Source: Rodentolepis nana
Lineage: Eukaryota; Platyhelminthes; Cestoda; Cyclophyllidea; Hymenolepididae
DNA: 64,000 nt
Direction: 5' to 3'
NCBI GenBank assembly: GCA_900617975.1
Contig: UZAE01012026.1
Span: forward strand, 1-64,000
The translations under genes were made by a program, and so were the position numbers. Position 1 is the first letter of the stretch. Each line of letters starts with the position of its first letter. A model generated the notes under the pieces. It ran no database searches. It saw only the letters and a program-made list of their open reading frames with translations, and was not told the DNA's origin. Shown piece after piece: positions 1 through 64,000 of this stretch.

Positions 1-177
1 GCCCCTCTTACACGTGCACCTTGTCTGCTCTGTCCCATTCACTGCCTTTCACTCTCCCTCCTTTATCAGATTGCCATGGGGAATATTGTCAGAAAATGGA
101 CCTTAAGGCATGTTGACTAAGTGGGGCAAAGCAATTATCCTTGCTGCTGCTCCCTTCCATCTAATTTTCAAATAATT
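1..177. other. Non-coding flank of repeat arm
   Basis: I see no open reading frame, splice-flanked exon or RNA gene here. It is ordinary AT-rich flank to the left of the first repeat arm. Confidence 0.5.
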
Positions 178-497
178 ATTTATTTATATCAAATGGCAGG
201 CGTTTTGAGAGTTATCATTATCCCTTTAGTTGACTTCGGGGCTACACAGTGAGGAGGAGGAACATCAAAGTGACAAAAAGTCGAGATGGGGAACAGAAGA
301 GTGATTCACAGGTGTAGAAGAGACAGACACAAAGGCAGAGAAAAGGCAAGATGATTACTGTGAAATAGGTCAAATATGACAAATAGTCGGGTCATAGAGG
401 TTTGAAGTCAGGAGTCAACTGCCGATAAATAGACTTTTTCCGTATGACTATACGTTGCCCAGGGTGCACAACGTGGAGGTAAGTCGATTGCGCACCC
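178..497 (-). repeat. Dispersed repeat, left arm (inverted)
   Basis: The reverse complement of this stretch matches the segment at 845-1918 and the copies at 29748 and 50762. All begin near a CCTCCACGT.GTGCACCCTGGGCAAC-like head, continue through a 'TCTAT..A.CGGCAGTTGACT' block, and three of them end in a 'GCCATTTGATATAA' block followed by a TAA/TTA-rich simple tail. The arm is about 300 bp. It has no coding potential, and a simple-sequence 3' tail is typical of short retroposed elements. The family is not one I recognise by name. The 5' heads of this arm and the right arm face each other across about 350 bp. Confidence 0.8.
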
Positions 498-844
498 CAT
501 TTTCAAGTAATTAGATCATGCTCAATTGATTTTGTTAAAAGAACTATGAAGATATGGAGATGTTTGGGAGAAAATAAAGAACGAAATGGATTAGTTTCTG
601 ACATTTCTTCAACTAAAATTTAATTGATTTGATTTCAATTATTTTTGATTCTTTTTGCAATCGGCCTAGGAAGATCGATTCTTTGAATTTTCTTTAGATT
701 GCAAAGTATTATTAATGATTAAATAGCAAAATTTTCAGTTACAGTCGGCACTAAATCATTTTAATACAGCTATCTTGAATGAAATCTCATGACCTTTATT
801 TTTTTGAGTTGGGTTTATTTATCACGATTTGTTGTTTTACCTGG
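498..844. other. Spacer between inverted repeat arms
   Basis: AT-rich spacer separating the two head-to-head repeat arms. No gene or exon with usable splice sites is visible. It could be unique DNA caught between two insertions, or the loop of a single composite fold-back element. Confidence 0.5.
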
Positions 845-1918
845 GGTATGCGATAGATTTACCTCCACGTTACGCGCACTGGGTAACGCATACTCATACG
901 ACGAAAAATTCTATAAACCGGCAGTTAACTTCTGACTTCAAACTACCATCACCCCACTGTATGTCATATTCCACCATTTCCACAGTCCTCACCTTACCTT
1001 TTTTCTACCTATTTCTCACTTCAAACTACCATCACCCCACTGTATGTCATATACCTCTGACTTCAAACTACCATCACCCCACTGTATGTCATATTTCACC
1101 ACTTCCACAGTACTCACCTCGCCTTTTTTCTACCTTCAGTTGACTCTAGCTTCAAAGACAAAAAAGTCTATTGATCGGCAGTTGACTTCTGACTTGCAAA
1201 AAGTCTATTGATCGGCAGTTGACTTCTGACTTCAAACTACCATCACCCCACTCTATATCATATTCGACTATTTTTACAGTACTCACCTCACCTTTGTCCA
1301 TATTCGACCATTTCACAGTACTCACCTCACCTTTTTTCTTAAATTCGACCACTTCAACAGTACTCATCTTACCTTTTCTCTTCGACTTCTCACTTCAAAC
1401 TACCATCACCCCACTGTATGTCAAATTCGACCCCTTCCACAGTACTCACCTCACCTTTGCTCTACTGTCGACTTCTTCCACAGTACTAACCTCACCTTTT
1501 TTCTACCTATTTCTCACTTCAAACTACCATCACCCCACTGTATGTCATATACCTCTGACTTCAAACTACCATCACCCCACTGTATGTCATATTTCACCAC
1601 TTCCACAGTACTCACCTCGCCTTTTTTCTACCTTCACATCTTCCACAGTACTCACCTCACCTTTTTCCTACCTTTTCTAAGCCTCCACAGTACTCATCTT
1701 ACCTTTTTCTCTACCTTCGTGTTTTCCACAGTCCTCACCTTACCTTACCTTTCTCTCTACCTTTGTGTCTGTCTATCTATTTTACATCTCTGAATCACTT
1801 TTCCGTTCCTCATCTCGACATTTTGTGCCATTGATGTCCTCCCTCTTGTGAAGACAGAAGTCAATTAAAGGGTTACTGAAACTATCATAAAGCCTGTCAT
1901 TTGCTATTAATAAATAAA
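845..1918 (+). repeat. Dispersed repeat, right arm, expanded by a minisatellite
   Basis: Same family as the left arm but in forward orientation. The head (about 845-950) and the tail (about 1745-1918, ending in AATAAATAAAA) match the roughly 300-bp copies elsewhere. Between them lies an internal array of about 750 bp built from variants of 'TTCCACAGTACTCACCTCACC' and 'CTTCAAACTACCATCACCCC'. Open frames across it, up to 153 codons, only reflect the repeat period and are not genes. Confidence 0.8.
996..1745 (+). repeat. Minisatellite array with a near-identical 143-bp duplicate
   Basis: Tandem, imperfect units of two kinds alternate: a CCACAGTACTCACC-type unit and a TTCAAACTACCATCACC-type unit. 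Positions 996-1138 and 1494-1636 appear essentially identical and are offset by 498 bp, so part of the array was copied recently as a block. In the two single-arm copies at 29748 and 50762 the same place holds only one or a few units, so the expansion is specific to this locus. Confidence 0.85.
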
Positions 1919-1970
1919 AGGATCTTGAAAATATGAACTCCACCAAAAATGATGGAATTTGATGAATCCT

Positions 1971-2412
1971 TCATTTAACTAAGTACGCTTTTAATGCTAT
2001 GACTTCATGTTCTACTCCTGCTTGAAAATTCACCGCTTTCTTGATTACTTTGATATTCGTCGTATTAAAACCTTCTGCAGGGATTGAAAACTGTAAAAGT
2101 CTCATTTTTAAGTGGTATAAAAAATACCTGACCATAATTTCAGGTAATATGATTATGACACACCTTGAACACAGATGGGAGGTTCACCCTTCCAGACACC
2201 ATATTCGCACTTGACACTGTAATGGTCGTGGGAGAGTGGCCAACTGTTTTTCAATCCACCATTCTTGACCTCACTTCGAAGGAGCGCCTCAGTTCTATTC
2301 GTGTTCAACTCGTAGCCAGGAAAGCATTGATATCGAACCACTGATCCGTGATGTAAGCCATAGAAACGCGTCAGCGCGTTTGGAATGTTTGGTGGACGAG
2401 TTGTGCAACGAG
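1971..2412 (-). CDS. Sushi gene last two exons: CCP7 and short tail, alternative stop
   Basis: Exon 2412-2164 encodes CCP7 (RCTTRPPNIPNAL, RYQCFPGYELN, VKCEYGVWKGEPPICV). At its end the frame meets a TAA at 2155-2153, giving a 611-aa protein if unspliced. The same place holds a donor CAAG|GTGTGT in phase 1, and a good acceptor (CAATCCCTGCAG) 89 nt on opens a phase-matched 104-nt exon (2074-1971) ending in TGA, with tail residues starting EGFNTTNIKVIKK. I prefer the spliced form because every other CCP exon is phase 1-1. Confidence 0.6.
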
Positions 2413-5400
2413 CTGCAGAAACATTAAATCAATGGGAAATAAGCTTGCTCATATTGAATAACATTAGCAATCACTTAATGCCAATACCATGAGCTCCATG
2501 AAGTTCCTTTGTTTAAATCTCCATCTCAGTTGCATGAGTAAGCCCATGTGTTACACCCTGCTTGGTTTTAGGGAAAAGATCATTACCAACCAAATCCATC
2601 TTGTTTAGGTGATTTTTTCGATTTTCTGGTTATTTAACCTGTCGAATGCCCTGACTTATCATACACATTTAGTTAATCATTATGATCAAATATGACTATT
2701 AAAAATCAGTTGTAATTGAAAGTAAAATTAAAGTTAAAGTTAAAACCCAACGATAAAATTTCATCATTGAATTAAGGCTGAAAAAATTTATTCGTAGCTA
2801 TTTTCACTGTTTAGATATTAATGATGCATTTATAACGTAAGGAAATATATTTATTGTTTGATTTAGTAGATATCTAGTTATTGTCGATTAAATGGAGATA
2901 TCTTCAAAACTCTAATCTATTTATGCCTTCAAAAAATAGTAATGGTCTTTTTCTGTATAAAAGTTAAGATGAATACTTATTTGCTATAAAAAAGAAAGCA
3001 TATCTATGGAATCATTCTTCATTTATCCAATTAAAGTTCAAATTAACTCGATAAACTAATAGTGCGTATCTTACACACCTGATCTACTTTGATTACTATT
3101 AATCAGTGTTGATCATTGTCAATTTCATTAGAGGCACAACTGGGCAAGGAAACGTCTAAAGAGAGTAAGCCCCCATTAAGAGAATGCCAAAATTAAAATG
3201 GAATGATTTACTTTGCCAAAGGTCGTCGCGCTTAAAGAACATCTTAAAATTTATACTTAGCCAAAGCTGATCACTAAATGTCAAATGACTGTCACTTATT
3301 TGCAAAAGAGTGAATGATAAAATATCACGGTTATAATTCGTGTTGAGGGAACTGTGTTATATTAAATCGATTTGAAAGTAGTATCCAACTAATTTCATAA
3401 AAGGTATTCGATACTCTATAAAAAACAATTTTTTTATTTATAAAGAGGATCATGTCTTCATTCAGCCTTTTTAGACCTGGCGAATTCAACTACGAGCTCT
3501 CCTATGAAATCAAATTAAGTTGTGTTGAATATAATTTAGAAAAGCAGATCTGCACTTTTGAACAGCAGTATTTAAAACGCATCCATTTCTTTATTTCTAG
3601 AATCTCATACAATTGATCAAGTAGGCACGTGGGATGAGTAGGAGGATTGTAAATTCTACATAGGAAATATGACATACAAATTCCAAAGCCATGTGAATTC
3701 GGAAGTGTTATGAATACATTGACAACGGCCTTACAGAATAGCGTTTATTTTATTGCTATTTATATTACCATGTAATTGAAATCGCAGTATTTTAAAATGA
3801 CCTGGATGGATAGTCACCTCTTTGACACAGGTAGCGGGTTGAGAACTTGTTTTCTTTCAGTTTTTAACTGTTTTACTAATTATTGAGCATTCCCTTGCAG
3901 AGCTATGAAGTGAATTTTCCAATTTCCGTTTTCTAAGTACATTTTTAAATTTTGATGGCTGGAGTGAATTCAACCAAACTTTATTAGTCATATCTGAATT
4001 CACATTCCTAAAAGACGAGAGTAAATAAAATCAGAACGAAAATTCATTTAATCAAATGAGCTGTTTTGTAAGCCCTGAAATTCGAAGATACGCATTATTT
4101 CATTGAAGTTGGGCTTTAGAATATCTAAATAGCTCAGAAATAAATTCCAAACAATTCTAAATTTGAGAAGAAGTTAAATTGGCACTCTGATTATTCTAAA
4201 AACTTATATTCTACTTAGTTGTTGCCAAATAAATTAAATCCCCCCCCCCAACCAATGCTTATCACTAAAAAATACAAGCCATTTAGCACTACCCATTGTG
4301 GACAAACATTTGTTGCCATCTGTGGGATGATTTGGGGAAGTAGAATTGTAAAGCGCTCAATGCCCAGTTGATAAATAATGTACAATCTGAGTGAAAAAAT
4401 AGCTGAATTTCGATTCATTGCAACCTGAGCGTTGGTATGAGTAACTTTTTGACAGTTTAACTCTTTTTGCTAGTTACATTTGCAGTCATTCAGTGTTGGT
4501 AGCATCGCACAATTAGAAACTGTTAACTTGTTGCGTATTTCTATGAGTAAAACAAAAAATTATAAATAAATGCTATTTTCAGGGACAATAATAAAAGTAT
4601 TAAGGGGCATTTTAATTAGAGTCATAAATGTTTGTCAAAAGTTAGTTTGCTATTTCCTGATGTACAGTCGATATTACTGCCTCATTATAAACTCCTCAAG
4701 GGAATTAATCATATCTACTTTGCTGTAATTTTATTTTGAAATATTTTTTGCATGCTTTAATTCCAAAGAGGATTTGAAGATTGCAAAACCTTGCGTGCCT
4801 AACCAGTTTCAGCTCTTATATCAAGTCATCGAGTTTCTTGGTTACTTTAAGTGAAATTTATGGCACCAACTCACCCGGTTGGCATTCATATTTGCGATTC
4901 CAATTGCCATTTTTGCATAATGTAGTCGCAAAAGGGCTCTTCAATGGTTTTTTTAGTTCCTCTGCAAGATTAAAACCAGACTGACAAGAAACTGAGATAC
5001 TTGAACCATGTTCCAAAAGAGCACCGATTTTGACCTTTCCTTTATCCAGCGTTCCATCTAAATTCACAAGAGTGATACTTGCATTCGATATATCTGGAAC
5101 GCTGCAGTGTTTGTGGCAAGATGGGTAAGGATATGGAAGCCAGGAAGTTTTATTTCCTATCTGTCCACATGTTAATTCGGAGGACTTAATGGAGGATTTT
5201 GTTTCGGAGTCGCAGCTAAAAAATTAAATTTTTTGTTTTCATTACTAATAAGCACGGTTTGTTTTAAGTGCAATTAAGCATTATTCTTGCCTGAAATAGG
5301 CTTTGCTATTGAAAGTTGTCGACGAGAACTTTATTGCCGCATTCCTGATTTCAGGGGGTTTACCGCAATCCCTGACTTAAGTCAAAAAAAATGAAGCACT

Positions 5401-8399
5401 TTAGCAGTCAAACTCTAAAGGAACATCCGATTTTTTCTCAAAGTTCCAATCCAACTATGAAAATGAGCAATATATTTGCTCATACCGAACAGTATATATG
5501 CTCTCTTATTTATTTTTTTAGTTATTTTTCTTTTTTAATGAAGTAATTAATAAGTGCTTGGTTTGGACTGACAATAAAATAAGTTGGTTCGCATATTATT
5601 TAAATGAAATAAAACACTATAGACAAAAAGATGCTAACAGTCGGATTGATTCACTAAATGTTTATTGGGATAAATTCAAGGTTTATATTTCAAGTTCTTT
5701 TCAATTTTTTTATTTACCATGAATATTACGCTGACATAAAACAGACGAAAGATTTTACAAATTATATTTAAATTAACTTTAAAATTTCTACTAATTAGGA
5801 AATAGAGAACGCTATGCAATAAAATTCTTCATATTTTTGAAGTTTCAAAATTATTGAACTATTTGAATTCGAATGAGCTTATAAATATTTATTATTATTC
5901 TATGCAAAATTAGAAAATTTTACTGGTCAGGTATCAATGAAAGTTGAAAAAGACTGATTTACTCAATTGCGTAACTGATTTTCTTTATTAAATAAATAAT
6001 TAAAAGAAAATTCAGAGGTCACTTACCGAGGCAGTTTACCTGCTCACCGTCCCATTTCCCATTGGCCTGACATTTTCGAAACTTAGAACCGGTTAATTCA
6101 TAACCTTCGGCGCATTCGAAAGCCACAACACTGTTGACACTAGTCTGGTAGCCCGATATGAAACCATTTTCTGGTTGGTGCAGCTTGGGGCAGGTTACAG
6201 CTATAATGTAATTCTCTTTTCGTAATGAAGATCAGTTATAGAAAGGTGTAAACTCAATTGAATGTCACATACCAATACATTCTGCCGATTTCCCCGACCA
6301 TACACCATCTTCTTGACATACACGGCGACAACCTTTGGTAGCAGAAAAAGACTGTAAAACATACCCCCTTCTAACTATTAAATAATTAATTTTTCTTTCC
6401 TAAAATCATTACATCAAACATGACATGGCAAAAATTTGTGCATATTTACTTCATCATCTGAGACAAATTATAATTAGGTAAATTATCGCTTCTCTGAATT
6501 CAAGTGTCTGCTATTTAATACTAATGTATAAATGAAATTAGAAGACTCACTTTTTGCTGAACTTGGTTCAATATTTTCCGTCTCTTCAGAACAGCGTATA
6601 TTGTAACCGTCGTCGCAGAACTGAATAGCCGTTGCTTGAAAACGCATATCTGAGGTGTAGAGGGTTCGACCGTTCTTTGGTCCTTCGATTTCGGAACACG
6701 ATATTCCTTGGGTGATTAAAGGGGACTTAGCAAGTACTTATTGGTTTAAAAATATTTAATTATTCTCTTGATATTACTTACTTTGACAGTCGAGTTTTTC
6801 ATACTTCCACTGGTTTCCGAGACACACCAGAGTTGAATACCTGCGTTTTGTATCAGCAAATCCTGGTCGACAAGTCATCGTAATGGTCTCCCCATTTCTA
6901 TAATCAGCCCTATCTGAGGACGTTTTACCTTCCAACCAGTGTCCTTCAATAACCACTGCATTGGGCATATAGGGAGGCGTAAAGCAAACTAATGATGGAG
7001 GAGAGAAATTACATGGTATAATAAAATGTGGGACCTAAATTAAGTCATGAAAGCACTTACAGTCAGTTTGATTGGTACACACAGGTTCTGGTCCAGACCA
7101 TTTAAGAGTTGCCAGACAATGACGCTGCCTTGGGCCCATAACAGTAAAACCGGCATTACAAATATAGTCAGCTGTGCCACCTACATCTGAATCTCTCAGA
7201 AGTACATTGCCATTTTCTGGCTTATTTGGCATTGGACATTGGGAACCAACTACAAACCGTAAATGATTGAGAGAGTTTTGCTATCCCTGTGCAATATTCA
7301 GACTGTTTCAACCAATATTAAATTTTGCCTGTTTTCATGATCAACTGAAATGTCACTGCCCAGAAGATGGGATGGCATGGCGGAAATTTCGGCTCCCATG
7401 CAGAGAGTGTTGAAGTCACAGGCTTGTGTAGTTTTACCTTTTAGGTGCTCCCAGAATTTATACATCATAGTGTCTAATTTCATAAGATATCCATTTCCTT
7501 CCCTGACAGGAAAGATGCGTACTTACCATAATGAGATATTTGAGAGGTAACAAATTCAAAGCTGAACACAAGAGATGTTTCTATTTGAAATATGAATGTG
7601 AAAATTAGAAAAAATAAAACCAAATCGGGGGTTCCCACATGTTAAAAGAAAATTAAAAATTTCCTCTTACATTTCTTCCAAATTAGTCTCAGGAAATTAT
7701 TAAAAAACGGCGAATGGCAAGGCAGAGGAAAAACGACTGTATTTAAAGTTCTTGATCTCCAAAAGGGAGATGAATCAACAAATTATGGGTTGAGGAAACG
7801 GTGACATGGAGTCATTAAGTCAGAGATAAATATGAGTAGTCAACGTGAATGCCAATATGACGTGATAGATAAGATCAAAATTCAATACAGAAAGCTCCTC
7901 TAAGTTCCTGATAGCTTTGTCACCGAGGAAGTAAACCACAACTGTCAAAATTTAGGATACATTTGTTTAGAATTTCAGAGAAGTTACTAAAGCAATTCAG
8001 ACTAAGTAGGCAACGCTAATCGAGATATGAACAAAATACCACGAGATATGGATTATGCACATTTTACGACCACAAAGCAATCATCACTAATGCCAGCTTT
8101 AGGGTCTTTGTAAGAAATTTCATACCGAGCAAATGCAGTCTATGGTGGATGATTGTTAGGTACCAGATGAAACCAATTTGTGGACATCGAAGTGGGACAC
8201 TCACTGATTTTCCATTTCCATTTGACCTTGAATACAGCCAATGGCAGAATTATTTGATCCTTTAGATCAAAGTACAAAGCACCGATGTATAAACGGAATT
8301 TAAAGGTACTTTGATTGAATGTTTAAAATGAAAAAACTTTAATATGTATTTGAAAACTACATTGGTATAATAAAGATCCCATTTTGGACAACATCTGTC

Positions 8400-8433
<34 letters not shown>

Positions 8434-11400
8434 TATAGTTTAAGCATACAACAGTTCGAATATTTTCTAGCAGAATACTCTAATTAAGACAATATTCTGG
8501 CGATACCTGTTTTTGATTTTCCACTGAATTAATAAATGGCATGAAATAAATAGCTATAAAGATATTTCAACTAAATTGATTAATGATGGTAATGTCTTAA
8601 TCCAATTTATGGAGAGTGATTAGGAATTACCAATTTACTGACTTAAAAACAGTTTTATTGTCCGCGTCGAGATATGGACATATTATATTATCTTCATTGC
8701 TGTCACTTATACTAATAGTGAACATGCTAATAGGTACTGAATGGCTTCATTTTGAATTGCGTGACATTCTAAACATCATTACCGCTAACATTATTTCTAG
8801 CAACAAAAGAGCACCAAGTACCAAACTGCTATGTCCCGTTACAATTTAGGGCCATATTTATATATGCAGCCATAAATAAGTAAATATATACGGTAGAAAA
8901 TGGGCCAAAGATGGAGTTACCTGGGAGACAGACTAAGCCACAGAAATGTGGGTCGCAAACGCATTGCTGGGGTTTACCATAGGCCACCCAACAATCAACA
9001 TTTGTACGGCAAGTTCGCTTGGGACAGTCAGCAAATTCACTCGTTCCTTCTCCCACTGGATCGCAGACAATTTTTGCTGCGGCATCCACCTCGTCGCCAG
9101 CCCCACCTTCGGCCTTCGCCTCATTCCCGTCAATTAATGCACTTGCTTCTAAAATGGCAATTCCTCATTAATTCTACAATTACATTAAAATAAATATGAA
9201 TTATTGGAGTATTCTTACAAATTAATTGAATTTATAGATTATTAATTACTCCGACTTCATAAATTATATTTCCTTGCTTAATATTAATGCAATTTTGACC
9301 TTAGATTCGACATCAATTTCATTCGACAATCCATCTACTTACACAATATGAAAATCATCGTTATTATAGTAGGTAAATTGAAACAAAAGTTACAAAATTT
9401 GGGAAATTGCAATGCGGATTAACTTTTTTAAATATGTACTTGACCTAATTACGGAGATGCTACAATTTGTCTACTATTAATTTCACTTACGTACGCGATA
9501 TAAAGTTAAGAGTTAGTGTTTAAAAAAGGATTCAAAGGATTCTAATTTACAGTTGAATACGGTCAAATGGGTTCATATTGAAGGAAGGGAGTCATTTGCA
9601 TAGGCAATAGTTTACTTTAGTAACACTGGTATCGTATTAATGCTAACCAAATTTAAGTGCTAGCTTTTTGCTTTCTTTAATTACCAAAAAATTAATTATT
9701 AACAAATAAGAAGATAAAAACAGTAATATCGAGTAATTTTCTATGCTAATTAAGAATTTCAGGCAAATGAATTAAAATTTACTCAAACTTACTATCTTTA
9801 ACTATATTCATATCTAGAATCAGGTAATAAAATATTTATAAAAGGTATATCTTGAAGAAATGTATCATAATAAGCCCAATGAAAGAAATAAAGTGTGAAA
9901 TTTAAAATTAATTATGGAAATTAAAGTTCTTCGTCATTTTACTCATAAGTTAAAAGTTTATAGGTCAAAGAATATAATCTTTCATTAATTAAAATGGAAT
10001 AGCATAATCATGAATACGAAGTTAGCCAAAATTAGATAGAAAATATATTAATTCAAACTCGACAGAGGCAAAATTTAAATAATGTCTTTTTACGTTCAAT
10101 AAATATTTATAAATCTTCAAAGCAAATCTTAGCAAATTCAAATGAAGCTACTATTTAACAAAAATGGATATTCAATTATCAGTCTCATATTCCTAGGGGC
10201 GAATTATATCTTATTGTTTGGAACGAATTCCCATCTATGCCAACACAGGCATCTCCATTTAAGCATCTTTGGGATCATACTAAGAATCCATTTTGGCGGA
10301 AAAGTTTATTAAGGTGCTGCTAAATAAATAAAGAAATCTTTAAGCTAAATCGATTGCTTAATGAGTATATATAATTTTTGTAATTTAAAAATTATTTGCA
10401 CAGGCGAGAGCTAAATCTAATTCATTTACCGTGAGTAGCCATTATTCGAAGATTTTATTTTTTTAAATTAAAAGTATTTATTTTAGAAATTACATTATGC
10501 TCAAAGTGAATCTTAATTCGAAATGTGATGAACTTTATAATTTTACGTAATAGTGAATCATGCTATTGCTATGCATTAGTGAATGCGAAGCATTTTGAAA
10601 GCGATGCACGCAAATTGGAAAATGTTAGGAAGTGTTAGGAAATTTTAAGTTTTATTTATTTTATATCAGTTACGTGGGCTGTTTACATTGTAATTTTCCA
10701 ATCTCAGAAAAAATTCTATCGATTTTGAAGGCAAGCAAAGGATGAAAATCGAACTCATTGCTGAAACAACTTACTTGATTGCACGGATATTTAAAATTAA
10801 AGGGGAATCGTTATCTGCATTAATGAAAATGCATTGTAAATGTTTTTTTGGCAGTCTATTAAAGGTGTCAATTAGGCTTTGAGTTTGAAGGTTTTAATGT
10901 GCAATAGAGTTTATTAAATTTGGAAATTATTAAACTTTCACAAAAAATAAAAAAATAGCATTTAAATGCTCTGCCTTCATTGGACCCACTTTCATGCCCT
11001 AAATGGAATTTATTGCCTTTCTGCTGTTTTAATATGACTTTGTCAATTAAACCCACATATAACTGTAATAAAGTAAATTTTGGAATTCCTAATTTACCTT
11101 TTTGACACTTTATTAGCCTTCAGTACCTTCAAAATAGGCATTTATAAGTTCATCACAGAGATAGAAATTAAAGTTTTATTAGCGCGGAGTAGCATGCTTT
11201 GAATTTGATATTGTGTAAAAAACAGATAGTCAACTGCAAATCTTTATTGAACTATATTGTTGCCCAGGGCAAGGGTTTGAACTTTGGAATATATACATAT
11301 ATATGTTAAAATTCTAGGTGAAATTGAAAGGGTTTGTACAATAAATATATTTGTAGCATTGCATGCATTTGCATTTCCCTCTAAATTATTTTGATTAAAC

Positions 11401-12590
11401 GAATAATTACTATTAACGCATTATTGACAACATCTTCTCATGCAAAATAAACGTTTAAGCAGCTAATAAGCAGTAACTCATTTACAGCCATGCTTCACCA
11501 AAAAATTTGTTTTTAGAATCATAAAATAAATTGTGAGAATTTTTTAAAATTGAATTGCAAGCGTGCGGGACAGCAAAGAAGACAACAATTGGCAGGTGGC
11601 ATGCTATATCAAACGGTACTTTTGAAAACAGATGCGCAGACATTTTTTGTGGCCTTGATCAGAAGCTTAACACTATACTATGAATATCGATGGAACAATT
11701 TCGAATTTCATGTAAAGATAGTTCATATCTTTCATCTTAATATTAACGAAAATATGAAAGAATTTTAAAGCAGGAAGGATAAGAAACACATACAAAATAA
11801 ATGTAAAGTCAAGTAATTAGAAGTTTTGATTCATAATTAAGAAAGATTTAAGCTTATTTTATTAAATGGCTTAAAAAAACAATCCACAAATAAAGTAGGT
11901 ACTGGAAGTATTCAAGAAAGTAGATCGCCTTTATACACTTCTATTTATCTTGACAAGTGTTGCCATTGTTTTCAATTTGGGTGAAATTTTTAACAAGGTG
12001 ACAAGTTAGGAATTTCAAGTAAAATCTGAATTGCCTTCTTAACTGGCAGTTGTCAAATTATATTGTTTTATTTTTTAATAAAATGAAATGTTAAATATAT
12101 GAGACTTCTCATAAATGATAAGTGCCACCTTTCAAGAATGCCTTTTGGAATATCGAATGTTCTAAAAAGTATTTTAGACCTTTTAAAATATAAATTCCAT
12201 TTTTTAAACTACAAAGAAATAAGATTTTGTCCTATAAATTTTATGTTTGGATGGTAAAATTAAATAACTACACATAAATTCTCCCAAAAAATCAAAATTA
12301 ATTACTCTGAAATGTTTAAGTTTTTGAAATATTCGATTAATGTAGCCTTAATATTTCTTAGACTTCAGTAATATTTTAATCTTAATACGTTAATACGGAG
12401 AAACAATGGTAGGTGTAGTATATTACAAAAATAATAAGAATAAAATCAACCTACCCCTTGGTCTGAGTGATCGGTTTAAGGCAAATACCGAGCGTTGTGG
12501 TTGAGCAATAATGTTCAAGTTGCGATGCTTTACTAGACCCGTGAGTGCACTCTCCAAGAAACATAGTAGTAAAATGCTAAGAAAATCCAT
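1971..12590 (-). CDS. Secreted WAP + seven-sushi (CCP) protein, LEV-9/Hikaru genki-like
   Basis: I assembled eleven coding exons (minus strand, high to low): 12590-12455, 9148-8921, 7249-7061, 6988-6782, 6706-6551, 6332-6273, 6200-6027, 5375-5291, 5215-4875, 2412-2164, 2074-1971. They join in one frame to 642 aa. Residues 1-17 are a signal peptide (MDFLSILLLCFLESALTG). Residues about 74-121 hold a WAP-like cysteine pattern (CPKRTC, DCW, CVC, FCGLVC). Seven sushi modules follow, each with four Cys and mostly a Trp before the last Cys: about 122-184, 185-253, 254-325, 326-383, 384-460, 461-525, 526-608. A short Lys-rich tail ends the protein. All introns are phase 1 except one phase 2 inside CCP5; phase-1 borders are normal for sushi exons. 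A WAP domain followed by many CCPs is known from nematode LEV-9, a secreted protein that clusters acetylcholine receptors; insect Hikaru genki is a synaptic-cleft CCP protein. Orthology is inferred from architecture only. An eighth CCP, as in LEV-9, was not found. The last exon is less certain than the rest. Confidence 0.85.
4240..4249 (+). repeat. Poly-C run of 10
   Basis: A pure C10 tract in the large intron before the CCP7 exon. Such runs are prone to length errors in sequencing. Confidence 0.9.
4875..5375 (-). CDS. Sushi gene exons 8-9 (CCP5 split, CCP6) with a GC-AG intron
   Basis: Exon 5375-5291 carries the start of CCP5 (DCGKPPEIRNAA). Exon 5215-4875 carries its end (ELTCGQIG, PYPYPSC) and the whole of CCP6 (CSVPDISNAS to NRKYECQP). 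The 75-nt intron between them starts with GC (CAG|GCAAGA) and ends TTTTTTAG. Using it joins AG|C to make Ser directly before the second CCP5 cysteine and keeps the frame. No GT donor in the area does this, because the frame runs into TAA three codons on. Confidence 0.75.
8402..8430 (+). repeat. (AT)n microsatellite
   Basis: Uninterrupted AT dinucleotides, about 14 units, inside the intron between the WAP exon and the first sushi exon. Confidence 0.95.
8921..9148 (-). CDS. Sushi gene exon 2: WAP-like cysteine domain
   Basis: A 228-nt phase 1-1 exon with acceptor CCATTTTAG and donor CCAG|GTAACT. After an acidic Ala/Gly/Glu-rich linker it encodes ten cysteines over about 47 residues, including CRTNVDCW and CVCDPHFCGLVC, which fit a whey-acidic-protein four-disulfide core of unusual spacing. 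It sits directly before the sushi exons. It could instead be a lineage-specific cysteine knot. Confidence 0.75.
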
Positions 12591-12605
12591 TTTTATGATC
12601 TGTTT
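12455..12605 (-). CDS. First exon of the sushi gene: short 5' leader and signal peptide
   Basis: The ATG is at 12590-12588. Translation begins MDFLSILLLCFLESALTG, a classic hydrophobic secretion signal, followed by a basic stretch. The donor after codon base 1 at 12455 reads AGGG|GTAGGT. Only 15 nt upstream of the ATG is a good acceptor (TTTTATGTTTTCAG, exon from 12605). This is either a 5'-UTR intron or a spliced-leader addition site, which flatworms use; the sequence cannot separate the two. Confidence 0.75.
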
Positions 12606-14834
12606 CTGAAAACATAAAAGAGTAAATGCTTTTATGAAAAATTTAATGAAAAAAATTCATAAAATTTGGATGAAACATGAAACTGAAAACTAGGGCATTA
12701 CTCGAATTCTTTAATGAAAATCTTTATTCATGGTAATGTCAAATTCCTTTGTCTTATTTACTTTAATGATGCGTACTTTTAATATCTTGGTATGTGGCTA
12801 CTATAAGTTATCTACAAGGATATGACCATGTTAAATGAACAATGCGATCTTATCGTGTGAATTTGACTGGCTGCATTCAGTCAGAGGATTTTTATTGGCT
12901 AACTAAACTGCCAATGGCCTGGAAGGTTACAATCAGGAACTCATGCAAGTCTTTCTTTAATTGAAATAAATAAAATACATATTTTAAAAGAAAACATTAT
13001 TCATGTATTCGTGCCTTAAAATGGAAAAATAGCCCTTTGGCAACTGTTCGAGGAATTTAATTCTTCCGATATTATTACTACATCACATGAAATTGCACAA
13101 AATTTTCATGTACTTCAATCATTAAGCAGATTTTGAAAATGAAAAAGTTCATGATTTTGCTCCTTATTACATGAAGTGGAGAAGGAATATGAGGAAGTCC
13201 ACTGAGTTTCTTATAAGGTTAATTATTCCCTAAATGTATAGCTTTTATATTCAAGGTCTTATCATCCGTTGATATCGTGGTTCGTTGATTGGTCTATATA
13301 AGCTTATGGATTGCCTTTCTAGTCCGTTCATTAATTATTTCTTAGAGCAAGAATCAAATCCCATATACATATATATACAGACAAAGTTAAAAATAAACTT
13401 CATTCACAACAGACTTCATTTTCCTGCCTTTGAATAAATATTCAATCCGAAGTGCGTTTCATTCTGAGAAAATAAATATATTGTATATAAAAATATAAAA
13501 TTTTTACGTGTCCCTTTGAGAAGGAAAAGTTAATTTGGTGAAAACTGCATCCTAAAGGCCAAATTGTTGACACAGCTGCAGTTGCGCATAGAGTCACTTG
13601 AATCTAAAAATACTTCCACCTTGAGAGTTGGGACAGAAATTTTTGAATTTTTGCATGAATCTAATTAATGTTGCATTTCTCGGTTTAATTCTTGCATGAG
13701 CTTCTTTTCGTAGACGAATATTTAAAAATCTCTTTAAAATGATAGCTCAAGATAAAAAGTCTTGAATTTGCACAGTACATTGTGATTAAACATCTTTTGT
13801 GTTCGAGAACTGCTATCTGATATAAATTAGCTTGTCTTCAATTTTTTTCAGTTATAAATGGCAGGCATATGGCATCTTAAAAGCTTTAAGAAATTCGACT
13901 TGGTCATGGCGTATTTGAGATGGCCAAGGACTCTTTGAATGCCCCGACTTACTGACATTACCACAGTTCATTCATCTCTTATTCTCCTCAGCTTTATTTC
14001 TACCGACTTAGAAAAGTACTTGGACTTCTATGAGTAGGTTATAGTAAAAATTTGCTAGGTGGAACTGACTCCTAAAAGTGAAGGAAACTTTAAGAAGTTA
14101 AAAAGTATGTTATTTTCTGAGATGCTGAGTCCTCATTATATCCCGAATCTGCTTGTTATGGAGACAGCAGATGTGTCGGGCTATGGCGTCTAGTTCTCCT
14201 GTCTCCTCTAATGGTATAGAAAAAGCCCTTACTCATAGTTGGAAAAACTGCGGCCAAGTTGACTAATAGTTTTCGACCATCGCTTGAATTTCCAAAAGTC
14301 CAACAACTTTCTGTTTGTTTGGCACTTTACACTAATAATGAATCATGAATCACTTATTAGTGCCTGCGGATACTTTGGATTTTTACAAAGTGGTTTAGAC
14401 AGTGTCCAAGCAGTTATTCAAGGATGTTTAAAGCTTCGTCAAGCTGATTCGTCAAGTGAAGTGCACTAAATTCACATTTATTAATATTGGAACATTTCTA
14501 TGAGAGATAAAGCTAAGAAAAATGTGATTAATGAATTAACCAATTTATCAATTAATGTGTATTCAGGATTATTAAGAAAGCTCTTTATGATTGGCATTTC
14601 CCTTCAGCAAGCATGGAGGCCCGGTTATTAAATTGTCAAAAGTAAAGGTTGCTATGGCAAAGACCCCATATAGTGCGCTATTTAGAAGGAAATAATGAGG
14701 ATATCTCAGTTTATTGTGTCCAAAATGAAAGCGAAAGAACTCCACTTTGGTGCCTTTGCTTTAGCCCATAGGAAAAAATATTTTAATCAATTTAAGAACA
14801 GTTTTTATTTACTGTGAGATTTTGTCAATTGGGA

Positions 14835-14845
14835 GGGGGGGGGGG
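14835..14845 (+). repeat. Poly-G run of 11
   Basis: Pure G11 tract within a GGGAGGG context. It stands out in AT-rich DNA and may be polymorphic or misread in length. Confidence 0.85.
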
Positions 14846-17800
14846 CAATTTACCCCCTTCAATTATTAAAATACTACTTGCAGCCTTACTCAAACATCGG
14901 TCACTGCGTCCAGTCGTATTTTCCTTTGTTTTTTCCTTAAATCCCTGATATTTGTTCCGAGTATTGGATTCAACCCACTACTAACAAAATTAAATTGAAA
15001 TGTCTTAATATACGGGCTTTAGGTTAAACAGTGATTTATCTAACTAATTTTGCTCTTTAGAGACAAGTTTCACAGTGACATACCACGCAATTGCTTCATT
15101 TTTTCATGAGATAGGATGTGTTTTTCCCAGTAAAGGACAATTTTACCATGAATAGAAGATTAAGATCCACATAAGTTCTCCAAATATATGTGAATAAACT
15201 GATGTAGTATTTACTAATGAAGTGTAATAACTAATGAATTTGAATGTTTGAGGTCATTAAGTGACAGATTTATCCAAACCAACATTTAATTTAACATTTC
15301 CATTAAATTTGAAAAAAAACAAACGACAAAGAAAATATCAAGGATATTTATTTAACTGGAGCTTCAATTATAGGGTTCTATCTTAAAAAATCTATATGAT
15401 TTGATCTGATAAATAGAGTTCTGTTTGCCGTGTAACATTGATGCTGATTTGATCGCGATTATACTTCATGTATGCTTTGGACAGTAGATGTTTATTTCGC
15501 AATTTCAACTTCGCAAAAGATTTGTTTAAACCTGCCAAATATAAATCGGCTCCTATTAAGTGTCTTGTAACTTGCAGTATCAAACTACCCAAAATGATGT
15601 TAACCATAAAATCCGGACGTTCGACGGACATTAGAATGATTTATCAGACCTTTTTTATATATACTTTTACCAAGCACATCAGTTCGAGGGGATCAGAATG
15701 AGAGATCGAGCTTGATAAACTATGTTAGTCAGCATGGGCGTTTTGATCTGCACAACTGATATCCCTGTTGAGAAGAAGGAAGTGAAAATTTTACTGAGAT
15801 TTATAATAATTCTTTATTTCTAACCAGTTTCAGTTATATTACCTAGCATTATTTCATCCAACTTACGTAAATTTCAATCTGTTTTTTTTTCAGTAAATTT
15901 AAGAAAACATGCCGGAAAAAATATTATTATTGATTATATATAACTTATTTGTTTAATTAACAAAATTAAATTGAGTTATAAAAGATTAAAATTGGACCAT
16001 TATTAATAAGATAAAAATTGTAAGCACACTTTGGTTTTGTAGTAGCAGCACAGATTAGTCCCATTTTAGAAAGTTTGACATTTTTGCATTTAATGCAGTT
16101 TATATGTCACAATAGTCATATAAGGATTTAGGCACATATAATATGAAGAAATGCCTTCAATATATTATTATGTAACGATTTAGCTAATTGATGGCAATTT
16201 GATAATTCATTTAAAGTTGCTCTTGAATTTAGCATGATTTTACGACTGCAATTTGAGTACATTACACTCTTAATACTTCTCCGCATTTTAGTGGCTGTTC
16301 ATTAATTATTCCTCTCCAAAACGTTCAGTACCTTATCCCTCCCTTTCCCCACGCAAACGCTCCAACTAGACGTGCCAGGCCTTCTGGATAGACAGACCAT
16401 TAGAGCCTGTATGAGAAGGAACTTACAATAACCACTCCACATTAAAATCGGAATGTCTGGATTAATTTAAAACTGCTTAATATGCTTAGGCATGTTTAGC
16501 GGTTATCAATTGCTAGATATGGTTACCTATTGAATAGAAATAAAGAACGAACCTCTTTATGGCCAGTTTCACAAAGGTTTGCAACTAGCAATTCCCATGT
16601 AGGAGTTTCAAATACTGAAGTTAATTAGGATATATAAATGAAGGATTTGCAGACAATGGATTGTCATCTTTTGTTTGTTTGACCAAAGGAAATAATTAGT
16701 CATTACCTGAAAAAACATACGGTTCGGACAGGAAAGTAAATTGCTTTGAAAACGATATTCAACACCCCGAAGAAATGACGATTGCTATTTAAATTTGAAC
16801 AAGGTTTACGTACAGTCAGCGGAAAGATTCCCTATAGCCTCGAATGTACTTTGAAAAATGCTTTTTCTAGAACTTATTGTAGATTTTGAAACCCCTTGAT
16901 TTTCAATTGTTAAAGTTTATAACGTAACTCAAACTTTCGTTAATTTTCAACTATTATTGCATTTTATACCTGAATAAGGTTTGAATAAATAAACGTTTTT
17001 ATTACAATTGATCTCAGGTTACTTTAGTCATTAAAAACGGAAGCCTTGCCATTAAGTTATAATGTGATATCAGAATATTTTTTTTGATATGCGCATTACG
17101 ATCTTTTGATTTTGGATAATGATAGACTATCCTGTATCGCTTCTTGGGCCATCTGAAAGTTAGTTTGCACCTAAGTGTTACTTGGCCAAGAAAAGTGCAG
17201 TGAATTTATTGCGAAAACGCGTGCCATCTTTAAGTGAGTGAAAATATGTGCACAACACTGCAAGCTTTGACAGATGATCAATTGTCTTAAATGGTATAAA
17301 AATTTAAATAAACAATTTTAGATACCAACCATCCAGTGGTGACATTTACAGATGCATTTTATTCTGGTAATAAAAGTAATAAGGACAAAAGTTTAATAGT
17401 ATACTTACAAGACATAACCAAATCTGACTGAGATTTAAGAGTTAGACGCAGTGTTAGAATAAGATGCGTGCAAATTAAGCTTGTGAGTAAGGAAATTAGT
17501 TGATTAAATGATGAAGGCGGATTCTACAAACTTTTTTGAAGTTATGGCAATTTATGGAGAATAAACTTGACATATTTTTATTAAAATAGTGTTAAAATTA
17601 TTAACTTTTGTAAATGCTTTGATGCTTTACTTTTTGGAAAAGTTTCAATAAACAATTTTTTTGTAAATAAAAATCAATGAATAAATAAATTACTGACTAC
17701 ATTGATTGTCAGGAGATCTTTTTCGCTTAAAACAGTTCTGAAAAGCCTTATTTAAGAAAGGAATCGAACAAGGTATTTAAATTAAGAGCATATTTTAAAC

Positions 17801-19085
17801 AGTTTTTAGTTCAAGAACTGAGTTTAAATACGTCGATGAATCAAACCAACTAAACTCATTGATAAAAAATTTGCCTGATTTAATTTTTTGAGAACATCTT
17901 TTGGTTGAAATCCTCATATCAATAAACAATAAATTAATCTTGATGTCTAATAGTTTCTGATTAGGACCCTCCTTTACAATATTATTTAAAAAATAAACTT
18001 CATAGATGAAGCTGAGATCAAAATTAGGGGTGGAAGAATACGATGAAGTGCACCTTAAAGTTACACGAAATAATGTCGATACTGCTTTAACTAAATCTTG
18101 TTAATTGATAAGAAAATGTATTTAAATTTCGATTTTTTTTCTTAGGATAATTTAATCACGTTTCATAATTTATTTCTCAATATGCTACAGTTTGATTTTA
18201 GGGTATAAAATAATAATTGAATTAGTGGTAAAAATAATTTGTGTTTTTTAAGAACGTGGTTTTAATTTTTAAAAATTTAGTTAAAACGAAAGTTCAAATT
18301 TTATGCAAATTGAATTAAGTTAACTTTTATTAGGGCAATTAGAATCCCAATTATAGCTCAAATGGTTAAAGTTTTTTTTATTTGTAACATTTTGAACCGA
18401 CTGAGTATTAAAAAAACGCAGACGTTTTAAGTCGCCGACGTTAAAATAGCTACGTAATGGGTTGATGTTCATCTTATTCTGATATAACAAAATCCTATTC
18501 AGCTCCAATTCTCCCTCTTCTTGCTCAGAACCTATATAATTCACTTAAATTCTACGTTTGCTTCTTTTTGATTTAAATAAATGGTCACGCAAGAAATCCA
18601 GTCCCTGCTTTACTCCTGCTTGGGCCAGTGTTGATTAAAACATGGCATGCTAGAAATGGCGCGTTATTTGAGGTCATATTGCTTCAACCAGGAGTAAAAC
18701 GAAGTCAATTTTGTCAATTTCATTTAAGTTGGATTTAATTAAGTTTCCGTTCTTTTTATGTTAAATAATTTACAACGAAAAGTGGCAAACAGACTTAAAA
18801 ATATTATAGGAACCTCACAGCCGGATATTTCAAAGAATTTAAAAATAAGAATAAATGCAATTGTCGGGAGTGTTTAATGATTTAAAAGAAAGCGATTACA
18901 TTTTAATGCTTTCATGTCGAGGTTATGTGTGCTTAATAAGAGTACCTGAACATATAGTGTTTGTGAAGTTCGTAATCCCAATACTATTTAACTGCGCACC
19001 TGAACATTCTGAAGGATGGGGTCGTGTATGGTGAAAACTTCTCAGCCGCTCAACTATTAAGATCCATTCATATTACTTTAAATCT

Positions 19086-19154
19086 GTTCAAATACAAAGC
19101 GTGTTTGCTGTGAGCATATGTTCAATGAACGCTATTCGTCTGCTTCTTCTATAG
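19086..19154 (+). repeat. Diverged direct repeat, copy A
   Basis: About 70 bp sharing the order TTCAAATAC.AAGCG, CTGTGAG.ATATGTTCAAT.AAC, GCTATTCGTCT.CTTCTT with copy B 490 bp downstream, at roughly 85% identity by eye. Neither copy has coding potential that I trust. Confidence 0.75.
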
Positions 19155-19576
19155 AATTGAAATATCTTTACTCGTTTCGGGTGCCTTTTTATACTAGGAT
19201 ATTTCGCCAGAGAGATTATTGAGGATAAGTCTATGCCATCTCGAATGGCGAACCACGACGAAGCCATTTTCAAAATCATCGACTCTTACTATTTCTGATC
19301 AAACTAACTAGGTTCCATGCACCACCCCATGGCTAGTATTTGCGCTCTAAAAGGATAACCGCCAATCCAAATTGATGAGGAATTCTTTATGACGACAGAC
19401 GTACTCTCTTCAGAGCTAGCACTGTAGGCAGCTTAATCGGGCACCATGAATACGAAGCTACCCTAGTTTCTGGTCATCTAAAAACCATTCAAACTTCATA
19501 TTTAACTTCAGCATTTGAAGTATGCAATCTAAACACGATATAACTAGACATTCTCATGTATACTCGAACATTCGTG

Positions 19577-19643
19577 TATTCAAATACGAAGCGTTTTCTG
19601 TGAGTATATGTTCAATAAACGCTATTCGTCTACTTCTTTTATA
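19577..19643 (+). repeat. Diverged direct repeat, copy B
   Basis: Second copy of the roughly 70-bp unit at 19086. The 420 bp between the copies is slightly less AT-rich than the surroundings, so this may be the ends of an old insertion or of an internal duplication. Confidence 0.75.
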
Positions 19644-19917
19644 TCATTGGGACTCATTAAGTGTGCATATCCATACCTTGATATTTTTACATAGACTACT
19701 GAAAAAATATATTTTAATTAAGCATTAGTATTTTTTCAAATGTTTAGACAGTCGCCTTTAAGAATTGTTTTAATTAGCTTTCAATTGCTTATATCAATTT
19801 AATGTTTTTTTATATTTTACATTTGCTATATTTTTGTAAATGTTAGATATTTTAGAATTATCATTGCGAAGTAGACATAGAAAAGGTAAAAAGTGGAACT
19901 TCATAGTAATAGTTATA

Positions 19918-19938
19918 AGTATATATATATATTTATAT
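19918..19938 (+). repeat. Short AT-rich microsatellite
   Basis: GTATATATATATATTTATATT, a short imperfect AT tract in the gene-poor region. Confidence 0.8.
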
Positions 19939-22900
19939 TATTGTGGGATTACTTTAATGGAAGTAATATTAAGCAAATAGTTTCTACATGATGACTTCTA
20001 TTAATGAATCCACCTTGCATGTTTCTCGACAGTATTTTTTGTGCTTAACGCCCCTTAAAATCTCTTTGATGAAAGATATAGTTTGCGTCTATTCTTTGTC
20101 CTGAATTGCATTCAGTGCTCACAGTTGATTTGCGAGTTTTACTCTTCTCATTTGGGAGAACTCACTTTTTCCCAAAACAGAATTACAAAACTGATAAGGC
20201 AGACACTCAACTTTCTCCGTTCTCTTTTTTGTCGTTCTCCTTATCTTTCACTGAATTTAATCGATTGCTTATTTGTTCAATTAAATTAGCTTTATACTCG
20301 ACTCCATCCTATGAGCTTCTGGAACTGTGGCTGAAAACCACAAACAAATTGGTGAAATCTATAAAAACCCAAAGAAAAATAGAATTATGTTTTGCCAAGT
20401 TAAAATATTGAAAAGTTCCATGGAATCATGATGAGTAAATTTGTTCTATCCAGACTCTGTAGGGTGAATTGGCAGGTTTACAAGCATATATATTTGAGTT
20501 GTTGTCTTTAGTAGGTAGGACAATTTTCTTCATGCATCGGATTATCCTTCATTATACTGCTATCTTTGTTATTTCATTTAAACGAAAAAATCTCTTCATC
20601 TCGAAATATAACTTAATTTCAATTGATTGGTTACGAATTTATATCATTTGCTCTTCTGACGGGAAAGCTATATGCATATTTCTAAATTTGTTTACCTAAA
20701 CTATATCTGTTCATCGTATAACAATTGATAATGAAAACTCACAACTCTACTGGCTGCAAAATATCTCCTTTTTAATAAATAAAAATGAAATAGCAGACCA
20801 TTTCATTTAGAGGGTTTGTGTAGGCGAGCCAAATTTGAAGTCAGGATGTCAAAATGCTCTAGTGAACGCTAGATACTGATTTGTCCAAGGGCAATATTTT
20901 GCATTTAAGTATCTAAGAATTTTTAAAATAGGTCTAATCTTGTATTTTAGTGCGTCGATGTTCTAAAAACGCAGATCTTATCGACTGGTTAGTTTTAGGA
21001 TTATGGTCACTAAGACAACATTAGCACTGCAAAGTTAAGAGCATTTTTGTTCTACTATTCGCGTTTGATGAATAAAAGCAAGTAATGTAAAATTGTTTGA
21101 GCGTAGGAGAATGATGAAATCACAGATTGTCTGTTTATGCCACTTTTATAAGTCTTTTCTTCTGCTTGCTTCAGCCGATATAGTTTTGAAGGGTCAATTT
21201 TAAAACTTTGCTCAATCAAATAACAACTGTTCTTCAATGTCAAACATAAAACTGAAAATAAGTGAAAGCTTGAACTTCTAGATTAGTTTACTATACTTAA
21301 AATATGAAAATTCATAAGAAAATGATCGGAAAATGAAATCCACTGAAGTAAAATACCATATATGTGGCTTTTCAATCATATGAAGATGAATTATTCAAAA
21401 TGTTTGGATAATGCTGGTTTAATTACAACAAGACAGTTTGATTAAAAAGCTGTAAGTATTAAAATATATCTTTGAATCATTGATAGCCTTTGAGTCCAAC
21501 TTTTGAATATTTGAGTTGAAATTGCTTGAAAGGTGGAAAATATTTAAAAACGCGAGAAAATGCTAATTCATTTTGTTTTATATTGTCAATGTTGTTAAAA
21601 CATGCTTGCTATCCTATTTAATCTTCGCAAATCCACTAAATTTACAATATTTTAATTTTTAAACTCTAAAACAAGGTTATCTAATTAAAACACGACCCAT
21701 AAGTTAAAATATAGATGTAGGTATTGATCGTTACACTAATAAAGCCTTGACTAACTCAGAAATCTCCGTCCTTGTCGCGGTGATAGATAGAAGGAAGACG
21801 ATTGAAAGCGAAACGTTTATTGCAAATTATGATGTCAGTTAACATGATTAGTTATCACATAACTCTAGCATAACTTGTGTGAACACTAATGGCAAAATAT
21901 CTTTGCAATGCTCTACACTTACGGCCGCACACTCCAAAACGTCCGGGAGCTCATTTTTTCGTGTGCGGATTGTGTACGCCACAGATTTATGCTTATTACA
22001 CCAACGATATGGAATATATTGTTATTGCGAAGAAACACGTATCTTGTATATAAAGACATTTTGTGAATTGAATATTCAAATTAATTTTTTTGAAATACCG
22101 CGAAAAATTTTCTTCTATATTCTCAATTTAAAATCAAATGTCTTATCAATTAATTGAAACAAGAATTATCTAAATTCTTACACTACTGCAGCTTCAGGCA
22201 ATAAATTACTGCTGATTTGTTTTTAGTCATTCCAAATTCCTATCAAATTTATTGCAAAGATTCTTCAAAAAACGAGTTATGCCACCGCATTTATACATTC
22301 TTATTAGCAGTTCCGACCTATTTGACCTGTCAGATAATGCCAATCTGTTGGTTGCGCATTTCACGAACATGAAATCCAAAATATTGCTGTCAAACACTAC
22401 TCCCAACTCCGGTCTAGTCAAAGAGCACTGAAATTCCTATATTTCCAGTAGTTTAGTTTGCGCGTTAATGAAATTTTCCCACAAAAGTAGCCAATAAGCT
22501 TGCCAAAAAAATGAAGTAGAAAATATTGCACAAAAAAATGCGCTTGAATGAGCGCTCAGAAACATTGCAATTTTCTTCCTATCCTTATCAGTTAATGCTT
22601 AAGTTTCCAAATAAGTATATAATACTTTTTTGTGAATTGCTAATTATTTAATATGGGTTTGTTGATCGCACTTTCTCATCAAAATCTGACAGAAAGGTTG
22701 TTATCCCTAATAAATAAGTACCTGCAGAAATAGATAAATCAACATTTGACATTAGGTAAGTATGGGAATTTAATTCTGAAAAAGTTCATTATTTACATCG
22801 ATTAGGGAGTCGTTCATTTGTTTTATGAATTAGTACTTTTTACTGCTGGTGGTTCCTCAACGCAAACTACATCTACTCATTTTATTTATTTTTTATTATT

Positions 22901-25900
22901 AAAAGATCAATTGGCTAGAAAAATTTTGATTATAATGAATTAACATACCAGGGCCATTTAAACAACTTGATAAACACCACAGAGTATATATACGAATATA
23001 AATTGGCTTTCTACATTTGTTTTCATAAAAAATCTTCATACTTTACTCATACTTTTATCTGTTGGTTAAATATGGTATTTTTGAATACTGAATAAAATAT
23101 TTCGCAATATATTTTTCAATGAAATGCAGCAAATTATCATTGCTTTCACAGATTGTCTAATTATTTGCATAACTCGTCCATTTTCTCAAATAATACTTCA
23201 TTTTCTAGACTAAACTATTGAGCACTAATTGCATTATAGGCCGAGCACAAACCTGGAATATTTTAAATTGCCCATTAACCATTTCCGGTTTGTGCTTAAT
23301 ATATGAATACACTCTAATTAAATAGACGCATTTATTGAAGTGCCTACTTTCCTCCAACTTCCATCTATGTTCCACTGGACTTGATTCTTCTTGTGATCTA
23401 ATAGGTTTATTCCTTTTTACATTATGTCGAAAACTAGTCATTCTTTTATTTGGGCATTTTCTTTATATATCCTACTTTTTGGTTATGACTAAATTTTCAT
23501 TTCGTAAAAGATTTAAAATCTGTCTCCTCTCTTCATTGACAGTCCACTTGATAAATGACATGCTATTTTAGAGGATACCTTAAACCTTTTCCATAGTTTG
23601 GCATTTACTTGGAAAAAGTAAAATTTACCATAATTTAGTTTTGTTTTCACAGTGGGCCAGAAAAATGAAGTCGTGTGGAGAAAATTATCATTCCTTCCCA
23701 CTGACAGTTTCTATGTTTAGAAGAAATTAATCAAATTTAATAGGAAAGTTAGTTTAATTGACTAACAATTTGGGTAAAGTAACTTCGAATTGTGGATTTA
23801 TTAATCGTTCCTTATAGTCTAATACATTTTATAATTTACGACATTTTCGTATTTTACTTGTACATTTTATTTATTTTAGCCCATACAGTTTGTCTTCTGA
23901 CATCTAAGTTGGTTTGAACAACATTTTTTACTTCGTCTCTTTTCAAAAACATTTCCGGCCTTTCACCCATAAAACATAAACTTATGTAATTTTCGTTGCC
24001 ATACTGTTAATAAATTTAATTAAAATTATTTTAGAGCAAGAAATTACCCTGTGCTCTCACAAGAAATTTATAGAACCAATGTTGGTTCAGGATTTCTGCC
24101 GTTATAACGTCTACAGAATCTAATGATCTATAATGGCGTCATAAAACCTCACAAAAATAAACGGGTCGAATGAAGTGGGTCTTACAACATTTTAAAATAT
24201 ATCAAAAAGAATTTCCACGCTTAATTACAAGTGAGCAATTCAAAGATTTTGAAATTCAAATGTAGTCATACAGATAATTTAATTTCTTCATTATATGTTC
24301 ATTTATAGCTGTATTTCCTTCTATTCTGCCTTTTGCGAGTTTAAATACCATACAATGATAAGAATCTCTGCCATACCATTGTATATCAAGGTTATTAAAA
24401 CCGTAAATAATCATTTACTTTGCGGTAGGGACACATTTGATGTAAACATCAGACTGAATATAAAGCCGTCCTAGAATAACAGCGCCTGACTAGTTTTATC
24501 AACAAATCTCCCGAGATACCATCCCTCTGTTTTCAGCAGTTCTCGTATCTGTAGAATTGATATAATTTTTCAAACATTATTTTGTTTTTATTTAACAGCA
24601 ATTTAATCGTAGGACAGTATGTTTTCTCGTTAAAATTATCGAAAACTCTTTTGAAGAATCCTTTGAACACTTAAATAACTGAACAATTTAATTCTAGACA
24701 TATTAGAAGCAGTGTAAAATACTTACATCTATTTTGATAAGTTCTCTTCTAAACTCTATATGCAAATACATTGTGTGTTCTCTGAAATCATTGTTTCAAT
24801 TTGCATTTGATTTCAGCATATTGGGAATTCTGTTATTATTATTAAATGTCATTCAGTTCGTCATTTTTAATCATACAGATAAAGGGGTGTAGTAGATGAT
24901 TTGCAAAGTGCTTAACAACTTTTTCAAGCTCGAATTAATACATCTATTTATTATCATTGCTAAACTCTCTAATGAAAAATACTACTGTACCAAATTGAAA
25001 ACAATTCGCAAGTTACCACACAGTCATAAATTGTCAATTTACCAAGATATCGCATACTGATTCGTAGTTCATCTTAGTAAAAGCTACCATAATTACAGTT
25101 TCATGAGAATTGTCCATGCAATGCCCAAAAATCAATCTCAATTTTCGCACTTCAATCGTTTATTGCATATGAAATAAGCTTCATAATGACCTAGGGGCAT
25201 TCTTTGAGTGTATTATGTCTAGTATTTAATGGATTTCCTTTTTTGTCAAATGGCATTTCCAATAACCTTTATTTCAGCCTGACATGAACTAAACGACATC
25301 CGTTGTAATATCATACCACTGTTCCATTTTTTACTTACGTGCATATCTACTTATGTTAAGCAAAAAGGAAGGAGCATCATAACTTTAATTTTTTGAAATT
25401 GATGGTAGATGGAGGTCCATTTGACTAATGCCTAATGGATAACGAAGTTATCTGTTTGCAGTAAAATTAGGAGTTTAGCGTATTAGAGATGGAGTAGTTT
25501 CAACAAAGATTATTACACTGTATTTATCAGCAGTGGAAAGAAGAGATTGAATCAAAGACTTCCAAATCGTACATTCTTGAGTAAAACGGTTATCAGGCTC
25601 CCAGACTTTTCAAAAAGCATTCGGTGCATTTCATAAAGCAAATCTAGGAATTTGAATGTGTAAACATTTATCTGCTAATATGATTCAACCCTAAGGCAAA
25701 GCTGAAATTAAATGAGATGTTTTTACACTTCAACCTTGGCATGAATATTTCTTTAATCTCCTTGTGCTTAAGCAACTTGTTAAATCGATCAAGAACCTTA
25801 TATTGTATTGGCATGGATTTGAGTAAATTCACTTCCTACAAATTTTGATTTCGAGGTACTAATAAAAACTGAATGGCCAATTTTCTTCTCTCACATATGC

Positions 25901-28900
25901 TTCCAGTATGGGTATTTTGAATATTTATTTTGAATATAACAAGATCCATTAACTTTGTTTTAATAGTGTTTGTTTTAATAGACAATTTATTTTACCAAAA
26001 CATCACATCAATTATATGTATTTTTTTATTAACATAAAAAGGAATTTCCTAATTAACTGCACACTACACCAATTTCCTTAGTCGCTTTCATCGCCATTGC
26101 CAACGGAACGAAAATTTATATTGTAATTCCCTCAACAGACAAAATAGATGCTAAATTTTGATTTGTGCAGTATGAAAACGCTGAATATTATTTAGAAACA
26201 AACTGATCAGTGTATCAAGCTACATATCACAAGATAGATCTATGCTTGTCACAAATATAAAAGCTTAGGATATTTGGCTACTTGTTCCTTGACAATGGCA
26301 TTTATTCGCATGCATTGCAAAAAATGCAGAAAGTTTTATCCTGTCATTCTCATGGAAGAATAAAGGTGACAACCAAAGAAAAGCTTAGAAAAAGCACTGC
26401 AACATTAATCTTTATATTCTTTGAGTCTTGTGCATATAAATCTTAATCGCTTTTTGTTTTATCTGCAGGTACGAATGAAGAAACAAAAAATTTTGGAAAA
26501 AATTGAGGTAAATTGTGACCCTATGAACAGTAAATGTATTACTTTCACGACCCTTTTGGTCATTTTAACAAGTGAAAATAGCTTATTCTTCAGAGACCCT
26601 TTTACTTGTACTGCAGTTACCATTGCGGACCTGGGTGCACTAACAAACCATGACTTTTACGAATTATGCGAATGGTAATTACTTTGTTAATCGCTGTCCC
26701 GGGCGAAACACGAATCCTGTTGTTAGTGAAATTACAATAACCTTTGTAATAGGGGCATTAGCGCACGACTGACTATGTTACATCAGACTGGTAGCTGGAT
26801 TTCAACAGATGCCTGATTTAATTATTTTGTCACAAACCACTACTTTGATGTATCATTTGCTAAGCTTAAGTTTGTTCTACTCGGCAACTAAGTCCGAGAA
26901 AAAAAACATAAATAGTTAAGATTATTAAATATTTTTCTTTATTTAAATTCCGTAATGGTATGAAAGTTTATAAAGATTTCCAGTAAAATAAAGAGAAGCT
27001 ATTCTTCCTTCTTTTTAAAGGAAGGGTTTTGAAACGGAAAAAAGGATTTTAGTTAAAAAACACTATTTATCTTTCATTGCATTTGAAAAGCGACGAATTC
27101 TTCATCATTGTTTAGCAGCACGATTTTCCATAAGCGTACTAAGAGTAAACCCTTTCATTGCAATGTTTCTATAAGAGCGTGGTTTTAAGATTAACTTTAT
27201 GGCAATATTATGGACCTTGCCAACGAAATTTTGTGTAAGTAAATAATAATATGTTAAATGTTAACACTGTTACACGAGTTGTCCCTTGAGCAGATAGACA
27301 TGGCTATTACCGATTTATACAACACAGAAGTTGGAATTCCTAGATATTCGAAAACTTTCGACTTTACATTTATCTCTTCCTAGCAACAAACATTTTAACG
27401 CGGCATCAGATGAATGCCTTCCTGGTATCATGATCTCCAATATATATATATTACTATTATCATTCAAAGTAATTCAAAAATTTTTCAATCTTTAAAGATG
27501 ACTTATATAAATGGCAGTTTACGTTATATTCAAGATGAAACGATCATTAAACAAATGAAACTGTATTAGATTACGCTGTTTTTATTCTTTGGTTGGGTCA
27601 ACTTCCCAATCAGATCCTAACGATAAAGACGAAGCATTGGCGGAATTAATTACACTCACCGATATTTAAAAATCAGGTATCGAAGATTTGAATGTTGATG
27701 GATGTAATTAAAGAAGAAAAGATTATTTAGTCTAAGGTAAGTTATTTAAAATCCAGAACCAAGGAAATTGGACTTCTAAAAATTATTATAAGAGTGAGTA
27801 TAATGTTTAATCGTTACAGGAAGGAATATTTATTTGTTTTAACTAAGTGGTTAATTTAGTTCTTTTCAAATATTTAAAAGTTGGAATTTTACCGAATATT
27901 CATATCTTGCATCTTACTGAATTATTATAAACCTATTCTTCTCTGGTTAATTTACGTGCATTTCTTAGAATTTCTATCTGATTAAAAATTATGCTCATTT
28001 TAAAGATTGAAGGTTAAGGAATATTCGTCAAAATTTTATCTATTTAGTTAAATGGTTCATTTTTGAACCATTGAGCTTAATGAGCTTATGAGTACCAAAT
28101 CACTAAGGTCCAAAAATTGCGTTTTAATTAACCCTGCTAAATATAAAGTAGTGAGACAATTTATTTATGGACCTTACAACATTAAACCATTTCTTCCAAA
28201 GAAACCAATTTCTTTTTACAAAAGCACTATATATATGCGTGCATAGTCATTATCATGCAATGTGGTTGATGACACAGCAAATTTACGCCACCGAAAGAGT
28301 TGGAATATAATTTCCAGGATTACGAACTATATATGACCGCAGTAAAAATTACAGAATGCTCCCATATATAATTTCCCAATAATATCCTAAATTGCTCTTT
28401 CAATTTAATGGAATTTTTTTCTAACTTTTATTAATGCAGTTTTAACGCGTATTTCCTATTAAAAGTGAAAAAGTGCTTCTTTGCTAGGAAAGAAGGAATG
28501 CTATTATTTTACGCATTGTCAGTGAACGATTCATGAGATCCTCTCCTGTTTGGAGTACTTGATTTCAAAAATGTAGTTGTCAATTAAGTTATCTGAAGCG
28601 GAAATGTCTTTGAACCCTACCACTGAAAAATCGAATTAAGAGGAAAAGTCAAATAGTTATTATATATGATTTTGAAAAACAATTGGCTTTTGATTTTAAG
28701 GGCATTTAGAAAATAGCATTGATTTTATTTACGCACCATTTGCGTTTTTAAATTGTTGTCATTTGAATCATTTTTGGTTATTACAGTTCTCGCTTCAAAA
28801 ATATCATTATGCGTTAGCTGTCTATGCAAAAGAAAAATATTCTCGCATTTTAGCTTTGACTCAAGCGTCTATATTTACATAAGTCAAATAAAAATATATT

Positions 28901-29747
28901 CCCCATTGATCATAAAACCGGAAAACGCTCTTTTATCTTTCTGTCTATGCAGGAAATTGAAAAAAAATCTTCATGTTTGTTTCAAAAAGAGAAAAAATGC
29001 AAAATATCATCCACATTAAATATATATAAAGGCGGATTCTGCACAATAGCAAAAACCATTTAACTATTACGATGTGGAATGAAAAGAAAAAGCAAAAGCA
29101 ATTGGGTGGAAGGAGGAGGGCTCAATAGCACTACGAAGGATCAATTGACACATGTGAGAATAGACTCTCGTACATCACCGTTTTACTAACACCAATGTTG
29201 CGTATGTAAATGGCATTTGTAATTTTGCTTCAATTAATGTTAATTTTCTATTTGGGGGTATTTTGAAATAATAACAGCTTGAAGGTGAATAATAACATAG
29301 AAGAAAATTTAAAAAATGCGATAAACAGGAACAGAAGTTATAATATACTTCTTGGAAGCTGTATCAAAGTTCTTTAATTATTTGCTGTTATTTATTTACT
29401 GTTTCTACTTTTATCATATAATGTATTTCAATAAATCACAATGCGAACACTATACGAACAGGCTGTCATCAAAACAAAAACAGAGATGCGTTTTCATTGG
29501 CAATTCCAAACTATTTATTTGGAATATTCTCCCATTGCCATAAGACATAAATTTTTTCCCCACGGATAATAAGAAATTAAACAAATAATCAAGTCGGCAT
29601 AACGAATTACAGAAACGAAATGCATAAACGCAATAACAGATTTCAAATTCTAAATCGTTTTGCCACATGTTTAAATTCTACGCAGTGTTTGTAATCATAG
29701 TTCATATCACTGAATTTACCTTAACTCTAAAGTGAAGTGAACGATAG

Positions 29748-29908
29748 ACCTCCTTCCATGTGGTGCACCCTGTGCAACATATACTCATAAGGCAAAAAAA
29801 ATCTATAAACTGGCCGCTGACTTCAAACAACCATGATCCGACTGAATGTCATATTCGACCACTTCCACAGTACTCATCTTCCTTTTTTCCCACCCTTTGT
29901 CTGATCTA
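29748..29908 (+). repeat. Dispersed repeat copy, 3'-truncated
   Basis: Carries the head 'CCATGTGGTGCACCCTG' and a 'TCTATAAACTGGC' block followed by one 'CCACTTCCACAGTACTCATC' unit, and then leaves the family consensus. It lacks the GCCATTTGATAT-type tail of the copies at 178, 845 and 50762. Confidence 0.8.
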
Positions 29909-32900
29909 GTTTTAAAAATAACTTTAAATCCGAGAATGGTGAATTTTTCGAAAGTTATTCCGATATCATACCGAAAATAACTACTGATCTACCTCCAATC
30001 GATTTAAATGTTAGTTCTGCGAACTAATTGACCAAAAACAATTAGTAAATCGGAACAATTTCTGGAAACCTTAATGCGCTCGTTAAATAATTTTATTTAC
30101 AATTTTTATTGAAAACACCGATAACAGAAATGAAATTATACTATCTTGAGGAATAAATTAGAACTTCCAATATGTGCGTCTAATTTGATTTATCACAGTA
30201 AAAATAAATTATTTTGTTAACGTAAACCTAATTGAGCGTACTCACTGTGGAAATATTATTCTAATAACCGTGGTCTCATTAAATAATAACTTGTTTTATG
30301 TTAATATCAATATCAAATTAGTTTGTTTTGCTTTGAAATTTAATTCTCTTTAAGCTCTCCGACTTGTACAAATAGCCGAAAAGTCTCATTTTCAGCTTTT
30401 TGTTAATGATTACCATACCTTTAGTATTAAAATTATTTTCTACAGTTGCATATAGTTTGAAAAATTAAAATCGAAAATTATTTGCATCAAATTATATTCT
30501 TTTATGAAAATCACAGATAGTAATGACTTGAGCTAGAGAGACATTTTTCTATCTGAGAGTATGTCATGAATTTAATTAAATGACATTTTCCTATAAGAAG
30601 ATATTTTTGGGAAATATGTGAAAATTTAAATTAAGATGAATGAGATAAGGTGTATAATATGCGTCTGTCTAAGCTTTTATAAACATATTTATTCCACTCT
30701 GGTGCTTCAAGAGTTTAAATCAATATTTTTCGGAATTGATGTTAAGTTATTCGACCCTGAGCACATGATTTGAAATCAGCAAGAACCTGAAAATGGAAAA
30801 CTTTTTATATGCAGTGTACCTTGAAATTCCTTTTATCAGGTTGACGTAAATGAAATATTAAACAGTAATCAAACTAGGGACCTTTTATACAGGCAGGGTA
30901 GAAATATGCATACTTTCAAGAGTAAATGGAAGAAAAGAGATGAGAAGCATTAAGCTCCTTTAATTTAATTTTAAGTCAACTCTATCTTTGCCTCTCCGCT
31001 AAAATTTGGTTACTGAGAAAATCTGTTTTAACATACAATAACCATTTTATCAATTTTAGAAGTAACTACTTAAATAGTGTTAGTGCGGTGCTCTTAAATT
31101 TGAGTAAAAGTGAATCAATCGGTTTGAACTTCAAGATCAATGCGTACCTCATATATTCTTAATTGATTTACAAATTTTTCAATGACTTATTTTGAAATGT
31201 TTGTATACTTATATCATCTGGAAATTCCTTTCCTTTTTATCTTAGAAGGACCGTTTCTTTTAGCTATTTTAAGCAACGAGGTTAACTTTGAAATATTATT
31301 AAATTGGTATCCTTTCCTGAATATTTTAATTATGATTATGCTAATTTTGTTCTGGCAAGTGCAAAGTGTATCGTGCATTGTATGAATGCAGTAAATCAAT
31401 TTTAAAAAAATGCGAAGCTAAAAGTGCCATGAATGCCAAATCATTTAGTCGGCATATATGCATTAACGTTTATTATTGCATAATCAAATTCAGTGAAAGG
31501 CCTTTCAAAATAATAATATTAAATCAATTGAAATTAACGCATTTCAATTTATCAATTGTATCATTTCATGCAAACTGCTGAAACGCTAGTGTTAGAAATG
31601 AAAAAAATATTTCTGCCACCAATTTTCAACTGCATAGTTATGAATATAGGATTAAATTATATAAATTTTATTTATCAATATCCTTGAAATGTTACCACAG
31701 TGATTACAAATACTAACCGCTTATAAATATGGGAAGTAAGCGACACTGAGTATCGGAGGATCAAACTAAGAGAAACGGCGTTCAGCGTCCATGCAACAAA
31801 AAGGCCTTAATTCATTTTTATTATAGACTTGAGTTGTGTAAAGTGGCTAATGATAAGTTCCTGTTCAAAGATTTTTCTTTTTTTCTTTTCTTCATCTGGA
31901 AAGCTTTGGATTCTTGACTACATCATTCAATGATTAATTAAGAAGTGGGACCAGTCTTCCGGCTCGAGTGTTTGATAAGGTAAGTGGCCTCCTATGATAT
32001 CTCGAAGTTTTCAGAGATAAGACATAAAAATTTGTCCTTGCGTTATTATTACGGAACCACACAAGGTGCTGCATAACCTAAGATGTGTGAAATTTGTGGC
32101 CGGTAGAGGCCTTTATAAAGAGATGTCAGATGCATCAGGTAAGTTAATTTGAATGAGTCTATAGTTTATAAGAAGAGTTAGAATTGATTGAAAATACTTT
32201 AAATGAAAATAAATCAATCGAAGTGATACGACACCCGAAATCTTTAGAGAAACCAATCACTAAGCTATTAATGTTGAGGAATTTATCTCCACTAGCAACC
32301 TTTGAGTTTGAACCACCAAATTTAATTTGTTTAAAGCATTTCATTGCTTTGAGATGGATTATATGCCCCATTAAAAGTTGATCGCCGGGGTTTCCACTAT
32401 GTACATTTATTTAATTTAGTACTTCCTATAGGTATCAAAAAATAACAGGAGTCCATTGCACTCAAGCAATTCCAATGAAAGCAAATTAAAATTCAGTTAA
32501 TCTAAAAGAATATTTAAATTCTAATCAGCTATATTAGCTTCGTCACTTCCTATCACAGATTACAATATGTATGTCTTTATATCTACTACTTTCAAATAAT
32601 CAACAGCTGATCAACTCTTATGACATTTGAATTTGGAAAGCTTTGTGAAATATTCTAATTCATTCATTGAGGAGGCAGTTGGAGGGAGAAGCGTTCATGA
32701 AATTTAAAGGCATAAGATAGTTCAAAGAAGAAATCAGTTTTTAAGTCACATAACGCTTTCAAAGCCAAGTAGGATAGTAATATTTGACTAATTGAAAAGG
32801 GAATTGGAGCACAGAAAAAGGAATCGGGAAAACAATTTTAATCAAGGATTTCAAGTAAGAGAGATCCAACCACTACCATTCCAATTGATTTTTCGAATTT

Positions 32901-35278
32901 AATAGTACTAGTAGAAGCCTGCAAACAAGAACAGAAATGGTTTTAGGTAGTCATAGAGGCAAACCTATGTCTATTTGGCAAGGTTGAAACCGGAGATGAT
33001 GGTGTAGAGTCACAAGTTTAGAGGGATTGTAGTGTAGTTTATTCTGTTTCAAACAATATACTTTCTTCTTTCTGTTCACCAACAGTTAGACTACCAGTTA
33101 TTAGAAAAGTGCTTTGGTGAGCTCTGTGACTTACCTGGTCTGAGATCAGTAAAGCTTCGCACTCTGAACAATGGTGATGTCTGCATAAAGTAAATAGCAT
33201 AGAGCATTAGTAGGGAGTAGTTTCAACTTTCCTCATTAGAAAAGCGTGTGCTAAAGAGTTAACATGCATCAAAAGTTAGCTCGCTTATGAGGTTGATAGG
33301 GGTTAAGATGTAAGCTAATTTGAAACGTGCCTTGTTCTTTCCTCTGGTATTAAATTTGTGATGCTGATGGAAGTTCTTCAAGAACGCTCTATTAAAAAAA
33401 TGAATAAAAATATGAAAGACGTATTATGAAGTCTTCATAAGCACTGCTCTGGAACTCGGTTAAGCAATTAAATTGTTTGGTAATGGCTATGTTGGTAAGC
33501 ATCTTGAAGCAGTTGAGATGTTGAATGCCCTGAACTTTATCTTACCGGTTGACGAATATTTCCCCATCGCCAAGATGTATCTCTTCACCATCACTGTAGC
33601 TGACATTGGTAGAGTTACTATAAGAATACCCCTGATACTTCCTTCGAGACTTTGATCTATAAATGTAAGAATTACTACATAACCACAATCACTCGGCAAG
33701 CTTTTATCCCAACTCAATCGTTCACAACAAATACTAAACCGAAATTTTAACACCTTGTTGCAATAGGATAAACCCGAAAGATTTCCGATTTTGCAAAAAA
33801 ATTGTCTGGAGTTGTATCTGGAGAGTAGTTGATCCCAACAAAGAAAAGGCTCAAATTTAAACAGCAGCTACTGAAAAGGTCGTCTCAGACACCGATAAAT
33901 CAAGCAAATCGATTAAAAATGCAGACGTTGTACTCACATCGTATGCAACGGAATTTTCAATGGAACGTCTATTTTTACTACAAATAACTTACTCAAAACG
34001 CTTTGTTGGCAAGATTTGATAAAGATATAAACAAAACTTTAAATTAATCGTATAGATGATACAATCGACAAGTGACGTACTTTGGAGACTGGCTTCGAGT
34101 GCCTTGTTTACGGATTTCAGAATGAGGATGATTTTGAACTCGCTGAATAGGTGCTCCAGCGCTCCGATTTAGGCTGTGAAAGTAAATGATTAAGATAACT
34201 ATGATTTCACTAAAATTTTACATTAACTGAAGTATAAAAATCGAAAAACTTTATAAAGGTTTTAGATGACTCGATTTCCGTATTTAGTTTAAAGGTACTA
34301 AAAGTGGGGAGGAGTGGGATGGGATAGGTGGAACTGGACAGAATGTATTTTCACTGGCTCTCGTTCCTCCATAGAGATGAAATAAGGTCAATGCATCAGT
34401 GAAGAAGTTTTATGAATTCTAACTGATGTAACATTTGCCTATCAAATGGATTTCCGAGGAATTTGCTTTAGAATAAATCCGTATCCTCGTCAGGTGAAAT
34501 AAAAAACGAGGACAACACTAACATGCTTTCTTAGATCAAATTATTACGTCTTTTTTTACAATTTCTTGTTTTCAGGCAAGATTTTCTATAATTTGTCCTT
34601 TATCACCTTGATAAATACCAGTAGGTCACTTAAGGTGTATTTTAACCAAGTGACCTGATTCCGATAGGGTTCTCTTGCTTGTGCAGGGCACTGCGCACAA
34701 ATACTAAGTTGACTGTTTGTTTAATAATAATCACCGTTGGAATTGGCTTTATCAGAAGAACAAATGGTAGAAATAACATCCCTTAATCCTATAATGATTT
34801 TCTATATTTCATTTCATCTGTTTTGAAAATTGTTACAATTTTTGACTCTGACTTTTTAGCAATCTTTCAAAATTACAAAAATGAATCAAATAAAGTAAAT
34901 ATTGTGAAGATACTTGGAAGAATATCTTCGCATAAAAGCTGTCCACTTTAATTCTACCGCAGGTGAAAAAGAAGTAGTTGGAGGAACAGATTCCATCTTC
35001 TGGGTTGATTGCATGAGATTATAATTATGCAAATGCGGAATAAAAAGCACTGAGAGATAGGACACAGCACTGCAAACTGCTATATCTGATTGTCTGAAAT
35101 CATGGCAATACTAGTAATTTTTCATGTCAAATGGTAGTAATTTATGAATTCTTTGAAATAATTGGAACATAATAATGCTAGCAAATTTAAAAGGCGCTGA
35201 TTCTGTTAGTAACTACAATATCGTGATGCAATTAAAAAAAAACAAACGGGAAAAGTCAGGTGGCATTTGAAAACTTAC

Positions 35279-35332
35279 CGGAAATTTTCAGGAATCTCTC
35301 TGCGCGTTGGGCTGGCGGAAACGGAACATCGT
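35279..35332 (-). CDS. Candidate 54-nt exon, phase 2-2
   Basis: Flanked by a strong acceptor (ATCTGCTGTTTCAG) and a strong donor (CCG|GTAAGT). Its length is divisible by three and it is open in the phase used by the neighbouring minus-strand gene, giving CSVSASPTRREIPENF. It would follow the 24-nt candidate at 35610. If real, the gene at 36640-55670 has a longer isoform that continues past its apparent stop. The phase 1 frame is also open, so the reading is not unique. Confidence 0.4.
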
Positions 35333-35609
35333 CTGAAACAGCAGATAAGCATTGCAACAATTTTTTATAATATATGCTGATATGTGCAGCTTTTAAGAAA
35401 TTGCGATTAACTACCGAACAATGGCTTTTCCTTTATTCAAATTCTTTTGACATTTTAGACATACGTGCCGAAGAACAACGCTGGATTGACAATTATTCCT
35501 AAAGGATTATACAATTTTTAAAGTCAAATTTTACAAGATGCAAAGATCTACTGAAAGGGAGTGCCGCTAAGAAGGGGGATATATTCCCAACAAAGTGCTT
35601 GTTACTTAC

Positions 35610-35633
35610 TGATTAGAAACTTCGCCTTTTTCG
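35610..35633 (-). CDS. Candidate 24-nt micro-exon, phase 2-2
   Basis: A 24-nt segment between acceptor TAATTTTAG and donor ATCA|GTAAGT, reading EKGEVSN in phase 2. It is symmetric like the fifteen internal phase-2 exons upstream and would be reached from a GG|GTGCGT donor inside the last exon of that gene. No transcript evidence is available, and single short splice-flanked segments also occur by chance. Confidence 0.4.
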
Positions 35634-36647
35634 CTAAAATTAACAAAATTTGCTAATTTTTGAGGTCGCTTGATTTTGAAGCACAAGCATATTCCAACTT
35701 ACATATGAGAGCAGGTTTCGAACTCTGGTTCACAGTTTTTAACCACGATTTCCTGGATTGGTTCCGATTGGCTGAAGTATATAGTACGTAAATAACAGTT
35801 GCATAAATGCGGATAAAGGCCAGTTGATCATGATCATTACGAAAATTTCATTTTCCAAAATGTTTCGACCCTCCATACGCAGTTTCAAATACCTCGTTAA
35901 CCAATGAGCGAAAGTAGCAGAGAAATCAAAGTTTTTCACTGGTTTATAAAAATGAGTCGATTAGCGCAAACACTATCAGTTAGACTGTTTGAGCATTTTA
36001 AATTGCCCAAATAGCTCCTGCAAAACTCTGTTGCTTGAGATATTTGACCGTCTCATTTAGCCTACTTTTAAGCTTCTAGCTGTTGACTTTCAAGAAGGAA
36101 CATACGCTTTCCTTACAGTTGGAAGAAATTTCCAATTGAAGTGGCAAGACTGCCTTTTCTTAATTCAAATTCGGTCGTTATATGGTGGGGATTGTAGAAA
36201 AGCACTCGTTGAAAACCAAATGCAGATTGCCATGGTAAATTAACTGACCACTTATCGAAAACTTTAAAACCGAAACCACAAAATTGATTAACTTTCTAAT
36301 GTCTTGATTTTGTTCATGACACTTACCTGACTCCTCACTCTTGAGCAATAAATGAGTTTATTTCAACCTAATTTTGGGTGCTTCTGACAAATAAAAGTTG
36401 CAAACTCCTGTCTTATTTTAGTTAATAATAGCAATTGGTGCCTGTAATCTCTACCTTAAAATGACCCTCTAAATTGATGGGACTTAGTTTAACATACATG
36501 GACTCCAAGGAATCAATTAGGACCGTCTGAGTGAAAGCTTAGTAGCCAACCCCTTGCAATTGCCTGAGATATCGATCACTTTTGGGTACATTTTATAACG
36601 ATGGAGATTTATTTGTTAGGAAACGTTTTTTTTCATAATTTCATATC

Positions 36648-36653
36648 TTTATT
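36648..36653 (-). terminator. AATAAA polyadenylation signal
   Basis: On the minus strand the hexamer AATAAA lies 109 nt downstream of the TAG stop of the 21-exon gene and is the first canonical signal after it. It supports a 3' end near 36.63 kb for the main transcript. Confidence 0.7.
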
Positions 36654-36761
36654 GAAATCAAACGAAAAACAGTGAGAATGGTGATTAATGTAGGTTAGGA
36701 ATAACTTTATAAATAATAGCTTCCCTTGAATTCAAAATGTTTAACACAATCTAAAGCTCTA

Positions 36762-39700
36762 CTAAGAGTTTGCATCAAATAGGTTAAAATTTACGCACCC
36801 CATTTGCTTTTGCTGTTGATATGCGAATTCTTTGTGGGCCTGAGGTTGATGTGGCTGATAGCGTGGATTCTGTTGTTGAGTAAGGAAGCGAGGGTGGTGT
36901 TTAGCTCGTAGACCCCGTCTTGTGTATGGAGGAAGAGGACTCTTGGATTTTCTCCGTGCACTCTTCATCGCTTTACTATGACACAATTTAGAGGCATAAC
37001 ATGATGTCAGCAAGATGAATTACAGCATCACTTTGTGCCGAAGACTTACTTTTTCTTGGGCTTAGCTTCGTAATTGATGGGCTCAATTCTGATTATAGTT
37101 GATGGGCTACGGGAAGGTCGTTTACTTTCTTTTACTGGAGAATCAATTGAATTGCTGAGGCTGATAGAGGTGCTGGAACTACTTGAACTGCTTAGACTCC
37201 TATTCTTTCTGGTCCGTCCCCGTCCACTTGATGAACTGCTCGTGGAACTACTGGTTGTGCTGCTGCTTGTGCTTGAACTACTACTACTACTAAAAATAAA
37301 GTGAGGTATAAAACCTCTGTTTAAAAAATTATTAACCTCAAATAAATTTAAGAATATATAGCACCTATAAAATAAGACCTTTTATATAAAACTGGTCTGC
37401 ATTAATATTGCATGTCAAATAAACATTGATAAAATTCAAAATATAATCCATATATCAATGCAGAAGTATATATACTTAAGTATATCATTTTCTGCTTACA
37501 TATAATAAGATTAAAGCTATATTGGCGCTAATATTAGATATTCAAAATCCTTCAAATAAAAGGCAATTTGCCAAATTGATTTTTTAAGGGAATTAAATAC
37601 TTGTGTGCTGACCTTGAACTAGATCGTCGAGACTCGAATCCAGCTTTTATGTCCATACCAGCGGGTTTCATAACGATACTATGAATAAAACAGCACACGA
37701 TTATCTCAAATCTTTTATTTTAAAAAAAACGCGCACTCTGGTGAGGAAAGCTGCCAAATAATAGAATAATTGACTGTTAAGCTGCTCTTAACCGATCTGA
37801 AGTTTTTTCCACAGCATGCAAGTTAAAAAAACACAGAAAAGTTTGATAAAAATTGCCTGAGTTTACCCAAATGGAATTGTGCTATAGATGAATGGTTAGA
37901 ATCATTAGAAAGCGCAATTATTTCGTTAGGTAAAGTTAAAGAAATATGAACTACGTGAATTGTGGTAGTTTTCCACGCGTCGGTGAGCGTTTTTGATCTT
38001 GAACAAGATACATTGGCTTCAATTTGCTATATAAAATGCACAAACATACATTACTGGAATTGTTGGTCATCTACAAAGCCAATACTGTTACTATCTTTCC
38101 ATTAATTTAAGCAATAGTCGTCCATTCTACTACTTCTCTTGCCGCAGTTCACTTAAACACACTACCCTTATACTAAGGGGTCTTTTAAATTTTTTCCTTT
38201 ATTTTCTATCGTTTTTATTTATAATTTTTACATATTAGCACACTAAAAACTGCGTTTGAATACCATCTCACGTTTATTGGCCATTTTCTTACTTCTAACC
38301 ATTAGTTACTGATCATGCATACGCGTATAAACTCGAGTGCCATTACGTCGTAAAATATTGCCCATGCATAACAAGGTAATTAAATCTATTGGGTGGTCGT
38401 TTAATTCTCTTACCATTTGAAGTAAATCATTAATTATATTAAAATGTTGTCTGCTAAGTATAACAGGCACAAAATTCTAAATTAAAATTGTAAGTGAGGT
38501 ATAGTATTATTCATCTTCATCGTATTTGTTTATGAGAGGGTTCCTCACGGAGCAAAATGTCTTTATTCTACTTCAATGGCTTTCCGGACAAAGTTCTTTT
38601 TATGGTATCATCAATAATATTGTTTATTGGAATGTTATATACCCATGTTTAAAGGTGGTAACACCTTCTTCGAGAAAAGAAGAAACATATAAGAGATGCT
38701 ATTGTAACTAAAACACCTAGTAAATTAGTATGGTTGGCCAAAGAAACTACTTCAGAGGCACCAATGAAGGTTGATATCATGACCCACGACTTTGTAAACT
38801 TACACTTGGACCACAGCACCGCTGACAAAATTACTATGAAAAATCTTTCGTCACACTATCTGAATTAATGTGTTTCCTACGTGGCTTGGATTTTGAATCT
38901 GTACTGTCTTTATCGAACAAAGCATCACAATATATATATATATATATATATATGTTAGAAGTAATCGGTTGCCAAAGCACTATTTTAATGCAACGGCGAG
39001 CTAATTCCACCCTTCTTACCTTTGATGGCCTCGGGACTTCTTTTGCGAAGACATACCCTTAGAAGGATGATTAACAACCACATCATCGGAGGATGATGAG
39101 GATAAGGAGGAGGTTGGCGAGGATGAAATTTGTCTCCTTGGACTTTATGAAGAAAAAGGATGAAAATTATTTCAAGTCAATTCTGTAAAACTGCGATTTC
39201 GTCTAATATATTGATAGTAGAGAGTTGTAAGACAACTTCAAATAAATTGATTTGAGACCTGTGAATGAGTCCCCTCTATTCATTCACAACCGGGGTTGAG
39301 CTAACTTGTACTCAATTCTTTTATATGTGATAGGCAGCGTCACTTTTCATATACCGATAATTACTTCATAGATAAGTGTCATTTAAAATTAGATTTTTAG
39401 CGCTATTTGGTTTATAAACATGAATTATGAGGAAATAATCATAGAATGTTAAGTTGAAATCCATTAAATCAATAAACTCAATGTAACTAACGGAAAATGT
39501 GAAGAAATAATACTGAAATCGAGTTATTACGCACCGAGAAGGTTGGTGATAATCCGAAGAAATATCGATCGACTCTTCGGGGCTAAAATATTTCCTATCA
39601 AAAAAGATAATATGTGATTGCGAATTAATTTTAGCAAAATAAAAGCAAAGCTGCCAGTTCTATTTTTTAGCGTTGAATTTCTTAATTCACTGAACAGCAT

Positions 39701-42700
39701 AGAAAAGGAAGCGTAAATAAAACCAAATAGTATTAAATTTCGTGGAAAAAGAAATGGAAATAAAAAAGAAATAATGATTTCTAGGTGAAGATGAATCTAC
39801 CTTTTTATCGAAAATGACACGGGTGCTCATGGTGATATTAATATTTCAGATGATAGAGTGTTGAATACTTAATTTAAATGAGAATGGAGAAAGCCTGTTT
39901 TATTGCAAAGGAAAAATTTAAGCCTAGTATAAGCAAATATAATTATTGAATCAAGCGGTTCATCAACCCCAATTAAGTAAAACAAATCCCATTATGTATT
40001 AATTAATGAGTGTATGTGCCCAAAAACATCAAATGAACTCAATTGATCAATGTAGATGGAAAGCAGTTAGGTTTAGTTCGATGTAGATTTTCGATTTCTT
40101 ACACATGAAAGGGCGAAGAAGCAGAACTCATATGTATCCTTTTGTTGCCCATCTCGAAAATATTATTACTTTTTCTTCCATTCTGCCTGTTCTTGCAAAT
40201 CGAAAGAAAATGGGAAAATTTGAAAAAAATAATAATAAGATTTCATCTACCAGAGGAAAGAATAGCTAGAGCTATTGAAAGGTTAATCATAGTGAAATAT
40301 GTGTTAATTTGCTTACAAACTCAAGCAGACTATCTTTATTCATCAAGTTAATTACCTAATTACCTTGTTTAGTAAATGTTAAGGTTAAACTTTTCATATA
40401 ATTTTAAAAATACGTACTCGGGTGGCATTGAGTAATCCCGGTGTTTTTTGTGAGAATTCCTTGGCATTTTCTTTCCAGTACGAGTCGCAGATGAGTTTTT
40501 CTTTGACCTTGTAATTTTTATTAAGAATCGCGAATAAATTATAACCAATCTCATAATTTTAAAAATCATTAAATATGAAAATGATATAAAACGTTAATTT
40601 TAAGCTTGAAATCGTATTTGTATCATATATTTCCAAATCATTTAATGCGACGAAATTCACAATCGCTTTTCTATAGTTCTGAGAAAATCATCAATTTTGC
40701 CCGTGATAAACTAATATTATAAATAATTTATGAGCATTTCTTGGCAATGTAAAATGAAGATTTTCAATTAATAGCTAGTTAGTGTTTCGACTGTTGACAT
40801 CCAAAGTACCCATATTGAAATTTAACAACTTTACAAATTGGCAGTCTCTATAATTGAGTTGAATTTAATGCTTATATTTTATAATAACAATATAATTTTG
40901 TTGAAAAAATGGTTATTTTGATAGTTAAAATTACAAGCATCCGTATATTATTTGAAATAGAAACCATCCATATAATAATTCAAACGAAGCTTTCAACACT
41001 TTTCTAAGCATTTATATAAACAAAAAATTCAAATGAGACAAATATTTACGTATTATTGATGTGAAAATCATGATATCTTAAAGTTTATCAACTGTTAATA
41101 GTCACATTAAATGACTTACAAATTAATTACTCCAGCAGGATTTGAACAAACTACTGATCACTTTCGGCAACAGTGACACTTTAATCAACAAAGAAGTCAT
41201 TCGAATTACTTTCTTCAGCGTTAACTAATTGGCTCGAGTAATCGCCACGCTGCACGAATGGGTATGAAGGAACCTACAGTTCAACTACACCCCACACAAG
41301 CTCTTTAATGAAATTAGACAACCTAACGTCTTGTCATATCAAAAATATCCTTTATTCAAATTATGCGTATAATTACATTAATAATTAAGATAATTTGAAC
41401 GATGGAGCAACAAAATTTATCGTACCGCATAGTCAATCCCCTACCACTCACTTTAAATCAATATCTCAACCAGAACTTTGTATCCCTCTGCCAAAGCGCT
41501 ACTCAAAAGCAGTTTCGTTTTGTTTTTCTCATAAACTGCATGATTAGCATTTTGAGCGCAAATATGTTTTTGCTAGATCTTGCCAAATTATTAACTTTAT
41601 ATACTTTCAAGTTGAGATTATGACGATGGAGTCTGATCGAAAGACCAAATCTGTGGTTATAACTAATGAAGCACGTAGAGATTTTCTCTAAGAAATAGCT
41701 TAAATTTCATTTGATTATGCATCTTCCACAGTACCATATTTACCCGAATATACGTATATAAGTACCATTTCTTAAAGTATTCTTGAAAAAAAATAAAGCT
41801 GGGACAAATCCAAAGCAAGCCGTCTCTGAAATTTATCAATATTTAAAGCATAATTAGTTTAATGAAATATGACTCAACTTATAAAATACGAAATAATGAG
41901 AGATAGATTTATTCTAATGTAGTTGAGAAAAGTTACTTTGATTTCATTAAACATCAAGGCATTTGATTTCTTCAGCCACTTATTTTCTTAATATTATATA
42001 TTAAATACATATTGCTTATATTAAAATATACCTCAATTTCTCGATATTCACATCTATTTGTTTGACTTTCTTTATCATGGAAGATTATAAAATATTTTTT
42101 GATTCTGTCTAAGAGCCAATAGGCGTATAAAATGTTTTAAAATTAAGTCCCGTACAATAAAGCCAGTTTAAAATGTTTTCCGCTTTATTTCGATATGAGT
42201 AACATCTAAAGTACATTTCGCGTCAAAACCTACCACCGAAGAATTACTTACCTTCTTGATTTCTTCAAGGGATCAAAATTAATCGGCTCAGTCTTTATTT
42301 GACGCTTGATCTCCTGTTTACTAGGCATTTGAACCTCAATTTCTCGAATGAATGGTTGGTCTTCTGGTTTCTTAACGTCAGATACATCGGTCAAGCTGCA
42401 AAAATTGAAAATGCATAATTGAATGCAAGTACTCGTCAGAACAATATAAATGCTCTTCATCCAAACACCAAAGCATTGTTTTAAATTTCTTTATTTTGTT
42501 TTTTAAAGATGCTTATGAAGATTCATACCTTGGGTATACTTGTCCATTTGTGTATTGCCTAAGAAACAACGCGATACGAGAGCAAGCAAAGCGAATTACC
42601 AGAGACACACCATACTATTAGGCTTTTACATTTTATCCTTCGCACACTTACGATTCTTGATTAGTATTATTTTCACCTCGTATGTCGACGGATGTCATTG

Positions 42701-45700
42701 AAAGGTTTTCTTCCAAAGTATCAGCCCTAAATAATCGCATTAAATACCCATAATTCTATTTAAAAATTTATTAAGCTGATGGCAAAAGGGACTCTGAAAA
42801 GATGAACAATAGTGTCAAAACTGTATGCTAAAGTATAATATGTGAATCTAACCTGGTATGGTCGTTTACAAAGATATTACTTAATGGTGCTCATTTGCTA
42901 ATTAATTATTTTTACATTTTGGTTTAAATTCTATTATTGCAGTACAACCAATTGCATCTTAGTATTAATGAAATTACTTGATGGGAAGGATGTATTTTTA
43001 CTAAATAGTATTTAACAAATTAGTGCAAGTTTGATTCCATATTGAAACCGTCGTATTAATTATATTGACTGGTTAGCAAGTAGAGCTCACTACTATATCG
43101 CTAAAAGTACACGGTATGTATTATACTACTTTATTTTCTTACTACTTCAGCTAATTAAAAACGTTTTGCATTATAGCTTCACTTTCATATAGATCAATTC
43201 TATTCCAATCTGATAACACTTTATAATTTTTGAAAAATTGCGAGGCTGCCACTGCAGGGAGAAGTTCTAATCTTTACTACTAATATTTTATTAAGTAGAA
43301 AGGTGAATTGTTGCAATTAACACAAATTCAATTTAACTATCTAAATTGTTAATCATAGTTCTAATCCTTGGATGTGAAAGCTCAATTCTTTTAACGAATT
43401 AAATCTGCATTTAAAGAATTGCTTATATTTTAGTATTATTAGTCAAATCAATAATGTGTATTTACTTATCTTAGAAATTCTTGTGGATATAGTGCAACCT
43501 ATTATCAAAATCTCGATGTCTATTATCCTTTGAATGCGATTTTAAGTGCTTTTTCCAGAAAATAAGCTCTAATGTAGAGCATTTTAAAGTTTTTTCTGTG
43601 GTAAAAGATTATTCAGTTTAATATTTGGGCTAAATTAAGGAGGAATTTCTTTTGTAGTGAATAATATTTAACTAAGCGCATTACTTTTATGCGGTTAGGA
43701 GTTCCGATCGATTCAAGAAATCTGAAAAGTTAATTCGAAAGGATATTACGAAATCTGAATAGAACCGCCTCTCAAATACGTATTCAATCGAAAAGAATGA
43801 AAATAAAATCAATATTTACAATTAGAGTTCTCGGAAATGTCGATGAATAAATATCATAACTATGGGCTCATACACGATTTCTTCATATTCCAAATAGTTG
43901 AAAATTCAACAGAATACTACTTTTGTCACTGAAAACCGTCAACTGGTATCATTTTAGAAAGTCAGTCATTTATGATAATATAAACTCATGGTTAAACATG
44001 ATACAAGCATCAATCATTGATTTTAAAATCAATTATGAAAGCAGACATTTTGATTAACTTTTGAACCTCCGATAATTAGTAAACTGATTAATTACTACTG
44101 AGTGTTAATAGCGTCAACAAAAAAGTTTTTGACCTGCAATTTTTTCGAACGCTTTGTCATGCGTTACATAAGTCATTAAATAATTATTTAAATTTAAGGT
44201 AGCTGATTAATGGTTCCACAATGAAAGACATTGGATATCATTCATTTTTTATTTTGAAAAATCTGCATATCGAAATTATTATGCCTTCAATTCATATGCT
44301 TAACTGCAACGAATGTACAGATTTATAATAGTAAAATACTAGCCTCCCTGAGTTTGAAGCTAAATAACTATTCGCTAAATAAGATATTTCATTAACCTAT
44401 CTGGCTTAACTATGGTAAGCTTTACCATAAAACGACAAAGGTGTTATTATACTCTCTGAGCAAGTCTATGCAGAAAAATCGATCCATGCCTTAAACTACT
44501 ATTGACCTCGGTTTACTGACAATTGAGAAAAGATAGTTTTTTTCTCACATAAAAGCAGGCTTATACAACTCAGAACAGATGCAACGCAAATGGTTTATGC
44601 TAAAATGGATGCGATTTAGACGGTGAATCATAATAAAAAATTTATTCCGCGCCAGCTGAAAACTAGCCATAATTAAAAGGTGAATACTTTGTGCCATCGA
44701 CTTTGCGCATGTGCGTATGAAGTGAGAAGCATTGATGAGCAAAGAATTGTAATTGCGCAGAAAATTCACGAACTGAAGGGTCTCCCATGTCCTATAGAAT
44801 GTTTTTAACACCTATGTGAAACTAAAATCTATTAAGAGATTGCATCTTCATGTGCTCCTTTATCATAATTTGGATATTCAGCAAAGCAAGGATGTTGTGC
44901 ATTTATTCGGTAGCTTATTATACAACTAAACTTGTTGCCCAAAGTAATAAAGCATTTAAATGTATGCAGAATCTTACCTAGCCAAGACATCTGAAACCGA
45001 ATCCTCTTTCATAGGATTTTGGAATGCGTCGTTGCTGCGACTTAATTAGATATGAATGAGTAAAAATTCATTATATGATCTTAATAAGAAAAGAATTTCA
45101 TTTAATTAGAGACGTACGCTCTTTGTTCCACTTGTTTGAAAAATCCTGAGGTATCGGAGGATGATAGGCGCGCATTCAAACTAAAAGTTGTTTAATTTGA
45201 TAAAATTGTACAAACGAGAGCAAAGCGTTGAGAAGCCAACTTATCTAAACATACTCAATGGTTCCAGGTGCAATGCCAATTGTCGCAGGCATCTGAGTTG
45301 TTGGTGTCAATTCATAAGGTTGACTACCATTATCACTAAAATTAAAATTAAATATTGAGAAAGCTTTTTGTCGTTTTTATTAAAAATATTTTGAGTGAGC
45401 TCTGTTAGATTAATATCAAACTAACCGCTCTTAAATATTATGAAAATTTAATAAAATATTATGGCCAGCAGCTTAGTTTAATTAGATTATGTAAAAAATA
45501 ATCTGCTTAGAAAAGAAAAGAAATCTATAAAAATGAGCTGAGGAGCGTTGACGCTTGAAGAAGTTAAATGTACTTCTGAGTAAAAAGTAAATAAAAAAGT
45601 CATAGAAAGCCTGCGATTCACCAAAAAATATTCAATTCCTTTCTTTTAGATGATTTTATTAGAGGATAAGTAAAAAAATAACATCCCTACCGCGTCCAAA

Positions 45701-48700
45701 ACTCTTGCCATGGACTGTAAGATATTGATCGAACAATTCAAAGTTTGACCTACATTATCGTTGATAGCACAGAGGATATTGACGTGTTGCTTCCTTTTGT
45801 CTATTCAAGATGCATTAACTTCCATTTCAATTATCATATTTAATAAAACCGCCCTTTCAATATTACTGAAATTCATCTCTCCATTTACTTTCGTCATCAA
45901 TGAGTACCAGACTTGGTTTACGCCACTTGAACATGGCGTTCTTTGGAAAGGTAGTGAAAGTCAAGGATGACAAGAACCAGGACCAATAAAATATGACATT
46001 TATGCTGCAAAAAATGAAATAAACATTACTTCTTTATAGTTCACCATTCTTTCCACAGATTAGTTGCCGTACGCATCCCAACTGTTCCCGCTTTTGATTA
46101 GTATTTATTAATAAAGCACTTAACAATACTGCCTCTTATATAATTAACTGACTATCATGATAAGAAATCAAATTCAAAGTTGTTAACTCGCCTAAGTATT
46201 GAAGGTGTTCGTTCTTTAGTTCGAAGCAATGATTTTTTAGGTTCTTTGGATTCTTGCTTGCTAAAAAAATATGAAAAATATTAAGTGGGTCCAAGCCATT
46301 ATGCTCCTAGTCTAGGCAACAATATAAGCCGACTAAAGGGCGGAAGGCACTATCATAAATTCAATTAATTATAAATGGCGACAATAATTAATTATTGAAT
46401 ATTATCTAAATCTAATTAAGCTCTTTAATTAGTGCATAATCATCGTAAGATGTCATATTTTTCATTAGTGATGGGGATTTTTAAGCGGAAGAACTAATTT
46501 TGAAATTGAATCACGGCCTTCTTACAGTGATTTGACAGAGCTTTCCTCGTTAAATCGACTGTTTCTCATCAAAAACGAATCAGAAGATTTTGACGAACTA
46601 AAAAATAAAAATTCGGAAAGTTGATTGTACTTTTGTGCATTTAAACGGCAGCAAAATCTCCATAATAGTCATTAGTGAAATTATTGATAACTAAGTTATA
46701 GTATGAAATCAACTTATTTAAATACTAATAAACATTTACTAAAATAATTTTTAATGGAAATCAATTCACAAATTTATTGTGATTAGTTATAGTTTAAGAT
46801 ATTTGTATTAAGATCTTATTAAACTATTAAAATGTAAATTAATTCAGTAGATTATTTTGATTGGGGCAGTTCACTGCAATCTTTCATTTCCTTTATGAAA
46901 ATTAATTTCAACGTCATCGACTTATGCCACTCCCATTATTAGTTAAAATTAACTAATCGACTTGGATACGTCTCACTGTGGTGAGCATCGAAATCCGGAT
47001 TTCTGATCATGCAGACACGGCGTCAGTCTTCTGATGGTTATGTTTATTTTCCATATCCAACATGAAATATTTAAGATCAATCCGGTAGCTTCGAATAACC
47101 CTATCATGTAAATGTAAATTAAAATATCATCAAGTTTTTGCATAAAATCAATAAAGGTTAAAACACATTGAAAGAGCTCAGTCGTAAGCAGAACTTTTTT
47201 TGGTTGAGTAATTAAATTCAAGCTGTCGATAATATGTGTAAAAGTCCTCTTCTAGACTATGACAAGCAATCGATACGATTAAAAAATCCTTGTGATGGGT
47301 GTGCAGAGATAATTGGTGACGCCTCCACTTTATCCAGGCACTTTTTTCGTCATTTTCTTTATGAATAAACATAAGTGGGTAATCTCGTTTATTTCATGTA
47401 ACTATGAGTAAACTTGAAACTTACAAAGAATTTAATTAAAACATAGAAGAAATGGATTTCTGGATTTGCAATAAGGAGGTCTTCGAATGTAAATTAAAAT
47501 GTTAAAAGCATCTACGAGATCTGTGGGAGTTTAGGGCTTTTAAATCCTAATCACGTTGCATAAAGGTCGTATTTTTTACTTTACGTGTTAATTTCAATAA
47601 AATTCACAAATCAACAAATAGTAAAGGCAAAATAAGTTTTTTTCTTTTATTTCAAAAATTTGCTTGGGTTACCCCTACTGATATTATCTTTTGAAACTAC
47701 CAAATTATCGCCACATGGGGGAATGGTTTTTATTTCTTTCGACTAAAGCCAAATACTCGAGGCGTAATTGAAAGTATTTTACGTAATCCAGAAAATTCCA
47801 CTTGTGAGGTTCGTTAGCTCATTTGAGTTATACAGTCTTCAATCGTTGTTAACTTCCTTTCAAGAAAACAATATTGCTTCCCCCTTTTCTCTCGTCGACT
47901 CAAAGATAAAATAAATTCAAAATCTTCTGCCCACTTGTCAAACCCATTTCACACCCCTATACTCAATTTGCTAAGCTCTAGTCTGAAGAGCTATTAAGAG
48001 TCATTAAGCTTGGCACCAGAAATCTGGCGTTTTACTCAAAAACACTAGCATACACGTGTGCCAATGTGAGTGCTTGAAAATAATGAACCGGTTTTTTATT
48101 CGAAGTTAGTATTTTATTATGCACCTGAAGCAATATTTTCTGGGTTTTAACCATTACAAATGGAGAGCAAACAACGATCAAAGTGCTCCATTGTTGAAAA
48201 GCAACATTTATGAAGATTTTCCGGTATTTCAATACGGGCCAAATTACCGTCCCGTGAAGATCAGCAGAAAGGGCAATTTTATTGCTTATATCATTATAGT
48301 TAATAACATCAAGAACCATCAAGCAGAACTCAAGATTACGCGTTCCGTAGCGAAGTTCAAGGTAGTTTAAGAGACTACATGAAAACGTTCAAAATGCAAA
48401 TATAAATCCATGCAATGTGTTCTTTTATTCCTCTGTAATGTAACTGAAATATGTATTTATGAAGTTATTTTGTTTATAAAATAAGGGACTAGTTCACTTC
48501 CTGCTCGCATTTTATACCGCGTCTTCATCGACGAAGCAGGGGTAAAGTCGATAGGTCTAATAAGTTAGAGATTTCGAACTAGTATCAAATACGCATTACT
48601 AAATTAGAATATTGATCAAACACAGTCAATAATGGAGAGAAATGTGGATTTCTGTTTTTTAACTTCGGTCCAAAAAAATACGAACATTTGTTACTTGATA

Positions 48701-51700
48701 AATTAATGTCAGATCTGAGCGTATTCTAACTGATAACAAAACAATCAATCACAAAGACCCATGGGGCAAATTTCGGCTCCCTCAGGCTCCATATTATCAT
48801 TATTTGTCAATTCCATTGAATGATTTTTTATTTAAAATGAAGTAGGAAGTTGCTTAAGCGGAGGCGCGATAAGTTATTGGCATTTATGTTCATAAAACAG
48901 GATAAATATCGGGACTGCTGATAAATACACTGAACGTTTATTCTTATGACTTTAAACATGGGATAGCCCTATGCTTTCCCCAAATCATCAGTGTAAAGCA
49001 TTCCAAGCTCATAAATAAACTAACTTCAATTAAATTATGGCGAAATAGCTTCAAGCGCTGTGGAAGGAACTAGGACGCTACAGATGAGCGTTAATTCGAA
49101 TAACAATAAAAAACCAGAATTATATTATAAATATCGTTCTAGGAAGAAAAACTGACGTTTGCTTCGGTTGCCCAGTTAGTTGTGTTGCTCCCTGAGACTT
49201 CGCCATGGCTTCTTTTTCACGCTGTTGGAAGAAGGTGAGATTTGCTTGGTACCTATTTCAAAATTTAAAAAAACTAATTTAATGCTTTGCTATGCTCTTT
49301 TCCATAAATCGATTTTTATTTTCTACGACATAAAAATCAAAACCCCAAAAAGAGAAGAGTGAAATTGCAGGCTTTCTTTGCTAATGTGTTGTCATTCTCC
49401 TCTTATTTTCTTTATTATTACATTTTATACTTGACAGATTTAATATTGTTTAAGTTATTAATTTTGCGATACGATGTGAACTTAGCCTTTAAATTTTATG
49501 GGATTTGAATAACTATTGCTATTTTGGTTTAGTACTTTTTATCTTCTTACATAGTCAATAAAATCTTGAAAGCATTTAGAGCATCAATTTTTGCAAACCA
49601 AATTTGTTGAACTCCGTTTAGCTATTCTAGAAGAAATCAATTTCTACCATCGCCATTGTTATCATAACGGGTTAAATATGAAAACGTTGACCCACTGTAG
49701 CATATTGGATTAGAGCCTTCAAAGTTCTTTAGGTAAATGTCTTCTTAACCGCAAAAAAATATCATTTAAACTTTGAGATAAGTTTTGAAAATGCGCCGGT
49801 TAATCTAAGATAACGACGATCTTAAATATAATATCCAAAATCTAGATAATCTAAACTTGAGAAAACGTCTATTCTTCATTTATTCTTTTTGACATTCTCA
49901 TTTTTAGCAAGTGAGTGCCTTTATGATTCGACTTACCCTAAATTCAGAAAAGTTATTGAAATTTTTTGTTACCACAAAGGGGTGATTTCAAAATGTAATA
50001 TATGTCAAGTAAATATATGTAAATAACCAATGAACTGTATTTCATCTAAACCCACCCAAAAGGTCGTTGTTCCTCCGAATCACTTGAATCAGGTGGTATT
50101 CTATAAAAAAAGAAATATTTTTTATAAATGTTAAATCGTGAATTACATACATCCTTAAGGGAAAAAAATTATAAAAAATATGCAGCATATCATAATATGC
50201 AAACAAATATTATTTCTTCTTGAGGACCCGAAGTAGCCAAAACAGAGTATTTAACCAATTACTAAATATGCCTTGAACACAGTGAAGGTAATAGTCCAGA
50301 GGGATCTTTGTCATATTGTTCCCACAAACAATATTTGGAGTAACAATAACAGAATGCTTTTCCGATGGGTCTACATTGGATTTATGAATAAAATTATGAG
50401 TGCATTTTGTAAATAATCATTTCTGACTTTAAAATTCCAACCAAATCTTAAAGCAAAAATCAGTTCCGATATTTATTACTCTCTTTAACTATTAATAATT
50501 GCTATTTTCTTAAAGGTATTGATTTTTTGAGCCAATAGAAATTATTTGGATTTCAATGCCATTTGTCACTCACTCAAAAATATTTTCACAAAGTTAGTTC
50601 ATTGCAAAATTTGGTTTTACTTCCTAAAGATGGAATGATAAGGAATTGTACTGAGAAAGTGAGAGGGGAAGCAAATCTTAGAACTGCGTTATTGCGGAGT
50701 TGCCAAATGCCTTGGTCAAGCTTTAAAAAAAGTTACTCTAAACATCTTATTTTCCAAATTGGGCTGAGTGATAGACTCGCCTCCATGTGGTGTATCTTGG
50801 GCAACCTGTACACAAAGGGCAAAAAATCTATAAACAGGCAGTTGAATTCTGACTTTCAACACCATGACCCTACTCTGTGTCATATTCCACTACGTCCACA
50901 ATACTCACCTCGCCTTTTTGTGCCTTTGTGTCTGTCTCTTTTTCATTTATGAATCATTCCTCTTTCCCCTCCTCCTGTCGAATTTGTCACATTTTGATGT
51001 TTCTCCCCTCTGTAAAGCACGACGTCAACTAAAGAGCTAATGATAACTAGCATAAAGCCTGCCATTTGATATAATATTAATATTATTATTATTAAAATTC
51101 TTTCGAATTTATGGATCCAACACAGACTAGAATGAAACCAATGGAATATTCAAAACTCTAGTTTTCATGACTTAAACATGCAAAAATTCAACGTCTTTTG
51201 CTTAAACTACAAAAAAATTCACCTCAAAGAAGCCAATTTAGATGCAGTCAAGGGTAATATGGCAGTTGCGCACAAATTTTCCCAAAAAGAACAGCAGTGA
51301 TTTTGCAACATCGAAGTGGTAGCCTTTCAGCAGGAAATACAAGAGCCCAATTTGGCATTAAATTATTAAAAGTTGATTCACAATCCTGAAAAATCATCCA
51401 GGCTACACCTAGTCAACAAATGAGAGGCAGTAGTATGCGCGTTTCTCAGTATTACGGGTTTAAGGGAATGCCGGTGACTTAGTTTCCCCCCCCCTCCCTT
51501 AACTTCAAACCCAAAATTTGAACAGGTAGAGTATTTATCGCTTTATCCTAATAAATAAGCAATGTATTTTAAGGTAGAACTCAACAAATAAAAAATCAAA
51601 CATCGTAACTACTGAACCAATAAAAAACACATCGTAATACGATATTCGGTTTTTATGTAAATGGTCAAGTTAGTAAACCAGACTCCTAGTTAGGAAATAA

Positions 51701-54700
51701 AGCAATGATGATTTTACAATTACTGTGATTAGATTAGAGGTTATTTAATATTAGATAATGCGATTATTTAATGCTGCTTACTTAGGCATAGCAATCGATT
51801 CCATAATTGGAGGAATAGGAGTCGGTTGTTCAGGGATCTCTGGCATGGAACGTGGTGTTGAGGTCTTTAATGGCTGACCAGGCGAACTATGAAGGTTCGA
51901 ATAGGGGCTTGAAGAGCTTGTAAATCCTTTGCCGTTTCCTCCATAGGATCGAAGGGATTGGTAATTTCCAGAATTGAAGGGACCTGATAGACGACTTCTA
52001 AAGATGAAAAGATTCATTTATGTAATTATCATTAGTTTGTATTGTCAGTCAAACATTGATAGCATTGAAAAGACCATGCTTTCACGTCATTGACTTAAAC
52101 ACTATTTTACAGACCGAAAGATTAGCAAGAGCTTTTCTGCCTTTATATCCTCTTTTTAAGCCATTTCAAAGAAGTGCCATAAATCAGAATGCTCTCCTCA
52201 ATATTACCGAATAATCCAAATATTTGTTCACAATTTAAAGTATTTGGCTTTTACATTAATAAACGAACCCCCAGCCATATTTGAAGCAAAAATATTTACA
52301 GCGCCCATCTTTGATAACTGTTCAGTATCATTGTGGCATTCTCATCCTATTTATAAGTCAAACTTAATCGCCGCAGTGTACACTGATAGGTATCGAACCT
52401 TTGACTTCTATGCGAACGAGTATGCTAGCCTGGGTGCCGACAGCGTCAATTTGCAAGCTCGGACACTGTTATAGGGAATAAAACAGCAAAAACTTTTGAG
52501 TACCCAGATAATAGAGAATAAACTTAGAAATAGATGTTTCAAACTGTGTTGAAACCCATTTAGCTATGGTTATAACAAATATAGTCTTTTCTTAATTTTC
52601 TTTCAGGCAGAAAGTAATAGTTTTGCTCATTAGATGTGTTTAACAAATGCAGTGGTAATCTTAGATGTACGAACTTAATGTGGGTCTTTTGGGCATTGAA
52701 ACAGGCATTCCATCCACTAATTTGACAAAATCTAAACTTGAAAACGATATTGAGTTCGTAAGTGATTGATTTGGTTTAGTGTCACATAATTCGGCAAAAA
52801 AGTTCAAGAGAATTAAAAAATTTGCTCTACAAAAGGCTTGGCCTTATAGCAAGATTAATGTTTTGAAATTACTGAAACCGAGTGTAGACCTTCTTCTTTG
52901 GTCGAAAAAATTTGAAATGGATCGTGAATGATAAATTGAGAAAGTCAAAATTTACCACAAATTTCACACAACAGCTTTGAAATGTTAACTCAAAACATGA
53001 ACACTAAATTTTTGGAGGCGACAAAATGGCTTAATCAATAGCATTTAGTAGCAATTGACGACATACTTTTCATAAAGTAACCACTGATTTCGATCATTTT
53101 TCCGGCGCAATAAACAAAATTATTAATTGTGAAAATCTTCACATTCAAATTATATTTTTATAAAGTTCAGTATTTTATATGAGTGCGTTTCCCGCTTTTG
53201 TCAAAAACCCGCAGATTGTTTTCATTTGCGTCGTATTTGTTTTAGTAGAATTCCTGAGAAATTAGGCCTCATTTAATTATCTTTTTTCTTAAAGTAAGAA
53301 GAGGAAGTTCGAAAAGAGATATTGAAAATCTCGACTTTGCCGATAACAAGATTAGAAGCCGATTTCTCATGATACCTTCCAGAAAATTAAAAATTCAGCC
53401 TGTGGTGGCACACATTTTTCTGATGAATAAAAACTGTCTAATTTGAGTAACATGCATTTTATTTGAAGATTCAATTAAAGGACAGCGTTATGACAGTGAT
53501 TCTCTTGTATGTATTTAAATAATGATTTTTAATTAGCCCTACTTAAATTTACAAGTAAAACGATTGAAAATACCAAACCATACTTTTATTTATGACATAT
53601 TTGTGAAAGAATTTTAACTTATTAAAATTTTGAGCGCAGACAAATGAATGCAAACAAAATTTTAACTTATTTAAATGTATTTCCTTTAACGAGATTAGCT
53701 ATTGTGGAACAGAATATTGCGAACACTTCCTCTTTTTTAATTCTTAACAGGTGTTCACCTTAATAATAAATGTAAAACGTTCCATGTGGCTCATTTTATT
53801 ATCACATTTCAACCTAATTTAAATTAACTCTTTAGTTGGGAACCAAAATCAGTCCTCAAAAAAATAATTGCAAAAGACTTCAATTCCTTCGCATTGGGCC
53901 ATATTTCTTCATTGAGTTTTTAATACGATGATTTCGGTTTTTACCCCATTTTATAAATTTAAAAAAAGCAGAAGAAAATTGTTTTTATCTTGAACAAAGA
54001 CGATTTCCTCGTGTTGACCAATGACGTAATATTTTGCCGATATCAATTGTAAAATTTATAGTTAATATACTGCAACAAATCGTATTATTCCGTTGAGATA
54101 TGAAGTTTGGGGAGTTGTTTAACATAATAAATTACTGAAAAGCATGGAGAAAGGCGCATTAGTGCAAAGATTACATTGAGACATAGTTCATCTTAATCAC
54201 TGGCAAAAAAACATTAAAAAGTTTGAACAAAATGGTCAAATTTGATCTCAATACTAATTTCTCCGCGGTTTTCCGAAAGTCCACCCAACCGAATAAGTGC
54301 CCATGGGAGGTTATTTGGAGTTAAAAGTTATAACGCAGTCTAAGAGCTTTTCTCTATTAAGGACTGAAGCTTGACTCCCCCCACCCTCCTAGCGAGATAA
54401 ATCATTCCGCAAATTTTACTTCTGCACCATCGCCCACGGGCGCTGTTCCAAAAAATAGTTTCATGAAATGTCATTTACCGTTTAGCCAACTTGGACGGAT
54501 TTTCGGAAAATCTAGATGCATTTCAGATTTAACGTAAATTGTTAGGTTTGTGAATTGTATGATTATTTTCGAACTCAATGGATTAATTTAAAAAATTCAT
54601 AATGTAATCAAATAAATTTGCTAAAAATAGCTTACGTTTGAGGAGTGAGCCGTGTAGGGATTTCAGCATTGAGAGAGCTAATCGATTCAGTAATAGGAAA

Positions 54701-55670
54701 TTCAGGAAATTCGGCCGTTGATGGCATTGGAACATATTTAGGAGGAGTTAATCCAACTCCACTTTTGGATATAGTCGGCATTTGTGGTTCATAGGAATTA
54801 AGTGGATTTGAATGGGCTTGAGAGAACCTAGCACCTATAGAAGGCACATTTAAAGATTCACCACTAATCGCTCCAGTCTTCATGACGCTCCTATCAATAA
54901 TAAAATTAAAAGAATGAGTAATTCATTGTATCTAACGTTGTTAACTATGCATTCTTTCAAATAGATACCTCGGAGGTTTATCAAGACTGCCTGTCTTTGA
55001 GAGTTCGTTTAATTGCTCATGGAGGTTAACAGTTTGACCCAATTCCTCTGCTGTCTAATGAAGTCATCAATGAAATCAAAACTAAAACTGAAAATACCCG
55101 TTCAAGAAGTTGAATTATTTGTTGTTCAATAGTGGTTTCGTCGAAGTTGACAGAATTTAATCCACTTTCACAGCCTTGACAATCATTTAATAAGTTGCGG
55201 TAATGAGGTATAGTTGAGGTTATATCCAAACCAACACAAGTTTGCATAACGGATTTAAGTCTTCTTTGTACATGCTGTAACTTAGAAGTTATCTAAATTA
55301 TTGCTATGAAATTTATAAATTTCTGAATACGTTGGCGCCTTGTGCTGATTCATACGTTGATCGAAGCCAAGTTGAGAGCTGGCTGTATACGTATAAGTAG
55401 AAATCATGCTCTATCGTTTTCCATATTATGGACTTTGCAAAATTGTAAGCAGTTCGAAGGTTATCGGCTTTAATTTCCTGAAAAATTGGTCATTAATATA
55501 TTCGGTATACCCATTGAAGAAGTGTTTTGTGAAATGTAACCACTTTTTCAGCTTCATCTGATAGCGTTATCAGCTGATTTAGCAATGATTGTAGTGAATA
55601 TACGAGGTCTAAACTTTTTTATTTGTGAGTTAATTGTTATACCATCCATATCGTCCTTCAGGCCAGCCAT
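36762..55670 (-). CDS. 21-exon gene: helical N-terminus, Ser/Pro-rich middle, basic RS-like tail
   Basis: Family not recognised. Exons (minus, high to low): 55670-55643, 55608-55511, 55477-55331, 55292-55098, 55045-54969, 54890-54636, 51997-51782, 50100-50056, 46260-46192, 45335-45255, 45180-45118, 45040-44978, 42726-42652, 42558-42529, 42395-42252, 40507-40418, 39582-39535, 39142-39020, 37678-37613, 37289-37050, 36975-36762. They sum to 2367 nt, 788 aa, ending in TAG. Residues 1-181 look alpha-helical, possibly coiled coil (MAGLKDDMDDLVYSLQSLLN). Residues about 182-340 are rich in Pro, Ser and Thr. About 340-530 is charged, with one IKTEP motif near residue 515 that fits a SUMO-acceptor consensus. 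About 530-788 is basic and Ser-rich, with polyserine near 637-700 and RRKSKSP. No signal peptide or membrane segment is seen, so a nuclear role is my guess. The last 16 introns are all phase 2. Missing symmetric exons in the big introns would not break the frame and cannot be excluded. Confidence 0.75.
37050..37289 (-). CDS. Polyserine exon of the 21-exon gene
   Basis: A 240-nt phase 2-2 exon whose first half is a Ser/Thr run encoded by mixed AGT/AGC/TCA/TCC/ACC codons, interrupted by GRGRTRKNRS. Its end reads IIRIEPINYEAKPKK, which resembles IKTEPINFDPLKKSRR at the end of exon 42395-42252. The mixed codons indicate selection for the amino acids rather than simple trinucleotide slippage. Confidence 0.7.
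38930..38953 (+). repeat. (AT)n microsatellite
   Basis: About 12 AT units inside the intron between exons 39142-39020 and 37678-37613. Confidence 0.95.
42529..42558 (-). CDS. 30-nt micro-exon of the 21-exon gene
   Basis: Thirty nucleotides between acceptor TTGTTTCTTAG and donor CCAAG|GTATGA, encoding QYTNGQVYP in phase 2-2. It fits the frame on both sides (ES before, SLTD after) and can be skipped without a frameshift. Confidence 0.65.
46192..46260 (-). CDS. 69-nt exon with a probable GC donor
   Basis: Acceptor ATTTTTTTAG, translation KQESKEPKKSLLRTKERTPS. In phase 2 the only way to stay in frame with the next exon is to end at CTTAG and use GCGAGT as donor; the nearby GT (CGA|GTTAAC) would leave phase 0 and break the frame. 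Confidence 0.6.
50762..51092 (+). repeat. Dispersed repeat, full single-arm copy
   Basis: Head (CCTCCATGTGGTG), TCTATAAACAGGCAGTTGA block, one CCACAATACTCACCTCGCC unit, GTGTCTGTCTC block, GTCAACTAAAGAGCTAATGA block, GCCATTTGATAT block and a TTATTATTATT tail. About 330 bp, inserted in an intron of the 21-exon gene in the opposite orientation to transcription. It shows the likely complete unit length of the family. Confidence 0.85.
51486..51494 (+). repeat. Poly-C run of 9
   Basis: C9 followed by TCCC in an intron; length may be unreliable. Confidence 0.8.
54636..54890 (-). CDS. Large Pro/Ser-rich exon of the 21-exon gene
   Basis: The largest exon, 255 nt, phase 2-2, translating from SVMKTGAISGESLNVPS to LTPQ. 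It shares a loose pattern with the next exon 51997-51782: a Tyr/Ser/Gly-rich first half and a Pro-rich second half ending TESISS or MESIAMP. That suggests an old exon duplication. It contains FPEFPITESI, a Pro/Phe motif of the kind used for peptide docking, but no named motif. Confidence 0.7.
54969..55670 (-). CDS. Compact 5' part of the 21-exon gene
   Basis: Five exons are packed into 702 bp with introns of 34, 33, 38 and 52 nt (donors GTATAA, GTATAC, GTATTC, GTATTT). The start chosen is the ATG at 55670-55668, which opens the frame MAGLKDDMD; G|AC then joins exon 2. Phases run 1, 0, 0, 0. The translation has regularly spaced Leu/Ile/Val (LVYSLQSLLNQLITL, KLQHVQRRLKSVMQT, EQQIIQLLER), suggesting helical bundles. 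Exon 3 could instead end at an earlier GTATAC, which would shorten the protein by 20 codons. Confidence 0.7.
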
Positions 55671-56924
55671 CGCACCAAAAGCAATTTCAAAATTGTATCA
55701 ATTAATTCCAAGGTCACAACTGGTGCACCTAAATATAGTTCATAACTTATACACTAAACTTTGTATAGATTATTTCTTAAAGTTGTAAACTAGCACAATT
55801 TATAAAGCATTTCTGGCTTTATATCTTTAAAAACTCAGTAATTACGCAAATCGGTAAATAATTATGCAATCAGAATAGCATAATATTCTATTTTCAGCAC
55901 TATTTTAATTCTCATAACAAATGAGATTGTACGATGTTATTATGTTTTCTCATAACAATAGTATGACATGCTTTGTTACTTATAAGATTCAAAATAAAGA
56001 ACACAATAAATCACTATTTTTTTATTTTCATTATCCTTATTTGATTTTTGCCGAATCACATATCGAAACGGTTTTAAAGTGCCTAAAAAGTATTAACCTT
56101 TAAAAATAAATGAACCTTGTTACATATATATAAATCTGCTTATTTATATTGCAGTAATGGCTTATCAATCTCACTGTTATTACCTAGTAATATTTTTCAC
56201 TGCGTTGTTCACGATCGGAACTTTAACTATTCTCTCCGAATTTAAGTTGTGTTGTACTTAACTATTATAGAGACTGCCCATTCCAACTGAGCAATCACTC
56301 GAAAAATTTCTTGCGGTCCGTACCACACTATGTGATGCGGGCATGGTGGAAAATTTGGAAAAGTTAAAAACAAAGAACCTAGACAGCAGAAATGGAGATA
56401 TATGAAAAGTTGTGTGTTTAGAGAAACTTATATCCAGAAATTTTGGCAAAAGTATGCTCTCTTTTCTATTTGCTTGTTTAGCAGGCGAGAATCAGTTGAA
56501 AGGTAAATTTGACCTTATTTTCATTAGAATGGGGAATAATAATTCACTGGGGACCACCGAATGTTAACTAATTTAACCGATAAGACATCTGATTAATTCA
56601 ACGTCTCCAAATTCCAGAGCAACAATTTAATATTCAATTTTGGACATAAAAAAGGTTAAATATGCTGATTATGTATTCCCAGTCCATTGAATTCGCGTTT
56701 GTAGATTAGAAATTCTCAAGAGAGATGGATTTATAAAATTAATGCAGTTATGTAGATTGACAGCCATGCTTTGACATCAGTTTCTATTGAACCATGCATA
56801 CTGATCCGTAGAAATTTCAATTCATATCCACGTGACCACTTCGTCATCACTTTTCACGTGATCACGTCACCTCTAGACGGGTGAATAAAGGGCTTTCACG
56901 AAGTAACGAATCCTTAATGGAATC
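55671..56924. promoter_or_regulatory. Divergent intergenic spacer, probable bidirectional promoter region
   Basis: 1254 bp separates the start codons of two divergent genes. The only features seen are the CACGTG boxes near the right end and AT-rich sequence. Short frames inside it lack usable starts with splice continuity and are judged non-coding. Confidence 0.45.
56829..56870 (+). promoter_or_regulatory. Two CACGTG E-boxes and a TCACGTCA site
   Basis: Palindromic CACGTG occurs at 56829-56834 and 56855-56860, followed within a few bases by ATCACGTCAC, which resembles a CRE half site. All lie 55-100 bp upstream of the ATG at 56925. In AT-rich DNA two copies of a GC-containing palindrome 26 bp apart are unlikely by chance. 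bHLH-ZIP and bZIP factors are the usual readers of such sites; the actual factor is unknown. Confidence 0.5.
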
Positions 56925-59468
56925 ATGGCTGCTATATTCACCAAAGTAGCTCAAGTTGGGTTGAAAACAGGTGGAAAAGTTGCAACCAAAGCCATTGCTA
57001 AAGGTGGCGCCAAGAAGGTGGGAAAAGTGGCTGGAAAGAAAGGCGCTAAGACTCTTGGTAAACAGGCGGGCACTAAGAAACTTCTCAAGTCTGGAGCCAA
57101 AAAGACATTAAAGAATCAAGATACCGATGGTGGTGGCGGTAGAAACCGATCTACTTCTCCTGGAATGCAAAGAAAACAAGTGAGAATTAAATCACCAAGT
57201 CCGACCAAGATGAAACGATCAAAATCTGAAGGTAAGAAGTCTGAGAGGTCGAAAAGTAAAAACAGAAGTAAAAGTGCTGGAGGGGTTAGCGATGAAAGAT
57301 CAGGCAAACACAAGAAGGCCAAAGGCAGAAGGAAAGATGATTCTGACGAGAGTAATGATAGTGAAGAAGAGGATGCCGAAATGGAGGAAGCTGACAAGCG
57401 AAAGACTAAGAAAGGAAAGCTCTTTGATCCTGATACAGAAGAGGAAGAAGAGTCACCCACGAAAGTGAAGAAAAAATCCAAGAAATCTTCCCATCTTAAA
57501 GAAGAGGCGAGCGATAGTGAGGATGATGGTAATGAGGCAAAAGATAAAAAGGGAACGAAGGATAAAGTTAAGAAATCTGGAGGAAAAGATCCGCACAAAT
57601 CTAAAGATAAAAAGACGGAAAAATCTAAGAAAACGAGAAAGAACGATTCAGAAAGTGAAGATGAGCGACATAAAAAGAGTGAAAAGAAGAAAGGATCAAG
57701 GAAAATGGAAACAGATTCTCTTAAAAGTGAAGAATCGGAGTATGGTAGTATGGAAAAAATAAAAGATGAGAAAACTCGCAAAATGAAGTCCAAAGAGAGC
57801 GATGAAACCTATTCGGATGACACCCGGAGGAAAACGAAGATTGGTAAAGACAAAACGGAGGGAGATAGCGACTTAGATGATAGAAATAGGAAAAATAAAC
57901 GTGATGATAGTCATCAACGAAAATTTGAAAGTATCAAACGAGGAGATAATGTGCTCACAGTCAAAGAAGGTAGTCATAAAAAAAGAGGATATCACGACAA
58001 TTCAGATGAAGCAAGCGATACCGTTGACTCGAATAGGTCAAACAAGGAGGAAAGAAAGAGAAGTAAAAAAAATGACGATGGCAAAAAGGATAGAAAGAGT
58101 AGAAAGGATAAAGAGAATGAAAAAGGAAAAGACGATAAGAGAGACAAAAAGCGTGACAAGGATCGGCGTAAAAAAGATGACGATTCTGACGAGGAACATC
58201 ACAAGGGTCAAAAGAAGGAAAAGAAGGAAAAGAAGGAGAAGAAGGAAAAAAAGGAGAAGAAGGATAAGAAAGAGAAGGAGAAAAAGGAGAAAAAAGAGAA
58301 AAAGAAGAAATCAAAGAAACATGATGAAGACATTACTACAGATTCGGACTCGAAACGGAGTTCGAGTAAAGGAAGAGGATCTTCATTTTCAAAAAAAGGA
58401 GACAAAAAGAAAGATTCAATTACACTTTCAGATTGCGAAGATGGTGAAATTTGCTTTAAAATACGTAATTGCCGTCCCAATATTGAAATTTCCAAAGATA
58501 CTGGCAAGTGTAGCTGCTGTTTTTCAAATGGGCAAATGTCGAAGTCGGAGCTTTGTAGATTAATAAATGAATTTTCAAATGACTCCGGCGATGTGAATGT
58601 TGAGAAATTGGCACAATCCCTAGTTAAACGCACCAACATAGCTTCGCAACCTGCTCCGAGAATCACTGTTACACCACCAGTAATGTATCCTTCGCCACAG
58701 CTTACTGATGAAGAGATAAAGACAGAGATAAAATGCGCCAAACTCCGAGAGAAAGCTCAGAAAGCTAAACTTAAGAAAGAAGCGAAGATGATGTCAGCAA
58801 AGATGGGTCTCATGCAGAAATTGAGAAATTCAGATGCGGGTTCGGATGTGCTTACCCCGAGTGGTTCTCCAGAATATGTGTGCCAAAAAATTGAAGACAA
58901 TCCGACAGTTGTACCACATCTTATTGCAAGACAACAATGTCCCACTGTAGAAGCTAATATTATGGGGCAGACTTCTCAACCGTGCATAAGCGAATTTGAA
59001 CAAGAAAAGAAGGTTGATGAAAATGATGAATGGTTGAAAGCTTTTGAAATGGTTGTGAAATATGACAATGCAAAAGATATTCGAGCGACTCAATTGAAAC
59101 AAGAGGAGATGAAGTTAGAATGCAAGTATCTTAAGCAGGGCCAAGCAAAGCACTTTAAACGCAGCAAAACTTTCGACAGCAGTCGAAAGGGCTGGATGAG
59201 TGGATGTGGAACATGTATCGATGTGGGTAAAAACCCCAATCGATCTAAATTGGACCATCTCTATGACTTGATTTATGCCTTGAGAGGAGCTCCTAAAATG
59301 TGTCCTTCTAAGAATAGTAATCAAGTTTCAAATGATCCAACGGCGGCTCCACAAGTGATTCCTGTATATGTACCGTGGGAGTTGCCTCAATGTGATCCTT
59401 ATGGAGCTTATTACCCCGCGGATGGATGCGGATATGAAAATCAGGGATATTATCAACAAAGTCAATGA
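56925..59468 (+). CDS. Single-exon Lys/Glu/Ser-rich basic protein, 847 aa
   Basis: Family not recognised. Residues 1-65 are histone H1-tail-like (GGKVATKAIAKGGAKKVGK). Residues about 75-125 hold RS/KS dipeptides and SP sites (TSPGMQRK, SPSPTKMKRSKS). About 125-500 is a disordered tract of Lys with Glu, Asp and Ser clusters, including an almost pure KKEK repeat at about 428-465. About 503-545 has a cysteine group (CEDGEICF, CRPN, CSCC, LC). About 600-650 is a charged probable helix, and the C-terminus is Cys- and Tyr-rich, ending GYYQQSQ. There are no introns, although neighbouring genes have many. The DNA is strongly purine-biased on the coding strand through the KE tract. A nuclear or chromatin-bound, or microtubule-associated, role would fit the composition but is only inference. 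The start is the first ATG, close behind the E-boxes. Out-of-frame open frames over it on both strands are shadows of the repetitive codons. Confidence 0.85.
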   Translation: MAAIFTKVAQVGLKTGGKVATKAIAKGGAKKVGKVAGKKGAKTLGKQAGTKKLLKSGAKKTLKNQDTDGGGGRNRSTSPGMQRKQVRIKSPSPTKMKRSKSEGKKSERSKSKNRSKSAGGVSDERSGKHKKAKGRRKDDSDESNDSEEEDAEMEEADKRKTKKGKLFDPDTEEEEESPTKVKKKSKKSSHLKEEASDSEDDGNEAKDKKGTKDKVKKSGGKDPHKSKDKKTEKSKKTRKNDSESEDERHKKSEKKKGSRKMETDSLKSEESEYGSMEKIKDEKTRKMKSKESDETYSDDTRRKTKIGKDKTEGDSDLDDRNRKNKRDDSHQRKFESIKRGDNVLTVKEGSHKKRGYHDNSDEASDTVDSNRSNKEERKRSKKNDDGKKDRKSRKDKENEKGKDDKRDKKRDKDRRKKDDDSDEEHHKGQKKEKKEKKEKKEKKEKKDKKEKEKKEKKEKKKKSKKHDEDITTDSDSKRSSSKGRGSSFSKKGDKKKDSITLSDCEDGEICFKIRNCRPNIEISKDTGKCSCCFSNGQMSKSELCRLINEFSNDSGDVNVEKLAQSLVKRTNIASQPAPRITVTPPVMYPSPQLTDEEIKTEIKCAKLREKAQKAKLKKEAKMMSAKMGLMQKLRNSDAGSDVLTPSGSPEYVCQKIEDNPTVVPHLIARQQCPTVEANIMGQTSQPCISEFEQEKKVDENDEWLKAFEMVVKYDNAKDIRATQLKQEEMKLECKYLKQGQAKHFKRSKTFDSSRKGWMSGCGTCIDVGKNPNRSKLDHLYDLIYALRGAPKMCPSKNSNQVSNDPTAAPQVIPVYVPWELPQCDPYGAYYPADGCGYENQGYYQQSQ
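58208..58314 (+). repeat. GA-rich tandem coding repeat (KKEK tract)
   Basis: About 107 nt of AAGAAGGA/AAGGAGAAG units with nearly no pyrimidines on the coding strand. It encodes about 36 residues of Lys and Glu with a few Asp. Mirror-repeat purine DNA like this can form triplex and is prone to length change. Confidence 0.85.
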
Positions 59469-59743
59469 TACTTTGGGATAATATGTTGTTTACTTGATTT
59501 ATAATATTAATTTCGATCAAGATAAATGAAATTCATTTCTATTATTTTGTATTGATTTAGGTGTAATTCTGCAAATGCCTAAGTTTTGTGGCATTATTTT
59601 CATTAAAATAGAGTAATATCTAATTTACAAAGAAGGCATAGAGTAGGTTGATAAACCTTATATACGTTTAGGGAAACTTAATGGATGAACCATCTGACAC
59701 GACTCAACAGACTAAATGAAATGACAGATTGTTAAATAATGCG

Positions 59744-59749
59744 AATAAA
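59744..59749 (+). terminator. AATAAA polyadenylation signal
   Basis: Canonical hexamer 276 nt after the stop of the basic-protein gene. It is plausible as its 3' end signal. Confidence 0.55.
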
Positions 59750-60352
59750 ACCTTGAGAAGATTCTAGAGTGTTCTAAAATAGAGACTCGATGTTTCTGAA
59801 CCTAAAATGGTGTATGCTAATATGGGGCTATCGTAAGAACCCAAATAATGGAGTGGCAAACGGTGGTCCATAAGATGATACCGTGTTTGAAGCTGAAAAG
59901 ATCCAGGTTACTGTCATAGAAAAAAAAATTATATAGTAAAACTGGATGCTAAATATCATTTGCAATTTACCATCGAATTTCAAGTCTATGGACATTTTTA
60001 GCTGGCTAGAGATAGAAATACTACAATGCTTTTATCAATTTAAACTTAGTATTCATTAAGCTTAATGCACATAATAGTCTTCTCTTTTTACAATTCATTA
60101 TGCTTAAGCAAAACCGTTCCATTTCCCATAGCTTATGGTTTCATCATCATTTTCGTTTAAATAAATTTTATTTTAGATTATAGATAAAACAGTAAATATT
60201 TTAAGCGAATACTAGCAAGTTTTTGTCTGATTTGTTGGCTTAATTATGCACTTTTCTCATCCATCTGCCTCAACATTACTGAAAGTGGTTAAGGTAATTT
60301 CAGTTCCTCAGTTCATACTATAGCTGAAGATAAGTACCGAATAATAAAAACG

Positions 60353-60389
60353 CATATATATATATATATATGTGCGTGTATATATATAT
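60353..60389 (+). repeat. Compound AT/GT microsatellite
   Basis: CATATATATATATATATATGTGCGTG followed by TATATATATATT: two AT tracts split by a short GT segment. Confidence 0.9.
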
Positions 60390-61364
60390 TTATTCTGAAA
60401 TGATGGAGTTGAAGGATTCTTGCGCTCATGCAACCAATTTCACTTTAATGTTTACTGGTTTCAAACTTTATAAAAGTCTCATGACCCAAACCTTGCATGG
60501 AGTTTTACAATTAAGGTTGACAAATTACTATATTATATAAATTATGTTTCTTTCTTTTCGTTGACGGAAGTTCAACTATGTTTGGTTTAGATAATGAAAT
60601 TGATATAAAGGACTCATATTCACCCATATATAATCACTCGACACTTATTTCTCCACAGCTCTTGTAAAAACGCATCTATAAGAAGTGATGGCGTGCAATT
60701 TTTTTAAAGTTACTTAACCGAAATTTAAGAACTTAGACTGTGTATTACATATGGTATCAAATGTGTGCCCTATAAACTAACTCCTGTCACTTTCACCTTT
60801 AACTTCATTTGAAATATATGAATAAATATTTTAAATTTCAAAAGCTTGATTTATTTAAAATTTTTAATAGATGACTGGTCTAAATAGGACGTTAAATTTT
60901 AAATTTTAAATTATGATTAAATGAGTTTGACCATCAACATCATCAATCCGTTGCACTTTCACACGAGTGACTGTTGTGCCTATGAATCTGTCTGTCTGTG
61001 ATTAAAAGCAAGTTGGAATGATCGTAAGTATAGGCGATAATGCACAGTAATTGCATCTATTATCTTATTTTATTAAAAGGTTTAGCCTTGGTTATCAATC
61101 AGCTTTCTTATATTTCCAAAGATTCTCAATACTTTTCCTTAAAGTTCTTTCGGAAATTATATTTGAATATTTATTTATACAGCAAAACTTGTCGTCTTTC
61201 TAAAGCTGTGTTTTCTATTGAAATTAATCACTGCGAATCGCTTATCCCTTTATCATTTAGATTTTTTCTTTCATTTTCTTCCTTTATTGAGTTGCGAACA
61301 TATATTTACCAATCGTTGTTTTTAGTGAACATACGATTTAAGTATTTGTTGTGCTTTATAGGAA

Positions 61365-63227
61365 ATGATGGGTGGCAAGAAAACTTTTGCCGTCATTCGT
61401 GCTGTTTACGAACATCGGTTTTCTCCTGAAGATTTTGTTCGTGAGTTGGATTTTGTCTTGGAGAAAAATGTCAACGTTGTGGTAATTGAACCAGATGATT
61501 TGGGTGAAGTTACTTGGCGATGGATTCATACGGGAAATTGGCTTCACAAAACTGCAGTTCTCTCAGGTTTGACCCAACTTTCATTTAAAATCGTTGATTT
61601 ATTTGTGAATTTCTTATGCCATTTTATCATATTTTTTTTCAAACGATACAATTTAATGTGCATATTGATCACATGCTTTGAAAGTGCTTAGGGAGAACTT
61701 ATTATATTAGTACATACCTTGTTATTTGTTCTTTGAACGGAAGGGGTTACCTTTTCAAGGATCCTCGAATATAATCAGTTCATGGTAGCAGTTAATGTTA
61801 TCTATTGTTTATCATTTGAACTTTGCACATTCTTTTTAATAGATTATTTTCTCTTTTCTATTATTTATTTTCGTTCATTTGTCCCATGCTAACTTTGCTC
61901 GTATTTTCAATTTGATAGTAGCCGTAATTTTGGAAACCTTATATTTTGTGTATTAGAGCAGTTATTTTCTCAATTTTCTTCTGTTTATCTACCAATTCCA
62001 GAATTCTATATTGAAAATTTATATTTCACTGTCATTATTCACTCGGAATATCTACTTTCATGCATCTTTTTGTTCCCTGTGTTCCTGCTTAAACCTTTTC
62101 AAAATGACTTTGTTAAGAGCTTGTAGTTAAATTTATATCTAGAGATCCAATAACTTGTCATTTGCGACAACTAATCTACCCCGAGATGACCCATTAATCT
62201 GCCTTTAAGTGATTTTCTAACACCATCTTTTTTCTCATTGCAATTGATTTATAATATCTGTTTAAGAAATACATTTTTTTCTACTATATTTGTTAATTAC
62301 TTTATCATTGAAGTCTCGCCATTGAAAACGACAAATCCCTTTCGTTTTTTGGATAAAATATAGACATTTCAGGTGTAGATTGGTTAAATCGTGTACCCGC
62401 TACGATTATCCATGACTTTCATTGAGTTTAAAATCTAACTGAAATTGGTATGTTAACGTACATCCTAATCAGGAAGATGATCACTCTGAAGTGAATCCAC
62501 AAGGTGTCTTAATTTGAACTTATGTTGATCATAACTGCCATAGATCATGTGGTAAAGTTCCCTAGAGTATTTTTAATTGCTCTCTATGTTTTTTAATTAG
62601 AAAGCAATTGCGATGTGTCGACCATTTTAATTCATAACATTCATCTTTTCAATTACTGGATACGCACCGATATGGGTCTAGATTTCCAATTTAGATGATC
62701 TCTTATTCCGCTTTCCTTTTCCAGGTCTAGCAGCCATCGGTGGGACATTTCTGACCTTTCTTTTCCGACACCCATCAGATACTATTGTTAGAAATTCCAT
62801 AATTGGCATCTCCCGGAGTCTACTTCCCAGCGTCTTTTTGGGTTTCGTGTCTGCAACCTCAGCCGGTTTATATGCACTTTTCTGGCAATGCGATCCCTGT
62901 TCCAAGTACCAAGTGGCTCGTTCCTTGTCCGCGCTCCCTGCTTGTGTTGTTGCCGCCGCTTCAGGGTCTCCCAGCAACAGTTCCAACTTCACACCGACTC
63001 TGGGAGAGGAAGAGGACGCATCTCCCAGTTCCTCACCTAACAGACATCGCAATAACCACCAGAGTAGTCGAAATCCCTTTCCAAACACGGCGGAGGCTTG
63101 CACCAACAGCGGTGGAAGTCCTGTAGTGTTAATTAGGAGGAATGACTTCTATCGAAAGGTTCTCCATAATTCAGTGTCTATTAGTGCTGTACTCTGTGTT
63201 GGATTGGCAATGTATCGGCTGCGTTAA
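61365..63227 (+). CDS. TMEM11: TMEM11 (Drosophila PMI) homologue, mitochondrial morphology protein
   Basis: Two exons, 61365-61566 and 62725-63227, joined across a phase 1 intron (TCTCAG|GTTTGA to TTTTCCAG) give 234 aa. Family signatures are clear: ELDFVLEKNVNVVVIEPDDL, then RWIHTGNWLHKTAVLSGL at the splice junction, WQCDPCSKYQV, and SPVVLIRRNDFYRKVLHNS near the C-terminus. Three hydrophobic stretches follow (about 68-79, 89-110, 213-230). TMEM11 proteins sit in mitochondrial membranes, interact with the MICOS/cristae machinery and control mitochondrial shape. The protein is longer than the roughly 190-aa vertebrate form because of a Ser/Asn/Pro-rich insert of about 45 residues between CSKYQVARSLSALP and SPVVLI. 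An acceptor (GTTGTGCTTTATAG) lies only 3 nt before the ATG pair, compatible with spliced-leader addition or a 5' intron. Confidence 0.93.
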
Positions 63228-64000
63228 ATTCGGTTATGTGCCCTCCTTCATTTTAAGCGAAATTGTACAAATCATGCGTTGAACTCATTGAGTTGTGCTT
63301 ATAGCCTTGTAGAGATAAACTTAATAGTAGACGACTGTCATTGTCTTACCCCTACCCTTTGTCATATTTCGGTTTAGTCTGCCTACCTCCTCATTCTAGT
63401 TACTTAGTTGTAACTAGTGTTTCTCCTACTCTTTGTGAATATAAAATTTTCCTTCAATGAATTTTGGTGATCATGTATATTAGACGTCATTGTGTGGAGG
63501 AGTCAGCACGTGTTTCCGGGCCAACTGGGCGATGATATCGCATCAGAAACTTGACCCGGATCAAATAACTCTTGAATTAAGTGTGACACCTAGTTAAATG
63601 AAAACGATTTCACTTCAAGTGTTGTGGGTCTGCGATGAGTGCAGGCCATCATAGATTAAGATTGATACAATCACGTCTAAATAGAAGTGGGTGTCTGGGC
63701 TCTGAGTAGTATAATGTGATAATATTGACGTGTTGTAATACAATATGGTCCAGAAAATTTGTGTTCTCCAAGGTTTCTGCCGGAGCTTAGGAACTTTCTA
63801 ATGGGCCCCAAGTGGCACTAATCAAGTTAATCCTCATTAAACGAACCAATTCTACCATTTGAGATATTTGTTTATGAGGAATATTTCGGGAGAAACATTC
63901 TCCGAGAACGTCACCAATTAGTATCGGCATAACTGATGGCAGGTTTAACCGTACCCAGAGACCTGTAAGAGCGACACTGTCAAATGAGGAATCGCATGAA
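63228..64000. other. 3' region of TMEM11 homologue and unassigned right edge
   Basis: No AATAAA was seen close to the stop; a weaker AATATA occurs at 63438. From about 63480 onward the sequence is less AT-rich, but I find no exon with a supported frame. It may be the start of a neighbouring gene outside the window. Confidence 0.4.

What the first reader, a model, noticed from the sequence alone, without database searches (positions are those of the whole stretch)
36762..54890. Sixteen consecutive phase-2 introns and fifteen symmetric exons in one gene
Every exon from 54890 down to the terminal exon starts with one base completing a codon and ends with two, so any exon can be skipped or added without a frameshift. 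Exon lengths run 255, 216, 45, 69, 81, 63, 63, 75, 30, 144, 90, 48, 123, 66, 240. This is the exon logic of flatworm micro-exon genes, but the product looks intracellular, basic and disordered rather than a small secreted protein. It could be a large combinatorial isoform system or a product of serial exon duplication.
Basis: seen in the sequence. Interest (0 to 1): 0.75.

Follow-up and report, generated by a model that had tools for sequence, protein, structure and literature searches.

The report
Tapeworm ESCRT-III-like gene, 26 frame-safe exons
A tapeworm gene joins a head that resembles a membrane-remodelling protein (ESCRT-III, CHMP1-like) to a long floppy tail cut into about 26 exons that all break the reading frame at the same place, so tail pieces can be gained, lost or skipped without wrecking the protein.

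Summary
The phase pattern is real and larger than reported. In the tapeworm Rodentolepis nana (public protein P0001 is this gene) I model 34 coding exons, minus strand, 55670-32908. Introns 5-31 are 27 consecutive phase-2 introns bounding 26 symmetric exons (two tentative); the other six introns are phase 1,0,0,0 and 0,1. Chance does not explain it: 8 of 30 control introns in this genome are phase 2, and splice-site composition does not favour phase 2.

It is not a micro-exon gene and shows no sign of exon duplication. Exons 1-5 encode a helical domain whose only significant PDB sequence match is ESCRT-III CHMP1A; structural support is weaker. The gene is single-copy, found in five tapeworms, with an ~890-residue basic, Ser-rich, apparently disordered tail. 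Two tail exons are cleanly absent from some species' public proteins, as expected for in-frame cassettes. Likely mechanism (inferred): an ESCRT-III-like module whose tail evolved by exon gain and loss inside phase-2 introns. No transcripts were available, so alternative splicing is not shown.

The parts
55643..55670 (-). Exon 1 (28 nt), start ATG; followed by a phase-1 intron of 34 nt
   Evidence: Alignment to M. corti and S. solidus N-termini
55098..55608 (-). Exons 2-4 (55608-55511, 55477-55331, 55274-55098), followed by phase-0 introns; with exon 5 the ESCRT-III/CHMP1-like helical domain
   Evidence: 69-71% identity to M. corti and E. granulosus; CHMP1A profile match; Foldseek's five best entries are CHMP1B or CHMP1B-IST1 filaments
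54969..55054 (-). Exon 5 (86 nt), end of the CHMP1-like domain; ends in phase 2 (first phase-2 intron follows)
54636..54890 (-). Exon 6 (255 nt), first symmetric 2-2 exon
   Evidence: junctions present in P0001
51782..51997 (-). Exon 7 (216 nt), 2-2
   Evidence: tblastn E 2e-8 with E. granulosus, 4e-6 with T. crassiceps
50056..50100 (-). Exon 8 (45 nt), 2-2
   Evidence: M. corti 6/14 and T. crassiceps 8/14 identical residues; both junctions in P0001
49157..49252 (-).
46526..46597 (-). Exon 10 (72 nt), 2-2, tentative
   Evidence: splice sites and frame only; gap in M. corti and T. crassiceps, 3/23 identical in E. granulosus
46192..46260 (-). Exon 11 (69 nt), 2-2, GC donor, tentative
   Evidence: splice sites and frame only; no counterpart
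44978..45335 (-). Exons 12-14 (45335-45255, 45180-45118, 45040-44978; 81, 63, 63 nt), 2-2
42252..42726 (-). Exons 15-17 (42726-42652, 42558-42529, 42395-42252; 75, 30, 144 nt), 2-2; exon 16 is a 30-nt micro-exon absent from the E. granulosus protein
40418..40507 (-). Exon 18 (90 nt), 2-2
   Evidence: tblastn E 0.002 with T. crassiceps
40103..40186 (-). Exon 19 (84 nt), 2-2 cassette found here; present in the T. crassiceps and (weakly) S. solidus proteins, absent from the M. corti and annotated R. nana proteins
   Evidence: tblastn E 2.5e-5 with T. crassiceps, 4.7 with S. solidus
39535..39594 (-). Exon 20 (60 nt; reader: 48), 2-2
   Evidence: tblastn E 5e-4 with T. crassiceps
39020..39142 (-). 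Exon 21 (123 nt), 2-2
   Evidence: exon present in P0001
37955..38026 (-).
   Evidence: weak tblastn (M. corti E 0.35, T. crassiceps 2.1) plus colinear position and clean join to exon 23
37613..37678 (-). Exon 23 (66 nt), 2-2
37050..37289 (-). Exon 24 (240 nt), 2-2, poly-serine stretch
   Evidence: tblastn E 1e-18 with T. crassiceps (low-complexity filter off)
36799..36975 (-).
   Evidence: donor gtgcgt follows 36799; junction to exon 26 in P0001
35415..35771 (-). Exons 26-28 (35771-35703, 35633-35610, 35498-35415; 69, 24, 84 nt), 2-2; Cys/His-rich segment CEPEFETC..C..HVCxKC; exon 27 is a 24-nt micro-exon
35279..35332 (-). Exon 29 (54 nt), 2-2
   Evidence: strong donor; junctions in P0001; low identity to other species
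34081..34173 (-). Exon 30 (93 nt), 2-2
33546..33656 (-). Exon 31 (111 nt), last symmetric 2-2 exon
   Evidence: tblastn E 0.003 with T. crassiceps
32908..33388 (-). Exons 32-34 (33388-33331 with GC donor, 33180-33135, 32918-32908), intron phases 0 and 1; C-terminus ...VRSxxDLR; the last 11-nt exon is the least certain
   Evidence: alignment to M. corti and T. crassiceps C-termini

Best explanation
This is a single-copy tapeworm gene for a diverged ESCRT-III-like protein of the CHMP1 type: five exons encode a helical filament-subunit-like head, and 26 class 2-2 exons plus three closing exons encode a long disordered, basic, Ser-rich tail with a Cys/His-rich segment. The tail most likely grew by repeated gain (and loss) of exons inside phase-2 introns: once the first tail intron was phase 2, only 2-2 exons could be added or dropped without a frameshift, so the phase propagated itself. 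Shown: gene model, phases, conservation in five tapeworms, single copy, a CHMP1 sequence signal, exon-level differences between species' public proteins. Inferred: that the head folds and assembles like ESCRT-III, that the tail recruits partners through short motifs in place of the usual C-terminal MIT-binding helix, and that cassette splicing tunes which motifs are present.
For: Phases and exon counts; colinear homologues in M. corti, E. granulosus, T. crassiceps, S. solidus. CHMP1 link: a profile of 3 N-termini has CHMP1A as its only PDB match below E 1, at 1.8e-4, colinear 7-176 to 1-171; with S. solidus added 1.2e-3, next an unrelated chain at 0.53; of 7 R. nana Snf7 ORFs only the canonical CHMP1 stands above 700 shuffled decoys, 14.7 against at most 4.7 bits; in reverse 3 of 4 tapeworm heads stand above 800 decoys. 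AlphaFold2's best model has a long helical hairpin plus shorter helices and Foldseek's 5 best entries are all CHMP1B or CHMP1B-IST1 filaments. Exon turnover: exon 19 conserved in R. nana DNA and T. crassiceps, missing from the M. corti protein at the exon 18/20 join; exon 16 missing from the E. granulosus protein. Composition does not force phase 2; genome control 8 of 30 phase 2. Single locus.
Against: Pfam Snf7 does not match at E up to 10. Profile-profile comparison (hhalign) with CHMP1 gives a probability of only 6% (E 0.006, first 69 residues, 26% identity) and 1% with R. nana CHMP1 alone. Only one of five AlphaFold2 models is confident (72; the others 42-47). Foldseek has no hit at E 0.001 or better (best 0.036, TM 0.41-0.42 for the top five, rmsd about 40 A), and a second aligner ties F-BAR with ESCRT-III rows. 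The S. solidus head is not above the decoys. Helix 1 is acidic (net -4 in four species) where CHMP1 is basic (+5, +2) and a strict MIM1 motif is absent, so any ESCRT-III function is changed or lost. No transcript data; exon absences rest on public protein predictions and may be annotation gaps. Exon birth inside phase-2 introns is inferred, not observed.
Confidence: 0.62

Rival explanations
1. Large combinatorial isoform generator: the 26 cassettes are actively and combinatorially spliced to make many tail variants.
For: All 26 exons are frame-neutral; two are absent from some species' public proteins; skipped exons are said to lie mostly in disordered regions (reviewer comment in PMC6335736, passages).
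Against: No transcripts available; absences may be annotation gaps; frame neutrality is expected without regulation if exons were gained inside phase-2 introns.
Confidence: 0.3
2. Serial tandem exon duplication produced the array, as in repeat genes.
For: Same-phase arrays often arise this way (general knowledge); exons 9 and 13 share a loose FFxxxE motif.
Against: Old duplications could have decayed beyond detection.
Confidence: 0.1
3. Intron insertion at proto-splice sites in an Arg/Ser-rich protein gives phase 2 by composition (AG|G splits Arg, AG|C/T splits Ser).
For: Patthy's argument that a phase-2 AG/G intron splits an Arg codon (PMC8001218, passages); the tail is Ser/Arg-rich.
Against: Only 7 of 27 phase-2 junctions follow AG, and AG|G sites in the tail are spread 10/10/9 over phases 0/1/2.
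Confidence: 0.07
4. A flatworm micro-exon gene (MEG).
For: Symmetric exons; two micro-exons of 24 and 30 nt.
Against: No signal-peptide-like start, 1068 aa, conserved head, 24 of 26 symmetric exons above 36 nt; MEGs are described as secreted and schistosome-restricted (PMC10526429, PMC8293314, passages).
Confidence: 0.02
5. The helical head is not ESCRT-III but another elongated helical bundle (for example BAR-like).
Against: The only significant PDB sequence match is CHMP1A, colinear from its first residue; Foldseek's five best entries are CHMP1B(-IST1) filaments.
Confidence: 0.2

Closest known systems
CHMP1A/CHMP1B (ESCRT-III, Snf7 family)
   Same: Helical head of about 175 residues, colinear sequence similarity from residue 1, predicted long hairpin plus short helices
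   Different: Not recognised by Pfam Snf7; acidic helix 1 instead of basic; no strict MIM1 motif; about 890-residue tail instead of a short one; a canonical CHMP1-like gene exists separately in the same genome (C4078)
Successive symmetric exons in disordered proteins (Schad, Kalmar and Tompa 2013, seen as cited in PMC4838654; collagen genes)
   Same: Many adjacent exons of one phase coding disordered sequence
   Different: Phase 2, non-repetitive exons of very unequal length (24-255 nt), ESCRT-like host protein; collagen exons are repeats (general knowledge)
Class 1-1 module shuffling (Patthy, PMC8001218)
   Same: Symmetric exons inserted or lost in introns of matching phase
   Different: Class 2-2, no folded module seen; [quoted passage not shown]
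Schistosome micro-exon genes
   Same: Symmetric short exons that can be skipped in frame
   Different: No secretion signal seen, large conserved protein, mostly ordinary exon sizes

Membership tests
ESCRT-III / Snf7 (CHMP1) | Match to the Snf7 Pfam profile | tested here: not met
   No Snf7 hit at E up to 10 for the R. nana (905-aa early model and 142-aa head), M. corti, E. granulosus and S. solidus proteins; T. crassiceps P0004 not scanned
ESCRT-III / Snf7 (CHMP1) | Sequence homology to CHMP1 over the core | tested here: met
   Profile to CHMP1A E 1.8e-4 and 1.2e-3, colinear; canonical R. nana CHMP1 the only one of 7 Snf7 ORFs above decoys. Weak by hhalign: 6%
ESCRT-III / Snf7 (CHMP1) | ESCRT-III fold | tested here: inconclusive
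ESCRT-III / Snf7 (CHMP1) | Basic helix 1 (role recalled) | tested here: not met
   Net -4 over the first 41 residues in four tapeworms against +5 (human CHMP1A) and +2 (R. nana CHMP1)
ESCRT-III / Snf7 (CHMP1) | C-terminal MIT-interacting motif | tested here: not met
   Strict MIM1 pattern (recalled) absent from all 6 sequences scanned, the R. nana model and P0001-P0005; other MIM types not tested
Micro-exon genes (MEG) | Symmetric exons | tested here: met
   26 consecutive
Micro-exon genes (MEG) | Mainly exons of 36 nt or less | tested here: not met
   2 of 26, median 78 nt
Micro-exon genes (MEG) | N-terminal signal peptide, small secreted protein | tested here: not met
   Start MAGLKDDMDDLVYSLQS has no hydrophobic leader (by inspection; no predictor run); 1068 aa
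Tandemly duplicated symmetric exon arrays | Recognisable similarity between exons | tested here: not met
Alternatively spliced cassette array | Transcripts with different exon sets | not testable with these tools
   No transcript data; two exon absences in public proteins only

The most novel reading that the evidence does not exclude
Tapeworms evolved their own ESCRT-III-type subunit whose partner-binding tail is a programmable array of about 26 frame-neutral, non-homologous class 2-2 exons, born one by one inside phase-2 introns and spliced combinatorially to retarget a membrane-remodelling (or, given the acidic head, membrane-free) filament protein.
Probability: 0.22. Interest if true: 0.78.

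Novelty: new variant of a known kind. Interest (0 to 1): 0.52.

Why it matters
One review says that the domain types used in animal exon shuffling were all found to be class 1-1, although class 2-2 would serve equally (PMC8001218, passages). A run of 27 phase-2 introns bounding 26 apparently unrelated exons in one disordered tail is a clean test case for how exon birth, reading frame and disorder interact, with orthologues in five tapeworms with which to date the exons. It also points to a CHMP1-like protein, found only in tapeworms in the three searches made here, with a changed charge pattern and a new tail.

Tried and rejected
Rejected: my first exon 21 (38903-38835), weak splice sites and no homologue, replaced by 38026-37955. 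My first borders of exons 2 and 3, corrected from M. corti. P0001's extra segments around exons 9-12 and 16: not seen in the other species. RBM22 similarity of the Cys/His segment: whole-sequence E 0.0041 but per-domain E 0.85, because the solved construct carries the stretch twice. The UniRef name 'SCA7 domain-containing' for P0002: no Pfam SCA7 match at E up to 10. C-terminal structure: no confident model. Duplication of exons 9 and 13: negative. Exon 19's clean absence from M. corti is read from the alignment; in the alignment the gap is placed differently. Literature: searches showed no description of this gene among the rows listed (at most 10 rows each, of up to 688 papers; openly licensed papers only). 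Of papers I saw listings with the start of the abstract, and passages of PMC10526429, PMC7259759, PMC8293314, PMC8001218, PMC6335736, PMC4838654 and PMC9477494; none was read whole. The DeMarco 2010 MEG paper is not held. No trematode homologue was found, but the protein search is word-based and capped. The bacterial-type promoter scan and the Rfam scan (no match) added nothing.
Full report
What the window is. A search with the predicted protein returns a Rodentolepis nana protein (P0001) whose shared exons are identical to the window, and homologues from Mesocestoides corti (P0002), Echinococcus granulosus (P0003), Taenia crassiceps (P0004) and Schistocephalus solidus (P0005). The window is the start of contig C2224 of a 107-Mb assembly. 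All five species are tapeworms.

The gene model. Reading the minus strand and checking each step against the homologues gives 34 coding exons from 55670 to 32908 and a protein of 1068 residues. Intron phases in order are 1,0,0,0, then 27 times 2, then 0,1. Exons 6-31 are therefore 26 symmetric exons, 24 to 255 nt long, median 78. Exons 26-34 are shared by homologues. Two exons, 10 and 11, rest on splice sites and frame only; without them the counts are 25 introns and 24 exons. Some others have only weak cross-species support (exons 22 and 29). Exons 11 and 32 use GC donors. The public prediction P0001 contains 16 of the 27 phase-2 junctions. Exon numbers here are those; searches used an earlier 33-exon model whose numbers differ after exon 18.

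Is it chance? A paper gives the usual ratio of phases 0:1:2 as near 5:3:2 (PMC7259759, passages). As a control in this genome I fitted introns between neighbouring exon hits of myosin and adaptin genes: 35 fitted, 5 dropped for a poor fit, 30 left: 19 phase 0, 3 phase 1, 8 phase 2. The tail is Ser/Arg-rich, which might favour phase 2 at AG|G sites, but AG|G sites in the tail are 10, 10 and 9 in phases 0, 1 and 2, AG|N sites are 73 of 174 in phase 2, and only 7 of the 27 phase-2 junctions follow AG. Even at p = 0.42 a run of 25 has p about 4e-10. The other six introns of the same gene include no phase 2.

What the head is. Exons 1-5 encode about 179 residues that are 58-71% identical between R. 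nana and three other tapeworms. A profile of three species finds one significant PDB sequence, CHMP1A, at E 1.8e-4, colinear from its first residue; with S. solidus added the value is 1.2e-3. Of seven R. nana Snf7 ORFs, only the canonical CHMP1 (C4078) scores above 700 shuffled decoys. In reverse, a CHMP1 profile ranks three of the four tapeworm heads above 800 decoys; S. solidus is the miss. Against this, hhalign gives a probability of only 6% and 1%, with very shallow profiles on both sides. AlphaFold2 on the M. corti head gives helices 2-44, 48-85, 92-109, 114-126, 142-159, 166-176 in its best model (pLDDT 72), but the other four models score 42-47. Foldseek's five best entries are all CHMP1B or CHMP1B-IST1 filaments, but at E 0.036 and worse, TM 0.41-0.42, and a second aligner ties ESCRT-III with F-BAR domains, so the fold alone does not decide. 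Pfam Snf7 is silent. Helix 1 carries net -4 in four tapeworm proteins against +5 in human CHMP1A and +2 in R. nana CHMP1, and no strict MIM1 motif is present. I therefore call it CHMP1-like and do not file it as a CHMP1. Only one locus matches in the genome.

What the tail is. In R. nana it is basic (133 Lys/Arg against 78 Asp/Glu) with 17% serine; the C-terminal 182 residues of the M. corti homologue have no confident fold. A Cys/His-rich segment over exons 26-28 (CEPEFETC ... HVCxKC) is conserved. Symmetric exons do not resemble one another more than chance: of 325 pairs, 2 have at most 1 of 200 shuffles reaching their score, about 3 expected, and the one suggestive motif pair fails a profile test. 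Tandem duplication is not supported, though very old duplications could be invisible.

Exon turnover. Searching the window with the homologues uncovered exon 19 (40186-40103) in what had been an intron: it matches T. crassiceps (E 2.5e-5 against the window alone) and weakly S. solidus (E 4.7), is flanked by phase-2 sites, and is missing from the M. corti and annotated R. nana proteins at the exon 18/20 join. The E. granulosus protein lacks exon 16. These are public predictions, so annotation gaps cannot be ruled out, but both are what frame-neutral cassettes would give.

How it most likely works. Shown: gene structure, phases, conservation, single copy, a CHMP1 sequence signal. Inferred: the first tail intron was phase 2; new exons arising in it and in its daughters could be kept only if 2-2, so the phase propagated; the disordered tail tolerates this. 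The head probably still associates with ESCRT-III-type partners, while the tail presents short motifs; splicing may select among them. The loss of the basic helix and of the usual tail motif suggests a changed role rather than ordinary membrane scission.

Relation to known things. Successive symmetric exons in disordered proteins are a known category (PMC4838654, passages, which cites Schad 2013 and traces much of the effect to collagen). [quoted passage not shown] Micro-exon genes are short, secreted and described as apparently restricted to schistosomes (PMC10526429, PMC8293314, passages), and this gene fails two of the three features tested. It is a new variant of a known kind.

Noticed in passing
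window 56907-59468 (+): Divergent open frame of 853 codons (stop to stop), Lys-rich and apparently intronless, 1.2 kb upstream of the gene; the frame from 56925 (847 aa) has no Pfam match.
   Followed up: partly
window 62682-63227 (+): ORF with a Mito_morph_reg (PF14972) match, E 1.2e-15.
   Followed up: no
window 931-1746, also about 50539-50952 and L011: Tandem array with units of about 40-42 bp; similar translated text occurs in an intron of the gene and in another contig, so probably a dispersed repeat.
   Followed up: partly
window 4861-5223 (-): Weak Sushi-repeat match, below the curated cut-off.
   Followed up: no
window 55642-54891 (-): The first five introns are tiny (33-78 nt) while tail introns reach 2.6 kb.
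   Followed up: no
P0001 (public R. nana protein): The public gene prediction lacks exons 1-3 and part of 4, has other sequence in place of exons 10, 11 and 16, lacks exons 19 and 22 and stops before the end of exon 31.
   Followed up: yes
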